A DNA stretch of 45,530 nucleotides from Eubacterium sp. GTDB lineage: Bacteria; Bacillota; Clostridia; Lachnospirales; Lachnospiraceae. Location of the stretch: assembly GCA_017539165.1 (NCBI GenBank), contig JAFYHN010000091.1, positions 1 to 45,530 on the forward strand, written 5' to 3'. This document shows positions 1 through 45,530 of this stretch, piece after piece. Each line of letters opens with the position of its first letter. Positions within the stretch are counted from its first letter, which is position 1. The translations under genes were made by a program, and so were the position numbers. The notes under the pieces were generated by a model. That model saw nothing but the letters and a program-made list of their open reading frames with translations. It did not search any database and was not told the origin of the DNA.

Positions 1-286
1 CTATATCATAACAGATGAGTCTGTGGTCGCATCCTGATTAAGTGTCGTGTCTATATTTCCTCTATGAAGCCACCTGTTGATGGCTTATTTGTGATGGGTT
101 ATTTCTTTATCTATCCGCTACCTCTTTGTTTCAAACTTATATCCTCCAAATAATCACCTCGTAATTCTATATAAAAGCACGATCATAATTACAGTTCTTT
201 ATATGTTTTAAGATTATAAACAGTTATATTATCAGGAAATGCAAGAAATGCCGTCAAAAAATCATCTTATTTATTAAGATATACTC
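1..286. other. Left-edge spacer without a recognisable gene
   Basis: No open frame of useful length with a ribosome site is visible on either strand. The stretch is AT-rich and contains one small hairpin-like repeat (AAGCCA...TGGCTT at about 68-87). It probably holds the upstream region of the beta-helix protein gene and the end of whatever lies to the left. Confidence 0.5.
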
Positions 287-315
287 TTGACTATCGAGGG
301 AAACTCGTGTATTCT
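287..315 (+). promoter_or_regulatory. Predicted promoter of the beta-helix protein gene
   Basis: TTGACT (287-292) and TATTCT (310-315) are separated by 17 bases, which fits a housekeeping-sigma promoter. It lies about 50 bases upstream of the start codon. The spacer contains a small hairpin (CGAG/CTCG). Confidence 0.55.
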
Positions 316-365
316 CTTGATTTGTTTAACGCACACTATTATTATCCTGGGGAGGAAACTAAAAA

Positions 366-2489
366 ATGAAATTCAATTTCAGATCTTGCAGGAACAGATT
401 TTTATCATCTGCTCTTGTATCTTTTATGGTGTTAGGAAATGTAATAGCACCCGCTTCTGCTGTTCAGGCAAAAGAAACAAATCCAACAGATCCAAAGGTT
501 ACTGCTTATCAGATTTTAAATGGTAAAGAGCAGCCGCACGAAGAATTCGATACTATCCAGGCTGCTGTTAATGCCGCAGATGGAAAGAATCCGATGATAA
601 TTGAGCTGGGACCAAATGAACAATATCACCAGACTATTAACATTGAAAAGAAATATAAAAATATAACCCTTAAATCAAAGGACAGTTCCAGACCAGCAAC
701 TATCGTTGGAAAAGAAATCACATCCGGTCAGACAATGTTAACTATTAGAGCAGAAAATACAAAAGTTGAGTATGTGAACTTTACAGGTCTTTATCAAGTA
801 AAACCTGATAAAGATAATGGTACTGTAGCAATCAGAATCAAGGCAAGCAATACCGAAATTAACGGTTGTAAGATTTATAAAATGGGATGCAAATACACTG
901 ACGATGCTTATGAAGGTATAGGATTCAACGCCCATGGTATCATATGTTCAAACAGCGATTATAAAGGTGAAGAAACTGCAATCAAAAATGTTAAGGTAAC
1001 AAATTGTGAACTTTCTGAGCTTAAGCTTGGTAATAGTGAAGCTCTTGTAATGAATGGAAATGTTACTGATTTTGTCATATCAGGTAATAAGGTTCATGAC
1101 TGTGATAATATCGGAATAGATATAATAGGTTATGAGAAATCTAAAAATGATGGATACGATGATAAGGACAGAGCCAGATATGGTGAAGTTACAAATAACA
1201 TCGTATATAATATCTCTTCAAGAGATAATCTGACTTACAGGGATGATCCAGATGATAAGATAAGCAAATGCGCCGGTGGAATCTATGTAGATGGTGGTAC
1301 TCATATTCTCATCCAGAATAACTATGTTGAAAATTGTGACATAGGACTTGAACTAGCTTCAGAAGCCTACCATAAAAATACTGATTATATTGAAGTGTAT
1401 GATAACATCTTCGTTAATAATAACGAGTTGGGTGGCATAAGTATCGGTGGATGCGGCAAAAATAACGGATATGCCACAAATTGTACAATTGAAAACAATA
1501 CTATCTATAATGAAGATGAATGTATCTTTAGAATACAGCGTGCTAATGATCCTACTAATAAGATTACTAAAAATATTTTTATAGCTAAATCTGGAAGCGA
1601 GATCAAAACGTATTGTGACGATTCAAGTGGTTTAGGAATAGATAATAATGTTATCGAGAATAATCTTGTAAGCAACGATTATAAAAAAGATAATCTAAGA
1701 GATAATGACACTAAGTTTACTGCTACTGATATTGTATTTAACAAAGATAGTAAATCAATATCATTTAACTCAAACGGCATAGATCTTAAAGGCTACGGAT
1801 ATGGACAGTCAGATAGTTTCGTTCCAAGTGATTCAAAACCTGTAGATAAACCAGAAGACAAAAAAGATGACCAGCCTGGAGATACAAGCAACACAGGAAA
1901 CACGGAAAATACAGGGAACACAGGAAACTCTAGTAATCCTAACAAAACAAATGATGGCAATACAGGAAATACAAGTTCATCTACTACAACAACTACTGCT
2001 TCTACTACTCCAAGCGTTTCTATTCCTGCAATTACAAAGAACGCTACATTTAAAGATAAGAAGTCAAATGGAAAATATAAGATAACAAAAATTATTAAAA
2101 AGAACGGCAAAGTAGTCGGTGGTAATGTTGAATACGTGACTGTTCTTAGCAAGAAATGCAAGAAAGTAACTGTTCCTAACAGAGTCAATATCAATGGTGT
2201 ACTCTTTAATGTTACAAGCATTGGAAATAATGCGGCAAAGAACTGCAAGAAACTTACAAATGTTGCCATTGGAACTAACGTTACAAAGATTGGTTCTAAT
2301 GTATTTGCTAACTGCAAGAATCTTAAGAAAGTAAATATTAAGACTATTAAGCTCAAAAAGATTGGTGCAAATGCGTTTAAGGGTATTAATAAAAAAGTTA
2401 AGTTTAAAATCAATAAGAAGCGCCTTGCCCGCTATACAAAGATGATCAAAAAAGCTAAAGCTCCTAAGACTTCTAAATTCACAAAATAA
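366..2489 (+). CDS. Secreted right-handed beta-helix protein with C-terminal BspA-like leucine-rich repeats
   Basis: A 707-residue surface protein. It begins with a Sec signal (basic start, then a hydrophobic run ending PASAVQA near residue 35). Residues about 40-480 show the N-rich repeating pattern of right-handed beta-helix (pectate-lyase-like) proteins, with rungs such as ISGNKVHDCDNIGIDIIG and IENNTIYNEDE. A Thr/Asn/Pro-rich linker follows (about 480-565; its DNA is a short degenerate tandem repeat near 1885-1975). Residues about 570-670 look like LRR_5/BspA repeats (TSIGNNAAKNCKKLTNVAIG, then KIGSNVFANCKNLKKV), and the tail is very Lys-rich. The start is fixed by GGGGAGGAAA just upstream. 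The fold suggests binding or cleavage of an extracellular polysaccharide, but I see no catalytic signature, so substrate and activity are unknown. A basic tail could bind the anionic cell wall (inference). Confidence 0.8.
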   Translation: MKFNFRSCRNRFLSSALVSFMVLGNVIAPASAVQAKETNPTDPKVTAYQILNGKEQPHEEFDTIQAAVNAADGKNPMIIELGPNEQYHQTINIEKKYKNITLKSKDSSRPATIVGKEITSGQTMLTIRAENTKVEYVNFTGLYQVKPDKDNGTVAIRIKASNTEINGCKIYKMGCKYTDDAYEGIGFNAHGIICSNSDYKGEETAIKNVKVTNCELSELKLGNSEALVMNGNVTDFVISGNKVHDCDNIGIDIIGYEKSKNDGYDDKDRARYGEVTNNIVYNISSRDNLTYRDDPDDKISKCAGGIYVDGGTHILIQNNYVENCDIGLELASEAYHKNTDYIEVYDNIFVNNNELGGISIGGCGKNNGYATNCTIENNTIYNEDECIFRIQRANDPTNKITKNIFIAKSGSEIKTYCDDSSGLGIDNNVIENNLVSNDYKKDNLRDNDTKFTATDIVFNKDSKSISFNSNGIDLKGYGYGQSDSFVPSDSKPVDKPEDKKDDQPGDTSNTGNTENTGNTGNSSNPNKTNDGNTGNTSSSTTTTTASTTPSVSIPAITKNATFKDKKSNGKYKITKIIKKNGKVVGGNVEYVTVLSKKCKKVTVPNRVNINGVLFNVTSIGNNAAKNCKKLTNVAIGTNVTKIGSNVFANCKNLKKVNIKTIKLKKIGANAFKGINKKVKFKINKKRLARYTKMIKKAKAPKTSKFTK

Positions 2490-2535
2490 CAAGAATAAAA
2501 AAACGTAAAATCGGCTTAAAAAAACGTAATTTCCA

Positions 2536-2564
2536 TTGACGATGTCATGTAAATATACTATACT
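2536..2564 (+). promoter_or_regulatory. Predicted promoter of the GH43 gene
   Basis: TTGACG (2536-2541) and TATACT (2559-2564) are exactly 17 bases apart, about 50 bases upstream of the GH43 start codon. This suggests the glycosidase has its own transcript and is not simply read through from the beta-helix gene. Confidence 0.6.
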
Positions 2565-2613
2565 ACTGTAGCTGAAACTGATAAATTTTATGATTGTTTG
2601 AAAGAGGTTAAAT

Positions 2614-3594
2614 ATGAGAAAAAACGAGAGAACACCATTAGTAACCAACATATATACTGCAGACCCTTCTGCACATGTATTTGATGGAAAGATTTACATT
2701 TATCCTTCTCATGACGTTGATTGGGAATGTCCTGAGGATGATGACGGAGAACAGTACAAGATGGAGGATTACCATATACTTTCTATGGACTCTCTTGACA
2801 GTCCTTGTGTAGATAACGGTGTTGCTATCAGTGAGACAGATGTTCCTTGGGTAGGAAGACAGATGTGGGCTCCTGATGCCGTTAAAGTAAATGGAAAATA
2901 CTATCTCGTATTCCCTGCAAAAGATAAAGATGAAATATTTAGAATCGGTGTTGCTGAATCTGATTCACCTGTAGGACCATTCAAGCCACAGGAGAATTAC
3001 ATTGCAGGCAGCTACAGTATCGATCCAGCCGTACTTCTTGATGATGATGGAAGAATCTACTGCTATAACGGTGGACTCTGGGGTGGACAGCTCGAGATGT
3101 GGCAGTCAGGAAGCTTCAATCCTGACGAGCATCGTCCAGAAGGAAACGAAAAAGCACTCGGCCCTCTCTTTGCTGAGTTCACACAGGATATGACAGCATT
3201 TAAAGCTGCTCCAAAGATGATTGAGATTCTTGATGAGAATGGTGAGCCACTTAAGGCTGGTGATGAAGATAGACGTTACTTCGAAGATCCTTGGATGCAC
3301 AAGTTCAACGGAAAGTACTATTTCTCATACTCAACAGGTACAACACATTATCTTTGCTATGCAGAAGGTGATAGTCCTGAAGGACCATTCACATACAAGG
3401 GAAGAATCATGGAGCCAGTTATCGGATGGACAACTCATCATTCAATCGTTGAGATAGATGGAGAATGGTATCTCTTCTACCATGACGCTTCACTTTCAAA
3501 TGGATGCTCACATAAGAGATGCGTTAAGTATACAAAGCTTAACATCAGTGAAGACGGAACAATCGAAAAAATATATCCATATGATCATGAGTAA
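2614..3594 (+). CDS. Glycoside hydrolase family 43 enzyme (xylosidase/arabinofuranosidase type), cytoplasmic
   Basis: A 326-residue protein with the five-bladed beta-propeller pattern of GH43 and no signal peptide, so it probably acts on imported oligosaccharides. The three expected acidic residues are visible: Asp17 in TADPSAHVF (general base), Asp137 in SIDPAVLLDDDG (pKa modulator) and Glu224 in RYFEDPWMHKFNGKYYF (general acid). The length is that of a single-domain GH43 without the C-terminal beta-sandwich found in many xylosidases. A good ribosome site (AAAGAGG) precedes the start. It follows the secreted beta-helix protein on the same strand, consistent with a small plant-polysaccharide utilisation neighbourhood. 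Specificity (xylan, arabinan or other) cannot be read from the sequence. Confidence 0.88.
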   Translation: MRKNERTPLVTNIYTADPSAHVFDGKIYIYPSHDVDWECPEDDDGEQYKMEDYHILSMDSLDSPCVDNGVAISETDVPWVGRQMWAPDAVKVNGKYYLVFPAKDKDEIFRIGVAESDSPVGPFKPQENYIAGSYSIDPAVLLDDDGRIYCYNGGLWGGQLEMWQSGSFNPDEHRPEGNEKALGPLFAEFTQDMTAFKAAPKMIEILDENGEPLKAGDEDRRYFEDPWMHKFNGKYYFSYSTGTTHYLCYAEGDSPEGPFTYKGRIMEPVIGWTTHHSIVEIDGEWYLFYHDASLSNGCSHKRCVKYTKLNISEDGTIEKIYPYDHE

Positions 3595-3610
3595 TCATAT
3601 GTTCTAAAAA

Positions 3611-3652
3611 AACTCAGTTGCAAATCCTTCAGATATGCAACTGAGTTTTTTA
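3611..3652. terminator. Bidirectional intrinsic terminator between converging genes
   Basis: AACTCAGTTGCA (3611-3622) and TGCAACTGAGTT (3636-3647) form a 12-bp perfect stem. A T-run follows on the + strand and an A-run precedes it, giving a T-run on the - strand. It separates the GH43 gene from the converging membrane-protein gene. Confidence 0.9.
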
Positions 3653-3699
3653 TTGTCATCAAATGTAATTAATTAAATAGAAATTAAGCAAATCATAAA

Positions 3700-5934
3700 C
3701 TATTCAACCAGATAGCCTTCTTCATCGAATGTATATTCTTGTTTTCCTATCTTTTCTGTAGTCTTTTTATAATATCCACCGTCTGACTTTCTATAACGCC
3801 AGCCTTTGTCATCTTTTGACCAACCCTTAATGGAAACGCCAGATTTTATAGGAGACAGATTTAGACTTTCACGAGTATCATTATCAATGAACATCCACCA
3901 CTTTGCTGGAACAGACTTAAATCCACTCTGATTCATTATTTCACTCAAAGCTTTTGCACCCTCGTTATTTTTCTTCGCAATAGACGAATAACTTAAATCA
4001 TGAATCTTTGTCTGCATCTTTATATCCTTGACATTTTTAAGTCGAACAAGCGACAGATCAACAGCAACTCCGATATTAAGATTCCTTTGTGTATTCAATA
4101 ATATTGATTTGAGTTTATATTCTCCATTGTTAAGCATAACACTTTGGTATGAATTGGAAGCGCTGCTATCTGTTTTTGTCAGCGATGATAGTTCGACAAC
4201 TGATGCCAGCTTTCCGGCTTGATAGTCATCAAATGAATTTCTTGAAAACTTTTGTGCCGGAACTTTATAACTAAGAACTGATTTAGTGTTATTATAAATA
4301 TAGTCAGTGCTTTGTACAGGCGAAAATGTATTTGTTATCTTTAGTATATAACCAGTTTCTCTAGCTTTATTACCTGCATCAACAAGTTTCTTTGCAGTTG
4401 GATAAAGCAGAGGAACTAGGAAGCTATTATCCTTTAAAAGTACATTTTCATACCCTGGAATCATATATCCAGAAACCATAGGTATTCCGTAACCAGCAAC
4501 TGTATATACAGAAGAGTAAGCATTTGTAATATCATATTTACACAAGGTTCCCATGTAATCCGGAAGATTAATCATACAATAGTTTGAATCAATAAAGCCT
4601 TCTTTTGAATTATCTCCCATTCCGGTCTTAATATGAAAACGACCATCTTTCTCATCAAGAACAGTAAGAGGCTTCATTGCTTCAGCTGATCCTATACCCT
4701 CTTCACCTGTACTCTGCTTATAGATTGTAAGATTGGTAACAGGCCATATAGTTGCATACTGTGTAGATGCAGCTGTCTGGATGACAACTTCATTTATACG
4801 ATCTTCATCCTTAACGTCTTCTCCAGTACCAACAGCCTCTACACGAATCTTGTACTTTCTACAAGGCAAAAGCTTTTCTGTTATAAATCTTCGGTCTTCT
4901 TTATCTGATATATGTCCAATAAGTTCCCATTGTTCAGTATCCGAGTTTAAAACAGATATATCATATCCATTACCCTTTGTCTCATTCCATGTAAGTGTAA
5001 AACGATTATTCCCATCGTTCGTATAAGTAACAGATACTTTCCCAGTTAAAAAATTATCGCGATCGAGAAGAACTGAATTAAAATTCTTATCATAATATGT
5101 CAGAGGTCCGTCATTATACTGGCCAATCATATTGAAAGTATATACTTCATTGTCATTGGGGAGAGTTAGATTATCGGAACCAAAACTAATATCAGAAGAC
5201 ATACTATTGTCGGATACAACCATTTGTGCAAGACTAGCCATGTTCTGATCAGATCCAACTTGATCTGCAACCGGAGTTCCATCTTCGTATTTTTTTTTCA
5301 GATAGATTTTGTAATCATTGGCACCGCCAACGCCTGATGAAAATGTAATACGACTCATATCAACGTCAATATTTACATTTAGATCGTATGTATCGGGTTC
5401 TCTTAGATTAACGGTGGCAATCATTGGTTTACTGCCATTTCTTTTTATAAATCCGAAACTCTTGATCGTATTTAGGTAAATAGTAACATTTTTATTCTTA
5501 AAAGATTGACTGGTAAAAACAAGTTCGAGTTCATTATTCTCATTATGCGGAATCTCGGATTCTACATATTCTTTTGCGAATAGAATCTTCTTATCTGAAT
5601 CGGGAGATTGAGGATTTACATTTGCACCCTCATAAATTGTGTAGATATAATGATCATCCTCATTGCCACGAGCACTCTCCCAGGATAGCTTATATAGATT
5701 ATTCTCATGTATCAGAGTTAATTTGGCCCCATCAGAAAAACCAGGAGTATAAAGAATTCCTAAATATATGATCATTAAAAGCGCAAAAAGAACTGCCACA
5801 CCGATAATGGCAATCCTTTTAATCTTATCCCATTCGATTTTATCTTTCCAACTACCGTTAGGAAGCTTACCACCCGAAGAGCCCAAATACTCCTCTCCCT
5901 CTTCGTTGGTTCGTAAAATGTCAGTTTTAGTCAT
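3700..5934 (-). CDS. Membrane-anchored FN3/SH3 protein with an apparently inactive VanX-like (M15D) domain
   Basis: About 744 residues, unknown function. A short cytoplasmic N-terminus is followed by one membrane segment (about 41-63, IAIIGVAVLFALLMIIYLG) and a large exterior part: beta-rich region, FN3-like module (about 300-390), bacterial SH3-like module (about 395-465), a region laid out like D-Ala-D-Ala dipeptidase VanX/M15D (about 465-690), and a C-terminal GWxxDxxGWRY-type wall-binding-like repeat. The VanX landmarks GYENVLL, GYILKITNTFSP, NIGVAVDLSL and AKWWMFID are recognisable. In active enzymes these read YRP, SxHxxGxAxD and EWWHF; here the Arg, the first His, the Glu and the second His are replaced, leaving only the Asp. 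An upstream in-frame ATG (5952) has no ribosome site. The ATG at 5934 is preceded by GGGGAAA and is preferred. It ends at the shared terminator. Confidence 0.7.
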   Translation of the reverse strand: MTKTDILRTNEEGEEYLGSSGGKLPNGSWKDKIEWDKIKRIAIIGVAVLFALLMIIYLGILYTPGFSDGAKLTLIHENNLYKLSWESARGNEDDHYIYTIYEGANVNPQSPDSDKKILFAKEYVESEIPHNENNELELVFTSQSFKNKNVTIYLNTIKSFGFIKRNGSKPMIATVNLREPDTYDLNVNIDVDMSRITFSSGVGGANDYKIYLKKKYEDGTPVADQVGSDQNMASLAQMVVSDNSMSSDISFGSDNLTLPNDNEVYTFNMIGQYNDGPLTYYDKNFNSVLLDRDNFLTGKVSVTYTNDGNNRFTLTWNETKGNGYDISVLNSDTEQWELIGHISDKEDRRFITEKLLPCRKYKIRVEAVGTGEDVKDEDRINEVVIQTAASTQYATIWPVTNLTIYKQSTGEEGIGSAEAMKPLTVLDEKDGRFHIKTGMGDNSKEGFIDSNYCMINLPDYMGTLCKYDITNAYSSVYTVAGYGIPMVSGYMIPGYENVLLKDNSFLVPLLYPTAKKLVDAGNKARETGYILKITNTFSPVQSTDYIYNNTKSVLSYKVPAQKFSRNSFDDYQAGKLASVVELSSLTKTDSSASNSYQSVMLNNGEYKLKSILLNTQRNLNIGVAVDLSLVRLKNVKDIKMQTKIHDLSYSSIAKKNNEGAKALSEIMNQSGFKSVPAKWWMFIDNDTRESLNLSPIKSGVSIKGWSKDDKGWRYRKSDGGYYKKTTEKIGKQEYTFDEEGYLVE

Positions 5935-6168
5935 ATTAATAATTTTCCCCATGAAAAAATTGAATTAAATCTGGAACTATAATACCCCTAAGAAGCAACG
6001 AAATAATATCAAAAATGCTACATTTTCAAACGTTTTCTGACGCGAATCCAGGTGTCTATTATATCCCTATTTTATTATAGAGATATCTGCAAGATTTTGG
6101 AATTACTATTATAATATATGATTATATAAAATAGTTATTATATATTCTAAATCACAAAAGATATATTT

Positions 6169-6414
6169 TCAAGAGTTAGCATGTTTTAAGACAGCTATCA
6201 CTTTGTCATAGTTTTCTGCTTTATGTGGAAATGTACAATTAGTGCAATTCTTAATTGTCTTTCCGGCTCGTTCTATGTATTCAGGTGTACCGGGACAACT
6301 CTTGAGATAATACATAGGACAATAACAAAAAAGGCAGTTTATCTCATCTATATCTTTATGACACGGATGATACTTACAATCCTTATTTTCGAAAAATTTA
6401 TATGAATTCTCCAA
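6169..6414 (-). CDS. Cysteine-rich small-domain protein, last gene of the B12 operon
   Basis: An 81-residue protein resembling the Cys-rich small domain family (PF04071 type) often found beside cobalamin genes. It has eight Cys (13, 18, 27, 30, 32, 40, 57, 60) plus His residues, a pattern suited to one or two Zn or Fe-S sites. It lies 23 bases after cbiA on the same strand, so it should be the last cistron of the riboswitch-controlled operon. Its biochemical role is unknown; the recurring association in the family suggests a link to cobalt or corrinoid handling. No clear terminator is visible after the stop. Confidence 0.75.
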   Translation of the reverse strand: MENSYKFFENKDCKYHPCHKDIDEINCLFCYCPMYYLKSCPGTPEYIERAGKTIKNCTNCTFPHKAENYDKVIAVLKHANS

Positions 6415-6437
6415 GATAAACCTCCAATAAATGTTTG

Positions 6438-7817
6438 TTAATTCCTTGTACTTCTATATTCAAAACAACTTTTTACAAAATAATCTGGAAATTCAGGATT
6501 AGACGGATAATAAAGATGCGCAAATCCCCACCAATGATTATCAGAAACAAAACCAGAATCCCAAGAGTTTCCAACTGATTGATTTGTTGATCCTATTATC
6601 GGTTTCGAAGATATGCAGTCTGAACCGTTATTATTACTATCAAAATAGTGGAATTCATGTCCTTTTATGATCTTATTCCCTTCAGACAGGAATATATGCT
6701 TCTTCTCTTCTATATTGATGTATCCAAATCTTACGAGATGTCCTGTATATTCACAGGTTCCTTTAATTAAACCGACCATAGGGTAAGAATTGCCATCCTT
6801 AAGTTTTAGCTCTGAATGAAGATACATAAATCCTCCACATTCTGCAAGTGAAGGAATATCGTTCTCAAGAGCATTCCTGATAGAGTTTAGCATCGAGACA
6901 TTAGCACTTAATTTCTCAGCATATAATTCAGGATATCCACCACCTAAAATAATTCCATCAATATTCTCTGGGTGTGTTGAATCATGAAGCGGAGAAAACT
7001 CAACAAGATCAGCTCCTGATTCTCTAAGTAACCTTAAGTTGTCTTCATAATAAAAACAGAACGCTTCGTCACGGGCTATGGCTACTCTTACTTTATTTGA
7101 TATATCCTTAGTTTTTACAACTACGTTTTTCTTATGATCATAATTCGATACCTTAAGTATCCCGTCTATATCTATAGTCTGTTCTAGTTTTCTAGCCAGC
7201 TCTATAACTTTCTCTTTTAAATCATCTATCTCATTCGGAAGCTTTAATCCAAGATATCTGCTTTCCAGAGTCCCTTCTTTTTGTGATGGAAAGCAACCAA
7301 ACACTTTGATTCTCAGTTCATTTTCAATAACAGGTTTAATCTTGTCACAATAACCCTGCGATATTCTGTTAAGAATAACACCGCATATTCTATTTTCAAA
7401 ATCCATATCAATAAAGCCGCGGATGACAGCAAGGATAGACCTGCCCATTCCTTTAGCATCTACTACAAGGATAATCGGTATATCGAGAGCCGATGCGAGT
7501 TCATACGATGAAGCTTCATCTGATAAAGGACTGATTCCATCATAAAGTCCCATAACTCCTTCAACAACAGATATATCGCTATCGTTATTCATCAGAAAAA
7601 GATCCCTGGTGACGTCTTTATCTGTAAAAAAGAGATCAAGATTCTTCGAAGGAATACCTAGAATATCTTTATGAAACATTGGATCGATATAATCAGGTCC
7701 GCACTTAAAGGAACGCGAATTATATCCACGCCGCTTAAGTGCTTCTAAAATACCACATGTAATTGTCGTCTTACCACAGCCACTTCCAGTAGCTGCGATC
7801 ATGAAAGCATTCTTCAT
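6438..7817 (-). CDS. cbiA: Cobyrinate a,c-diamide synthase CbiA
   Basis: A 459-residue enzyme of normal CbiA length. It amidates the a and c side chains of cobyrinate using glutamine and ATP in the cytoplasm. The N-terminal dethiobiotin-synthetase-like domain has the P-loop ATGSGCGKTT (residues 9-18) and the CGPDYIDPMFH motif. The C-terminal class I glutaminase domain has its nucleophile in AECGGFMYL (Cys327), preceded by DGIILGGGYPELYA. The ATG overlaps the stop of the CbiJ-CbiE-CbiT fusion by 4 bases (ATGA), so translation is coupled. Confidence 0.97.
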   Translation of the reverse strand: MKNAFMIAATGSGCGKTTITCGILEALKRRGYNSRSFKCGPDYIDPMFHKDILGIPSKNLDLFFTDKDVTRDLFLMNNDSDISVVEGVMGLYDGISPLSDEASSYELASALDIPIILVVDAKGMGRSILAVIRGFIDMDFENRICGVILNRISQGYCDKIKPVIENELRIKVFGCFPSQKEGTLESRYLGLKLPNEIDDLKEKVIELARKLEQTIDIDGILKVSNYDHKKNVVVKTKDISNKVRVAIARDEAFCFYYEDNLRLLRESGADLVEFSPLHDSTHPENIDGIILGGGYPELYAEKLSANVSMLNSIRNALENDIPSLAECGGFMYLHSELKLKDGNSYPMVGLIKGTCEYTGHLVRFGYINIEEKKHIFLSEGNKIIKGHEFHYFDSNNNGSDCISSKPIIGSTNQSVGNSWDSGFVSDNHWWGFAHLYYPSNPEFPDYFVKSCFEYRSTRN

Positions 7818-9865
7818 TTTCCCTCTGTAAAATTATATGAATATATAAATACAGGATTGTTAGCCTGCATCATATGATAATCGCCAAGTTCTTTAATATT
7901 TGTAACAGCAACTTGAGAAATGTTAATATCAGTAACAGGATACTCCTTAAGAGCCGCATTCATTTCAGTAATGCTTTCCATACTGACAGCATTCATTACA
8001 ACTCTCATATTTGGATTAATCTCGTATAGTTTCTGAAGTATATCTCTAAGATGGCCTCTACTTCCACCAATAAATGCCACATCTGCTTTTACAAGTAATT
8101 CAAGGCCTTCAGGTGCCGTTTTCTGGAACACTTCTATATTGTTAAGTCCAAACTTTGAAACGTTGTTTTTTATAAGACTAACAGCTTCATCTTTGCATTC
8201 TACAGCGTATACTTTTATATCAGAAGAAAGAGAAGCTATCTCAATGGCTACTGATCCTGTACCACTACCGATATCATAAACAACATCTCCTGCTTTTAGG
8301 TTCATACGACAAACAGAAAGATGACGAATATCCTCTTTAGTCATAGGAATCCTTGGTTGCTCCGAACGTAAGAATTCTGAATCTTTTATATTCGGAGTTA
8401 GTGTTTTGTTATCTATAGAATCATTTATAATAGCACAAACATATAAACCTTCTTCAGTGAAGTTTTGAAGTTCCCTAATAGTAGGAGTCGATATAGATTC
8501 ATTGCTGTATGAAAGCTGGTAACCGACGTATATCGAAATATGGGAAGAGACATTATCTTTTTCTTCTAAAATGTCTCCTACTCTCCTGATATCTTTGACA
8601 CCCGAACAAATAAAAAATATTTTTTTATTATATCTAACTGCATCTATTAATTGAGGTCTCCAGATATTTTCATCTATTCCATGCAAACTAAGTATCTTAG
8701 CATCCTGCCAGCTGATACCTATTTTAGCTGACAAAAGAGTGATCGATGATATACCCGGCAGGATTTTTACAGATGGAAACTTCTCGATAAGTGCCTGATA
8801 CATTTTTTCGGCGCCGCTATAAAATCCAGGATCACCTGAGAAAAGTATTACAATGTTACTATCACTAACACTCTCTTCTTTAATCTGCTCCAAAATTGGA
8901 ATGATATCTTTTGCCAGATAATATGGATACTTTAAAGCATTTGAAGATACAATCTTCAACATCCTTTCAGCTCCAAATATGTAATCAGCCTTATCGATAG
9001 CATTTTTAACTTCAACAGTCAGACATTCTTCAGAACCACATCCAATACCTGCAAGTATAATATTCTGTATACCTTTATTAATCTTGATTTCCAGAAGTTT
9101 TTCTATTTTATTGATTGTCTCGTTCATTGAAAAGCCAGTTTGATCAACATCAGGTCTTTCAATCATATGCACATCTATACCGCATTCAATTGCAGCCTCG
9201 ATCTTAGTATCAACTCCACCTGTTGTACCACTTTCTTTCGTAACGAGATGTTTTATATCATACTGCTCAATCAGTGCTTTATTAATAGTCTTTGTAAAAG
9301 GCCCCTGCATTGCAATAATCTGCTTGCCTTCAAGATTAGCATCATAGCAAAGTTTAAGACTTTCCATTCCTGGAAGTACACGGACAATAAGTCGATGTTT
9401 TAACGATTCATTATTACAGAATGAACTTAATTCTTTACTTCCTGTTGTTAAAAGAATATTTCCATCAGTCTTTTCTAGAGATTTTGCGCAATTTTCAGTA
9501 GAATCATATCTAAAAATGTTAGTAGCTGAAACCTTATTTGACGGATTGTTACTGTTAGAATCTCTAAGCAGACGAATATAAGTAATATTACTTCCTTCAA
9601 GGCTATTCTTAATAGTTTCAGTAACAATTTCTGCATATGGATGTGTAGCATCGATAACGATATCACAACCAATCTCTTTGTAGAGGCATTTCATTCCTTC
9701 GGCATCAAGTCGACCCTGATGAATCTTTACAAAGGCTGAGGCATTTAAAACCATGGTGCCATATTCAGTTGCGACACTAACATCACAGGCAACACCTGAA
9801 CGTTCTAACATTTCTGCAAGCGTACGTCCTTCTGTTGTTCCTGCAAATATAAGAATTCTACTCAT
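7814..9865 (-). CDS. cbiJET: Trifunctional CbiJ-CbiE-CbiT fusion
   Basis: A 683-residue fusion covering consecutive steps of anaerobic corrin synthesis. Residues 1 to about 255 are the precorrin-6A reductase CbiJ (start SRILIFAGTTEGRTLAEML, later MQGPFT and TKESGTTGG). About 267-475 is the C5-methyltransferase CbiE (ILAGIGCGSEECLTVEV, then LFSGDPGFYSGAEKM). About 490-683 is the C15-methyltransferase/decarboxylase CbiT (IPMTKEDIRHLSVCRM, SAM motif DIGSGTGSVAIE, then AFIGGSRG). CbiE-CbiT fusion is familiar (CobL); joining the reductase in front is less usual. The start overlaps the end of the cbiG-cbiH fusion by 8 bases and has a GAGGT ribosome site. Confidence 0.95.
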   Translation of the reverse strand: MSRILIFAGTTEGRTLAEMLERSGVACDVSVATEYGTMVLNASAFVKIHQGRLDAEGMKCLYKEIGCDIVIDATHPYAEIVTETIKNSLEGSNITYIRLLRDSNSNNPSNKVSATNIFRYDSTENCAKSLEKTDGNILLTTGSKELSSFCNNESLKHRLIVRVLPGMESLKLCYDANLEGKQIIAMQGPFTKTINKALIEQYDIKHLVTKESGTTGGVDTKIEAAIECGIDVHMIERPDVDQTGFSMNETINKIEKLLEIKINKGIQNIILAGIGCGSEECLTVEVKNAIDKADYIFGAERMLKIVSSNALKYPYYLAKDIIPILEQIKEESVSDSNIVILFSGDPGFYSGAEKMYQALIEKFPSVKILPGISSITLLSAKIGISWQDAKILSLHGIDENIWRPQLIDAVRYNKKIFFICSGVKDIRRVGDILEEKDNVSSHISIYVGYQLSYSNESISTPTIRELQNFTEEGLYVCAIINDSIDNKTLTPNIKDSEFLRSEQPRIPMTKEDIRHLSVCRMNLKAGDVVYDIGSGTGSVAIEIASLSSDIKVYAVECKDEAVSLIKNNVSKFGLNNIEVFQKTAPEGLELLVKADVAFIGGSRGHLRDILQKLYEINPNMRVVMNAVSMESITEMNAALKEYPVTDINISQVAVTNIKELGDYHMMQANNPVFIYSYNFTEGK

Positions 9866-11669
9866 TGTAACCTCGTTTTGTAATCAACCTGTTATTATCT
9901 ATATATGATCTTGAATTACCAACAAACACAGTTGTAAACATATTTACCTTACAATTACGGAGCTCTTTTAATGTACAGCAAACAGCTCTCGTACCTTCAC
10001 GGCCGATATTCTCAACATAACCACAGGCTCTTTCAGAATCAGCACCTGCTTCAAGCATGATATCACAAGCCTTCTGAAGATAATCAGCTCTTTTACGACT
10101 CGACGGATTATATATAGCGATTGCAAAATCACCCATGATTGCTGCTTGAAGCCGCCTTACTATAGTATCCCATGGTGTCATAAGATCACTAAGAGAAATG
10201 ACACAAAAATCATGATTTAGTGGTGCTCCCAAAACAGCTGCTCCACTGCTGGCGGCTGTAATCCCAGGCACAACCACTATTTCTGTATCGGGATACTTAG
10301 AAGAAAGCTCGAACATCGGAGAAGCCATACCATAGATTCCGGCATCACCACTACAGATTAATGAAACATTCTTTCCGGATTCTGCAAGTTCATAACAGAG
10401 TTCACATCGTTCAATCTCCTGACGCATACCCGTTGTTCGATAGTCCTTGTAAGGGTAAAACTTCTTTAGAAGATCAACATAAACCGTGTAACCTACTACT
10501 ACGTCACTTGATTCGATAACATCTTTTGCCTTCTTGGATAGATAAGAATGGTCTCCGGGACCGATTCCGACTATATATATTATTTTGTTTCTATGAATAT
10601 TCGTTTTTATACTATCAGATTTATTATATGATAAATTAGTATCACATATACGGACTTTTCTATGGGCGATTGCAACCGTCACACCTTGTCCAGATATTTT
10701 GGGAACTAAGAGTTCCGAGTCCTCTCCAGCTGCACATATAGCTGCTCTCTCACATACATTTGAAACACCAGTAACTTCTCTTACAAATTCTGATTCTGAG
10801 AAGTCGCCTTTTACAGTACTTAATACATGTGATGAATAGGTTTTAAGTCTCTTTCTCTCTTTCTGAGCATAGAGAACAAGACCATATTCTTTTGCTTTTA
10901 TATCAATCGTAGCTATTTCTGCAATATCACTTATGTTGAGATTATTATCTATAAGGACCTTATCTACAGCATTGCGAATTGTCTCTTCTTGAGTGTCTTT
11001 CTTGCAACCTATTCCGAGAACATATTCTCTAGGTCTAAGATACAATGTGTAATGTTCATCATAGATAGCATCTGATGAAATAATAACATCAAATTCATCA
11101 TTATCCTTACCAGAATGATCAATATCAAAAGTATGTACTGTTAGTTCAGCCGGCAAGTTTATTCCTTCATATTCAATATCAGGACTTATTCCTATTGATA
11201 TATGTCCTGTTTCGAGAAGTTTAGATGAGACTGACTGTATCGCTTCTCTGTTGACGATTTCAAGAGAATTGTTCATTGCAAAAACATCTACTGAGAATTT
11301 TGACTGAACATCTGTACCTGTTGTGATGATGGGTTCTGAATTGAGACGTTTTGCTATTTTATTTGCAAGTTCATTTGCCCCTCCTACATGTCCTGATAAG
11401 ATTGGGATGACGTGTCTTCCTTTTTCGTCTATAACAATAACAGGGCTGTCGCTAAGCTTATCCTTAAGAACAGAAGAAACAGCACGGACTGCAATACCTG
11501 CAGCACCAACAAAAATTATCGGAGCCTTTATATCGAAAGAATCCTGTGTCCATTCCGAGAGAATGTCATCAGAACTTCTTCTTTCGAAAATGTGCTCTGG
11601 AAATGCATATTCTATTTTATCGGAAAGCTCCCATCCGGTATGGGTGAAAGCACATATTCTTATAATCAT
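9858..11669 (-). CDS. cbiGH: CbiG-CbiH fusion (cobalt-precorrin-5A hydrolase / precorrin-3B C17-methyltransferase)
   Basis: A 603-residue fusion. Residues 1 to about 345 are CbiG, which opens the ring lactone and releases acetaldehyde; HVIPILSGHVGGANELA and the C-terminal GIGCKKDT and GVSNVCERAA motifs are typical. About 365-603 is CbiH, the C17 ring-contraction methyltransferase (YIVGIGPGDHSYLSKKA, YTTGMR-like TTGMRQEIERCE, SGDAGIYGMASPMFEL, IYNPSSRKR). The two act in adjacent steps, so the fusion makes metabolic sense. The start has no good ribosome site and lies 14 bases after the cbiF stop, suggesting translational coupling. Confidence 0.96.
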   Translation of the reverse strand: MIIRICAFTHTGWELSDKIEYAFPEHIFERRSSDDILSEWTQDSFDIKAPIIFVGAAGIAVRAVSSVLKDKLSDSPVIVIDEKGRHVIPILSGHVGGANELANKIAKRLNSEPIITTGTDVQSKFSVDVFAMNNSLEIVNREAIQSVSSKLLETGHISIGISPDIEYEGINLPAELTVHTFDIDHSGKDNDEFDVIISSDAIYDEHYTLYLRPREYVLGIGCKKDTQEETIRNAVDKVLIDNNLNISDIAEIATIDIKAKEYGLVLYAQKERKRLKTYSSHVLSTVKGDFSESEFVREVTGVSNVCERAAICAAGEDSELLVPKISGQGVTVAIAHRKVRICDTNLSYNKSDSIKTNIHRNKIIYIVGIGPGDHSYLSKKAKDVIESSDVVVGYTVYVDLLKKFYPYKDYRTTGMRQEIERCELCYELAESGKNVSLICSGDAGIYGMASPMFELSSKYPDTEIVVVPGITAASSGAAVLGAPLNHDFCVISLSDLMTPWDTIVRRLQAAIMGDFAIAIYNPSSRKRADYLQKACDIMLEAGADSERACGYVENIGREGTRAVCCTLKELRNCKVNMFTTVFVGNSRSYIDNNRLITKRGYNE

Positions 11670-11683
11670 ATTTTTTATTTTTA

Positions 11684-12475
11684 TTAAAGGTTTTTATTAT
11701 CATCTACTTCAGCTTCACGGTATTCAGTAGAAAAGTCAGGGGCATAGAGACGAGACTTTTTGTAACCGGAATTTGCGATGACATTTCCAACGAGAATCAC
11801 TGCTGTTTTAGTAATGTTATGTTCCTTGGCCGTTTGAGCCAGTGTTTCAAGCGTACAGATATAACATTCCTCATCAGGCCAGGTGGCTTTATAAACGATA
11901 GCTGCAGGAGTATCTGCAGAATAACCACCTCGAACCAGACGCTCGGATAGTTCATCGAGCATCGAAGTACTGAGATAAATGGCCATGCTGGTCTTGTGTG
12001 CGGCAAAACTCTCTATCGTCTCAGAATCCGGTACATCCGTTTTACCGGCCATCCTTGTAATGATTAGAGACTGAGATATTCCTGGAAGTGTATATTCCAG
12101 ATTTAGGCTTGATGCAGCTCCAAAACAGGCCGTGACCCCAGGACAAATGTCATAAGGAATACCTAGTTCATCTAGTGAATCCATCTGTTCACGGATGGCA
12201 CCGTATAAACTCGGATCACCAGTATGAAGTCTCACGATGGACTTGTTACTATCATAAGCATCTTTCATTACATCTATAATCTCATCCAGAGTCATGAATG
12301 CACTATTATAGATTTTAGCATCAGGACAATATTCAAGAAGTTCAGGATTCACAAGTGAACCCGCATATATAACAATGTCAGCATTTTTGAGAAGCTCAGC
12401 TCCTCGTACAGTTATCAGGTCTTTTGCCCCTGATCCTGCGCCGACAAAGTGAATTATCGTGTTTTTATTTTCCAT
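11684..12475 (-). CDS. cbiF: Cobalt-precorrin-4 C11-methyltransferase CbiF
   Basis: A 263-residue SAM-dependent tetrapyrrole methylase. IIHFVGAGSGAKDLITVRG at the N-terminus, YAGSLVNPELL, HTGDPSLYGAIREQMD, PGVTACFGAAS and the RMAGKTDVPDSE region are characteristic of CbiF/CobM. It methylates C11 after ring contraction. It lies between cbiD and the cbiG-cbiH fusion in the operon. Confidence 0.96.
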   Translation of the reverse strand: MENKNTIIHFVGAGSGAKDLITVRGAELLKNADIVIYAGSLVNPELLEYCPDAKIYNSAFMTLDEIIDVMKDAYDSNKSIVRLHTGDPSLYGAIREQMDSLDELGIPYDICPGVTACFGAASSLNLEYTLPGISQSLIITRMAGKTDVPDSETIESFAAHKTSMAIYLSTSMLDELSERLVRGGYSADTPAAIVYKATWPDEECYICTLETLAQTAKEHNITKTAVILVGNVIANSGYKKSRLYAPDFSTEYREAEVDDNKNL

Positions 12476-12534
12476 ATAAGTATCCTTATAAAATCATACT
12501 CATAATTCAATTTGTTTTTTATTATCTTTAAATT

Positions 12535-13644
12535 TTATATCATTTTATCAAGAAGAGCTTCTGCTCCTGAAGTTTTACCCATCAGTCCGAATACATTTGA
12601 AAAAATTATGCATTCGATATTGAATCTATCGGCTGCTCTTTTCTTTAGATAGTAGTCAGCTTTACGCATCACTTCTGCCATAAATTCTTTTTCTTTTCCG
12701 GTTGTAAGAATCAATTCGTAGGCAGCATCTGTTGAAACACAGTCAAGAATTCCATTAAGTATATCTGCTGGAAGTCCAGCTTTTATTCCTGCAGCAACCA
12801 TGAGTTCCGTTCTGCAGTCTGCTTCTTTTGAGTGCGTATTCATAATTCCACCGGATACTTTAATGAGTTTTCCGATATGTCCACACAGAAGAGCTTCTTT
12901 AAAACCAAGTTCTGCAATCATATCAAGAGTCTGCCCGATGAAGTTAGAACATTTGACAGCTTCGTCGAGATCATATCCATATGTTTCTTTCATAAAATCA
13001 AGACCATAATTTCCGGGAGCAATTACTACACTCACACAACCTAAAGCCTTTTTCTGGTTCAGTTCTACTTTTATTGTATCGAGAAGAGCCTGTGAGCTCA
13101 TAGGTTCAACTATTCCGGAAGTCCCAAGAACTGAGAGACCACCTTCTATTCCGAGTCTCGGGTTAAATGTCTTCTCAGCTATCTCCTCTCCACCAGGTAT
13201 AGAGATGATCACTGAAAGACTTCCAATATAATCAAGAAGATTCATAACTTCTCTGACTTCATTTTCGATCATCTGACGAGGAACCGTGTTGATCGCTGCA
13301 TTTCCAACCGGCTGGTCAAGACCGGGCTTGGTTACTCTTCCAACACCCTCACCTCCATCTATAATTATCTGATTATCTGATGAATCACTTTGATTTTTTA
13401 TAGAACGGACTGTAGCATATACTATCGCTCCGGTTGTTACATCCGGATCATCACCGCCATCTTTCATTACTCCGCAAATGACTTCATTTTCACTACGCTG
13501 AATATCTAAAATCCTCGCATGAAAATCAATCCCTTTAGGTGTTGTAATAGTTATATTATCTTTTACGTTACCGCTAAGAAGCATGTATGTCGCAGCCTTC
13601 GCAGCAGCGGCACTGCAGCTTCCAGTCGTAAAACCGTATCTCAT
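12535..13644 (-). CDS. cbiD: Cobalt-precorrin-5B C1-methyltransferase CbiD
   Basis: A 369-residue protein with the signature N-terminus YGFTTGSCSAAAAKAA, the DGGDDPDVT motif, GGEGVGRVTKPGL and NTHSKEADCR. CbiD methylates C1 in the anaerobic pathway and is its hallmark enzyme, absent from the aerobic route. The start overlaps the cbiC stop by 4 bases. Confidence 0.97.
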   Translation of the reverse strand: MRYGFTTGSCSAAAAKAATYMLLSGNVKDNITITTPKGIDFHARILDIQRSENEVICGVMKDGGDDPDVTTGAIVYATVRSIKNQSDSSDNQIIIDGGEGVGRVTKPGLDQPVGNAAINTVPRQMIENEVREVMNLLDYIGSLSVIISIPGGEEIAEKTFNPRLGIEGGLSVLGTSGIVEPMSSQALLDTIKVELNQKKALGCVSVVIAPGNYGLDFMKETYGYDLDEAVKCSNFIGQTLDMIAELGFKEALLCGHIGKLIKVSGGIMNTHSKEADCRTELMVAAGIKAGLPADILNGILDCVSTDAAYELILTTGKEKEFMAEVMRKADYYLKKRAADRFNIECIIFSNVFGLMGKTSGAEALLDKMI

Positions 13645-14282
13645 ATATTTCCTTTTCTCATCTCATAGAGAACTGCATTACATATAGCAGCAGCTACATT
13701 GCTTCCGCCTTTTCTTCCACGATTAATTATATACGGAATCTCAGTCTCCATTATCATATCTTTTGCAGCTTCTACATTTACGAAACCAACCGGAACTCCA
13801 ATTACAAATGAAGGAACGTAAAGCTTCTCATCATACATTCTCCTCAGTTCAATCAGAGCTGTAGGGGCATTTCCAATCGCAAATATTACTTTCTTATCAA
13901 ACTTTGCAGCTCGTTCCATACTGACGGTGGCGCGAGTGACACCTCGTGATGCAGCCTCTTCTGCTACATCTTTGTCTGCCATAAAACATCTTACTTCACC
14001 GCCGTACTTTGCAAGCTCAGTCTTGTTAATTCCTGAAAGTCCCATGTTAGTATCAGTAACAATTATTGCACCTTCACGTATCAGTGAAGCGATTATTGTT
14101 ATTGCATCAGGAGAAAAAGTAAGTGTCTCAGCATAATCGAAGTCAGCCGTCGTGTGAATCGCACGCTTTATCAGAAATGCTTTATCTTCAGGAATCTCAA
14201 TACCTCTCTCACATAGTTCTGCGGTGATAATCTCAAAGCTTCTCTTTTCAATTTCGTTTGGTTTTATATGTTCTATCATCAT
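13641..14282 (-). CDS. cbiC: Cobalt-precorrin-8 methylmutase CbiC
   Basis: A 213-residue protein of normal CbiC length. It moves a methyl group from C11 to C12 to give cobyrinate. The catalytic His lies in RAIHTTADFDYAE; DTNMGLSGINK, IGNAPTAL and VIGVPVGFVNVEAAK are typical. The start codon directly follows the stop of the lipoprotein gene (TAAATG) with no separate ribosome site, so it depends on translation of that gene. Confidence 0.96.
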   Translation of the reverse strand: MMIEHIKPNEIEKRSFEIITAELCERGIEIPEDKAFLIKRAIHTTADFDYAETLTFSPDAITIIASLIREGAIIVTDTNMGLSGINKTELAKYGGEVRCFMADKDVAEEAASRGVTRATVSMERAAKFDKKVIFAIGNAPTALIELRRMYDEKLYVPSFVIGVPVGFVNVEAAKDMIMETEIPYIINRGRKGGSNVAAAICNAVLYEMRKGNI

Positions 14283-15056
14283 TTAATAAAAATCCACGTC
14301 GAATTCATTTATAAATGCGTATGCTACAATAGCAACATCAGTCATATTTCCGGTTCCATAAACTTCAATCTTGTAGCTTCGATCAGCCAGATTGCTTTTG
14401 AAGATCAAAACATATCCAGCTTTCGTTGTACCATCGATATCCTTTAAGCCAAAAAATGACTTATGAGTCTCATAATACTTGGTTACATCATCTTTAAGAT
14501 TTAATTGCATCTCTTTATAATTTACGTCATTTGAAAAGCTGCTTTCTTCTGACGCATAATCAATAGGTGTGACAAAAATCTCGATATTTCCATCCGTAAA
14601 ATGACATTTATCAGGTTCTGATTCGTCAACTTCATCCAGCGTAAAACCTTCACGATAACTGCAGCGAATCAACTTATCAACCTTGTAATCATAACTTGCA
14701 TATTCACCAGCACGACCATCATCGATGTCAGGCTGATCTAGTTCATCATCAATGATCTTAGCCGAATCCCCATCCCATTCGACAGCTTTACCATCATTGT
14801 CCTGATCCTGCTCAAGGAGATTATACAGATAATCAAGCTGAGAATTCGATGATGCATTATTATTTGTAGCGTCTACTATTAAAACATCTTGAGATGTATC
14901 TTCAGTTGTATCTTCAGTTGAATATTCATATACGATATCTGATGTATCATCTTCTGTGCTCCTAGCTTTGAACTCCCCAAATTCACAGCCTGTCATCACA
15001 GAAAGACACATCAATAAGACTAAACTACTACAAATTCTTTTTTTCATAACCTTCAC
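14283..15056 (-). CDS. Unrecognised lipoprotein embedded in the B12 operon
   Basis: A 257-residue protein I cannot assign. It has a lipoprotein signal with lipobox VMTGC (Cys24), a Thr/Asp/Glu-rich linker (about 30-75), a very acidic middle, and a C-terminal region (about 125-257) that looks like a compact alpha/beta domain (YKVDKLIRCSYREGF, AGYVLIFKSNLADRSYKIEVYG). It sits between cobD (4-base overlap) and cbiC (stop and start abut), so it is co-transcribed and translationally coupled with corrin enzymes although it acts outside the membrane. A role in cobalt, corrinoid or precursor capture is inference from position only. Confidence 0.75.
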   Translation of the reverse strand: MKVMKKRICSSLVLLMCLSVMTGCEFGEFKARSTEDDTSDIVYEYSTEDTTEDTSQDVLIVDATNNNASSNSQLDYLYNLLEQDQDNDGKAVEWDGDSAKIIDDELDQPDIDDGRAGEYASYDYKVDKLIRCSYREGFTLDEVDESEPDKCHFTDGNIEIFVTPIDYASEESSFSNDVNYKEMQLNLKDDVTKYYETHKSFFGLKDIDGTTKAGYVLIFKSNLADRSYKIEVYGTGNMTDVAIVAYAFINEFDVDFY

Positions 15057-16159
15057 CTTTTTACCTTTTTTATTGTATTCACTAATAACATATTCTCTTC
15101 ATGACCTTTTACTGCAATCCTGAACCAGCCCTCTCCTAGTCCGCTAAAATTGCTGCAGTCACGAATTAGTATACTTTGTTTTAATAATTCTGAAAAAATA
15201 TACAATTTTTGATTCATACATAATTCGGATGAGTTTATATTCATTTGTACGACAAAGAAATTGGTATCAGAATTTACAATCCTACAGTTTGATATTATAC
15301 CGAATTCTTCAATTAAATACTCTCTTTCTTCTCGGATCATTTTCAGACTTTTTTCTAAATAATCTGAATTCATCAATACTTCTGCTCCAGTAACAAGCAT
15401 TTCTTCAGAAGGAATCGAGAGATTCCATTCAGGAAGTTGACGTCTGACACTATCTATATTGTCCGCTGATGAAACCAGATATCCTGCTCGAATTCCCGGA
15501 CACGCAAAAAGCTTGGTAAATGCATCTACAACATAGAGATTAGAATATTCAGAAACTTTCTTTTTGTATGAATAACTACGATCCCCTGAAGAATCCGAGA
15601 TATAATCAAACATCCGATTTGATAATCGCAGGAAACACTCATCGAGCAGAACTGTACATTTGCAGGATTCACATTTCTCGAGAATTCGCTCCAACAGATC
15701 AGAATCAATGTTCTTCCCTGTTGGATTATTGGGATTAGTCAGAAAAAGAATGTCTGTTTTATCTGTTATATAATCCAGAATATCTTCAGTTAGTTTAAAA
15801 TCGTTTTCTTCTTTTAAAAAGAACTCTGAAATCTGACATCCTTGAATGACATTTAAAGCATGCTGGTAACCGAAAAAACCGGGACTTACGAGAAGCGCAT
15901 TCTTTGGATTCACAGCACGAACAACAGCCATAATAAGTTCTGATGCTCCGTTACCACATATGATATTCTCCGGGACAACACCTTCTAAAGAAGAAAGGCC
16001 ATGTCTGGCTCTTCTCTGTTCAGGATCAGGATAATGATTCATCCTTCTGATTCCATCTTTAACTGCTTTGATAACAGTTTCCGGACAGCCAAGCGGATTT
16101 ATATTGACCGAGAAATCATATTGAATTTTATTGCTATAAATATCTCCACCGTGAATCAT
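15053..16159 (-). CDS. cobD: Threonine-phosphate decarboxylase CobD
   Basis: A 368-residue class I/II PLP enzyme. It makes (R)-1-amino-2-propanol phosphate, the linker of the nucleotide loop, from L-threonine-O-3-phosphate. MIHGGDIY at the start, FSVNINPLGCP, ICGNGASELI, TNPNNPTGK and the PLP-Lys motif DAFTKLFACPGIRAGYL support CobD over histidinol-phosphate aminotransferase, as does the position next to cbiB. About 85 bases separate it from the cbiB stop, the longest gap in this part of the operon. Confidence 0.93.
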   Translation of the reverse strand: MIHGGDIYSNKIQYDFSVNINPLGCPETVIKAVKDGIRRMNHYPDPEQRRARHGLSSLEGVVPENIICGNGASELIMAVVRAVNPKNALLVSPGFFGYQHALNVIQGCQISEFFLKEENDFKLTEDILDYITDKTDILFLTNPNNPTGKNIDSDLLERILEKCESCKCTVLLDECFLRLSNRMFDYISDSSGDRSYSYKKKVSEYSNLYVVDAFTKLFACPGIRAGYLVSSADNIDSVRRQLPEWNLSIPSEEMLVTGAEVLMNSDYLEKSLKMIREEREYLIEEFGIISNCRIVNSDTNFFVVQMNINSSELCMNQKLYIFSELLKQSILIRDCSNFSGLGEGWFRIAVKGHEENMLLVNTIKKVKR

Positions 16160-16245
16160 ATCTAATCCATATCTAATCCTAATTTCAGCGTTTTACATTA
16201 ATTCTTAAATATCTTACCAGTCTTATCAATATTTTTACCAGTTTA

Positions 16246-17244
16246 TCAATGCATGATAAGATTCAAAATCCACATAATAAGGAAACTAAGAATGACTAAG
16301 ATTGCTTCAGTCAGATACATGAGACGGCACGCACGTTTAATGTCGTCATACTGAATCTTCCTCTTATCATCACCAATCAGAGGTTTCTTCACCATTTTAC
16401 CAAAGTAGGATGCGTCTCCACCAAGCTGGATACCGAGTGCTCCAGCACAAACACTTTCCGTCTGTCCGGCATTTGGGCTCTTAGTCTTAAGACTGTCACG
16501 TCTAAATATACGTAATGCTTCTATCTGGTCATATTCTTTACCTGCTGCATAGCAGGCACCGATCATGAACCATGCACTGATCCTTGCTGGTATATAATTT
16601 GCTATATCATCAACTTTTGCAGCAGCACTTCCGAAGAATTCATATCTATCGTTGTGGTAGCCAACCATCGAATCCATTGTGTTAATCGCTTTATATATAA
16701 ATCCAAGAACTGGCCCTCCAAGGGCTGTATAAAACATCGGCGCTATTACCCCATCTGAAGTATTTTCGGCAATCGTCTCAACTGTAGCCCTTGCAACGCC
16801 TTCATGATCAAGGACATCTGTATCACGGCCGACTATCATAGACACCGCAGTACGTGCATCCTTCAGAGTTCCATTTTTTAGTTTAGTATAAACTTTAGTA
16901 CTCTCATAATGAAGACTTCTGGCAGCCAGACTATAGCATGTGAGAATCGCTTCAACAAATATACCGAATACCGGATGAAGCTTGTAAGAAAAAATAACTA
17001 AAAGCGCCACGGTAACAGCAGTACTGAGAATAACGATCACACATAGATAAATACCTTCACGTACTTCCTGTTCAGTATCTCTGATGCTCGTCTTCGCGCT
17101 CATTCGCCAGTCCATGAACTTGTGATCAAGTTTGTCAATAAGCATTCCGATAAGTTTGACCGGATGTGGGAATCCCGCCGGATCGCCAACCACCAGATCA
17201 AGCACGTAACCAATCAGAAATGCGATGATATGATGTAATAACAT
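16246..17244 (-). CDS. cbiB: Adenosylcobinamide-phosphate synthase CbiB
   Basis: A 332-residue integral membrane protein that attaches aminopropanol (phosphate) to adenosylcobyrate. Signature segments are DLVVGDPAGFPHPVKLIG near the N-terminus, ARSLHYESTKV, VGRDTDVLDHEGVARATVE, ENTSDGVIAPMFY and NTMDSMVGYHNDRYEFFG. Four to five hydrophobic segments are visible. An in-frame ATG at 17268 exists, but the ATG at 17244 has GAGGGGG at ideal distance and is preferred. Even so the gene overlaps the end of the phosphatase gene by 47 bases. Confidence 0.95.
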   Translation of the reverse strand: MLLHHIIAFLIGYVLDLVVGDPAGFPHPVKLIGMLIDKLDHKFMDWRMSAKTSIRDTEQEVREGIYLCVIVILSTAVTVALLVIFSYKLHPVFGIFVEAILTCYSLAARSLHYESTKVYTKLKNGTLKDARTAVSMIVGRDTDVLDHEGVARATVETIAENTSDGVIAPMFYTALGGPVLGFIYKAINTMDSMVGYHNDRYEFFGSAAAKVDDIANYIPARISAWFMIGACYAAGKEYDQIEALRIFRRDSLKTKSPNAGQTESVCAGALGIQLGGDASYFGKMVKKPLIGDDKRKIQYDDIKRACRLMYLTEAILVILSFLIMWILNLIMH

Positions 17245-17851
17245 TTGATACCCCCTCACTAATTTCAACCTTGTAGCCCATTCCGGGCTCGCACTGAAAA
17301 TCGAAATAATCTTTACCTGTCATGGAACTAAGATATGCCATGATATTTCCGCCGTGACATATGATCACGATTGTTTCTATTTCAGTATTGTTCGGATTAC
17401 TAGAATCATTTTTACAACTGAATATGTTTTTGCAGTTGTTGATACTTTCAATCGAACGTTTTATAAAATCGGCACGTGGCTCTCCGTTCGGAAATGTCAT
17501 CGTCCCATTTGAATCAATCCATCTTTGATAATCAGGATTGTCAGATAATTCCGAGTAATTATGTCCTTCAAAATCCCCGAAATCTATCTCGGTCAGATTA
17601 TCGATCACTTCATACTTTGTATCAGGAAAAAGAATTTCCAGAGTTTCAATACAACGTTTCATCGGTCCTGAGTAAAACCGGATATTGTTTTTAGATTTAA
17701 GAATCTCTGAGTAAGCTATTCGAAGCTTTACTAATTCATCTATCCCTTTAGCCGATAGTGATTCATCAGTTTTAGCACCTATATATCTCTTCTCCAGATT
17801 CCCCGGAGTTTTTCCGTGACGGATGAGATAACAGGTTATTTGGTTGCTCAT
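17198..17851 (-). CDS. cobC: Histidine phosphatase, probable alpha-ribazole phosphatase CobC
   Basis: A 217-residue phosphoglycerate-mutase-like phosphatase. The catalytic RHG is in CYLIRHGKTPGNLE, the second His in VIICHGGNIMAYL, and TEIDFGDFEGH is typical. Its place between cobS and cbiB points to removal of the 5'-phosphate from alpha-ribazole phosphate or adenosylcobalamin phosphate. The family is broad, so the role rests on context. Confidence 0.88.
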   Translation of the reverse strand: MSNQITCYLIRHGKTPGNLEKRYIGAKTDESLSAKGIDELVKLRIAYSEILKSKNNIRFYSGPMKRCIETLEILFPDTKYEVIDNLTEIDFGDFEGHNYSELSDNPDYQRWIDSNGTMTFPNGEPRADFIKRSIESINNCKNIFSCKNDSSNPNNTEIETIVIICHGGNIMAYLSSMTGKDYFDFQCEPGMGYKVEISEGVSNVITSYHRISDWLRA

Positions 17852-17894
17852 TTTTTTATTCCCCTATTAGTAAAAAATCATATAAAAGTAGAAA

Positions 17895-18662
17895 TTATAT
17901 AAAAGTAGAAATCGCAACCAATACGAGTACTACTTCCTCACCAACTACCAAGAAATATCCGGAAGTGTCGCCGGTCACACCACCAAATTGTTTATATGTC
18001 ATATGACGATAATACACGGTAAAAAGAACAAGTCCAACAATTGCGAGTATTCCTGCGAGCCAGTGAATCATTATCATTATAGTACATCCAATAAGTATTT
18101 CTATAATCAGTGCGGCAAGATCGCCTCGATTCATTTTCTCCGTTTCCATGTTGAGCATACCGTCTTTTTTCGCATGCTTCAAAGTAAGTGATAAGATTCC
18201 TGTCACACCTCTTACCAAGAAGAAAGAAACAGAAAAAAGATAGAGGGATCTCTTGTCATCGTAACTTAGTATCACAGCCAGAGCTGCTACCCAGATAAGG
18301 CAATACTTTAGCAAACTAATTATTGCAAATGCCCCGATATTTGGATCCTTCAATATTTTCAGTTTCTCTTCTGAAGATTTATAGGATTTAAGGGCATCCT
18401 GAACATCCATAAATCCATCTACATGAAATCCACCAGTTATTATAAGTGGAATTAACGAAAATATCGCTAACCTTGCTATCATCGGAAAGGTGACCAGATC
18501 AAACAAACGAATGATAAGAAGATACACGCCACTGATAATTGCTCCAATCCAGGGAAGAAATACAAGATTATGCTTCATGTCATCTTCTTTCCACTTGAAG
18601 ATCGGCATTGGAATCTGCGAGTATAACGAAAATGCAACAGCTATATTTCTAATCAGTTTCAT
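17895..18662 (-). CDS. cobS: Adenosylcobinamide-GDP ribazoletransferase CobS
   Basis: A 255-residue membrane protein joining adenosylcobinamide-GDP and alpha-ribazole. The N-terminal SLYSQIPMPIFKWKEDDM, PWIGAIISG and the metal-binding GGFHVDGFMDVQDALKS are typical, and GVTGDTSGYF near the C-terminus is the usual second motif. Several hydrophobic segments are visible. It lies 19 bases after cobU. Confidence 0.95.
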   Translation of the reverse strand: MKLIRNIAVAFSLYSQIPMPIFKWKEDDMKHNLVFLPWIGAIISGVYLLIIRLFDLVTFPMIARLAIFSLIPLIITGGFHVDGFMDVQDALKSYKSSEEKLKILKDPNIGAFAIISLLKYCLIWVAALAVILSYDDKRSLYLFSVSFFLVRGVTGILSLTLKHAKKDGMLNMETEKMNRGDLAALIIEILIGCTIMIMIHWLAGILAIVGLVLFTVYYRHMTYKQFGGVTGDTSGYFLVVGEEVVLVLVAISTFI

Positions 18663-18681
18663 CTATCATGCAAACTCCTTA

Positions 18682-19218
18682 CTAATTGTTTGATATAATC
18701 CAACTGCCATCTATTATCTCGTGAGTTCTATCTGCAAATTCACGAAGTCTGATATTTACATCATGGATGAGAGTTACGTATCGGATGGTCTCATCGTCGA
18801 AGGTGTCCTCTTGTTCGAATTCATTTGTCACTATTACAACGTTCTCGGCGCAGGTACATAGATCGCGAACTGTACCGAAAATGTAATCAGCCAGATGCGT
18901 ATCAGATAGATTCCTGTTCGAAGAAAGATACATCTCATTTCCAACAAGGTTGGACATACATTCCAGAAGCAGATTCGGCGAATCATACTCGCTTAGTTTG
19001 GCTTTTAACATATGAATACTATTCGGACACTCGATAGTTTCAAAATCCTTTCCTTCTCTCATAGCACGATGCTTCTCAATTCGAGTTGCACCTTCTTCAC
19101 CATATGGAACCATAGTTGCAATATATAATTTGGAATGGTTGCCTGCCAGCTCAGAGATCAGCTGTTCTGCATGCTCTGACTTCCCGCTATCAGGAGTTCC
19201 AACGACAAGAATTACCAT
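18682..19218 (-). CDS. cobU: Adenosylcobinamide kinase/guanylyltransferase CobU
   Basis: A 178-residue bifunctional enzyme of standard length. It phosphorylates adenosylcobinamide and transfers GMP to it. The P-loop reads GTPDSGKS where most CobU have GGxxSGKS; the essential GKS is kept. The guanylylation His is in IEKHRAMREGKDFETIE, and LLLECMSNLVGNEM follows. It lies between cobT and cobS. Confidence 0.94.
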   Translation of the reverse strand: MVILVVGTPDSGKSEHAEQLISELAGNHSKLYIATMVPYGEEGATRIEKHRAMREGKDFETIECPNSIHMLKAKLSEYDSPNLLLECMSNLVGNEMYLSSNRNLSDTHLADYIFGTVRDLCTCAENVVIVTNEFEQEDTFDDETIRYVTLIHDVNIRLREFADRTHEIIDGSWIISNN

Positions 19219-19254
19219 ACTTCTGTTCCCTCAATATATCTGGTAATATCCATA

Positions 19255-20400
19255 TTAGTATCTTTTATACGCTTCCATATCGTAAGAATCAAAATCCGAA
19301 CCATTACGATAGTATTCAATGATTGCATCCAGAAGAGGGAAGAGCATAACAGCTCCTGTGCCTTCGCCGAGAGCCATATTTCCGTTGATATATGGTTTAA
19401 GGCCTAAGTATTCCAGTGCCTGTTCATTTCCGTTCTCTTTACCCTTGTGAGATGGGATGAGAAAATCTTTGACTCCAGGAACGATAAGTTCAGCACATAC
19501 TGCTGCAGCACCAGTGATAAGTCCATCGAGAACGATTGGGATTCTATACATAGCTCCACCTATCATAAGACCGACGAGTCCGGCGATATCAAGACCGCCC
19601 AGTGAACTCAGAATATGAAGAGCATATTCCTTGGTCTTTAATCCAGCTACGTTCTTTTCAAATATTCCACTTACGTTTGATCTATATACGGCATTTAGAT
19701 AAAGGTCATCCTTACCGAAGCCATCTGAATACTTTCTGATTCCCTGTTTGATGACATTTCTCTTACGCTCAAGACCAGCATCGTCAAGACCGGCACCTCG
19801 ACCGGTAAGATTGTGTGGCTGAATGTACATCAAAGTTGACAAAAGAGCTGTTGAAGTCGTTGTATTTCCTATTCCCATTTCACCGGATGCAAGTATCGTG
19901 TAACCAGCATATTTAAGATCTCTGGCGAGATTCATTCCAGTCACAATAGCTTTTAAAACTTCTTCCTCAGACATGGCAGGTTCTTCAAGAAAGTTCTTGG
20001 TTCCTTCGCAAACCTTTCTATCTAGTACACCTTCGATCTTCTCAGTACCTTTAATTCCGATATCAATCGGGTATATATTTACCCTTATTTTTTTACCAAG
20101 TACACAAACGGTGCTTTTTCCAGCTCCGAGATTCTCAGCAACCTTTCGAGTAACTTCAGGACCACACTGTGATACCCCTTCTTCCACAATACCGTTATCA
20201 GCACAAAAGATTACAACGGCCCGCTTGGAAATATCAGGATTCGCTGTTCCCTGAATCGCTGCAATCTTACTGATTGCATCTTCAAAATCCCCAAATCCAT
20301 CAATCGGCTTAGCAAGCAGATCCCATTTAAGCTTACATTTGCCATAAACATAGCTGTCTAATTCTTCAATCTTGATATCAAATAATTCTGTCTTTGTCAT
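19255..20400 (-). CDS. cobT: Nicotinate-nucleotide-dimethylbenzimidazole phosphoribosyltransferase CobT
   Basis: A 381-residue enzyme that activates the lower-ligand base to alpha-ribazole phosphate. [39 protein letters not shown] and the catalytic Glu in [12 protein letters not shown] are diagnostic. It overlaps the CbiP fusion by 4 bases. No BluB or Bza genes for making a benzimidazole are present in the window, so the base is made elsewhere or imported. Confidence 0.96.
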
Positions 20401-22757
20401 CTTTCCACTCCCATAATATTATAAATATAATCCATGTCCATATACTCACGTAGCACGTCGGCAAGCCTGTCATACTCCTTCTCCTTCAAGCTCTTATGAT
20501 CCATGACTGAATCAAGGCTCAGGTCGACTCCCTTTATAGACGCAAGTATACGTACAATCACCTTCACAATATTGGATTCATCAAAAATCCCATGTACATA
20601 TGTACCATAAATATTTCCGCTGCAATACCCACTGTTCGAAGATGTGAACTCGTGAAGAGATTTCATTTCTTCCAAGACCACAGTTTCGCCCATGTGTATC
20701 TCATATCCGGAATATTTCGTCCCCTTTAGTTCCGCAAATACTCCTGTCGGTTCTACAAATTCTCCTTCAGTCTGACTTCTATGCTTCTCATCCTTTAAGA
20801 TAGTCTTCAAAGGAAGAAGACACAGACCTGTAATACTACCGCCCCCTTCTACATTTGACGGATCACATATCTCCTGGCCCAGCATCTGGTAACCTCCGCA
20901 GATGCCAATGAGTGGTTTATCTTTCGAAGCGTATTTTTTAATAGCCGTCTCAAAACCTGACTCTTTCAGCCATTTCATATCAGAAATCGTATTCTTGCTT
21001 CCAGGAAGAATTATCATATCCTGGTCAGCTACTTCTTCAATATTGGAAATGTAATTCACCGCAAGTCCATCAATCTGCTCAAACACATCAAAGTCCGTAA
21101 AGTTGGAAATGTGTGGCATCCTGATAATTCCTATCTTAATAAGTCCCTCTGACTTTTTTGTGAATCTCTCGGTAAGAGAATCTTCATCCTCAAGATTGAG
21201 ACGAACATATGGAACAACTCCCGTTACAAGGACATTTCCCATCTTTTCAAGCATCTCTATCCCTGGATCAAGTATAGTTTTGTCACCACGGAATTTATTT
21301 ACGATAAGACCTTTAACCCTCTTCCGCTCATCTTCTTCAAGAAGTTCCAACGTTCCAAGAAGCTGAGCAAAGACGCCGCCCCGATCGATATCTCCAACCA
21401 GAAGCACAGGTGCATCGACCATCTCAGCCATGCCCATATTAACTATATCGTTCTGCTTCAGGTTGATCTCAGCAGGAGAACCGGCACCCTCGATCACTAT
21501 TATATCAGATTTTTCCTCAAGATGCTCGATTGCTGATAAAATATCTGGAATTAATTTCTTTTTATATTCAAAATACTCGCGTGCACGCATATTTCCAATT
21601 ACTTTTCCATTCACTATAACCTGCGAACCGGAGTCGTCGGTTGGCTTAAGAAGAATCGGATTCATGTACACAGATGGCTTAACACCAGCTGCTTCAGCCT
21701 GGAAAACCTGAGCACGTCCCATCTCGAGTCCTTCGTCAGTGATATATGAATTCAGCGCCATATTCTGAGACTTAAAAGGTGAAACTCTGTAACCATCCTG
21801 CTTGAATATCCTGCAAAGACCTGCGGCTATAAGGCTCTTGCCTGCACTTGACATGGTGCCCTGAATCATGAGGAAGGCAGTGCGTTTTTTATCTGAATTA
21901 CCTATACTAGCCGTTTTCTTCTCTTTCATTTTAGAAGTGTTATTTATTTTTGAAGTCGTAGTTTTTACATTTTTTGAGTTAGTCACAGTTTCTTTATCAA
22001 TGAAACCATATATCTCTTCGAACTCTATACTTTTAATTCCAAAAAGTTTCTTTATATAATCTCTCTTAAAAATCTCATCGGGAGTCCCCACTTTCTCAAG
22101 AGTTCCGTCGCGGGATATACATGCAACATAGTCTGCTATATTTCTGACTAGTTCAAGTTCATGCATAGCCATAAGAACGCCAATATTTTTCTCTTTGACA
22201 AGCGACTTAAGTTTCTCAGCGAATTCCAGCTTATATCCTATATCAAGGAAGCTCGTTGGTTCATCAAGGATCATGATCTTCGGTTCCTGCACCAGAGCTC
22301 TGGCCAGAAGAATTCTCTGTTTCTGACCATCACTTAACTTGCTGAACTCTTTGTCGCGAAGATCAAATGCCCCCACTTTTTTCAGAGCTTCATCTATAGC
22401 ATCTTTATCCTTTTCACAAAGTCTTCCGAGAACTCCAGTGAATTGATAACGTCCTACGCTTACGACATCAAAGCAGGTCATATATTCAGCTTCATGACGA
22501 CCAGTCATCATAACTGACATTAGTTTTGCACGTTCCGTGCCGGATATAGAGCTTAAATCCTTGTCGGCGTAGAGGACATTTCCTGCGACGGGGTCGAGAA
22601 ATCCTGCGACAGTTCTTAGGATAGTCGACTTGCCAGCACCGTTCGGACCGATCAGAGCAACGATATTTCCCTGCTGAACGAGAAGACTTATGTCAGAAAT
22701 CAGCGCATTATTATCATATCCAACAGATAGATTTTTGAGTTCGAGTTTTGACATCAT
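20397..22757 (-). CDS. btuD-cbiP: BtuD-CbiP fusion: corrinoid ABC ATPase joined to cobyric acid synthase
   Basis: A 786-residue fusion. Residues 1 to about 255 are a FepC/BtuD-type ABC ATPase: Walker [10 protein letters not shown] (37-45), signature LSDGQ (141-145), Walker [10 protein letters not shown] (161-169), switch His199. A Thr/Ser/Lys-rich linker spans about 257-290. From about 292 there is a complete cobyric acid synthase CbiP/Cob[47 protein letters not shown], glutaminase Cys620 in [10 protein letters not shown] and His722 in [10 protein letters not shown]. The reading frame is continuous through the linker. It overlaps both btuC and cobT by 4 bases. Both halves look active. Confidence 0.95.
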
Positions 22758-23761
22758 GAGTCACCCCGCTTTCTGCTGAGCAGCATCGATATTACGATTG
22801 GTGCTCCAAATACGGCTGTAATCGTACTGATACTAAGCTCAGTTGGTGAAAAAAGAGTACGTGCGAGCAGATCTGAAAAAAGACAGAAAACAGCACCGCC
22901 AAGAAAAGACGCTACAATTATGGTTACAGGCTTTGATGTTTTGAATAACTTTCTCATTACATGCGGAACAGCTATTCCGACAAACGAAACCGGTCCGGCA
23001 AATGCTGTAACAGTTGCCGAAAGAACGCTTGAAACAATGATAAGAAGAATTCTAAAAGCCTTTATATTCATACCAAGGCTGAAGGCGTATGCTTCGCCAA
23101 AAAGATAGGCTTCAATTCCTTTGGAAAGAAAGATTGAGAAAATTAGACCGAGAAAAATAATCGGAAGAATATAGAGGACATTACTCCAGGATATAGAAGA
23201 AAAAGAACCCTTCGACCAGTTATGGAGATTGACGATATTTGAATCGTCGGCAAATGTCACCAGCAGATCTGTGATGGCTGAACATATATAACCTATCATG
23301 ACACCGCACACAATAAGAATAGACATAGACTTTACTTTGCCGGCAGCAAGAATCACAAAAAGAGTTGATATGATAGAACCGATAAAAGCTGAAAATATCA
23401 TCATCATGGAATTGATCGCAAAACCATATCTCACCGCTTCGATCATAAGGATTGCGACAAAAAGTTTGGCTCCGGAAGAAATACCGAGTACATAGGGACC
23501 GGCAATAGGATTTGCAAAAAAAGTCTGAAGAATATATCCTGCAAGTGCTAGTCCTCCTCCAAGAGCAAATGCAGCAATAGTCCTTGGAATACGAATATCC
23601 CAAAGGATTGTACCATTGATTGAACCTGTCTCGTGTTCTTTGATTATTCTAAAACATTCAGATATAGACAGATCAGTACTGCCTGTGATCAGATTCACAC
23701 CGATCATAACAACCAGCAGCAGAATCAATATAAGATATAATATTATGAATCTTCTATTCAT
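22754..23761 (-). CDS. btuC: BtuC/FecCD-type permease, probably for corrinoids
   Basis: A 335-residue permease with about ten membrane segments. [32 protein letters not shown]-like and [15 protein letters not shown] segments are the FecCD hallmarks. The ATPase partner is the N-terminal half of the next gene and the binding protein is the preceding gene. The family also carries iron siderophores and heme; the B12 operon and its riboswitch favour corrinoid transport. Confidence 0.92.
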
Positions 23762-24917
23762 GACTGCACCTTTTCAGATAAACTGCATCTTCTCCAGCTT
23801 CATTTATCACCTTGTAAAAGTCTTCTACGACTTCGGTAATCTTGCTTGTCTCCTGGAACATATTCAGATCCGTGCTCCAGACATTTCCATCTTTAACTGC
23901 TTTAAAGTTCTTAAAGAGTTCATTTTTCGAGATCAACTCATCCAATGAATTAACTCCGCCATCTATTGTTCCATTATATATCAGGATGTCTGCGTCTTTA
24001 GCTTCTCTGTAAAAATCTTCCCAGTTAATGTTTATGGTAGAAAGCGCATTATCTTCATCCAACTGAAGGTTTTCAAGTGCGTAACTTCCACCAGCCATCT
24101 CGATCATTTTACTTAGATAATCTCCCGGTTTACGGACATTTACATAGCCATTCGCGGAAATGTAAAAGAACGCAACAGACTTGCCTGTCTTCTTATCATT
24201 CTCGAGCTTCTTCTGTAAATCTTCTACAGCCTTACACTGCTCCTCAAAGAACTGATCAGCTTCTTTTTCTTTACCAAGAATTATACCATAGAGCCTGATC
24301 CATTCAAGTCGGCCGAGGGGATCTTCCTCGTAACTGGAACGTTCGACCAGAACAGGGATTCCAAGCTTCTCGAGCTGCTCTTTTATCTCTGGTGAATGAT
24401 AGATCATAGTCGACTCAATAGAGAGGTCGCAGCCTAAATTCAGGACCTTTTCATAATCAGGAGCACTGTACTTTCCTACATAAGAGATGATGTCGTTATC
24501 TATTCGGTCCTTCACTTCCTGCATGGAATAATCCTCTGCTGAAGTGCTGCAGGCTTTTATATTATCAAGACATCCTAGTTGAAGAAATAGGTCCATTGCA
24601 GATGATGCAGCAAGGTAAATGTCATCAACTGGTTTTGATATAAATGTAACATTAGAAATGTTGAAGCTCTTTTTTTCTTTACCATCAGGAACGATGATAT
24701 ATTCATTTCCATCCTCAACATGAATATGGATATATCCATCAGGATAATAATCGACAGAAAACTGCGTAGCATATCTTAAGTCAAGTTTATCAACTATACC
24801 GGTCTTATTATCTTCAGCTACTCTTCCGGCACATCCCGCAATGACAAATGCAAGAAAACCGGATATACAAATAAGAAGGATAAGACGTATTGAATATTTT
24901 TCGAATGTTTTTTTCAT
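23754..24917 (-). CDS. btuF: BtuF-like corrinoid-binding lipoprotein
   Basis: A 387-residue substrate-binding lipoprotein with lipobox VIAGC (near residue 29) and a periplasmic-binding fold of the PF01497 class (DIYLAASSAMDLFLQLGCLD, LNLGCDLSIES, EQLEKLGIPVLVE, GGSYALENLQ, ADILIYNGTIDGG). It delivers substrate to the BtuC permease, whose start it overlaps by 8 bases. Corrinoid specificity is inferred from the riboswitch and operon. Confidence 0.9.
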   Translation of the reverse strand: MKKTFEKYSIRLILLICISGFLAFVIAGCAGRVAEDNKTGIVDKLDLRYATQFSVDYYPDGYIHIHVEDGNEYIIVPDGKEKKSFNISNVTFISKPVDDIYLAASSAMDLFLQLGCLDNIKACSTSAEDYSMQEVKDRIDNDIISYVGKYSAPDYEKVLNLGCDLSIESTMIYHSPEIKEQLEKLGIPVLVERSSYEEDPLGRLEWIRLYGIILGKEKEADQFFEEQCKAVEDLQKKLENDKKTGKSVAFFYISANGYVNVRKPGDYLSKMIEMAGGSYALENLQLDEDNALSTININWEDFYREAKDADILIYNGTIDGGVNSLDELISKNELFKNFKAVKDGNVWSTDLNMFQETSKITEVVEDFYKVINEAGEDAVYLKRCSHE

Positions 24918-24970
24918 CTTAATAATTTATCCTGATATTAAATCTGATTTAATCCTGATAACCAAAGTCA

Positions 24971-24990
24971 GCCCGCAGAATCCTGCGGGC
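24971..24990 (-). terminator. GC-rich hairpin between lipoprotein and btuF
   Basis: GCCCGCAG (24971-24978) pairs perfectly with CTGCGGGC (24983-24990) around a 4-base loop. It lies just after the stop of the NEAT-like lipoprotein gene. No T-run follows on the - strand, so it is more likely an mRNA stability or processing hairpin, or a leaky attenuator, than a full terminator. Confidence 0.5.
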
Positions 24991-25001
24991 CAAATATTAA
25001 T

Positions 25002-25952
25002 CTACTCTACTTCAGACATATCAAATGTGAGTGTATATTCTATCTCATGAGGCTTGCTCATAGCTACTGTATCAGCAATGACATTTACAGGAGCACTGAG
25101 GTCAGAGAAAGGAATCTCGAAAACTGATTTGCCTTCAGTATTGACCGGAAGATACTTCTCACCATCAACTATCATATAATCGTAGTTTGGACTGCTCCAT
25201 GTAAGCGTAACAAGATATCCTGTATCCGTTTTCTGAATCAATGTAGGAGTATCTACAGTTGCCTTGCCTGATCCACCTTCAAGCGTTACAGGAACAAGAT
25301 ACTGGTCATCATCAAGCCCGCTGTTCTTAGCTGAATCTGTTTCTGATGCATCGTTGGCAGACGCCTCATTTGCTGGCATAGGCTTTGATACCTTTACCTT
25401 ATGATCATACCAGGTACCTTTGTCACCGATAAGCGCAAGATCGAATTCCTTATCAAGATAAGGTACAGGGATATCAAAGCTGTTAACCTCTTCAACAGAA
25501 CCATCACTGTAAGTTACTTTCTCAATAGTAGGCTGGATCAGCTTTGCTCCATCCTTCTGAGCATCTTCTGAAACGCCGAAAAACAGCTGATTGATACGCT
25601 GAGAAGGAAATACAATATGCATTGTACCAACACCATCTTTTACAGTAAGGATTCCTTTTCCATCATATGCTTCATTAATATGAAACATTGAACTGTCTGT
25701 ATCAAATGAAGCTGAATATGTACCATCTTTTAGATTTAACTTGGATTCTATATCATCTTTGAGTGATGCATCTGAAGCCGTTGCTTTGTCTGTAGTTGCT
25801 TCTGTTGTTACCTCAGTAGTTGCCTCTGTAGTTACAGTTGCTTCTGTTGTAGAATCGGAAGTTTTTTTATCTTTCAAACTGCATGATGACAACGAAAATG
25901 TTGCTAATACAGCTATAAGTAAGCATTTTGTTAGTTTATTATATTTCTTCAT
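25002..25952 (-). CDS. Lipoprotein with two NEAT-like beta-sandwich domains
   Basis: A 316-residue surface lipoprotein: lipobox LSSC (Cys near 24), then a TTEATTEVTTEATT-type stalk. There are two beta-rich domains, about 70-195 (DGTYSASFDTDSSMFHINEA, GVGTMHIVFPSQRINQLFFG) and about 215-316 (GSGKATVDTPTLIQKT, VTLTWSSPNYDYMIVDGEKY, PHEIEYTLTFD). The pattern resembles NEAT or NEAT-like iron/heme-binding modules, but I do not see a certain heme Tyr signature. It lies between cbiK and btuF in the B12 operon, so a corrinoid or tetrapyrrole ligand is plausible. Its stalk resembles that of the neighbouring CbiK lipoprotein. Confidence 0.75.
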   Translation of the reverse strand: MKKYNKLTKCLLIAVLATFSLSSCSLKDKKTSDSTTEATVTTEATTEVTTEATTDKATASDASLKDDIESKLNLKDGTYSASFDTDSSMFHINEAYDGKGILTVKDGVGTMHIVFPSQRINQLFFGVSEDAQKDGAKLIQPTIEKVTYSDGSVEEVNSFDIPVPYLDKEFDLALIGDKGTWYDHKVKVSKPMPANEASANDASETDSAKNSGLDDDQYLVPVTLEGGSGKATVDTPTLIQKTDTGYLVTLTWSSPNYDYMIVDGEKYLPVNTEGKSVFEIPFSDLSAPVNVIADTVAMSKPHEIEYTLTFDMSEVE

Positions 25953-26003
25953 GTCAAAATTCCTTGGTATTAATTGGTCTGGTTTATAATATAGTTAAAT
26001 ATT

Positions 26004-27272
26004 CTATTCTGCGATGGCATCTGCTATGTGAGAGATATAGAGTTTCTCAACTGATTCAATTCTTCCAAGACCAGATATCTGAGTGTCAACTGAATCAAAC
26101 TTGCCTGATGCTTCAAACATGCTCTTCCATGAGTCATCTTCTTCGCCGGCCATGTCGTTATTTGCGTGATCTCCGGCAACAACCATGAGTGGACGAAGTA
26201 CAACTTTCTTATAACCTGCTTCAGCTACAGCTTCGATGACATTTTCACAAGCTGTCTCTTCAGGCTCGCCTTCAACTGTACCTATGAATACATTTTCATA
26301 ACCAAGGGCTTTAACCTGTGACTGCATCTGAGAGTAAGTAACCTTTGCTGTGTGTGAAGTTCCGTGTCCCATGAATACGAACGCAACACCATCCTCAGCA
26401 GCAGCTTCAAGCGAATCGTAATTAGCGTCTGCAACAGCTTCGTCTGTGATTGCATTTGCAACAGCTTCTTTATCAGAATTTATATCATCTGCTGATTCTC
26501 CGACCTCTCCAAGAAGCGGCTCGGAAATCTTAACAGATTCGAACTTATCTGCGTATGAATCAAGTGTCTCCTTCATCTCGTCATACTCAGCACCATGCAT
26601 GAGGTGAGTTGGCTGAACAACGATGTTCTTAACTCCGTTTGCAACAGCTCTATCAAGTGCCTGAGTCATGTTGTCGATTGCAACGCCATCTCTGGCAAGA
26701 ACGTGATTGATGATGATCTGTGCAGTAAATGCACGACGAACTGACCAGTCCGGATAGGCTTCAGCGATTGCTTTCTCTATTCCACCAATATCCTTAGCTC
26801 GGCTATCATTAAAAGAAGTTCCAAAACTTACAACGAGGATTTCATTTTCACCGATCTCATCCTGGTTGAGCGGATCATCGGCTGATGCATCGCCGGTATC
26901 TCTACCAAAGTAGTCAGGGTCAGCATTTTCACCCTCAACGAGTTCCTTCTGAGTATTTGTGAGCGCATCCCATGCTTCTTTTGCAGCGGCGCATTGCTCA
27001 GCGGTTTTCTCTGTCCATTCCTGAACATAGATAGCATCCGTAAGTGACGCAACGTAATCTGCAGCAGCTTTGTCAGCATCTGTGGCAGAAGCCGAATCTT
27101 TAGTTGCTTCTGTGGTTGTCTGTACTTCTTCTGTTTTTTCCTCAACTGCCTCAGTTGTTTCAGTAGCAGCCTCAGTTGTAACCTCTGTAGTAGCTGCTTT
27201 GTTTCCGCAACCAACGAGCGCCATAGCACTGAGTGATGCAACAACGATAGTTGCAAAGAATTTTTTCTTCAT
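26004..27272 (-). CDS. cbiK: Surface-anchored CbiK-type cobaltochelatase (lipoprotein)
   Basis: A 422-residue protein. The N-terminus is a lipoprotein signal with lipobox LVGC (Cys22), followed by a Thr/Glu-rich stalk (TTEVTTEAATETTEAVEE) and a short helical module (about 68-118, AKEAWDALTNTQKELV) of a kind common in surface proteins. Residues about 135-422 are the CbiK chelatase domain: ILVVSFGTSFNDSRAKDIGG, NIVVQPTHLMHGAEYDEM, FVFMGHGTSH and LMVVAGDHANNDMAGEEDDSW, with the two metal-site His in MGHG and GDHA kept. CbiK normally inserts cobalt into sirohydrochlorin in the cytoplasm. Export here is odd: it may be a cobalt or tetrapyrrole-binding relative. First gene after the riboswitch, with an AGGAG ribosome site. 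Confidence 0.9.
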   Translation of the reverse strand: MKKKFFATIVVASLSAMALVGCGNKAATTEVTTEAATETTEAVEEKTEEVQTTTEATKDSASATDADKAAADYVASLTDAIYVQEWTEKTAEQCAAAKEAWDALTNTQKELVEGENADPDYFGRDTGDASADDPLNQDEIGENEILVVSFGTSFNDSRAKDIGGIEKAIAEAYPDWSVRRAFTAQIIINHVLARDGVAIDNMTQALDRAVANGVKNIVVQPTHLMHGAEYDEMKETLDSYADKFESVKISEPLLGEVGESADDINSDKEAVANAITDEAVADANYDSLEAAAEDGVAFVFMGHGTSHTAKVTYSQMQSQVKALGYENVFIGTVEGEPEETACENVIEAVAEAGYKKVVLRPLMVVAGDHANNDMAGEEDDSWKSMFEASGKFDSVDTQISGLGRIESVEKLYISHIADAIAE

Positions 27273-27350
27273 TTTGTTTTATCTCCTGTATGTATATATT
27301 ATGCGGTTGTTAAATAGGGGTAAGAACAACTGCATTTTAACAAAGAAAAA

Positions 27351-27377
27351 TGCCCGTAATATTATATAATTCGGGCA
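27351..27377 (-). terminator. Riboswitch attenuator terminator
   Basis: On the - strand TGCCCGAATTATA pairs with TATAATATTACGGGCA-type sequence (stem ends 27351-27356 and 27372-27377) and is followed by a TTTTTCTTTG run. It sits between the cobalamin riboswitch and cbiK, as expected for a ligand-dependent terminator. Confidence 0.8.
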
Positions 27378-27388
27378 CACAATAATAA

Positions 27389-27414
27389 GCAAAAAAGTTT
27401 CTCTACTTTTTTGC
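27389..27414 (-). promoter_or_regulatory. Second hairpin in the riboswitch expression platform
   Basis: GCAAAAAAGT (27389-27398) and ACTTTTTTGC (27405-27414) form a perfect 10-bp stem between the riboswitch aptamer and the terminator. It could be an anti-terminator partner or a spacer hairpin. Which pairing excludes the terminator cannot be settled by eye. Confidence 0.45.
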
Positions 27415-27461
27415 TTCCAAAACGGCACGACCAATTCCTCGTGATCTATATGTACCAAACA

Positions 27462-27620
27462 GGAGGCAGGTTTCCTGACTCTAGGATCATTACAGCTCTA
27501 TATCTGCAACTCCTCTATTACAGTGACGAGATCGTACAGGCTTCTCACCTGTTTCCCTATTACCCTTTGGCCCTATATAACGGCTAAGCGTCGCTATATA
27601 GTCAGAGGCACCTCTTGCTT
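27462..27620 (-). ncRNA. Cobalamin riboswitch
   Basis: On the - strand the conserved B12 box AGTCAGGAAACCTGCC is present (about 27464-27481), and upstream of it the core AATAGGGAAACAGGTGAGAA and CACTGTAATAGAGG segments, in the right order and spacing. GAGGT near the 5' end can pair with GCCTC at the 3' end as P1. The element lies in a long leader upstream of cbiK, followed by a terminator hairpin, and so should repress the whole operon when adenosylcobalamin is plentiful. Confidence 0.95.
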
Positions 27621-27645
27621 ATATATTCATTTTTTAACATGTAAT

Positions 27646-27674
27646 AATTTAGCACAAACCTATTATTTATGCAA
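27646..27674 (-). promoter_or_regulatory. Predicted promoter of the B12 operon
   Basis: On the - strand TTGCAT (27674-27669) and TAAATT (27651-27646) are 17 bases apart, about 25 bases upstream of the riboswitch 5' end. This is the best match in the interval and would give a leader of about 365 bases. Confidence 0.4.
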
Positions 27675-27705
27675 GTTTCCACCCAATATTCAGAATTACG
27701 AACAA

Positions 27706-27830
27706 AGAGTGCCGATTGCGACACTCTCCGCTCGAGGCGCGTGTTGCCGCAGGCAACTATCTTCCTATCGCGCCGAGACGCATTCTCAGCGGATCGGTTT
27801 TGTGTAATAGGAGACGCGGTTCACTATTAC
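27706..27830. other. GC-rich, strongly foldable spacer (possible structured RNA or repeat element)
   Basis: Several perfect inverted repeats are packed into 125 bases that are visibly richer in G+C than their surroundings. They are AGAGTG/CACTCT (27706-27711, 27722-27727), TCCGCT/AGCGGA (27727-27732, 27788-27793), GGCGCG/CGCGCC (27736-27741, 27769-27774), GTTGCC/GGCAAC (27743-27748, 27752-27757) and GTAATAG/CTATTAC (27804-27810, 27824-27830). The middle three are nested. There is no convincing coding frame. The strand is undetermined. Confidence 0.45.
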
Positions 27831-27837
27831 TCAAAAA

Positions 27838-27877
27838 AAGAGCCGGGAATTGAAATTAAACTCAATCCCCAGCTCTT
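27838..27877 (-). terminator. Intrinsic terminator of the small secreted protein gene
   Basis: On the - strand AAGAGCTGGGGATTGA pairs with TCAATTCCCGGCTCTT and is followed by a run of seven T. It lies 18 bases after the stop of the gene at 27896. Confidence 0.9.
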
Positions 27878-27895
27878 ATATAATCATATTACTAA

Positions 27896-28477
27896 TTACT
27901 TATTTAGATTAATCACTTTCTTTGTTTTTTCATTATATATATCCGTAGCATCTTCTTCATTTGATAAGTCAATGATATCTTCCGAATTAATTTCCTGTAC
28001 TTTTTTGCTCTTGAGATTTAATGTATAGTTTCCGAAATATATATTGTTATCATCTACAGCATTTATAGTATATTTCTTATTCTTTTTACTTTTTTCTGGA
28101 AGATTTGCAACTTTATTAATCTTCCCGGTTGAACAGTTATATCTCTTCATTACAGGACATATTTTTGAATTATCTATAAAATATAAATAATTACCTGAAC
28201 TGGCTAATCCACTTTTATAATCTGTATTTATTGAAGTTGTTTTATAAGTACCACCATTTACCTTTTTAACCTGAATCTTACCATTCTTTACTCTAAGATA
28301 ATAATTTCCATTTTTAATCACTTTGTTGTATTTTCCTGTTTTATCATTTTTGAATGAGATATACTGCAGCTTTACACTTGCAGCGTTTGACGCAGGTACA
28401 GGACAAATTAACATTATAGACGATATTATAGTTGCTACTGTAATAAGGATTGCAAAAGATTTTTTTACAAGTTTCAT
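27896..28477 (-). CDS. Small secreted protein, unknown function
   Basis: A 193-residue protein with a Sec signal (KKSFAILITVATIISSIML, cleavage near PASNAAS). The mature part is Lys/Asn/Tyr-rich with repeating short strands (KNGNYYLRVKNGKIQVKK, SSGNYLYFIDNSKI, VDDNNIYFGNYTLNLKSKK), reminiscent of a partial beta-propeller of the DUF5050 type, though too short for a full one. The open frame extends upstream to 28624, but the ATG at 28477 has the only good ribosome site (AAAAGGTG) and starts the signal peptide, so it is chosen. It is a single-gene unit with its own terminator. Confidence 0.7.
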   Translation of the reverse strand: MKLVKKSFAILITVATIISSIMLICPVPASNAASVKLQYISFKNDKTGKYNKVIKNGNYYLRVKNGKIQVKKVNGGTYKTTSINTDYKSGLASSGNYLYFIDNSKICPVMKRYNCSTGKINKVANLPEKSKKNKKYTINAVDDNNIYFGNYTLNLKSKKVQEINSEDIIDLSNEEDATDIYNEKTKKVINLNK

Positions 28478-28598
28478 TTTTTCACCTTTTCCCTTTCTTA
28501 TATAAATACACCTCTGAAACTTATTTCTGTTTATTATTATACCTGAATTATAAATAATAAAATTATCTAAAATGTAACTTATATAAATCAAAATACAA

Positions 28599-28635
28599 TC
28601 AAAAAAGGAGACAAAAATCGTCATTTTCGTCTCCT
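28599..28635 (-). terminator. Intrinsic terminator
   Basis: On the - strand AGGAGACGAAAAT and ATTTTTGTCTCCT pair around a short loop (AGGAGAC at 28606-28612, GTCTCCT at 28629-28635) and are followed by TTTTTT. It ends transcripts coming from the secreted-paralogue genes to its right. Confidence 0.85.
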
Positions 28636-28724
28636 AATGTTTTCATTACAACGTATTCATGTCCATTTACTTTACGTTTATACTCATTTATACTGCTGTC
28701 ATAAGTGTAATCTTTTCTATTATA

Positions 28725-28750
28725 TCAGATTTTAACTGTCATACTTTTTT
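28725..28750 (-). repeat. Half copy of the paralogue-locus palindrome
   Basis: CAGATTTTAACTGTCATA matches the right arm of the palindromes at 29421, 30583 and 31424, but the left arm is missing or decayed. Like the full copies it lies just after the stop codon of a secreted-paralogue gene (28759). Confidence 0.6.
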
Positions 28751-28758
28751 ATGATCAA

Positions 28759-29274
28759 TTAGAATTCAATATATATCTGAAGCGTATTATAAGCAGGCAT
28801 GAAGTATATATCATCATAATAATCTTCACCTACATATTTCATCAGGTTTTTATAATCCTTTTCGCTACATTTGCACATAATAGTCATAAATGAAGGATTC
28901 TGAAAGTCGTCAGTTGAAAGAATACCGTAATTAAATGCAGTATTACTACTTACTTTCACATTGAAGAGTCCATAATCTGAAAGACTTTTAAGGTCATATA
29001 CATTTCGCCCATTACCAATAAACTGTCTGCCGAATTTTCTTATATCGTCATCTTCGTACTTACTATTTGCATCAAAAACCTGACATTTCTTCAGTAACTC
29101 TTTGACCTTCTTATCAGAATATTGTTTTTTCTCAGTACGAATCTTCTGAACGTATGAATCCTTAATAACCAAATTCCATGAATCATTAGGCTGTGCATGT
29201 ACGATTGGAGCAATAGTCATAACACTAGCAATTGCTAAACTTATACATACTCCCAGTTTTTTAAGTTTCTGCAT
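28759..29274 (-). CDS. Secreted paralogue A of an unrecognised family
   Basis: 171 residues with a Sec signal (start QKLKKLGVCISLAIASVMT, cleavage near IVHAQ) and an AGGAGG ribosome site. The mature domain shows the locus-wide pattern Y-D-(L)...G-x-x-V-x-DL-x(4)-YG-x(4)-F-x(n)-YG, then a C-x-CS/E-x-x-D/F block, and ends with a Tyr/Ile-rich strand: NVYDLKSLSDYGLFNVKV, then MCKCSEKDYKNLMKYV. No catalytic motif is evident. Closest to paralogue B at 29495. Confidence 0.75.
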   Translation of the reverse strand: MQKLKKLGVCISLAIASVMTIAPIVHAQPNDSWNLVIKDSYVQKIRTEKKQYSDKKVKELLKKCQVFDANSKYEDDDIRKFGRQFIGNGRNVYDLKSLSDYGLFNVKVSSNTAFNYGILSTDDFQNPSFMTIMCKCSEKDYKNLMKYVGEDYYDDIYFMPAYNTLQIYIEF

Positions 29275-29420
29275 ATTCTTGTCCTCCTGCTAAATTTATA
29301 TATTTTAAATGTATTTGTGTAGCATAAATTTATCAAAACAATGTAACAAAACATCCGCTAATGTGTAATCAAACTCTAACGAAAATGTAAACAGAGTAGT
29401 TACATGTGCTATTGAGAAAT

Positions 29421-29451
29421 GTGACAGTTGAAATCAGATTTCAACTGTCAC
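29421..29451. repeat. Perfect palindrome, copy 1
   Basis: TGACAGTTGAAAT-CAG-ATTTCAACTGTCA, a 13-bp perfect stem (14 with the flanking G/C) and a 3-base loop. It follows the stop of paralogue B by about 43 bases on its strand. The T-run is short (CATTTT on the + strand), so it may be a weak bidirectional terminator, a stability hairpin or an operator. Confidence 0.8.
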
Positions 29452-29494
29452 ATTTTCTGTAAGCATATCTCACTCAATTAAAAACAATTTGACC

Positions 29495-29998
29495 TTAGTT
29501 CCATGTAACATCTATTGTTAAGATTTCTGATTCAGGATCATATGAATATTCAGAATTGCTATTCACGTTATTTATGTATGCGGTCAGTTCATCGTAATCG
29601 GTTTTACTACATTTACATATACATGTTGTATGTGATTCGTCAGCCGGATTTTCAACCACGATACCATAACTGAAAACTTTATCTTCACTTGATTTAAATT
29701 CATATATTCCATAATCAGTCACTTCTTTTAGATCAAATACATAGCAGCCTTTTGATATTTTATCCTCTGCAGCTGCAATGATTCCCGCATCTTGATACTT
29801 GCTACTTGGTTTTAACACACGACTCATCGCATACAGCTCAAGTTTCTGAACATCTGTATATTCTACCCTACGATAATTTATTGTCTGTGTATAAGAATTA
29901 TCAACATCATTACTCGATGCTGATACAGGCAACGCCAAGGTTAAAGTTGCTACTGTAACCAAACTTACACATAATCCTAATTTCTTAAATCTTCTCAT
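29495..29998 (-). CDS. Secreted paralogue B
   Basis: 167 residues. The frame is open to 30028, but ATG at 29998 has GGAGG at good distance and opens a standard signal (RRFKKLGLCVSLVTVATL, cleavage near VSAS), so it is preferred. The domain carries CYVFDLKEVTDYGIYEFK, VFSYGIVVEN and CICKCSKTDYDELTAYI, matching paralogue A closely. Unknown function. It lies 41 bases after paralogue C and is probably co-transcribed with it. Confidence 0.75.
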   Translation of the reverse strand: MRRFKKLGLCVSLVTVATLTLALPVSASSNDVDNSYTQTINYRRVEYTDVQKLELYAMSRVLKPSSKYQDAGIIAAAEDKISKGCYVFDLKEVTDYGIYEFKSSEDKVFSYGIVVENPADESHTTCICKCSKTDYDELTAYINNVNSNSEYSYDPESEILTIDVTWN

Positions 29999-30038
29999 CA
30001 AATAGTCCTCCACTGGTTTATTTCGCATATTTTGTAAC

Positions 30039-30497
30039 TTATTCGGTATCCCATGATAATGTCATGACATCTTCATCGTAGTTGTAAAAAAGTGTATAAT
30101 ATGGTTCACCTTTATCATGCATAGTGACATAGTAATATGGATTTAAACCTTCCCAGACTCCAATGTCTAATGTCGCGATTATCGCATCGAAATCTGATTC
30201 ACTACACTCAAACATATAGCATTCAAATGTATGTTCTATGTCAGTTGCCCAGAAGCCTTTTTTAAAGCTTTTTCCGGCAAATGTAAACTCATCTAATCCA
30301 TATTTGGAAAAATCTTCAAGATCTACAACATAAAATCCAGCATTATTATATGTCTGAGCTACATCACTAATGACCCAGTTATCATAAGAATCATTATTCT
30401 TTGCATTAACTGGAACAGACATAAAAGCACATAAAGTTACAATAGCGATAAACGTTCGTAGTTTGAAAATATTTCTTAGTTCAATATTATTCTTCAT
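30039..30497 (-). CDS. Secreted paralogue C
   Basis: 152 residues with a signal peptide (FKLRTFIAIVTLCAFMSVPVNAK) and an AGAGGT ribosome site. The family pattern is FYVVDLEDFSKYGLDEFTF, FKKGFWATD and FECSESDFDAIIATLD, ending in VMTLSWD. It forms a closer pair with paralogue D (both have F/AGK-(S/T)F-(K/D)-x-G-(F/L)-WA). Function unknown. Confidence 0.72.
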   Translation of the reverse strand: MKNNIELRNIFKLRTFIAIVTLCAFMSVPVNAKNNDSYDNWVISDVAQTYNNAGFYVVDLEDFSKYGLDEFTFAGKSFKKGFWATDIEHTFECYMFECSESDFDAIIATLDIGVWEGLNPYYYVTMHDKGEPYYTLFYNYDEDVMTLSWDTE

Positions 30498-30582
30498 ATT
30501 CTGACCTCTAATCGAATGATTGTTTAATTTTATATGTTAAAAATTAAAATCTAATGACAGAATCACTGTATTTAAAATTTTT

Positions 30583-30613
30583 ATGACAGTTGAAATCAGA
30601 TTTCAACTGTCAT
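30583..30613. repeat. Perfect palindrome, copy 2
   Basis: Identical 13-bp arms to copy 1 (TGACAGTTGAAAT / ATTTCAACTGTCA, loop CAG), with an extra flanking A/T pair. It lies 9 bases after the stop of paralogue D on the - strand. A T-run follows only on the + strand. Confidence 0.8.
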
Positions 30614-30622
30614 ATTTTTGAG

Positions 30623-31273
30623 TTATGCGACGTTTATAAAACGCATGTTTTCTTCTTCTCTTATAGCACTGTATCTAGTGACTGTGAGGATTTTTGATTT
30701 TGAATTATATTTAATTACGTAATACATTTCATCGTCACCATGAATGGTTTCGTATTTATCGTTACCAGTTTTCTTCCATTTAGACATATCCAGATTAGAA
30801 AGTACTTCTTTAAATTCTGATTTCTTGCATTCTACAACACATGACTCGAAGTCGTCATACCACTGTATTGCCCATAATCCATTATCGAATGTTTTACCAG
30901 CAATCTTGAATTCGCCATGTCCATTTTCTTTCATTGACCTAAGATCAAACAAAGGAAATTCTAATGGTACATAATATGCTACATACGCATTAAGAGCCTT
31001 GTTATCATAATAATTATCAATTATTCTCATGGCTGATTCGTTATAATCATAGAGAGCCTCAAGAATGCTTATTTCTTTATCTCCATAAAAAAGCGAATCA
31101 AAATCGGGAACCTTTTCAAATGTCGGCATCACAATATCAATTTCAGATTCCTCTTCTGATGATTTTTTAATATGATGTTTAAATTCTGGCTGGGCATTCA
31201 CCTGTGTTGATAACATGGCAGCTAATAGAGTACCTAGAATCATTGTTTTACAAAGTTTTCTCAGTTTTCTCAT
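30623..31273 (-). CDS. Secreted paralogue D
   Basis: 216 residues with a signal peptide (KLCKTMILGTLLAAMLS, cleavage near VNAQ) and an AAGGAGG ribosome site. Between signal and domain is an extra about 80-residue segment rich in Glu and Asp. The family core follows: FPLFDLRSMKENGHGEFKIAG, FDNGLWAIQW and VECKKSEFKEVLSNLDM. Function unknown. Confidence 0.72.
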   Translation of the reverse strand: MRKLRKLCKTMILGTLLAAMLSTQVNAQPEFKHHIKKSSEEESEIDIVMPTFEKVPDFDSLFYGDKEISILEALYDYNESAMRIIDNYYDNKALNAYVAYYVPLEFPLFDLRSMKENGHGEFKIAGKTFDNGLWAIQWYDDFESCVVECKKSEFKEVLSNLDMSKWKKTGNDKYETIHGDDEMYYVIKYNSKSKILTVTRYSAIREEENMRFINVA

Positions 31274-31423
31274 GATTTGTTCCTCCTTGTTTTATCATTT
31301 TTCATCTACATTTTTAGCCTAACAAAAAGATGTATATAAGATGTAACATGGTGTTAAACAAGATGTAATCATTAATTATTCAAAAAAAAGAAATATATTC
31401 AGCTAACGAGCCGAGTAAAAAAA

Positions 31424-31470
31424 TATGACAGTTAAAATCTGATTTCAACTGTCATATTTCAACTGTCATA
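31424..31470. repeat. Palindrome copy 3 with an extra right arm
   Basis: TATGACAGTTAAAATC-TG-ATTTCAACTGTCATA with one arm mismatch, immediately followed by a second direct copy of the right arm (TTTCAACTGTCATA, 31457-31470) and TTTTA. It lies about 20 bases after the stop of paralogue E. The duplicated arm suggests replication slippage. Confidence 0.75.
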
Positions 31471-31490
31471 TTTTACTGCAATATAGAATA

Positions 31491-31913
31491 TTATAATTCA
31501 CTGAAGTAAATCAAAACTTCGTATTCGGGATCGTAATCGATGGAGCCGAATCTTCCGTCGACGTCAGTATTAATCCACTGATATTCACCAATATTGTCCC
31601 AAAGTTCTCTTTTGCTATTGATAAAGGTCTCAAAATCATTTGCAGAACATTTGTAAACGTATGTGATAGACGATGGTTTTTCGTTATCATCAACAACACT
31701 GAACCCATAATTAAATTTTAAATCTTTTACTATATAACCGTCGGAAAGATATTCATCGACACATGTTTTGAGGAATTCATCTTCGTAAATGCTAGAATCC
31801 AAAACCTGTGCTGCTTCTTCCCAAAAAAGTATTTTATTTTTCTTGTTTACCTTATTTTGCTTATTCACCCTATACGATAATATAGTATTTTTAAATATTG
31901 ATGTAGAAAGCAT
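31491..31913 (-). CDS. Paralogue E lacking a signal peptide
   Basis: 140 residues. The start is well fixed by AGGAGG 7 bases upstream, yet the first 30 residues (LSTSIFKNTILSYRVNKQNK) are basic and polar, not a Sec signal. The core fits the family: YEDEFLKTCVDEYLSDGYIVKDL, NYGFSVVDD and YKCSANDFETFIN, ending EVLIYFSEL. It may be cytoplasmic or a decaying copy. It lies 25 bases after paralogue F. Confidence 0.65.
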   Translation of the reverse strand: MLSTSIFKNTILSYRVNKQNKVNKKNKILFWEEAAQVLDSSIYEDEFLKTCVDEYLSDGYIVKDLKFNYGFSVVDDNEKPSSITYVYKCSANDFETFINSKRELWDNIGEYQWINTDVDGRFGSIDYDPEYEVLIYFSEL

Positions 31914-31938
31914 AGCGTAACCTCCTAAATACCTTAAA

Positions 31939-32715
31939 CTATTTATCTTTTTCGATCTCTATTTCTTTCTCTTTTTCTTCAATTTTATATGATATTAAAT
32001 TGCATATTTCTGCAGCATCTTTATCTACATATTCAATCATTATTCCAGTGTCCGGATTATATGTAACTAAACTGTATCTCTTATTTTCTACCAATGAATA
32101 ATGATAATCATCATCTTTTGTCCAACCTTCTCCTGAAAGGTGCTCATATTTATAATTCTTAAAATCATTTTTACTGATTTTGGCGACATTTGCAGTAAAC
32201 TTATCTTCATCTTCGTTCGATATTGCAATCTGGAATCCTCTTGAAAAATACTTATTTCTGTATCCCATTTTTCCAGAATATCTGTTGAATGTTTCTGCGT
32301 ATTGAGTCAGATCAGTAATCTTATAACCCTTATCAATATACTCTTCCGCTATACGATGAAGGTCTTCATCAGAATAATAATCCGGATCATATATGTGCAA
32401 AGATTCAATAAAATCCTGGAACTCATAATCATAGTCAAATTCTTTATATATAAAATCCTCATCATCAACAAGTTCAGATGTATATGACCTTCTCAATTCT
32501 TTTGTTTCAAGAGGGGAAATGTCATTTTCAGATATAGTTCTTAGAAGATCATTTTTATAATCCAGCCCTGAAGCATCTATTTCTGTTGTATCTTCACAAT
32601 TTTCTGTACTATTTTCTTCCTCCGCATGTACTATAGAACTTCCTGGGTTAAACATCATTAAAGTACTAAATATCGAAATTCCAAAACAAAGACCAATTCT
32701 TTTTATACGATTCAT
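31939..32715 (-). CDS. Secreted paralogue F (divergent, longest)
   Basis: 258 residues with a signal peptide (KRIGLCFGISIFSTLMMF, cleavage near VHAE) and a TGGAGGAG ribosome site. An acidic linker (about 30-115) precedes a divergent family core: YYSDEDLHRIAEEYIDKGYKITDL, YFSRGFQIAI and AKISKNDFKNY, where the usual Cys pair is lost. The C-terminus is a charged EEKEKEIEIEKDK tail. It starts 15 bases after the response regulator stop, so the two are co-transcribed. Confidence 0.7.
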   Translation of the reverse strand: MNRIKRIGLCFGISIFSTLMMFNPGSSIVHAEEENSTENCEDTTEIDASGLDYKNDLLRTISENDISPLETKELRRSYTSELVDDEDFIYKEFDYDYEFQDFIESLHIYDPDYYSDEDLHRIAEEYIDKGYKITDLTQYAETFNRYSGKMGYRNKYFSRGFQIAISNEDEDKFTANVAKISKNDFKNYKYEHLSGEGWTKDDDYHYSLVENKRYSLVTYNPDTGIMIEYVDKDAAEICNLISYKIEEKEKEIEIEKDK

Positions 32716-32730
32716 ATTCTGTCTCCTCCA

Positions 32731-33390
32731 TTAAGTATTAATCTTCAATCTGTATCCTATTCTAAATATGGTCTGAATTACGTCTTCAAAACCAAGCTTT
32801 TTTCGTAAACTTTTCACGTGATTATCAAGAGTACGTGAATCCTCATTAAACTTATCATGCCAAACATTTTCGAATAAAAAATTCCTCTCGAGCGCAACGT
32901 TTTTGTTATATACAAAAAGCCGAAGCAGCTCAAATTCCTTCATAGTAAGTAGAACTTCTTTGCCTTTTCTTGTTACTTTGCGAGAATTGAAATTCACCTT
33001 CACTTCATCATGCTCAAATGTCTCTTCTTTAATATTTGCTCTTCTTATTACTACATCAATTCTGGCAAGCAATTCATCAAGCTGAAAAGGTTTACTTATA
33101 TAATCATCAGCACCCATTTTTAATATCCGAATTCTGGTGCTCAACTGGTCAAGTCCCGATAACACAATTATTGCCGTTTTAGTAGGCTTAATATATTCTA
33201 ATAATTCATATCCACTTACTTTCGGGAGCATAACATCAAGCAAAACAAGATCCCATCTACCGGAGTTGAAAAGTCTTTTACCTTCTTCTCCATCACTAGC
33301 AACCGTACATCCATATCCTGAACATTCCAAAGCTTTCGAAATAATCTTAGTTATTGACTTATCATCATCAATTACCAATATATTAAGCAT
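32731..33390 (-). CDS. OmpR-family response regulator, orphan
   Basis: 219 residues. The receiver domain (1 to about 118) has the acidic pocket D8-D9, phosphoacceptor Asp52 in LVLLDVMLP, Ser78 and Lys100 in DDYISKPF. The winged-helix DNA-binding domain (about 125-217) has VTRKGKEVLLTMKEFELL, EDSRTLDNHVKSLRKKLG and the usual IGYRL end. No histidine kinase is adjacent on either side within the window. It heads the - strand unit containing the secreted paralogues and may control them (inference). Confidence 0.92.
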   Translation of the reverse strand: MLNILVIDDDKSITKIISKALECSGYGCTVASDGEEGKRLFNSGRWDLVLLDVMLPKVSGYELLEYIKPTKTAIIVLSGLDQLSTRIRILKMGADDYISKPFQLDELLARIDVVIRRANIKEETFEHDEVKVNFNSRKVTRKGKEVLLTMKEFELLRLFVYNKNVALERNFLFENVWHDKFNEDSRTLDNHVKSLRKKLGFEDVIQTIFRIGYRLKINT

Positions 33391-33588
33391 ATTTTCTCCT
33401 TTCCTTTTTATTGTTGCTCATTTTATTTAGATGACACTATCACTATAACAAAGAGGATAAACAGTATAGAATCATAAATCAAACATTCTAGCACCCAAGC
33501 TGTAAACTATACTTATCTAATAAGAATCAAAACGGCATAATATGAATATGATTCATTTTTATAAACTAAAAACCGGTAAATATAATAA
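33391..33588. other. Upstream region of the response regulator
   Basis: AT-rich, with no gene. It must contain the - strand promoter of the regulator unit. TATAGT (- strand, near 33440) is a possible -10, but I find no well-spaced -35. Confidence 0.4.
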
Positions 33589-33626
33589 AAGATTCTTACA
33601 AACTCGGAGGAATTTGTAAGAATCTT
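33589..33626. terminator. Hairpin at the intron insertion site
   Basis: AAGATTCTTACAAA (33589-33602) and TTTGTAAGAATCTT (33613-33626) form a 14-bp perfect stem. It has a T-rich follow-up on the - strand (TTTTATTATATTT) and lies 7 bases before the group II intron on the + strand. Group IIC introns typically insert just after such terminator-like stems. Confidence 0.7.
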
Positions 33627-33633
33627 AATCATT

Positions 33634-35519
33634 GTGCGCCCGACGGCGCACGTTTCTAACGGGTGAAAGTCCCTAATTCGCCCGACAGTGGGAAGGATAT
33701 AGCTGAACAGCAAGGGTGTCCACCGTGAGGTGGAATCTGAAGGAAGCTGAAGGCAAACCTCTGGTCTGACGGACAGAAATCACATATAGGCTATGTATGG
33801 GGATAAGGTCGCATTACAGATCAAAGTCCAATAACTGTACGGAACTGTGCATAGTAAATGTGGCAGATATATGGAGGGAAAGAAACGTGTGGTACTCGGG
33901 GAGGTCTCGTCAGCGGTGGAAACAGAGTATGAAGCCGTAGTAACAACGAATGGCGAGAAGTCAGCAGAAGCCATAGTACCGTGATGATTGCAAGCGTCAT
34001 GGAAAGGGCTGAACTTTAGGAGATGTCAGGAAATGAATGTGACCGAGGACAAATTTAAGGACAGACAACTTCATAATGAGGGTCATCTGCAAATGGTATC
34101 TGCGGAACAGAAAGAGTATGCAGAGGCGTCCGCTTGTTCAAGGATTGCTGAAAACACCAACATCATCACAGACTTGCAGACGACTGGACTACTGGAAGAG
34201 ATTTTACGGAGTGACAACCTTAACACGGCTTACAAGAAAGTAAAGTCCAACAAAGGCTCTGGCGGTGTGGACGGAATGGGCGTGGAAGAACTTCTAACGT
34301 ACTTGCGGAAGCACGGCAGAGAACTTAACCAACAGATTTTAGGTGGAAAGTATAAACCTAATCCAGTCAGACGGGTAGAGATACCCAAAGAAGAAAAGGG
34401 AAAGGTAAGAAAGTTGGGAATACCCACCGTGGTTGACCGTGTATATCAGCAGGCAATCGCACAGGTATTATCACCGATTTTCGAGAAACAGTTTTCAGAA
34501 AACAGTTTCGGCTTTCGCCCAAACAGAGGGGCACACGATGCCTTGAAGCAATGCCAAAGAAACGCAGATGAAGGCTACGTCTACGTGGTAGATATGGACT
34601 TGGAGAAGTTCTTTGACAATGTATGTCAGAGCAAACTTATCGAAGTACTGTCAAGAACCATAAAAGACGGAAGAGTGATATCTCTCATTCATAAATATAT
34701 GAATGCCGGAGTTGTTGCTAACGGCTTGTTTGAGAAGACAGAAATCGGCGTGCCACAAGGCGGACCACTAAGTCCATTGTTGAGTAACATAATGCTGAAT
34801 GAGTTAGACAAGGAGTTAGAACGTAGAGGACACAGATTTGTGCGGTATGCAGACGACCTAATGATTTTCTGTAAAAGCAGGAAAAGTGCCGAACGAACGC
34901 TCCAAAATATACTGCCTTACATAGAGAATAAGCTATTCCTCAAAGTAAACAGGGATAAAACGTGTGTGGCTCATATCAGTAAAGTCAAGTATCTCGGCTA
35001 TACGTTCTATAATCACAAAGGGCTTCGATTTCGAGTACACCCAAAGTCGGTGGAAAAGATGAAGAATAAACTGCGTGAATTGACGGACAGAAACAATGCT
35101 TGGAGCAATGAATATCGTATTTTGAAGCTACAACAGTACATCAGAGGATGGGTAAATTACTTCAAGTTGGCTGATATGAAAAGACTGATAAAAGAAACGG
35201 ACGAATGGCTACGTCACCGTATTAGGGCAATCTATTGGAGACAATGGAAGAAAGTGCGGACGAAGATAAGAAAGCTGCGAAGCCTCGACTTGCCCGAATG
35301 GGTAGTGTTTGAGATAGCCAACTGCCGCAAAGGAATATGGCGGTCTGCGTTGGTATTAAATCAGGCACTCACAAACAAAGAAATAGCCAATCTCGGATTC
35401 ATGTCCTTAACTGGCTATTATCTGCAAGTACGTGAAAACTAAGGAACCGCCGTATACCGAACGGTACGTACGGTGGTGTGAGAGGTCGGGGGACTATTCA
35501 AATCCCCCTCCTACTCGAT
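33634..35519 (+). mobile_element. Group II intron, IIC-like
   Basis: The 5' end GTGCGCCCGACGG matches the GUGYG consensus. The 3' part shows domain V (about 35443-35480: ACCGCCGTA / TACGGTGGT with the inner stem TACC-GAAC-GGTA), then a domain VI stem (GGGGGA...TCCCCC) and the end CTACTCGAT. The domain V triad reads CGC, as in class IIC introns (AGC in IIA/IIB). The encoded maturase lacks an endonuclease domain and the site is next to a terminator-like hairpin, both fitting IIC. The exact 3' end is uncertain by one base. Confidence 0.88.
34033..35442 (+). CDS. ltrA: Group II intron reverse transcriptase/maturase
   Basis: 469 residues from the ATG at 34033 (AGGAG 10 bases upstream); an in-frame TTG at 33988 is less likely. 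Reverse transcriptase blocks are intact: NSFGFRPNRGAHDAL, VVDMDLEKFFDNV, GVPQGGPLSPLLSNIMLNEL and the catalytic YADD in FVRYADDLMIF. The maturase X domain (GWVNYFKLADMKRLIKETDEWL) follows. There is no HNH endonuclease domain. The frame is uninterrupted, so the intron may still be mobile. Confidence 0.95.
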   Translation: MNVTEDKFKDRQLHNEGHLQMVSAEQKEYAEASACSRIAENTNIITDLQTTGLLEEILRSDNLNTAYKKVKSNKGSGGVDGMGVEELLTYLRKHGRELNQQILGGKYKPNPVRRVEIPKEEKGKVRKLGIPTVVDRVYQQAIAQVLSPIFEKQFSENSFGFRPNRGAHDALKQCQRNADEGYVYVVDMDLEKFFDNVCQSKLIEVLSRTIKDGRVISLIHKYMNAGVVANGLFEKTEIGVPQGGPLSPLLSNIMLNELDKELERRGHRFVRYADDLMIFCKSRKSAERTLQNILPYIENKLFLKVNRDKTCVAHISKVKYLGYTFYNHKGLRFRVHPKSVEKMKNKLRELTDRNNAWSNEYRILKLQQYIRGWVNYFKLADMKRLIKETDEWLRHRIRAIYWRQWKKVRTKIRKLRSLDLPEWVVFEIANCRKGIWRSALVLNQALTNKEIANLGFMSLTGYYLQVREN

Positions 35520-35566
35520 TGACATATTATAATGAAATTGATAAGATGGCTTTAACGCAGAGCGTT
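35519..35566 (+). promoter_or_regulatory. Predicted promoter and operator-like palindrome of the HTH gene
   Basis: TTGACA (35519-35524) and TAAGAT (35542-35547) are 17 bases apart; the first T is the last base of the intron. The palindrome AACGC-AGA-GCGTT (35554-35566) lies where transcription would start, a usual place for a repressor site. The -35 would also exist in the uninterrupted site, because the left exon ends in TT. Confidence 0.45.
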
Positions 35567-35591
35567 ATCATAATATATAGGGGATATAGGC

Positions 35592-35792
35592 ATGGGTAGA
35601 GGTAAAAAAGTAAAAGAACTGAGAGATAAAATGGGAATGAATCGTAGGGAGTTCAGTGATTATTTTGGAATTCCATACCGCACAGTACAGGATTGGGAGG
35701 CGGAGAAAAGAGAACTTCCGGAATATGTTCTAAGATTGATGTGGTATAAGGCGGCTATTGAGAAGAAGATAGATTTGAATAAAAATCAGTAA
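35592..35792 (+). CDS. Small helix-turn-helix DNA-binding protein
   Basis: 66 residues with one HTH of the Xre/transposase-repressor kind (MNRREFSDYFGIPYRTVQDWEAEKRELPEYVLRLM). It resembles antitoxin or repressor proteins. An AGGGG ribosome site precedes the ATG. It lies directly upstream of the ORF6N protein, with a 27-base palindrome beginning two bases after its stop; the pair could form an autoregulated unit. Confidence 0.78.
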   Translation: MGRGKKVKELRDKMGMNRREFSDYFGIPYRTVQDWEAEKRELPEYVLRLMWYKAAIEKKIDLNKNQ

Positions 35793-35793
35793 T

Positions 35794-35820
35794 CGTGAAG
35801 TCACAATTTGTGACTTCACG
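35794..35820. promoter_or_regulatory. 27-base palindrome between the HTH and ORF6N genes
   Basis: CGTGAAGTCACAA-T-TTGTGACTTCACG is perfect over 13 bases per arm. It starts 2 bases after the HTH stop and ends 2 bases before the ORF6N ribosome site, so it could be an operator, a terminator without T-run, or a translational hairpin. A covarying second copy lies inside the ORF6N gene at 36060-36084. Confidence 0.8.
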
Positions 35821-35834
35821 AAGAGGGGATGTGT

Positions 35835-36776
35835 ATGACAGTGAATAATGATGTTAATGAAATTGTTTCTATAAGTGTTAAACAAGAAGAAATAGTAAAT
35901 ATGATTTATACCATTAGAGGAAAACAAGTAATGCTGGATTCTGATTTGGCAATACTGTATGGATATGAGGTAAAGGCTTTAAATCAGCAAGTAAAGCGAA
36001 ATATAGGACGTTTTCCAGATGACTTTATGTTTCAATTGACAAAGGATGAGGTAGAAGTCGTGAAGTCGCAAATTGCGACTTCACCAAATAATAATTTTTT
36101 TGCTGGTCAGGAAGGCGGAAGAAGAAAACCCCCATACGCCTTTACTGAGCAGGGAATATACATGCTGGCAACAGTTTTGAAAGGTGAAGTTGCTGAACAG
36201 CAGAGTATTTTTATTATGCGTGCATTTCGAGAAATGCGACGATTTATTTCTAACAATGCATTACTATTTGAAAAGGTCAGTCATATTGAATTAAAGCAGC
36301 TTGAATATCAGAAGAATACAGATGAAAGATTTGATAAGGTTTTTCAGTATATCGAAGATCATGCTGAGTCTGAGCAGAAGGTTTTCTTCGATGGTCAGAT
36401 CTATGATGCATTCAGCTTTATTGTATCACTTATTCAGAAGGCACAGACAGAGATTGTCCTGATAGATAGCTATGTGGATGTTAAGACGCTTGATATTCTT
36501 TCAAAGAAGAGACAGGGCGTAGATGTTAAAATTATAACTTATGCAAATGCAAGACTATCCAATAATGACATTTCAAATTTTAATACTCAATATCCTAATC
36601 TTGTGGTGAAGAAATCACAGGTGTTTCATGATAGATTTATAATTCTTGATAGTTCTGTAGTTTATCATGTCGGAGCATCAGTAAAAGATGCTGGAAATAA
36701 GTGTTTTGGAATTTCTAAAATCGAAGATGGAGATATAATCCAAGGAATTATAAATAGAATTCAATCAATACTATAA
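35835..36776 (+). CDS. ORF6N-domain protein fused to a phospholipase-D-like domain
   Basis: 313 residues. The ORF6N domain (about 15-105: YTIRGKQVMLDSDLAILYG, VKRNIGRFPDDFMFQLT, YAFTEQGIYMLATVLKG) is a DNA-binding module of phage and accessory regions. A helical linker (about 110-185) and a PLD-like domain (about 190-313) follow, with FHDRFIILDSSVVYHVGASVKDAG, where the usual HxK reads HDR. The ATG at 35829 abuts the ribosome site GAGGGG; the ATG at 35835 is correctly spaced and is chosen. Function unknown; a regulator or nuclease of a mobile region is likely (inference). Confidence 0.82.
   Translation: MTVNNDVNEIVSISVKQEEIVNMIYTIRGKQVMLDSDLAILYGYEVKALNQQVKRNIGRFPDDFMFQLTKDEVEVVKSQIATSPNNNFFAGQEGGRRKPPYAFTEQGIYMLATVLKGEVAEQQSIFIMRAFREMRRFISNNALLFEKVSHIELKQLEYQKNTDERFDKVFQYIEDHAESEQKVFFDGQIYDAFSFIVSLIQKAQTEIVLIDSYVDVKTLDILSKKRQGVDVKIITYANARLSNNDISNFNTQYPNLVVKKSQVFHDRFIILDSSVVYHVGASVKDAGNKCFGISKIEDGDIIQGIINRIQSIL
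36060..36084. promoter_or_regulatory. Second, covarying palindrome inside the ORF6N gene
   Basis: GTGAAGTCGCAA-A-TTGCGACTTCAC is perfect over 12 bases per arm. Aligned with the palindrome at 35794 it differs only by one symmetrical pair (A..T to G..C) and the centre base, so palindromy has been kept despite change. It encodes the VKSQIATS stretch between the two parts of the ORF6N domain. Confidence 0.75.
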
Positions 36777-37065
36777 AATATTCGTTTGCCAGATCGCAGA
36801 AAGAAAATATGATTGTATTGGGCTGGTCGTAAGATAAAAGGTCCATCTTTGGCGGGGAACTTCCCTGACATTTTTTTTAACATCGGTGAAAATCAAGATA
36901 TTATCGAGCTTTACAAGGTTCCTTATAAATTAGTAAAATGATCTATATAATTACAGTTAAATAAATTATTACGCAATAAATGAAAAGGCTGAAATATTTG
37001 TAATTATAAATGATAGATTCATAAATGAAATTTCTGACGAAAGTATAAAGACAATAAAAATAGAT
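36777..37065 (+). pseudogene. Spacer with decayed coding remnants
   Basis: No intact gene. One frame reads NIGENQDIIELYKVPYKLVK then stop (ending near 36941). Another reads NEKAEIFVIINDRFINEISD and on to IDY then stop (about 36979-37070, ending just before the PLD gene). Both look like tails of real proteins without their bodies, consistent with deletion scars in an accessory region. I cannot identify the parent genes. Confidence 0.35.
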
Positions 37066-37082
37066 TATTGAAAGGGCTATAT

Positions 37083-37958
37083 ATGAATCATAGAGATAAA
37101 ATACTAAATGGTGCAACTACAGCATTTATAGATGCGTCATATAAATCCAGTGCAGCATATAAGCCATCCTTCATTTCAAATGACCATACAAATGGAGTGA
37201 AGGTGATGACTACAATAGAGGACGAACTTCGAAAATGTGAGTCCTTTGTTTTTAGTGTTGCATTTATTACTCTCGGCGGAATTACTCCACTTCTTCAGAC
37301 GCTGAAAGAACTTGAAGAGAAGGGAATTCCAGGTAAGATTCTTACAACAGATTACAACATGTTCACTGATCCGAAAGCTTTGGATAAGCTGGCAGAACTT
37401 TCTAATATAGAACTCCGGATGTATAGAGAAGAGGCTACGCTTCAGTCAGTTTATAAAGCAACTGATGAGGAAAGCCCGGCTGTGGATACTGAGAAGATAG
37501 GATTCCATACAAAAGGATATATCTTCAAGAACGATGGAACTTTTACCATACTTATTGGTTCTTCAAATATGACACAAAAAGCTCTTTCAGTTAATAAAGA
37601 GTGGAATACAAAAGTCATTTCAACTGCTGAAGGTGAAATGTATCAGAACGTAAGTAGCGCATTTGAAAAGTTGTGGAATGATAAGAATCATGCTCAGTCT
37701 TACTCTGACTTTATAGAAGAATATCGGACAAAGTATGAGACTATAAAGAAACAGAGAAAGATAGCTCTTGAAGCTGCTCGAAATGCTGCAGAAGAAGGTG
37801 GAGGCAGCTCTCAAGCAACAGCAAAAAAAGCCGGAGTAGTATCTCTGGAACAATATAAACTTAAGCCAAACTCCATGCAGGTGGACTTTTTTAATAACTT
37901 AAGTAAGCTGGTTGATGAAGGAGAAGATAAAGCTTTACTAATTAGTGCGACTGGGTAG
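37083..37958 (+). CDS. PLD-domain protein, helicase N-terminus cut at Walker A (copy A)
   Basis: 291 residues. The start is the ATG at 37083 with AAAGGG upstream (a TTG at 37068 is also in frame). It matches the N-terminal part of PLD-plus-DEAD helicases of the DUF3427 type: SFVFSVAFITLGGI, then GKILTTDYNMFTDPKAL, the PLD half-site FHTKGYIF (His142, Lys144) with GSSN (159-162), a basic helix, and the helicase lead-in LKPNSMQVDFFNNL, KALLISATG. It then stops exactly where ATGTGKT (Walker A) should continue. The PLD residues are intact, so it could work as a stand-alone nuclease-like protein (inference). A near copy lies at 39802. Confidence 0.8.
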   Translation: MNHRDKILNGATTAFIDASYKSSAAYKPSFISNDHTNGVKVMTTIEDELRKCESFVFSVAFITLGGITPLLQTLKELEEKGIPGKILTTDYNMFTDPKALDKLAELSNIELRMYREEATLQSVYKATDEESPAVDTEKIGFHTKGYIFKNDGTFTILIGSSNMTQKALSVNKEWNTKVISTAEGEMYQNVSSAFEKLWNDKNHAQSYSDFIEEYRTKYETIKKQRKIALEAARNAAEEGGGSSQATAKKAGVVSLEQYKLKPNSMQVDFFNNLSKLVDEGEDKALLISATG

Positions 37959-37959
37959 C

Positions 37960-38030
37960 GTGTAATATTGTAGAAGAAGTCGGGGAATCAAGTGTTTATG
38001 CGGTCTCCCAGCCTTCTGCATTTTGTAAAA
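37960..38030 (+). repeat. Conserved hairpin after truncated gene, copy A
   Basis: GTAGAAG (37970-37976) pairs with CTTCTGC (38013-38019), GGGGA with TCTCC inside it, and weaker pairing extends outward (TGTAATATT / ATTTTGTA). The same fold with different bases follows copy B at 40667-40737. A T-rich tail follows. Confidence 0.65.
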
Positions 38031-38099
38031 ATGTGTTTTCTTCATTCAATTACACCGATTTTGGCCCTAATAGATGTAAAATAACACAGGAGGATATAG

Positions 38100-38131
38100 C
38101 CAGATCTACTTCCGGAGTAGGTCTGGTTTTT
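38100..38131 (+). terminator. Intrinsic terminator, copy A
   Basis: CCAGATCTACT (38100-38110) and AGTAGGTCTGG (38116-38126) with TTTTT after. The about 25 bases before it (GTAAAATAACACAGGAGG) are nearly identical to those before the terminator at 40853, showing that the whole tail is part of the duplicated block. Confidence 0.88.
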
Positions 38132-38138
38132 GTTATAC

Positions 38139-38177
38139 GAGCTCCTTAACTGGTAAAAAAACACAATTAAGGAGCTC
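38139..38177. repeat. Inverted-repeat element, left flank of the ATPase gene
   Basis: GAGCTCCTTAA (38139-38149) and TTAAGGAGCTC (38167-38177) form an 11-bp perfect inverted repeat around an A-rich centre (CTGGTAAAAAAACACAA). A degenerate copy lies at 39699-39735 on the other side of the ATPase gene. Confidence 0.7.
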
Positions 38178-38183
38178 ATATGA

Positions 38184-38212
38184 TTGAATTGTTATCTAAT
38201 AAGATGTATAAT
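38184..38212 (+). promoter_or_regulatory. Predicted promoter of the ATPase gene
   Basis: TTGAAT (38184-38189) and TATAAT (38207-38212) are separated by exactly 17 bases, 34 bases before the start codon. Confidence 0.65.
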
Positions 38213-38245
38213 TGACTTAGATTATTATTTCACAAGAGGTGATTT

Positions 38246-39691
38246 ATGGTGAAAAATGAGGTTTTGATTGGAAGAAGTGAAGAAATAAATATATTAGAAA
38301 GGTATTGTGAGTCTCCCAAATCTGAGTTTGTTGCAGTATATGGCCGTAGAAGAGTCGGAAAGACATTTTTAGTAAGAGAAACGTTGGGGGATGTTTTCGA
38401 TTTTGAGTTTTCAGGATTATATGAAACACCAGCTACTGTTCAAAGGGAAGAGTTTCAGAAAGAGATAAACAGGCGGAGTAAAGAGACATCTAAAACTCCC
38501 GTTAATTGGTTTGATGCATTTGATAATCTTAAAGAATACCTCGTCTCACTTAAGAAGGAAAGAGTTGTTGTGTTCATTGATGAATTACCTTGGATGGATA
38601 CCCCCAAAAGTAATTTTCGTACGGCATTAGCTTCTTTTTGGAATGGATGGGGAAATAGAAAACCAATATTAAAATTGTATGTTTGTGGATCAGCAACTAC
38701 ATGGATGGTCGATAAATTAATTGGAGATAAAGGAGGGTTATATGGAAGAATAACAAGACCTATTTATCTTGCTCCTTTTTCACTCAGCGAAACTGAACAG
38801 TATTTGAATAATATAAAGAAGATGGGCTATAGCAAAAAGCAAATATTGGATGTATACATGGTTTTTGGAGGAATCCCTTATTATTTAGATATGTTTGATA
38901 GAAGTATACCACTGACGGTCAATATCGATAATTTATTATTTGCTGATAATGCGCCGCTTAGAAATGAATATGATTTTCTATTTAGATCATTATTTCAGGA
39001 TAGTGTTAACTACAGAAAAGTAATAGAACTTCTCTCAAAAAAACTTGTTGGACTTACCAGAGAGGAGATATCCAAGGGGAGCGGTTTGTCAGGAGGAGAA
39101 TTAAGCAAAATACTGTCTAATCTTTCATCCTGTGATTTTATTAGAGGATATATGGCTCCTAAAAAGAAGGAGCGTAACCAAATGTATCAGCTCACGGATA
39201 TGTTTTCGTTATTTTATTTGAGATTTGTTAAAACTGCCCCAAGAGCTAATGAAAACTATTGGACAAATCTGATGAATTCTGGGAAAAAGAATTCTTGGAC
39301 TGGATATGCTTTTGAACAAGTGTGTCTTCATCATATTAAGCAGATTAAGAAAAAACTTGGAATATCTGGAATTGCAAGCAATGTATATGCATGGAGTCAA
39401 AAAGCTTACACAGATGCTGATGGAAATGAGTGGAATGGTGGGCAGATTGATTTAATCATTGATAGAAGTGATGATGTTATGAATCTTTGCGAAATGAAGT
39501 ATTCAAATGAAGAGTATTCTATAGATAAAAAGTATGAAAAAACTATTCGTGAAAGAAACTCTATGTTTAGGCATTCTGAGAAAACAAAAAAGGGATTAAG
39601 ATGTACATTTATTACCACTTATGGGGTCAAAGATAATATGCATAAGGAGATTGTAGATAATGAAATATTGCTTGAAGATTTGTTTGAATGA
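38246..39691 (+). CDS. ATPase_2/DUF234-family protein (AAA ATPase plus nuclease-like C-terminus)
   Basis: 481 residues. The N-terminal P-loop ATPase has Walker A GRRRVGKT (33-40), Walker B VVVFIDELPW (107-116), and ends with a winged-helix region (about 280-345: LTREEISKGSGLSGGELSKIL). The C-terminal DUF234 region (about 365-481) has GGQIDLIIDRSDDVMNLCEMKYS, a PD-(D/E)xK nuclease-like arrangement (D in QIDLI, E and K in CEMKYS). Start AGAGGTGATTTATGG is convincing. Such proteins are widespread and their role is poorly known; some sit in defence or mobile regions. It has its own promoter and is flanked by two related inverted repeats. Confidence 0.85.
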   Translation: MVKNEVLIGRSEEINILERYCESPKSEFVAVYGRRRVGKTFLVRETLGDVFDFEFSGLYETPATVQREEFQKEINRRSKETSKTPVNWFDAFDNLKEYLVSLKKERVVVFIDELPWMDTPKSNFRTALASFWNGWGNRKPILKLYVCGSATTWMVDKLIGDKGGLYGRITRPIYLAPFSLSETEQYLNNIKKMGYSKKQILDVYMVFGGIPYYLDMFDRSIPLTVNIDNLLFADNAPLRNEYDFLFRSLFQDSVNYRKVIELLSKKLVGLTREEISKGSGLSGGELSKILSNLSSCDFIRGYMAPKKKERNQMYQLTDMFSLFYLRFVKTAPRANENYWTNLMNSGKKNSWTGYAFEQVCLHHIKQIKKKLGISGIASNVYAWSQKAYTDADGNEWNGGQIDLIIDRSDDVMNLCEMKYSNEEYSIDKKYEKTIRERNSMFRHSEKTKKGLRCTFITTYGVKDNMHKEIVDNEILLEDLFE

Positions 39692-39698
39692 TTATTTT

Positions 39699-39735
39699 AG
39701 CTCCCTAAGTGGAATAAAAAGATAGTTAAGGAGTT
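39699..39735. repeat. Inverted-repeat element, right flank of the ATPase gene
   Basis: AGCTCCCTAA (39699-39708) and TTAAGGAGTT (39726-39735) around GTGGAATAAAAAGATAG. Same length, order and centre as the element at 38139, with a few substitutions. It starts 8 bases after the ATPase stop. Confidence 0.65.
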
Positions 39736-39801
39736 CTGATGTGAAATTCAAAGACTGTGTTCAGAGATTACTGTCTATGTAGATGATTGAAGGGGCTATA
39801 T

Positions 39802-40665
39802 ATGAATCATAGAGATAAAATTCTAAATGGTGCAACTACTGCTTTTATAGATGCATCATATAAATCCAGTGCTGCTTATAAGCCTTCATTTGTTTCAAAC
39901 ACATATGGTACGAAGGTATTGACTACAATAGAGGATGAACTTCGTAGATGTGATTCCTTTGTTTTTAGTGTGGCATTTATTACTCTAGGTGGAATCGAAT
40001 CCTTAAAAATGGTGCTTAAAGAGCTGAGTGATAGAGGGGTTCCGGGAAAGATACTTACTACAGATTACAACATGTTTACGGACCCTAAAGCATTGGATTT
40101 TTTAGCTGGATTATCCAATATCGAACTTAGAATGTATAGAGAAGATGTTTTGATACATCCTACTTTAGAGAATATTGAGAATGAGAATCTGGTTGTTGAT
40201 ACAGAAAAGATTGGTTTTCATACAAAAGGATATATCTTCAAGAACGATGGAACTTTTACCATACTTATTGGTTCATCTAACATGACTCAGAAAGCTCTTT
40301 CAGTTAACAAGGAGTGGAATACTAAAGTGGTTTCAACAACTGAAGGAGAAATGTACCATAACGTAAGTAGCGCATTTGAAAAGCTTTGGAATGATAATAA
40401 TCATACTCAGGCTTACTCTGACTTTATAGAAGAATATCGGACAAGGTATGAGACTATAAAGAAACAGAGAAAGATAGCTCTTGAAGCTGCTAGAAATGCG
40501 GCAGAGGCAGGCAGCTCTCAAGCAACAGCAACAAAAGCCGGAGTAGTATCTCTGGAACAATATAAACTCAAACCAAACTCCATGCAGGTGGACTTTATCA
40601 ACAACTTAAGCAAGCTGGTTGATGAAGGGCAGGACAAAGCTCTTCTCATCTCGGCTACTGGGTAG
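39802..40665 (+). CDS. PLD-domain protein, helicase N-terminus cut at Walker A (copy B)
   Basis: 287 residues, start ATG 39802 with GAAGGGG upstream. Very similar to copy A throughout; differences are concentrated in a short early segment (FVSNTYGTKVL) and the region before the PLD site (EDVLIHPTLENIENENLVV). The PLD half-site FHTKGYIF and GSSN is intact. It ends in KALLISATG then TAG at exactly the same codon as copy A. Both frames are clean despite many base changes, which argues that the short form is maintained rather than freshly broken. Confidence 0.8.
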   Translation: MNHRDKILNGATTAFIDASYKSSAAYKPSFVSNTYGTKVLTTIEDELRRCDSFVFSVAFITLGGIESLKMVLKELSDRGVPGKILTTDYNMFTDPKALDFLAGLSNIELRMYREDVLIHPTLENIENENLVVDTEKIGFHTKGYIFKNDGTFTILIGSSNMTQKALSVNKEWNTKVVSTTEGEMYHNVSSAFEKLWNDNNHTQAYSDFIEEYRTRYETIKKQRKIALEAARNAAEAGSSQATATKAGVVSLEQYKLKPNSMQVDFINNLSKLVDEGQDKALLISATG

Positions 40666-40666
40666 C

Positions 40667-40742
40667 ATGTAATAATGTAGAAGAAGTCGGGAAAAGCTAG
40701 TAAATAAGCGGTCTCCCAGCCTTCCGCATTATTACATTTTTT
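40667..40742 (+). terminator. Conserved hairpin after truncated gene, copy B, with T-run
   Basis: ATGTAATAATG (40667-40677) pairs perfectly with CATTATTACAT (40727-40737); GAAG/CTTC and TCGGGA/TCTCCC continue the stem, and TTTTTTGTTTT follows. It is the counterpart of the hairpin at 37960, with different but still paired outer bases. Confidence 0.75.
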
Positions 40743-40852
40743 GTTTTATAGCTGTTTTGGCTGATAAAATACAGAGATTAATGCGTTTTTCTTCAAACAA
40801 TTACGTTTTCTGAACGGCCGGTGAAAATGTAAAATAACATAGGAGGATACAG

Positions 40853-40884
40853 CCAGATCTACGACTAGGGTAGGTCTGGTTTTT
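40853..40884 (+). terminator. Intrinsic terminator, copy B
   Basis: CCAGATCTAC (40853-40862) and GTAGGTCTGG (40870-40879) with TTTTT after. The stem matches that at 38100; the loop differs (GACTAGG against TTCCGGA), so pairing is kept while the loop drifts. Confidence 0.85.
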
Positions 40885-40938
40885 ATTTGTTTAATGTCTT
40901 TCTGAGGGGCGAAAACCGTATAAAATGTAGCTGAAATG

Positions 40939-40947
40939 TGATATAAT
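40939..40947 (+). promoter_or_regulatory. Extended -10 promoter of the mini-gene
   Basis: TG-A-TATAAT is a consensus extended -10. No -35 is obvious, which such promoters tolerate. Transcription would begin near 40954, about 33 bases before a 23-codon frame. Confidence 0.5.
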
Positions 40948-40986
40948 TTATAAAGTATTGAATATTTACAAAGGTGGTGTGTTGTT

Positions 40987-41058
40987 ATGGGGGCATATAA
41001 AAACAAAAACCGATTTGAGAATATTGATAACATGTATTTTTCGTGTGTAAAGAAATAG
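40987..41058 (+). CDS. 23-residue mini-gene with own promoter and terminator
   Basis: An ATG with a strong ribosome site (AAAGGTGG, spacing about 9) opens a 23-codon frame (MGAYKNKNRFENIDNMYFSC then VKK, stop TAG). The peptide is polar and basic, without a membrane segment, so it does not look like a type I hydrophobic toxin. An intrinsic terminator overlaps its stop. A consensus extended -10 precedes it, giving a transcript of about 140 bases. It could be a small protein, a leader peptide for the large gene downstream, or an RNA whose frame is incidental. Confidence 0.5.
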   Translation: MGAYKNKNRFENIDNMYFSCVKK

Positions 41059-41091
41059 AAGTTGACATTTTGCTGTCGACTTCTATTTTTT
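41057..41091 (+). terminator. Intrinsic terminator after the mini-gene
   Basis: AGAAGTTGACA (41057-41067) and TGTCGACTTCT (41074-41084), one G-U pair, then ATTTTTT. It overlaps the mini-gene stop codon and lies about 85 bases before the start of the large gene. Confidence 0.88.
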
Positions 41092-41175
41092 CGTATTGAA
41101 ATAATAATATTATGTTTGAAAACAGTTGATAAGAAATGGTGGATACATAGTTTTTACTACGAGTGGGGTGAGATG

Positions 41176-44100
41176 ATGAAAACTATTACTGAGAAATACA
41201 CATTAGATCAACTTGAATCTGAAATATCAGCTTGTATTTCGGATTATGAATATTGGGGAGATTTAAATCTAAGTTTTGGAGAATTTAATATCATAGGGGA
41301 TTTATTCCGAAAAAAAATACAGTCATATCCAGGGGCTGTAGATTTGGATGGGATATGCAAAAGGTATTCATGTTCTTTGACTACCTTTTGTGTCTTTTTG
41401 ATACGATATAAATATAATACTAATTTTTGGGGATTGTTATCAGATGAGCTTAATTTAGTAATAGAGCACGATTGGCAAAGTGGCATTGGAAGTTGTATTC
41501 GATCGACATTTAGAAAATATAAATTTGATTTTAGTGAAATTAAAAATGATCCTTGGGTAAATATCGCTCCAATAATATTTGAGGCTTGTTTACCACCAGA
41601 CAGTAGTTTGGATGATTTGTTCTATGTATTAAATTATGATTCATATAATGTTTTTGATCCGGAAGTAATCATAGATGAAATGATAGATATGAGGTCTTAT
41701 CTGATTAGAAAACCAATGCTTCAATTTTTGAAACGGTTTAAAAATGATAAGGCGATAGATTTTTTGCTAGAAGTTCATGATACTATGTTAGCTGTAAATC
41801 AGCATCTTTCAACTGATTCAAGATACAGAAATAGATATATAGATTGGACAGAAAAAGAAAAAGAAAAGACTAGGATTAATTCTAGAAAATCAAAAGATAG
41901 ACAGACGCGGCCATATTTAATCTTTGATAATGGAAAGAAAGGTTTATGTATTACGCTGCCAAGAATAGTTATTCATAGTGAGTGGACCGAGGAAGTAGTC
42001 TGGCATATTAAATCAGATAACGGCTTTGAAAAGACAATCTACTGCAAAGTATTTAGTGATGACAATGTTAGATTTGTGGAATCTATAAATGTCGCTGTTT
42101 CGCCAAGTGCTAACTATTCGATAGCTATGGATGATGAGGAAAACCTTGATGATGAGGGGAAACTATTTTGGGAAATAAAAGGGATTGATAATGATAGACC
42201 GAGTATTTTTAATTCATATGGTCGCTTGATAAATGCGGGATATATTCAGAGACCAAATATGGTTCTGATTTATAATGCTAAAACAAAAATAAATTATTCC
42301 GATAATTTATTTATTGAATGTCAATCATATCCGACAGATATTGATGGTTATAAGATCGAATGTGTTACTCCGACTGGAGGAGAAGCCGAGATATTTGCCC
42401 AAGGTAAAAACGCTTCTCTTGTACTAAGAACAAAACCTCATCTTGATTTATCGTTAAATGGACAAAAACTGTTCTTACTTAGCAAAGATTGCTACGATAT
42501 TGAATTATTTACTGAAATTCCATCGTTGGTAATCAGATATCAAGATGGAGAATGCATAAGTGATATAGAAATAAGAATAGATGGAGATATAACTACTTTA
42601 GATAAACTTGAAGGTGATATTGATAAAGAAATTGAATTAAAGAAATCTATAAAAAAGAGTAGTAAATCGTATGGCATTCATAATGTAAGAGTATATCAAT
42701 ATGGTAAGTTCATCAAACAAATAGAATTTGCCTATGTTCCTAAAATAAGGACTAATTATAGCTCCACGATAAAGTGGCCAGATATGGCAAACAGAAAAAA
42801 TAAAAAGTCTTATTATTTTGTTTTGCCGGATAATTGGGATATAGATTTTAATGATTGTGATATCACAAGAGATGGAGACAAAACAATAATAGAGTATTTA
42901 TCAAGTGTTGGATCATTAAATGGGACGCTTAAATATTCATATGATGAAGTGACGATGAACTTTAGGTTTATGCTTCCAGTGAATCCTTATGAAATCAAAA
43001 TGTTTGGAAAGAATGATACGACAGAAGAAAATATAACAGATAAGTTGTTTAAAACGGATCTATTTGATTTTGCAGATGAAAGTTTTTGGATAGAGTTTTC
43101 TATGTTTGAAAACTATATAAATGATACATATAGCTTAAGGCTAAAGTCAGTTAATGGGATAGAACAAGAAGAGGTGCTAAAGCTAACAAATACCGGCTCT
43201 GGAAATAAAGATTTAGGTGTTTTTAAGGACACATTAAAGGGTTGTCCGTTGCCTGCGCAAATTGTTTTGTATTCTGAAAAGAATGACGAAATTCCTTTGA
43301 TTTATATAAAGGAACATCTGCAGCTGAGTGCATATCCAGGTTATACATATGGAAAAGAAAATGATTATATTTCGTTAAGTGTAAATGAAGGCGAGACTGA
43401 TATAGATATTTCCAGATTTGGATATGATTATAAATCATGGAAGGTTGGATTTAGTGAATCAAAGTTATCAAAAAAGGGACCATATAGAGGTTACAAAATT
43501 CCTGAGAGGCTAGAAGAGGGCATTTATATTATAAATACTTCTTCTAATTCCGAAGAGGATATATTCGAGGATGAAGAAAACGAAGTTGAACTGGTTATGA
43601 ACAATAACATCGTTTATGTGCCGCATGTTAAAGAAAATAAATATAATATTAACACATCTGCTGTATGGTTAGATACCCTTATGAGGTATATATGCAAGAA
43701 CAAAATAGAGGGTGAAAAGTTTGTAGAGGGATGGCTATCTATTGGCGGTATTAAAAAATTAGAAAAATCAGAGTTCAATAAATATGACATTGAAAAATTA
43801 GTTGCATTAGCTTATTTTGTCAATTCCAAAATCAGTAATAATTCAAAGACAGTATTATGCAAAATGATGCAAAGAATAGCATTATATTTCTTGGGTAGGG
43901 GGGATAGGATTAGAATAATTGAATTGCTTGTGGAGTTGAATGTCTCTCAAGAGGTATTTGATATTTGTATTAACAATTATTATTTGCTTTTGTTTTATGG
44001 AGATAAGAAAGAGGCTAAGCAGCTGGCATCTAAAGTTGCAAAGTATTCTACAGAATTATCAATGCTTCTGCTCATGTCAGCCGAAGTAAGTATGAAGGAT

Positions 44101-44802
44101 TGCATATTAAAGGAACGTTATAGAGATTTGATTGGAAAAGAATCTTTGAGATATATGCTTGATGTTCCAAGAATTGACAATCCTCAAGTAATGGCTGAAG
44201 AACAAAAAAATTTTTTAAGAGAAACGGATTCAAGTGTAAGGATAAGGTTGGATGATGCCATTGTTGGTAGTGAAAAAGATATTCAATCGATGATCAAGTT
44301 AGATAAATGGAATAATCCAAAACTTGACATCAGCCTAAAGCCAGAGGATGGACTTTACTTTGCTCATATAAAATACATTGATCAATACTTGAATTGGTAT
44401 AAGTTGAATAGTGATGAAGGCGGTGTCAAGTCAGAAGTTCGAGATAAATGTAAAAAGCTGATGGATAGTACAAAAGAGGAGATTGAGTTCGCGATAAATG
44501 TCTTAAAATCAAATGTTGGATTAAGTGATATGACGAGACAGTATTGCAAATCCATGGAATATAGGTGTAGCAAACCCAATAGCGACTATTTTTCTATCGG
44601 AAAATATCTTTATTTTCAAGGGCTTGCAGCGTTCTTATCTCGAATTCCAACAGAATACGAGAAGTATGATAAGTATAGAATGATAGGAATTAAGTATATG
44701 AGCAGTGCATATGAAATAGCACCTAGATTATCCAGAAGAGACACATTAATGGCTGGAACCTTTATATATCTAAAAACGAAGGAGAAAAAGCTATGTCAAT
44801 GA
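41176..44802 (+). CDS. Large unrecognised protein paired with a helicase (DruH-like candidate)
   Basis: About 1208 residues from the ATG at 41176 (GGGGTGAG upstream; the frame is open back to 41062 but that part has no ribosome site). No signal peptide or membrane segment. The N-terminal about 270 residues look helical, the middle (about 290-830) is beta-rich with repeated sandwich-like strands, and the C-terminal about 350 residues are helical and TPR-like (YLGRGDRIRIIELLVELNVS, AKYSTELSMLLLMSAEVS, MKYMSSAYEIAPRL-type). No catalytic motif is recognised. It overlaps the helicase gene by 10 bases, so the two products are made together. A very large protein of unknown fold followed by a big helicase is the layout of Druantia type III (DruH-DruE); this is inference from layout, not a motif match. 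Confidence 0.6.
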   Translation: MKTITEKYTLDQLESEISACISDYEYWGDLNLSFGEFNIIGDLFRKKIQSYPGAVDLDGICKRYSCSLTTFCVFLIRYKYNTNFWGLLSDELNLVIEHDWQSGIGSCIRSTFRKYKFDFSEIKNDPWVNIAPIIFEACLPPDSSLDDLFYVLNYDSYNVFDPEVIIDEMIDMRSYLIRKPMLQFLKRFKNDKAIDFLLEVHDTMLAVNQHLSTDSRYRNRYIDWTEKEKEKTRINSRKSKDRQTRPYLIFDNGKKGLCITLPRIVIHSEWTEEVVWHIKSDNGFEKTIYCKVFSDDNVRFVESINVAVSPSANYSIAMDDEENLDDEGKLFWEIKGIDNDRPSIFNSYGRLINAGYIQRPNMVLIYNAKTKINYSDNLFIECQSYPTDIDGYKIECVTPTGGEAEIFAQGKNASLVLRTKPHLDLSLNGQKLFLLSKDCYDIELFTEIPSLVIRYQDGECISDIEIRIDGDITTLDKLEGDIDKEIELKKSIKKSSKSYGIHNVRVYQYGKFIKQIEFAYVPKIRTNYSSTIKWPDMANRKNKKSYYFVLPDNWDIDFNDCDITRDGDKTIIEYLSSVGSLNGTLKYSYDEVTMNFRFMLPVNPYEIKMFGKNDTTEENITDKLFKTDLFDFADESFWIEFSMFENYINDTYSLRLKSVNGIEQEEVLKLTNTGSGNKDLGVFKDTLKGCPLPAQIVLYSEKNDEIPLIYIKEHLQLSAYPGYTYGKENDYISLSVNEGETDIDISRFGYDYKSWKVGFSESKLSKKGPYRGYKIPERLEEGIYIINTSSNSEEDIFEDEENEVELVMNNNIVYVPHVKENKYNINTSAVWLDTLMRYICKNKIEGEKFVEGWLSIGGIKKLEKSEFNKYDIEKLVALAYFVNSKISNNSKTVLCKMMQRIALYFLGRGDRIRIIELLVELNVSQEVFDICINNYYLLLFYGDKKEAKQLASKVAKYSTELSMLLLMSAEVSMKDCILKERYRDLIGKESLRYMLDVPRIDNPQVMAEEQKNFLRETDSSVRIRLDDAIVGSEKDIQSMIKLDKWNNPKLDISLKPEDGLYFAHIKYIDQYLNWYKLNSDEGGVKSEVRDKCKKLMDSTKEEIEFAINVLKSNVGLSDMTRQYCKSMEYRCSKPNSDYFSIGKYLYFQGLAAFLSRIPTEYEKYDKYRMIGIKYMSSAYEIAPRLSRRDTLMAGTFIYLKTKEKKLCQ

Positions 44803-45530
44803 ATCCTAGAGAGACAACTGAAAAAATAAGAGAGGATTATCAGGAATATATATCATCCATTCTTACTGTAAAAGATAATGAAATAACAAAACTTGCAAGG
44901 AAAGTTGTAAAAAGTACAGGCTTTGTAAAGGGACCGTATCTCGAAACTACATTACCATTTGAACAAGGAAGTAGCCTTTCAGATTTAGCTAAAGAAGGTC
45001 TTGTTAGCCGAGAGTTTTCTTGTATGGGTAAAAATATACATTATCATGATTGGAAATTAAGAATCCACCAAGAAGATGCTCTGCGTCATATTATAAGCAA
45101 AAAGAGAAATATGATTGTTTCCACAGGTACTGGTTCCGGAAAAACAGAGTGTTATCTATACCCAGTCTTTAATGAGATTATGAGAGAAAAAGAGCGGGGA
45201 GAGCTTGATGATGGCGTTCGTGCTCTGCTTATTTTTCCGATGAATGCACTGGCTAATGACCAGCAGAAGAAGCTTCGAAAGCTTTTGAAAGAATATCCTG
45301 ATATAACATTTGGGAGATATACGGGCGAAACAGAACATAAATATGGAAAAGAAACAGCAGAGGATGCCGAAAAGAGATTACATGCAGAGTATGATAACCA
45401 TCATAGAGATGATACAGATTCTGAATTAAGAAAATCAATTCCTAATGAATATATGTGTAGGGAGTATATGGCGAAAAAACCACCACACATACTTCTTACA
45501 AATTATGCAATGCTTGAATACATGCTGTTA
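44793..45530 (+). CDS. DEAD/DEAH helicase, N-terminal part (runs off the window)
   Basis: The first 246 codons of a superfamily 2 helicase, open to the window edge. Start ATG 44793 with AAGGAGAAA 5-9 bases upstream, overlapping the preceding gene by 10 bases. Motif Q/I region: DWKLRIHQEDALRHIISKKR, Walker A STGTGSGKTECYLYP, motif Ia ALLIFPMNALANDQQKK, FGRYTGET, and ILLTNYAMLEYML, which is typical of the large helicases with a C-terminal DUF1998 domain (YprA/MrfA, DrmA, DruE, DpdJ types). The domains that would tell these apart lie beyond the window. It probably translocates on DNA as the motor of a defence or repair system. Confidence 0.88.
   Translation, partial: MSMNPRETTEKIREDYQEYISSILTVKDNEITKLARKVVKSTGFVKGPYLETTLPFEQGSSLSDLAKEGLVSREFSCMGKNIHYHDWKLRIHQEDALRHIISKKRNMIVSTGTGSGKTECYLYPVFNEIMREKERGELDDGVRALLIFPMNALANDQQKKLRKLLKEYPDITFGRYTGETEHKYGKETAEDAEKRLHAEYDNHHRDDTDSELRKSIPNEYMCREYMAKKPPHILLTNYAMLEYMLL

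Follow-up and report, generated by a model that had tools for sequence, protein, structure and literature searches.

Integrative and conjugative elements of Streptococcus that carry serine integrases in triplets are inserted into mutT, traG or hsdM, the last a gene of type I restriction-modification, and leave direct repeats of 2-8 bp (PMC4701971). As presented in that report, the three serine recombinases follow the orientation of the target, sometimes with genes between the recombinases and the target, and a protein-coding gene is disrupted. In Staphylococcus brunensis, the serine-recombinase island SbCIccrDE truncates rimL and carries a possible replacement homologue together with methyl-directed restriction genes (PMC10581047). 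SCCmec and the Enterococcus cassette chromosome also use serine recombinases, are bordered by attL and attR and vary in gene content, and the attB of SCCmec is located in the 3' region of rlmH (PMC6222049). According to the target analysis of a large survey of serine recombinases, their targets are not enriched within or near anti-phage genes (PMC10083194), so a defence-gene target that is used repeatedly is of interest. The restriction enzyme SauUSI has a phospholipase-D-type nuclease and requires ATP hydrolysis (PMC3874153).

The window analysed here, a stretch of 45,530 nucleotides from Eubacterium sp. (Lachnospiraceae; contig JAFYHN010000091.1 of assembly GCA_017539165.1, called G000 below), contains two truncated genes, A and B, that resemble the beginning of such an enzyme (Table 1). 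Our preferred explanation, which we hold with a probability of roughly 0.8, is that A and B are attL scars left where site-specific mobile islands entered SauUSI-like type IV restriction genes, at the GG of the glycine codon in the Walker A motif. The nearest described elements are the serine-integrase triplets, to which the architecture is close, and SbCIccrDE. Unlike the streptococcal elements, the islands proposed here use a Walker A codon of a type IV gene in Lachnospiraceae, have anti-phage cargo and hairpin-bearing left ends, and several of the genomes with scars contain no recombinases. SbCIccrDE differs in that rimL is not a defence gene and in having two ccr genes, and the section on that island describes no nested array (PMC10581047). 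In contrast to the SCCmec site in the 3' region of rlmH, the cut here falls in an ATPase motif; staphylococcal cassette chromosomes are recognised by rlmH and a central GA, whereas a type IV gene and GG are found here, making these islands similar to SCC in how they would work without being SCC. No report of this target site was found in the open-access literature searched. The island reading would account for a puzzling pair of truncated helicase genes, proposes an attB/attP pair with a core GG in the Walker A codon for a family of Lachnospiraceae islands, and makes a resident restriction gene the landing site for islands with other anti-phage genes.

Table 1 Features of the window assigned to half-genes, putative island ends and cargo
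Feature	Position	Strand	Remarks
N-half A	37083..37958	+	N-terminal 291 aa encoded by a SauUSI-like type IV restriction gene; has the PLD nuclease domain
Core GG of putative left junction (attL) A	37953..37954	+	
Putative island left end in A (T1 type)	37955..38135	+	Decayed first hairpin; leader and terminator at ~38100-38131
A-B cargo	38246..39691	+	ATPase_2-family ATPase, PADLOC candidate defence family PDC-S27
N-half B	39802..40665	+	287 aa, break identical to that of A
Core GG of putative left junction (attL) B	40660..40661	+	
Putative island left end in B (T1 type)	40662..40888	+	Strong hairpin at ~40667-40737; leader and terminator at ~40853-40886
Putative island DNA just inside left end B	40891..41091	+	Over 201 bp, 88.6% identity with the corresponding position of the G004 island
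1246-aa ORF	41062..44802	+	TTG start
DruE (Druantia) helicase	44793..45530	+	First 246 aa, runs off the contig end

A and B look like 5' halves of type IV restriction genes

Both A and B have intact reading frames that are positive for PLDc_2, and PLD-type families were the only ones matched in Pfam. Their proteins are 85% identical, and each finishes with ...KALLISATG inside the Walker A motif, where the next codon is TAG. The preliminary description had placed the end of both ORFs at ISATG within Walker A, and its coordinates, reading frames and PLD domain all hold. In A the break falls behind the GG of the codon for the Walker A glycine, and the TAG stop of A is part of the inserted DNA. 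No further N-half match (E 0.001) beyond A and B is present in their own genome. Identity between A and B is uneven, at 80-94% in alignment columns 1-50 and the last ~150 but 58-75% in columns 50-150, and this mosaic shows that homologous recombination has also acted.

A full-length relative (L043:9384-12434) matches the PADLOC type IV profile mREase_IV (PDLC03658) nearly end to end with 728.8 bits over residues 11-1016, and contains the Pfam domains PLDc_2, ResIII, Helicase_C and DUF3427. In this case A covers only positions 14-252 of the 953-position profile, and the window copies themselves, having neither the helicase nor the DUF3427 domain, do not qualify as full enzymes. Their intact relatives have the domains and profile match of a SauUSI-like type IV restriction enzyme, and would be expected to cleave DNA containing 5-methylcytosine in an ATP-dependent manner. 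The likeness to SauUSI thus lies in a PLD-type nuclease combined with ATP dependence, while A and B differ in being halves of a subfamily whose cleavage of methylated DNA is a prediction. A and B look like the front parts of type IV (methyl-directed) restriction genes of the SauUSI kind, not like short genes under selection. For such truncated "PLD" genes, the other half should be looked for before they are annotated as stand-alone effectors.

The short form had been proposed to be selected, but the dN/dS values do not call for this. A compared to B gives 0.151 (Nei-Gojobori), and A or B compared to three intact relatives gives 0.058-0.199. When truncated G017 is compared with its intact counterpart in G001, and truncated G045 with that in G007, the value is 0.065 in both cases. 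Pairs of a truncated and a full copy from the same genome (G001, G013 and G017) give 0.106-0.154, and four intact-intact pairs give 0.08-0.10. Because comparisons with intact genes yield similar values, the low ratio is mostly inherited from the past of the whole gene, and dN/dS cannot tell relaxation apart from remaining constraint on the short form.

The same break recurs across genomes

The N-half was matched in 25 of 61 genomes of the genus, with two copies per contig in several. Exactly the same terminal residue is shared by nine truncated copies from seven genomes. When shorter relics are counted, 11 genomes have a total of 14 left junctions in which the Walker A glycine codon is broken behind its GG (A and B of the window, L035, L036, L037 twice, L038 twice, L039, L041, L042, L043, L058 and L214). 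A break shared at one dinucleotide by 14 left junctions is not chance. N-half fragments ending elsewhere also exist (L040, one each in L041 and L043, and L056), and another reaches the contig end (L053). The preliminary description had suggested searching genomes for the junction; a strict pattern for the tail fitted type T1 alone and matched only the own genome among 397. Several N-half copies in relatives contain stops or are fragmented. For the truncated copies in G001, G013, G017 and G045, complete enzymes elsewhere have N-halves with 94-95.5% identity, while the best matches of the halves from the window genome to intact enzymes are lower (84% for A, 78% for B and 88% for the 3' half on contig C101 of the same genome), and the two halves in L214 are further still from intact enzymes (64% and 74%).

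On the other side of the break, a DNA-pattern scan of the loci, with identical contexts counted once, returned 74 intact and 7 other sites, of which six right junctions remain once L051, an intact gene in which one residue varies, is set aside. The 14 left and 6 right junctions share GG and nothing more. At the third position of the glycine codon, 13 of the 14 left junctions have G, and L214, which has a left end of another type, has A; the six right junctions have G, G, A, C, C and A. Intact genes have any base in this position and GGG in 9 of the 16 listed from the genus, so the third-base argument is weaker for the left junctions. A two-base core with no longer repeat is a hallmark of serine recombinases. 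A 2-bp crossover core without a longer repeat, as expected for integration by a large serine recombinase, is what the junctions have, with the caveat that GGG is common in intact genes. The right-end motif TAGCATGTCATAATGTAG had been considered as a tyrosine-recombinase repeat and was discarded when GG alone proved to be common. The junctions show no target duplication, and no inverted repeat pair of at least 40 bp occurs in positions 30000-45530 of the window. Derivation of both ends from one recent insertion of a known IS, raised earlier as a way to refute a selected short form, does not appear to fit, with several left-end types sharing the site and no sign of an IS at the junctions inspected.

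The shared tail looks like a conserved island left end

The sequences that follow A and B had been described as sharing a hairpin with compensating arm changes, a leader and a terminator. Related 3' sequence is indeed present (direct repeats D2, D7 and D6), as is the same leader/terminator end, which is 87% identical over 61 bp, whereas the common hairpin with compensating changes is not confirmed. The B hairpin is far more stable than shuffled sequences (z -4.56, with 0 of 200 shuffles as good), but the outer arms of A are mismatched and its fold does not exceed shuffles (z -0.63, with 47 of 200 folding as well). Among eight left ends folded, copy A is the exception, and the hairpins of the other seven beat shuffles (z -2.05 to -5.16) and begin 3 to 19 bases past the junction. 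Left ends of types T1 and T2 provide an immediate stop codon.

Tail and gene have different histories. B and its counterpart in G015 have tails that are 93% identical over 215 bp, compared to 68% for the preceding 390 bp of the gene. Six T2 tails are 87-93% identical, while for the genes in front of them 12 of 15 pairs show 65-76% identity and the other three 84-91%; pairs that involve G004 have large gaps due to an N-half deletion there. The trend is opposite for A and B, whose tails are 77% identical with many gaps and whose genes are 89% identical. The tail is also found with just ~11 bp of the gene (G010 and G014) or with none of it (G012 and one case in G001), and a covariance model of the tail has matches in 14 of the 61 genus genomes, the four weakest of which are partial or marginal. 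Judged from sequence comparison, the "structured tail" looks like the conserved left end of the islands.

An RNA element as the main story was set aside. No Rfam family was found at the tail in the window or in seven loci, and a consensus fold of 13 sequences was weak (7 pairs, -0.14 kcal/mol), which is partly due to MAFFT not aligning different stems. Derivation of the tail from a group II intron was also rejected, the intron in the window (33719-35519) being separate.

Lone 3' halves and right junctions

If islands split the gene, the displaced 3' halves should exist, and several do. In the same genome as the window, a C-half that starts at TGKT with no N-half in front of it is located on contig C101 (G000:C101:2396), and further lone C-halves occur in G001 (contig C18), in the closed genome G004, where a second, decayed one is situated downstream, in L211 and in L214. 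A lone C-half is thus found in four of the 11 left-junction genomes (G000, G001, G004 and L214) as well as in L211, and the C-half search gave none in the other seven. Incomplete C copies with other start points are present in G015, G021 and G041. Intact enzymes elsewhere match the C-halves of G001, G004 and L211 with 95-98% identity. A single intact gene in G007 is a close match for both of the G001 halves, at 94.6% for the displaced N-half and 97.7% for the C-half that stands alone on C18. Ahead of the GG by 6-7 bp, five of the six right ends have TTGACA and the sixth has TTGATT.

The window genome has one lone C-half for two N-halves, and these are on separate contigs. The first 1.2 kb of C101, which lies 1.1-2.4 kb inside the right junction, is 77% identical to the right part of the G004 island. 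Together with the match of the DNA inside left end B to the same island, this suggests that the window and C101 resemble the two ends of one kind of island, with no contig joining them.

Nesting, cargo and recombinases

On the single contig L214, an N-half is followed by a left end, cargo that includes a complete 971-aa type IV gene, a right end and a C-half. The order N-half, cargo, full gene is also found in G001, G002, G013 and G017, which fits a scheme in which an island with its own complete gene provides the next landing site. By inference from such cases, the succession of A and B is most readily taken as the product of two rounds of nested insertion.

The cargo following B is probably Druantia. 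The 1246-aa ORF ahead of the DruE gene has no Pfam hit (41062-44799) and no PADLOC or NCBIfam hit (41122-44799), and is presumably a DruH-like partner of DruE given its position and size. Eight cargo proteins from other arrays were scanned, and PADLOC assigned four of them (PD-Lambda-2_B, AbiD, AbiEi and a weak pAgo-type match) and none of the remaining four. The islands thus combine conserved ends with cargo that changes.

The island in G004 extends ~36 kb from N-half relic to C-half and encodes three serine recombinases and a MobA/MobL relaxase. Recombinase genes are located upstream of the C-half and co-oriented with it in G004 (three) and in L211 (two homologues, one of them split), with other genes in between, an order that resembles the one reported for triplet integrases (PMC4701971). 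In L211 they are at the beginning of the contig, at least 5.7 kb upstream of the right junction, and one contains DUF4368, a domain that has been linked to multi-targeting recombinases in a large survey (PMC10083194). In G004, ~11 kb separate them from the right junction, and they might be part of a nested element. No recombinase was seen among the ORFs of the 15-kb L214, and a PF07508 search of the assemblies (E 1e-5) gave nothing in G000, G001, G013 or G015.

Homologues of the recombinases are present in 72 of 250 genomes of the family. Twenty stretches downstream of such homologues were searched with a query from one enzyme (E 1e-4), five of them being shorter than 5 kb where contigs end, and a type IV half gene was found in G180 only. 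G180 has three serine recombinases, as G004 does, and again TTGACA at the junction, but in this case the C-half is cut at DEAH and not at Walker A, and 54 kb upstream of it contain no N-half.

Proposed mechanism and alternative explanations

The recurrent break at GG fits one option of the preliminary description, an element that inserts at P-loop codons. Insertion at the GG within the ATGTGKT codons would split the gene into a 5' PLD half and a 3' half with helicase and DUF3427 on the far side, and the 5' half would meet a stop at once with T1 and T2 ends. The left end consists of a terminator-like hairpin near the junction, a short leader containing AGGAGG, which resembles a ribosome-binding site, and then another terminator. 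Its role is probably to shield the island from the promoter of the restriction gene. Exchange would probably be carried out by a large serine recombinase, encoded on autonomous members as an operon of three; the acting enzyme, and its activity at present, are both inferred. A replacement type IV gene, carried by at least one island, would restore function and give a fresh target, allowing insertions to nest.

The short genes could instead be functional stand-alone PLD proteins, or modulators such as McrB-S, which interferes with McrB-L (PMC3874153), and the tail would then be a regulatory 3' UTR. The intact frames, the conserved PLD domain, the low dN/dS between A and B, the stop that T1 and T2 ends supply right at the break and the stable hairpins in most left ends are all compatible with this, and the preliminary description had listed a PLD effector with a regulatory RNA tail as an option. 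We consider it improbable, because dN/dS is also low against intact orthologues, several copies in relatives have stops or are fragmentary, others closely match the N-halves of complete enzymes, tails occur with almost no gene or none, and lone C-halves have a right end of their own. An even smaller chance is given to insertion 3' of YGG(G) by a hairpin-guided element, either of HUH/Y1 type (IS200/IS605-like) or of another kind, without a large serine recombinase taking part. This would explain hairpin-forming sequence on the same strand near both ends, the GG in both right end and target and the missing target duplication, but the ORFs listed near the junctions include no recognisable Y1 transposase, the islands reach 36 kb, and serine recombinases are upstream of two right junctions.

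Homologous recombination deserves more weight, although we doubt that it was the main route. Tandem N-halves would in that case arise mainly by recombination of a circular or transferred unit of N-half, tail and cargo, mostly with no site-specific enzyme. The mosaicism of A and B, the four array-bearing genomes with no PF07508 match and the seven left-junction genomes in which no lone C-half was seen are consistent with this, as is the fact that the same upstream flank and cargo precede an N-half that runs on into the C-half in G013 and a broken one in G028. Such recombination would not, however, make the precise GG junctions of the T1, T2, T3 and L214-type left ends or the right ends, and the nested arrangement in L214 needs insertion only. 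Silent cassettes recombining into a complete helicase gene, another option raised earlier, are unsupported as stated, even though A and B are mosaic.

A further possibility, more speculative and in our view unlikely, is that the islands act as restriction switches. Those bearing a cytosine methyltransferase would survive in a host with a 5-methylcytosine-dependent enzyme by inserting into its ATP-binding codon and so disabling it, and later islands would bring a new complete copy that restores activity and offers the next site. If so, the locus would come to hold displaced halves of the enzyme piled up together with one defence system after another. No cytosine methyltransferase was recognised among those ORFs of L211 and L214 that were scanned. 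Cytosine-type methyltransferases are present in two of the interrupting islands, namely that of G004 and the T3 island of G045.

Gene neighborhood of the type IV restriction genes

In many Lachnospiraceae loci, the type IV restriction gene is followed by a NUDIX (MutT-like) gene or by a longer gene with a similar end. When the DNA downstream of the C-half (the helicase and DUF3427 part) on contig C101 of the same genome was used as a blastn query, 44 of 48 rows placed the match directly 3′ of a type IV restriction gene. As a speculation, the neighbor might remove modified nucleotides that restriction sets free.

In the relative G180, the break in the C-half falls at the codons for DEAH (Walker B) and the junction carries TTGACA; this break is possibly a second site within the type IV restriction gene. 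Upstream of N-half A in the window, a group II intron lies 0.3 kb 5′ of the ORF6N gene. DNA related to the ORF6N gene region also precedes the restriction gene in a number of relatives, and it recurs within the island of L214, a contig with both gene halves.

Features of the tails and cargo

In several tails of type T2, the terminator stem is overlapped by a short frame consisting of ATG or GTG, eight residues, and a stop, an arrangement like that of attenuators. The tails of A and B lack the start codon of such a frame. The PDC-S27 cargo gene between A and B is bracketed by two similar imperfect palindromes. Directly 3′ of a further tail in the same genome, a motif suggests that another group II intron begins.

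Features of the window, other contigs of its genome (G000), and relatives
Feature	Location	Context
Group II intron with reverse transcriptase	window 33719-35519	Rfam and Pfam hits
ORF6N protein, PLD-like match at C-terminal end (PADLOC PDC-S05)	window 35829-36776	just 5′ of A
AGGAGG, then terminator	window 38074-38134	tail of A
Imperfect palindrome, AGCTCC...GGAG	window 38139-38178	one side of PDC-S27 gene
Imperfect palindrome, AGCTCC...GGAG	window 39699-39737	other side of PDC-S27 gene
AGGAGG, then terminator	window 40827-40887	tail of B
Additional tail, G014-like type	G000:C57:73644-74004 (L128)	contig end
NUDIX (MutT-like) gene or longer gene with similar end	G000:C101 about 4717-5319 (L088)	directly 3′ of type IV restriction gene
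NUDIX (MutT-like) gene	L211:10923-11312	directly 3′ of type IV restriction gene; L211 gene scanned
NUDIX (MutT-like) gene or longer gene with similar end	L214:12925-13323	directly 3′ of type IV restriction gene
Serine recombinase triplet, then type IV C-half	L251 (G180:C6), about 2281
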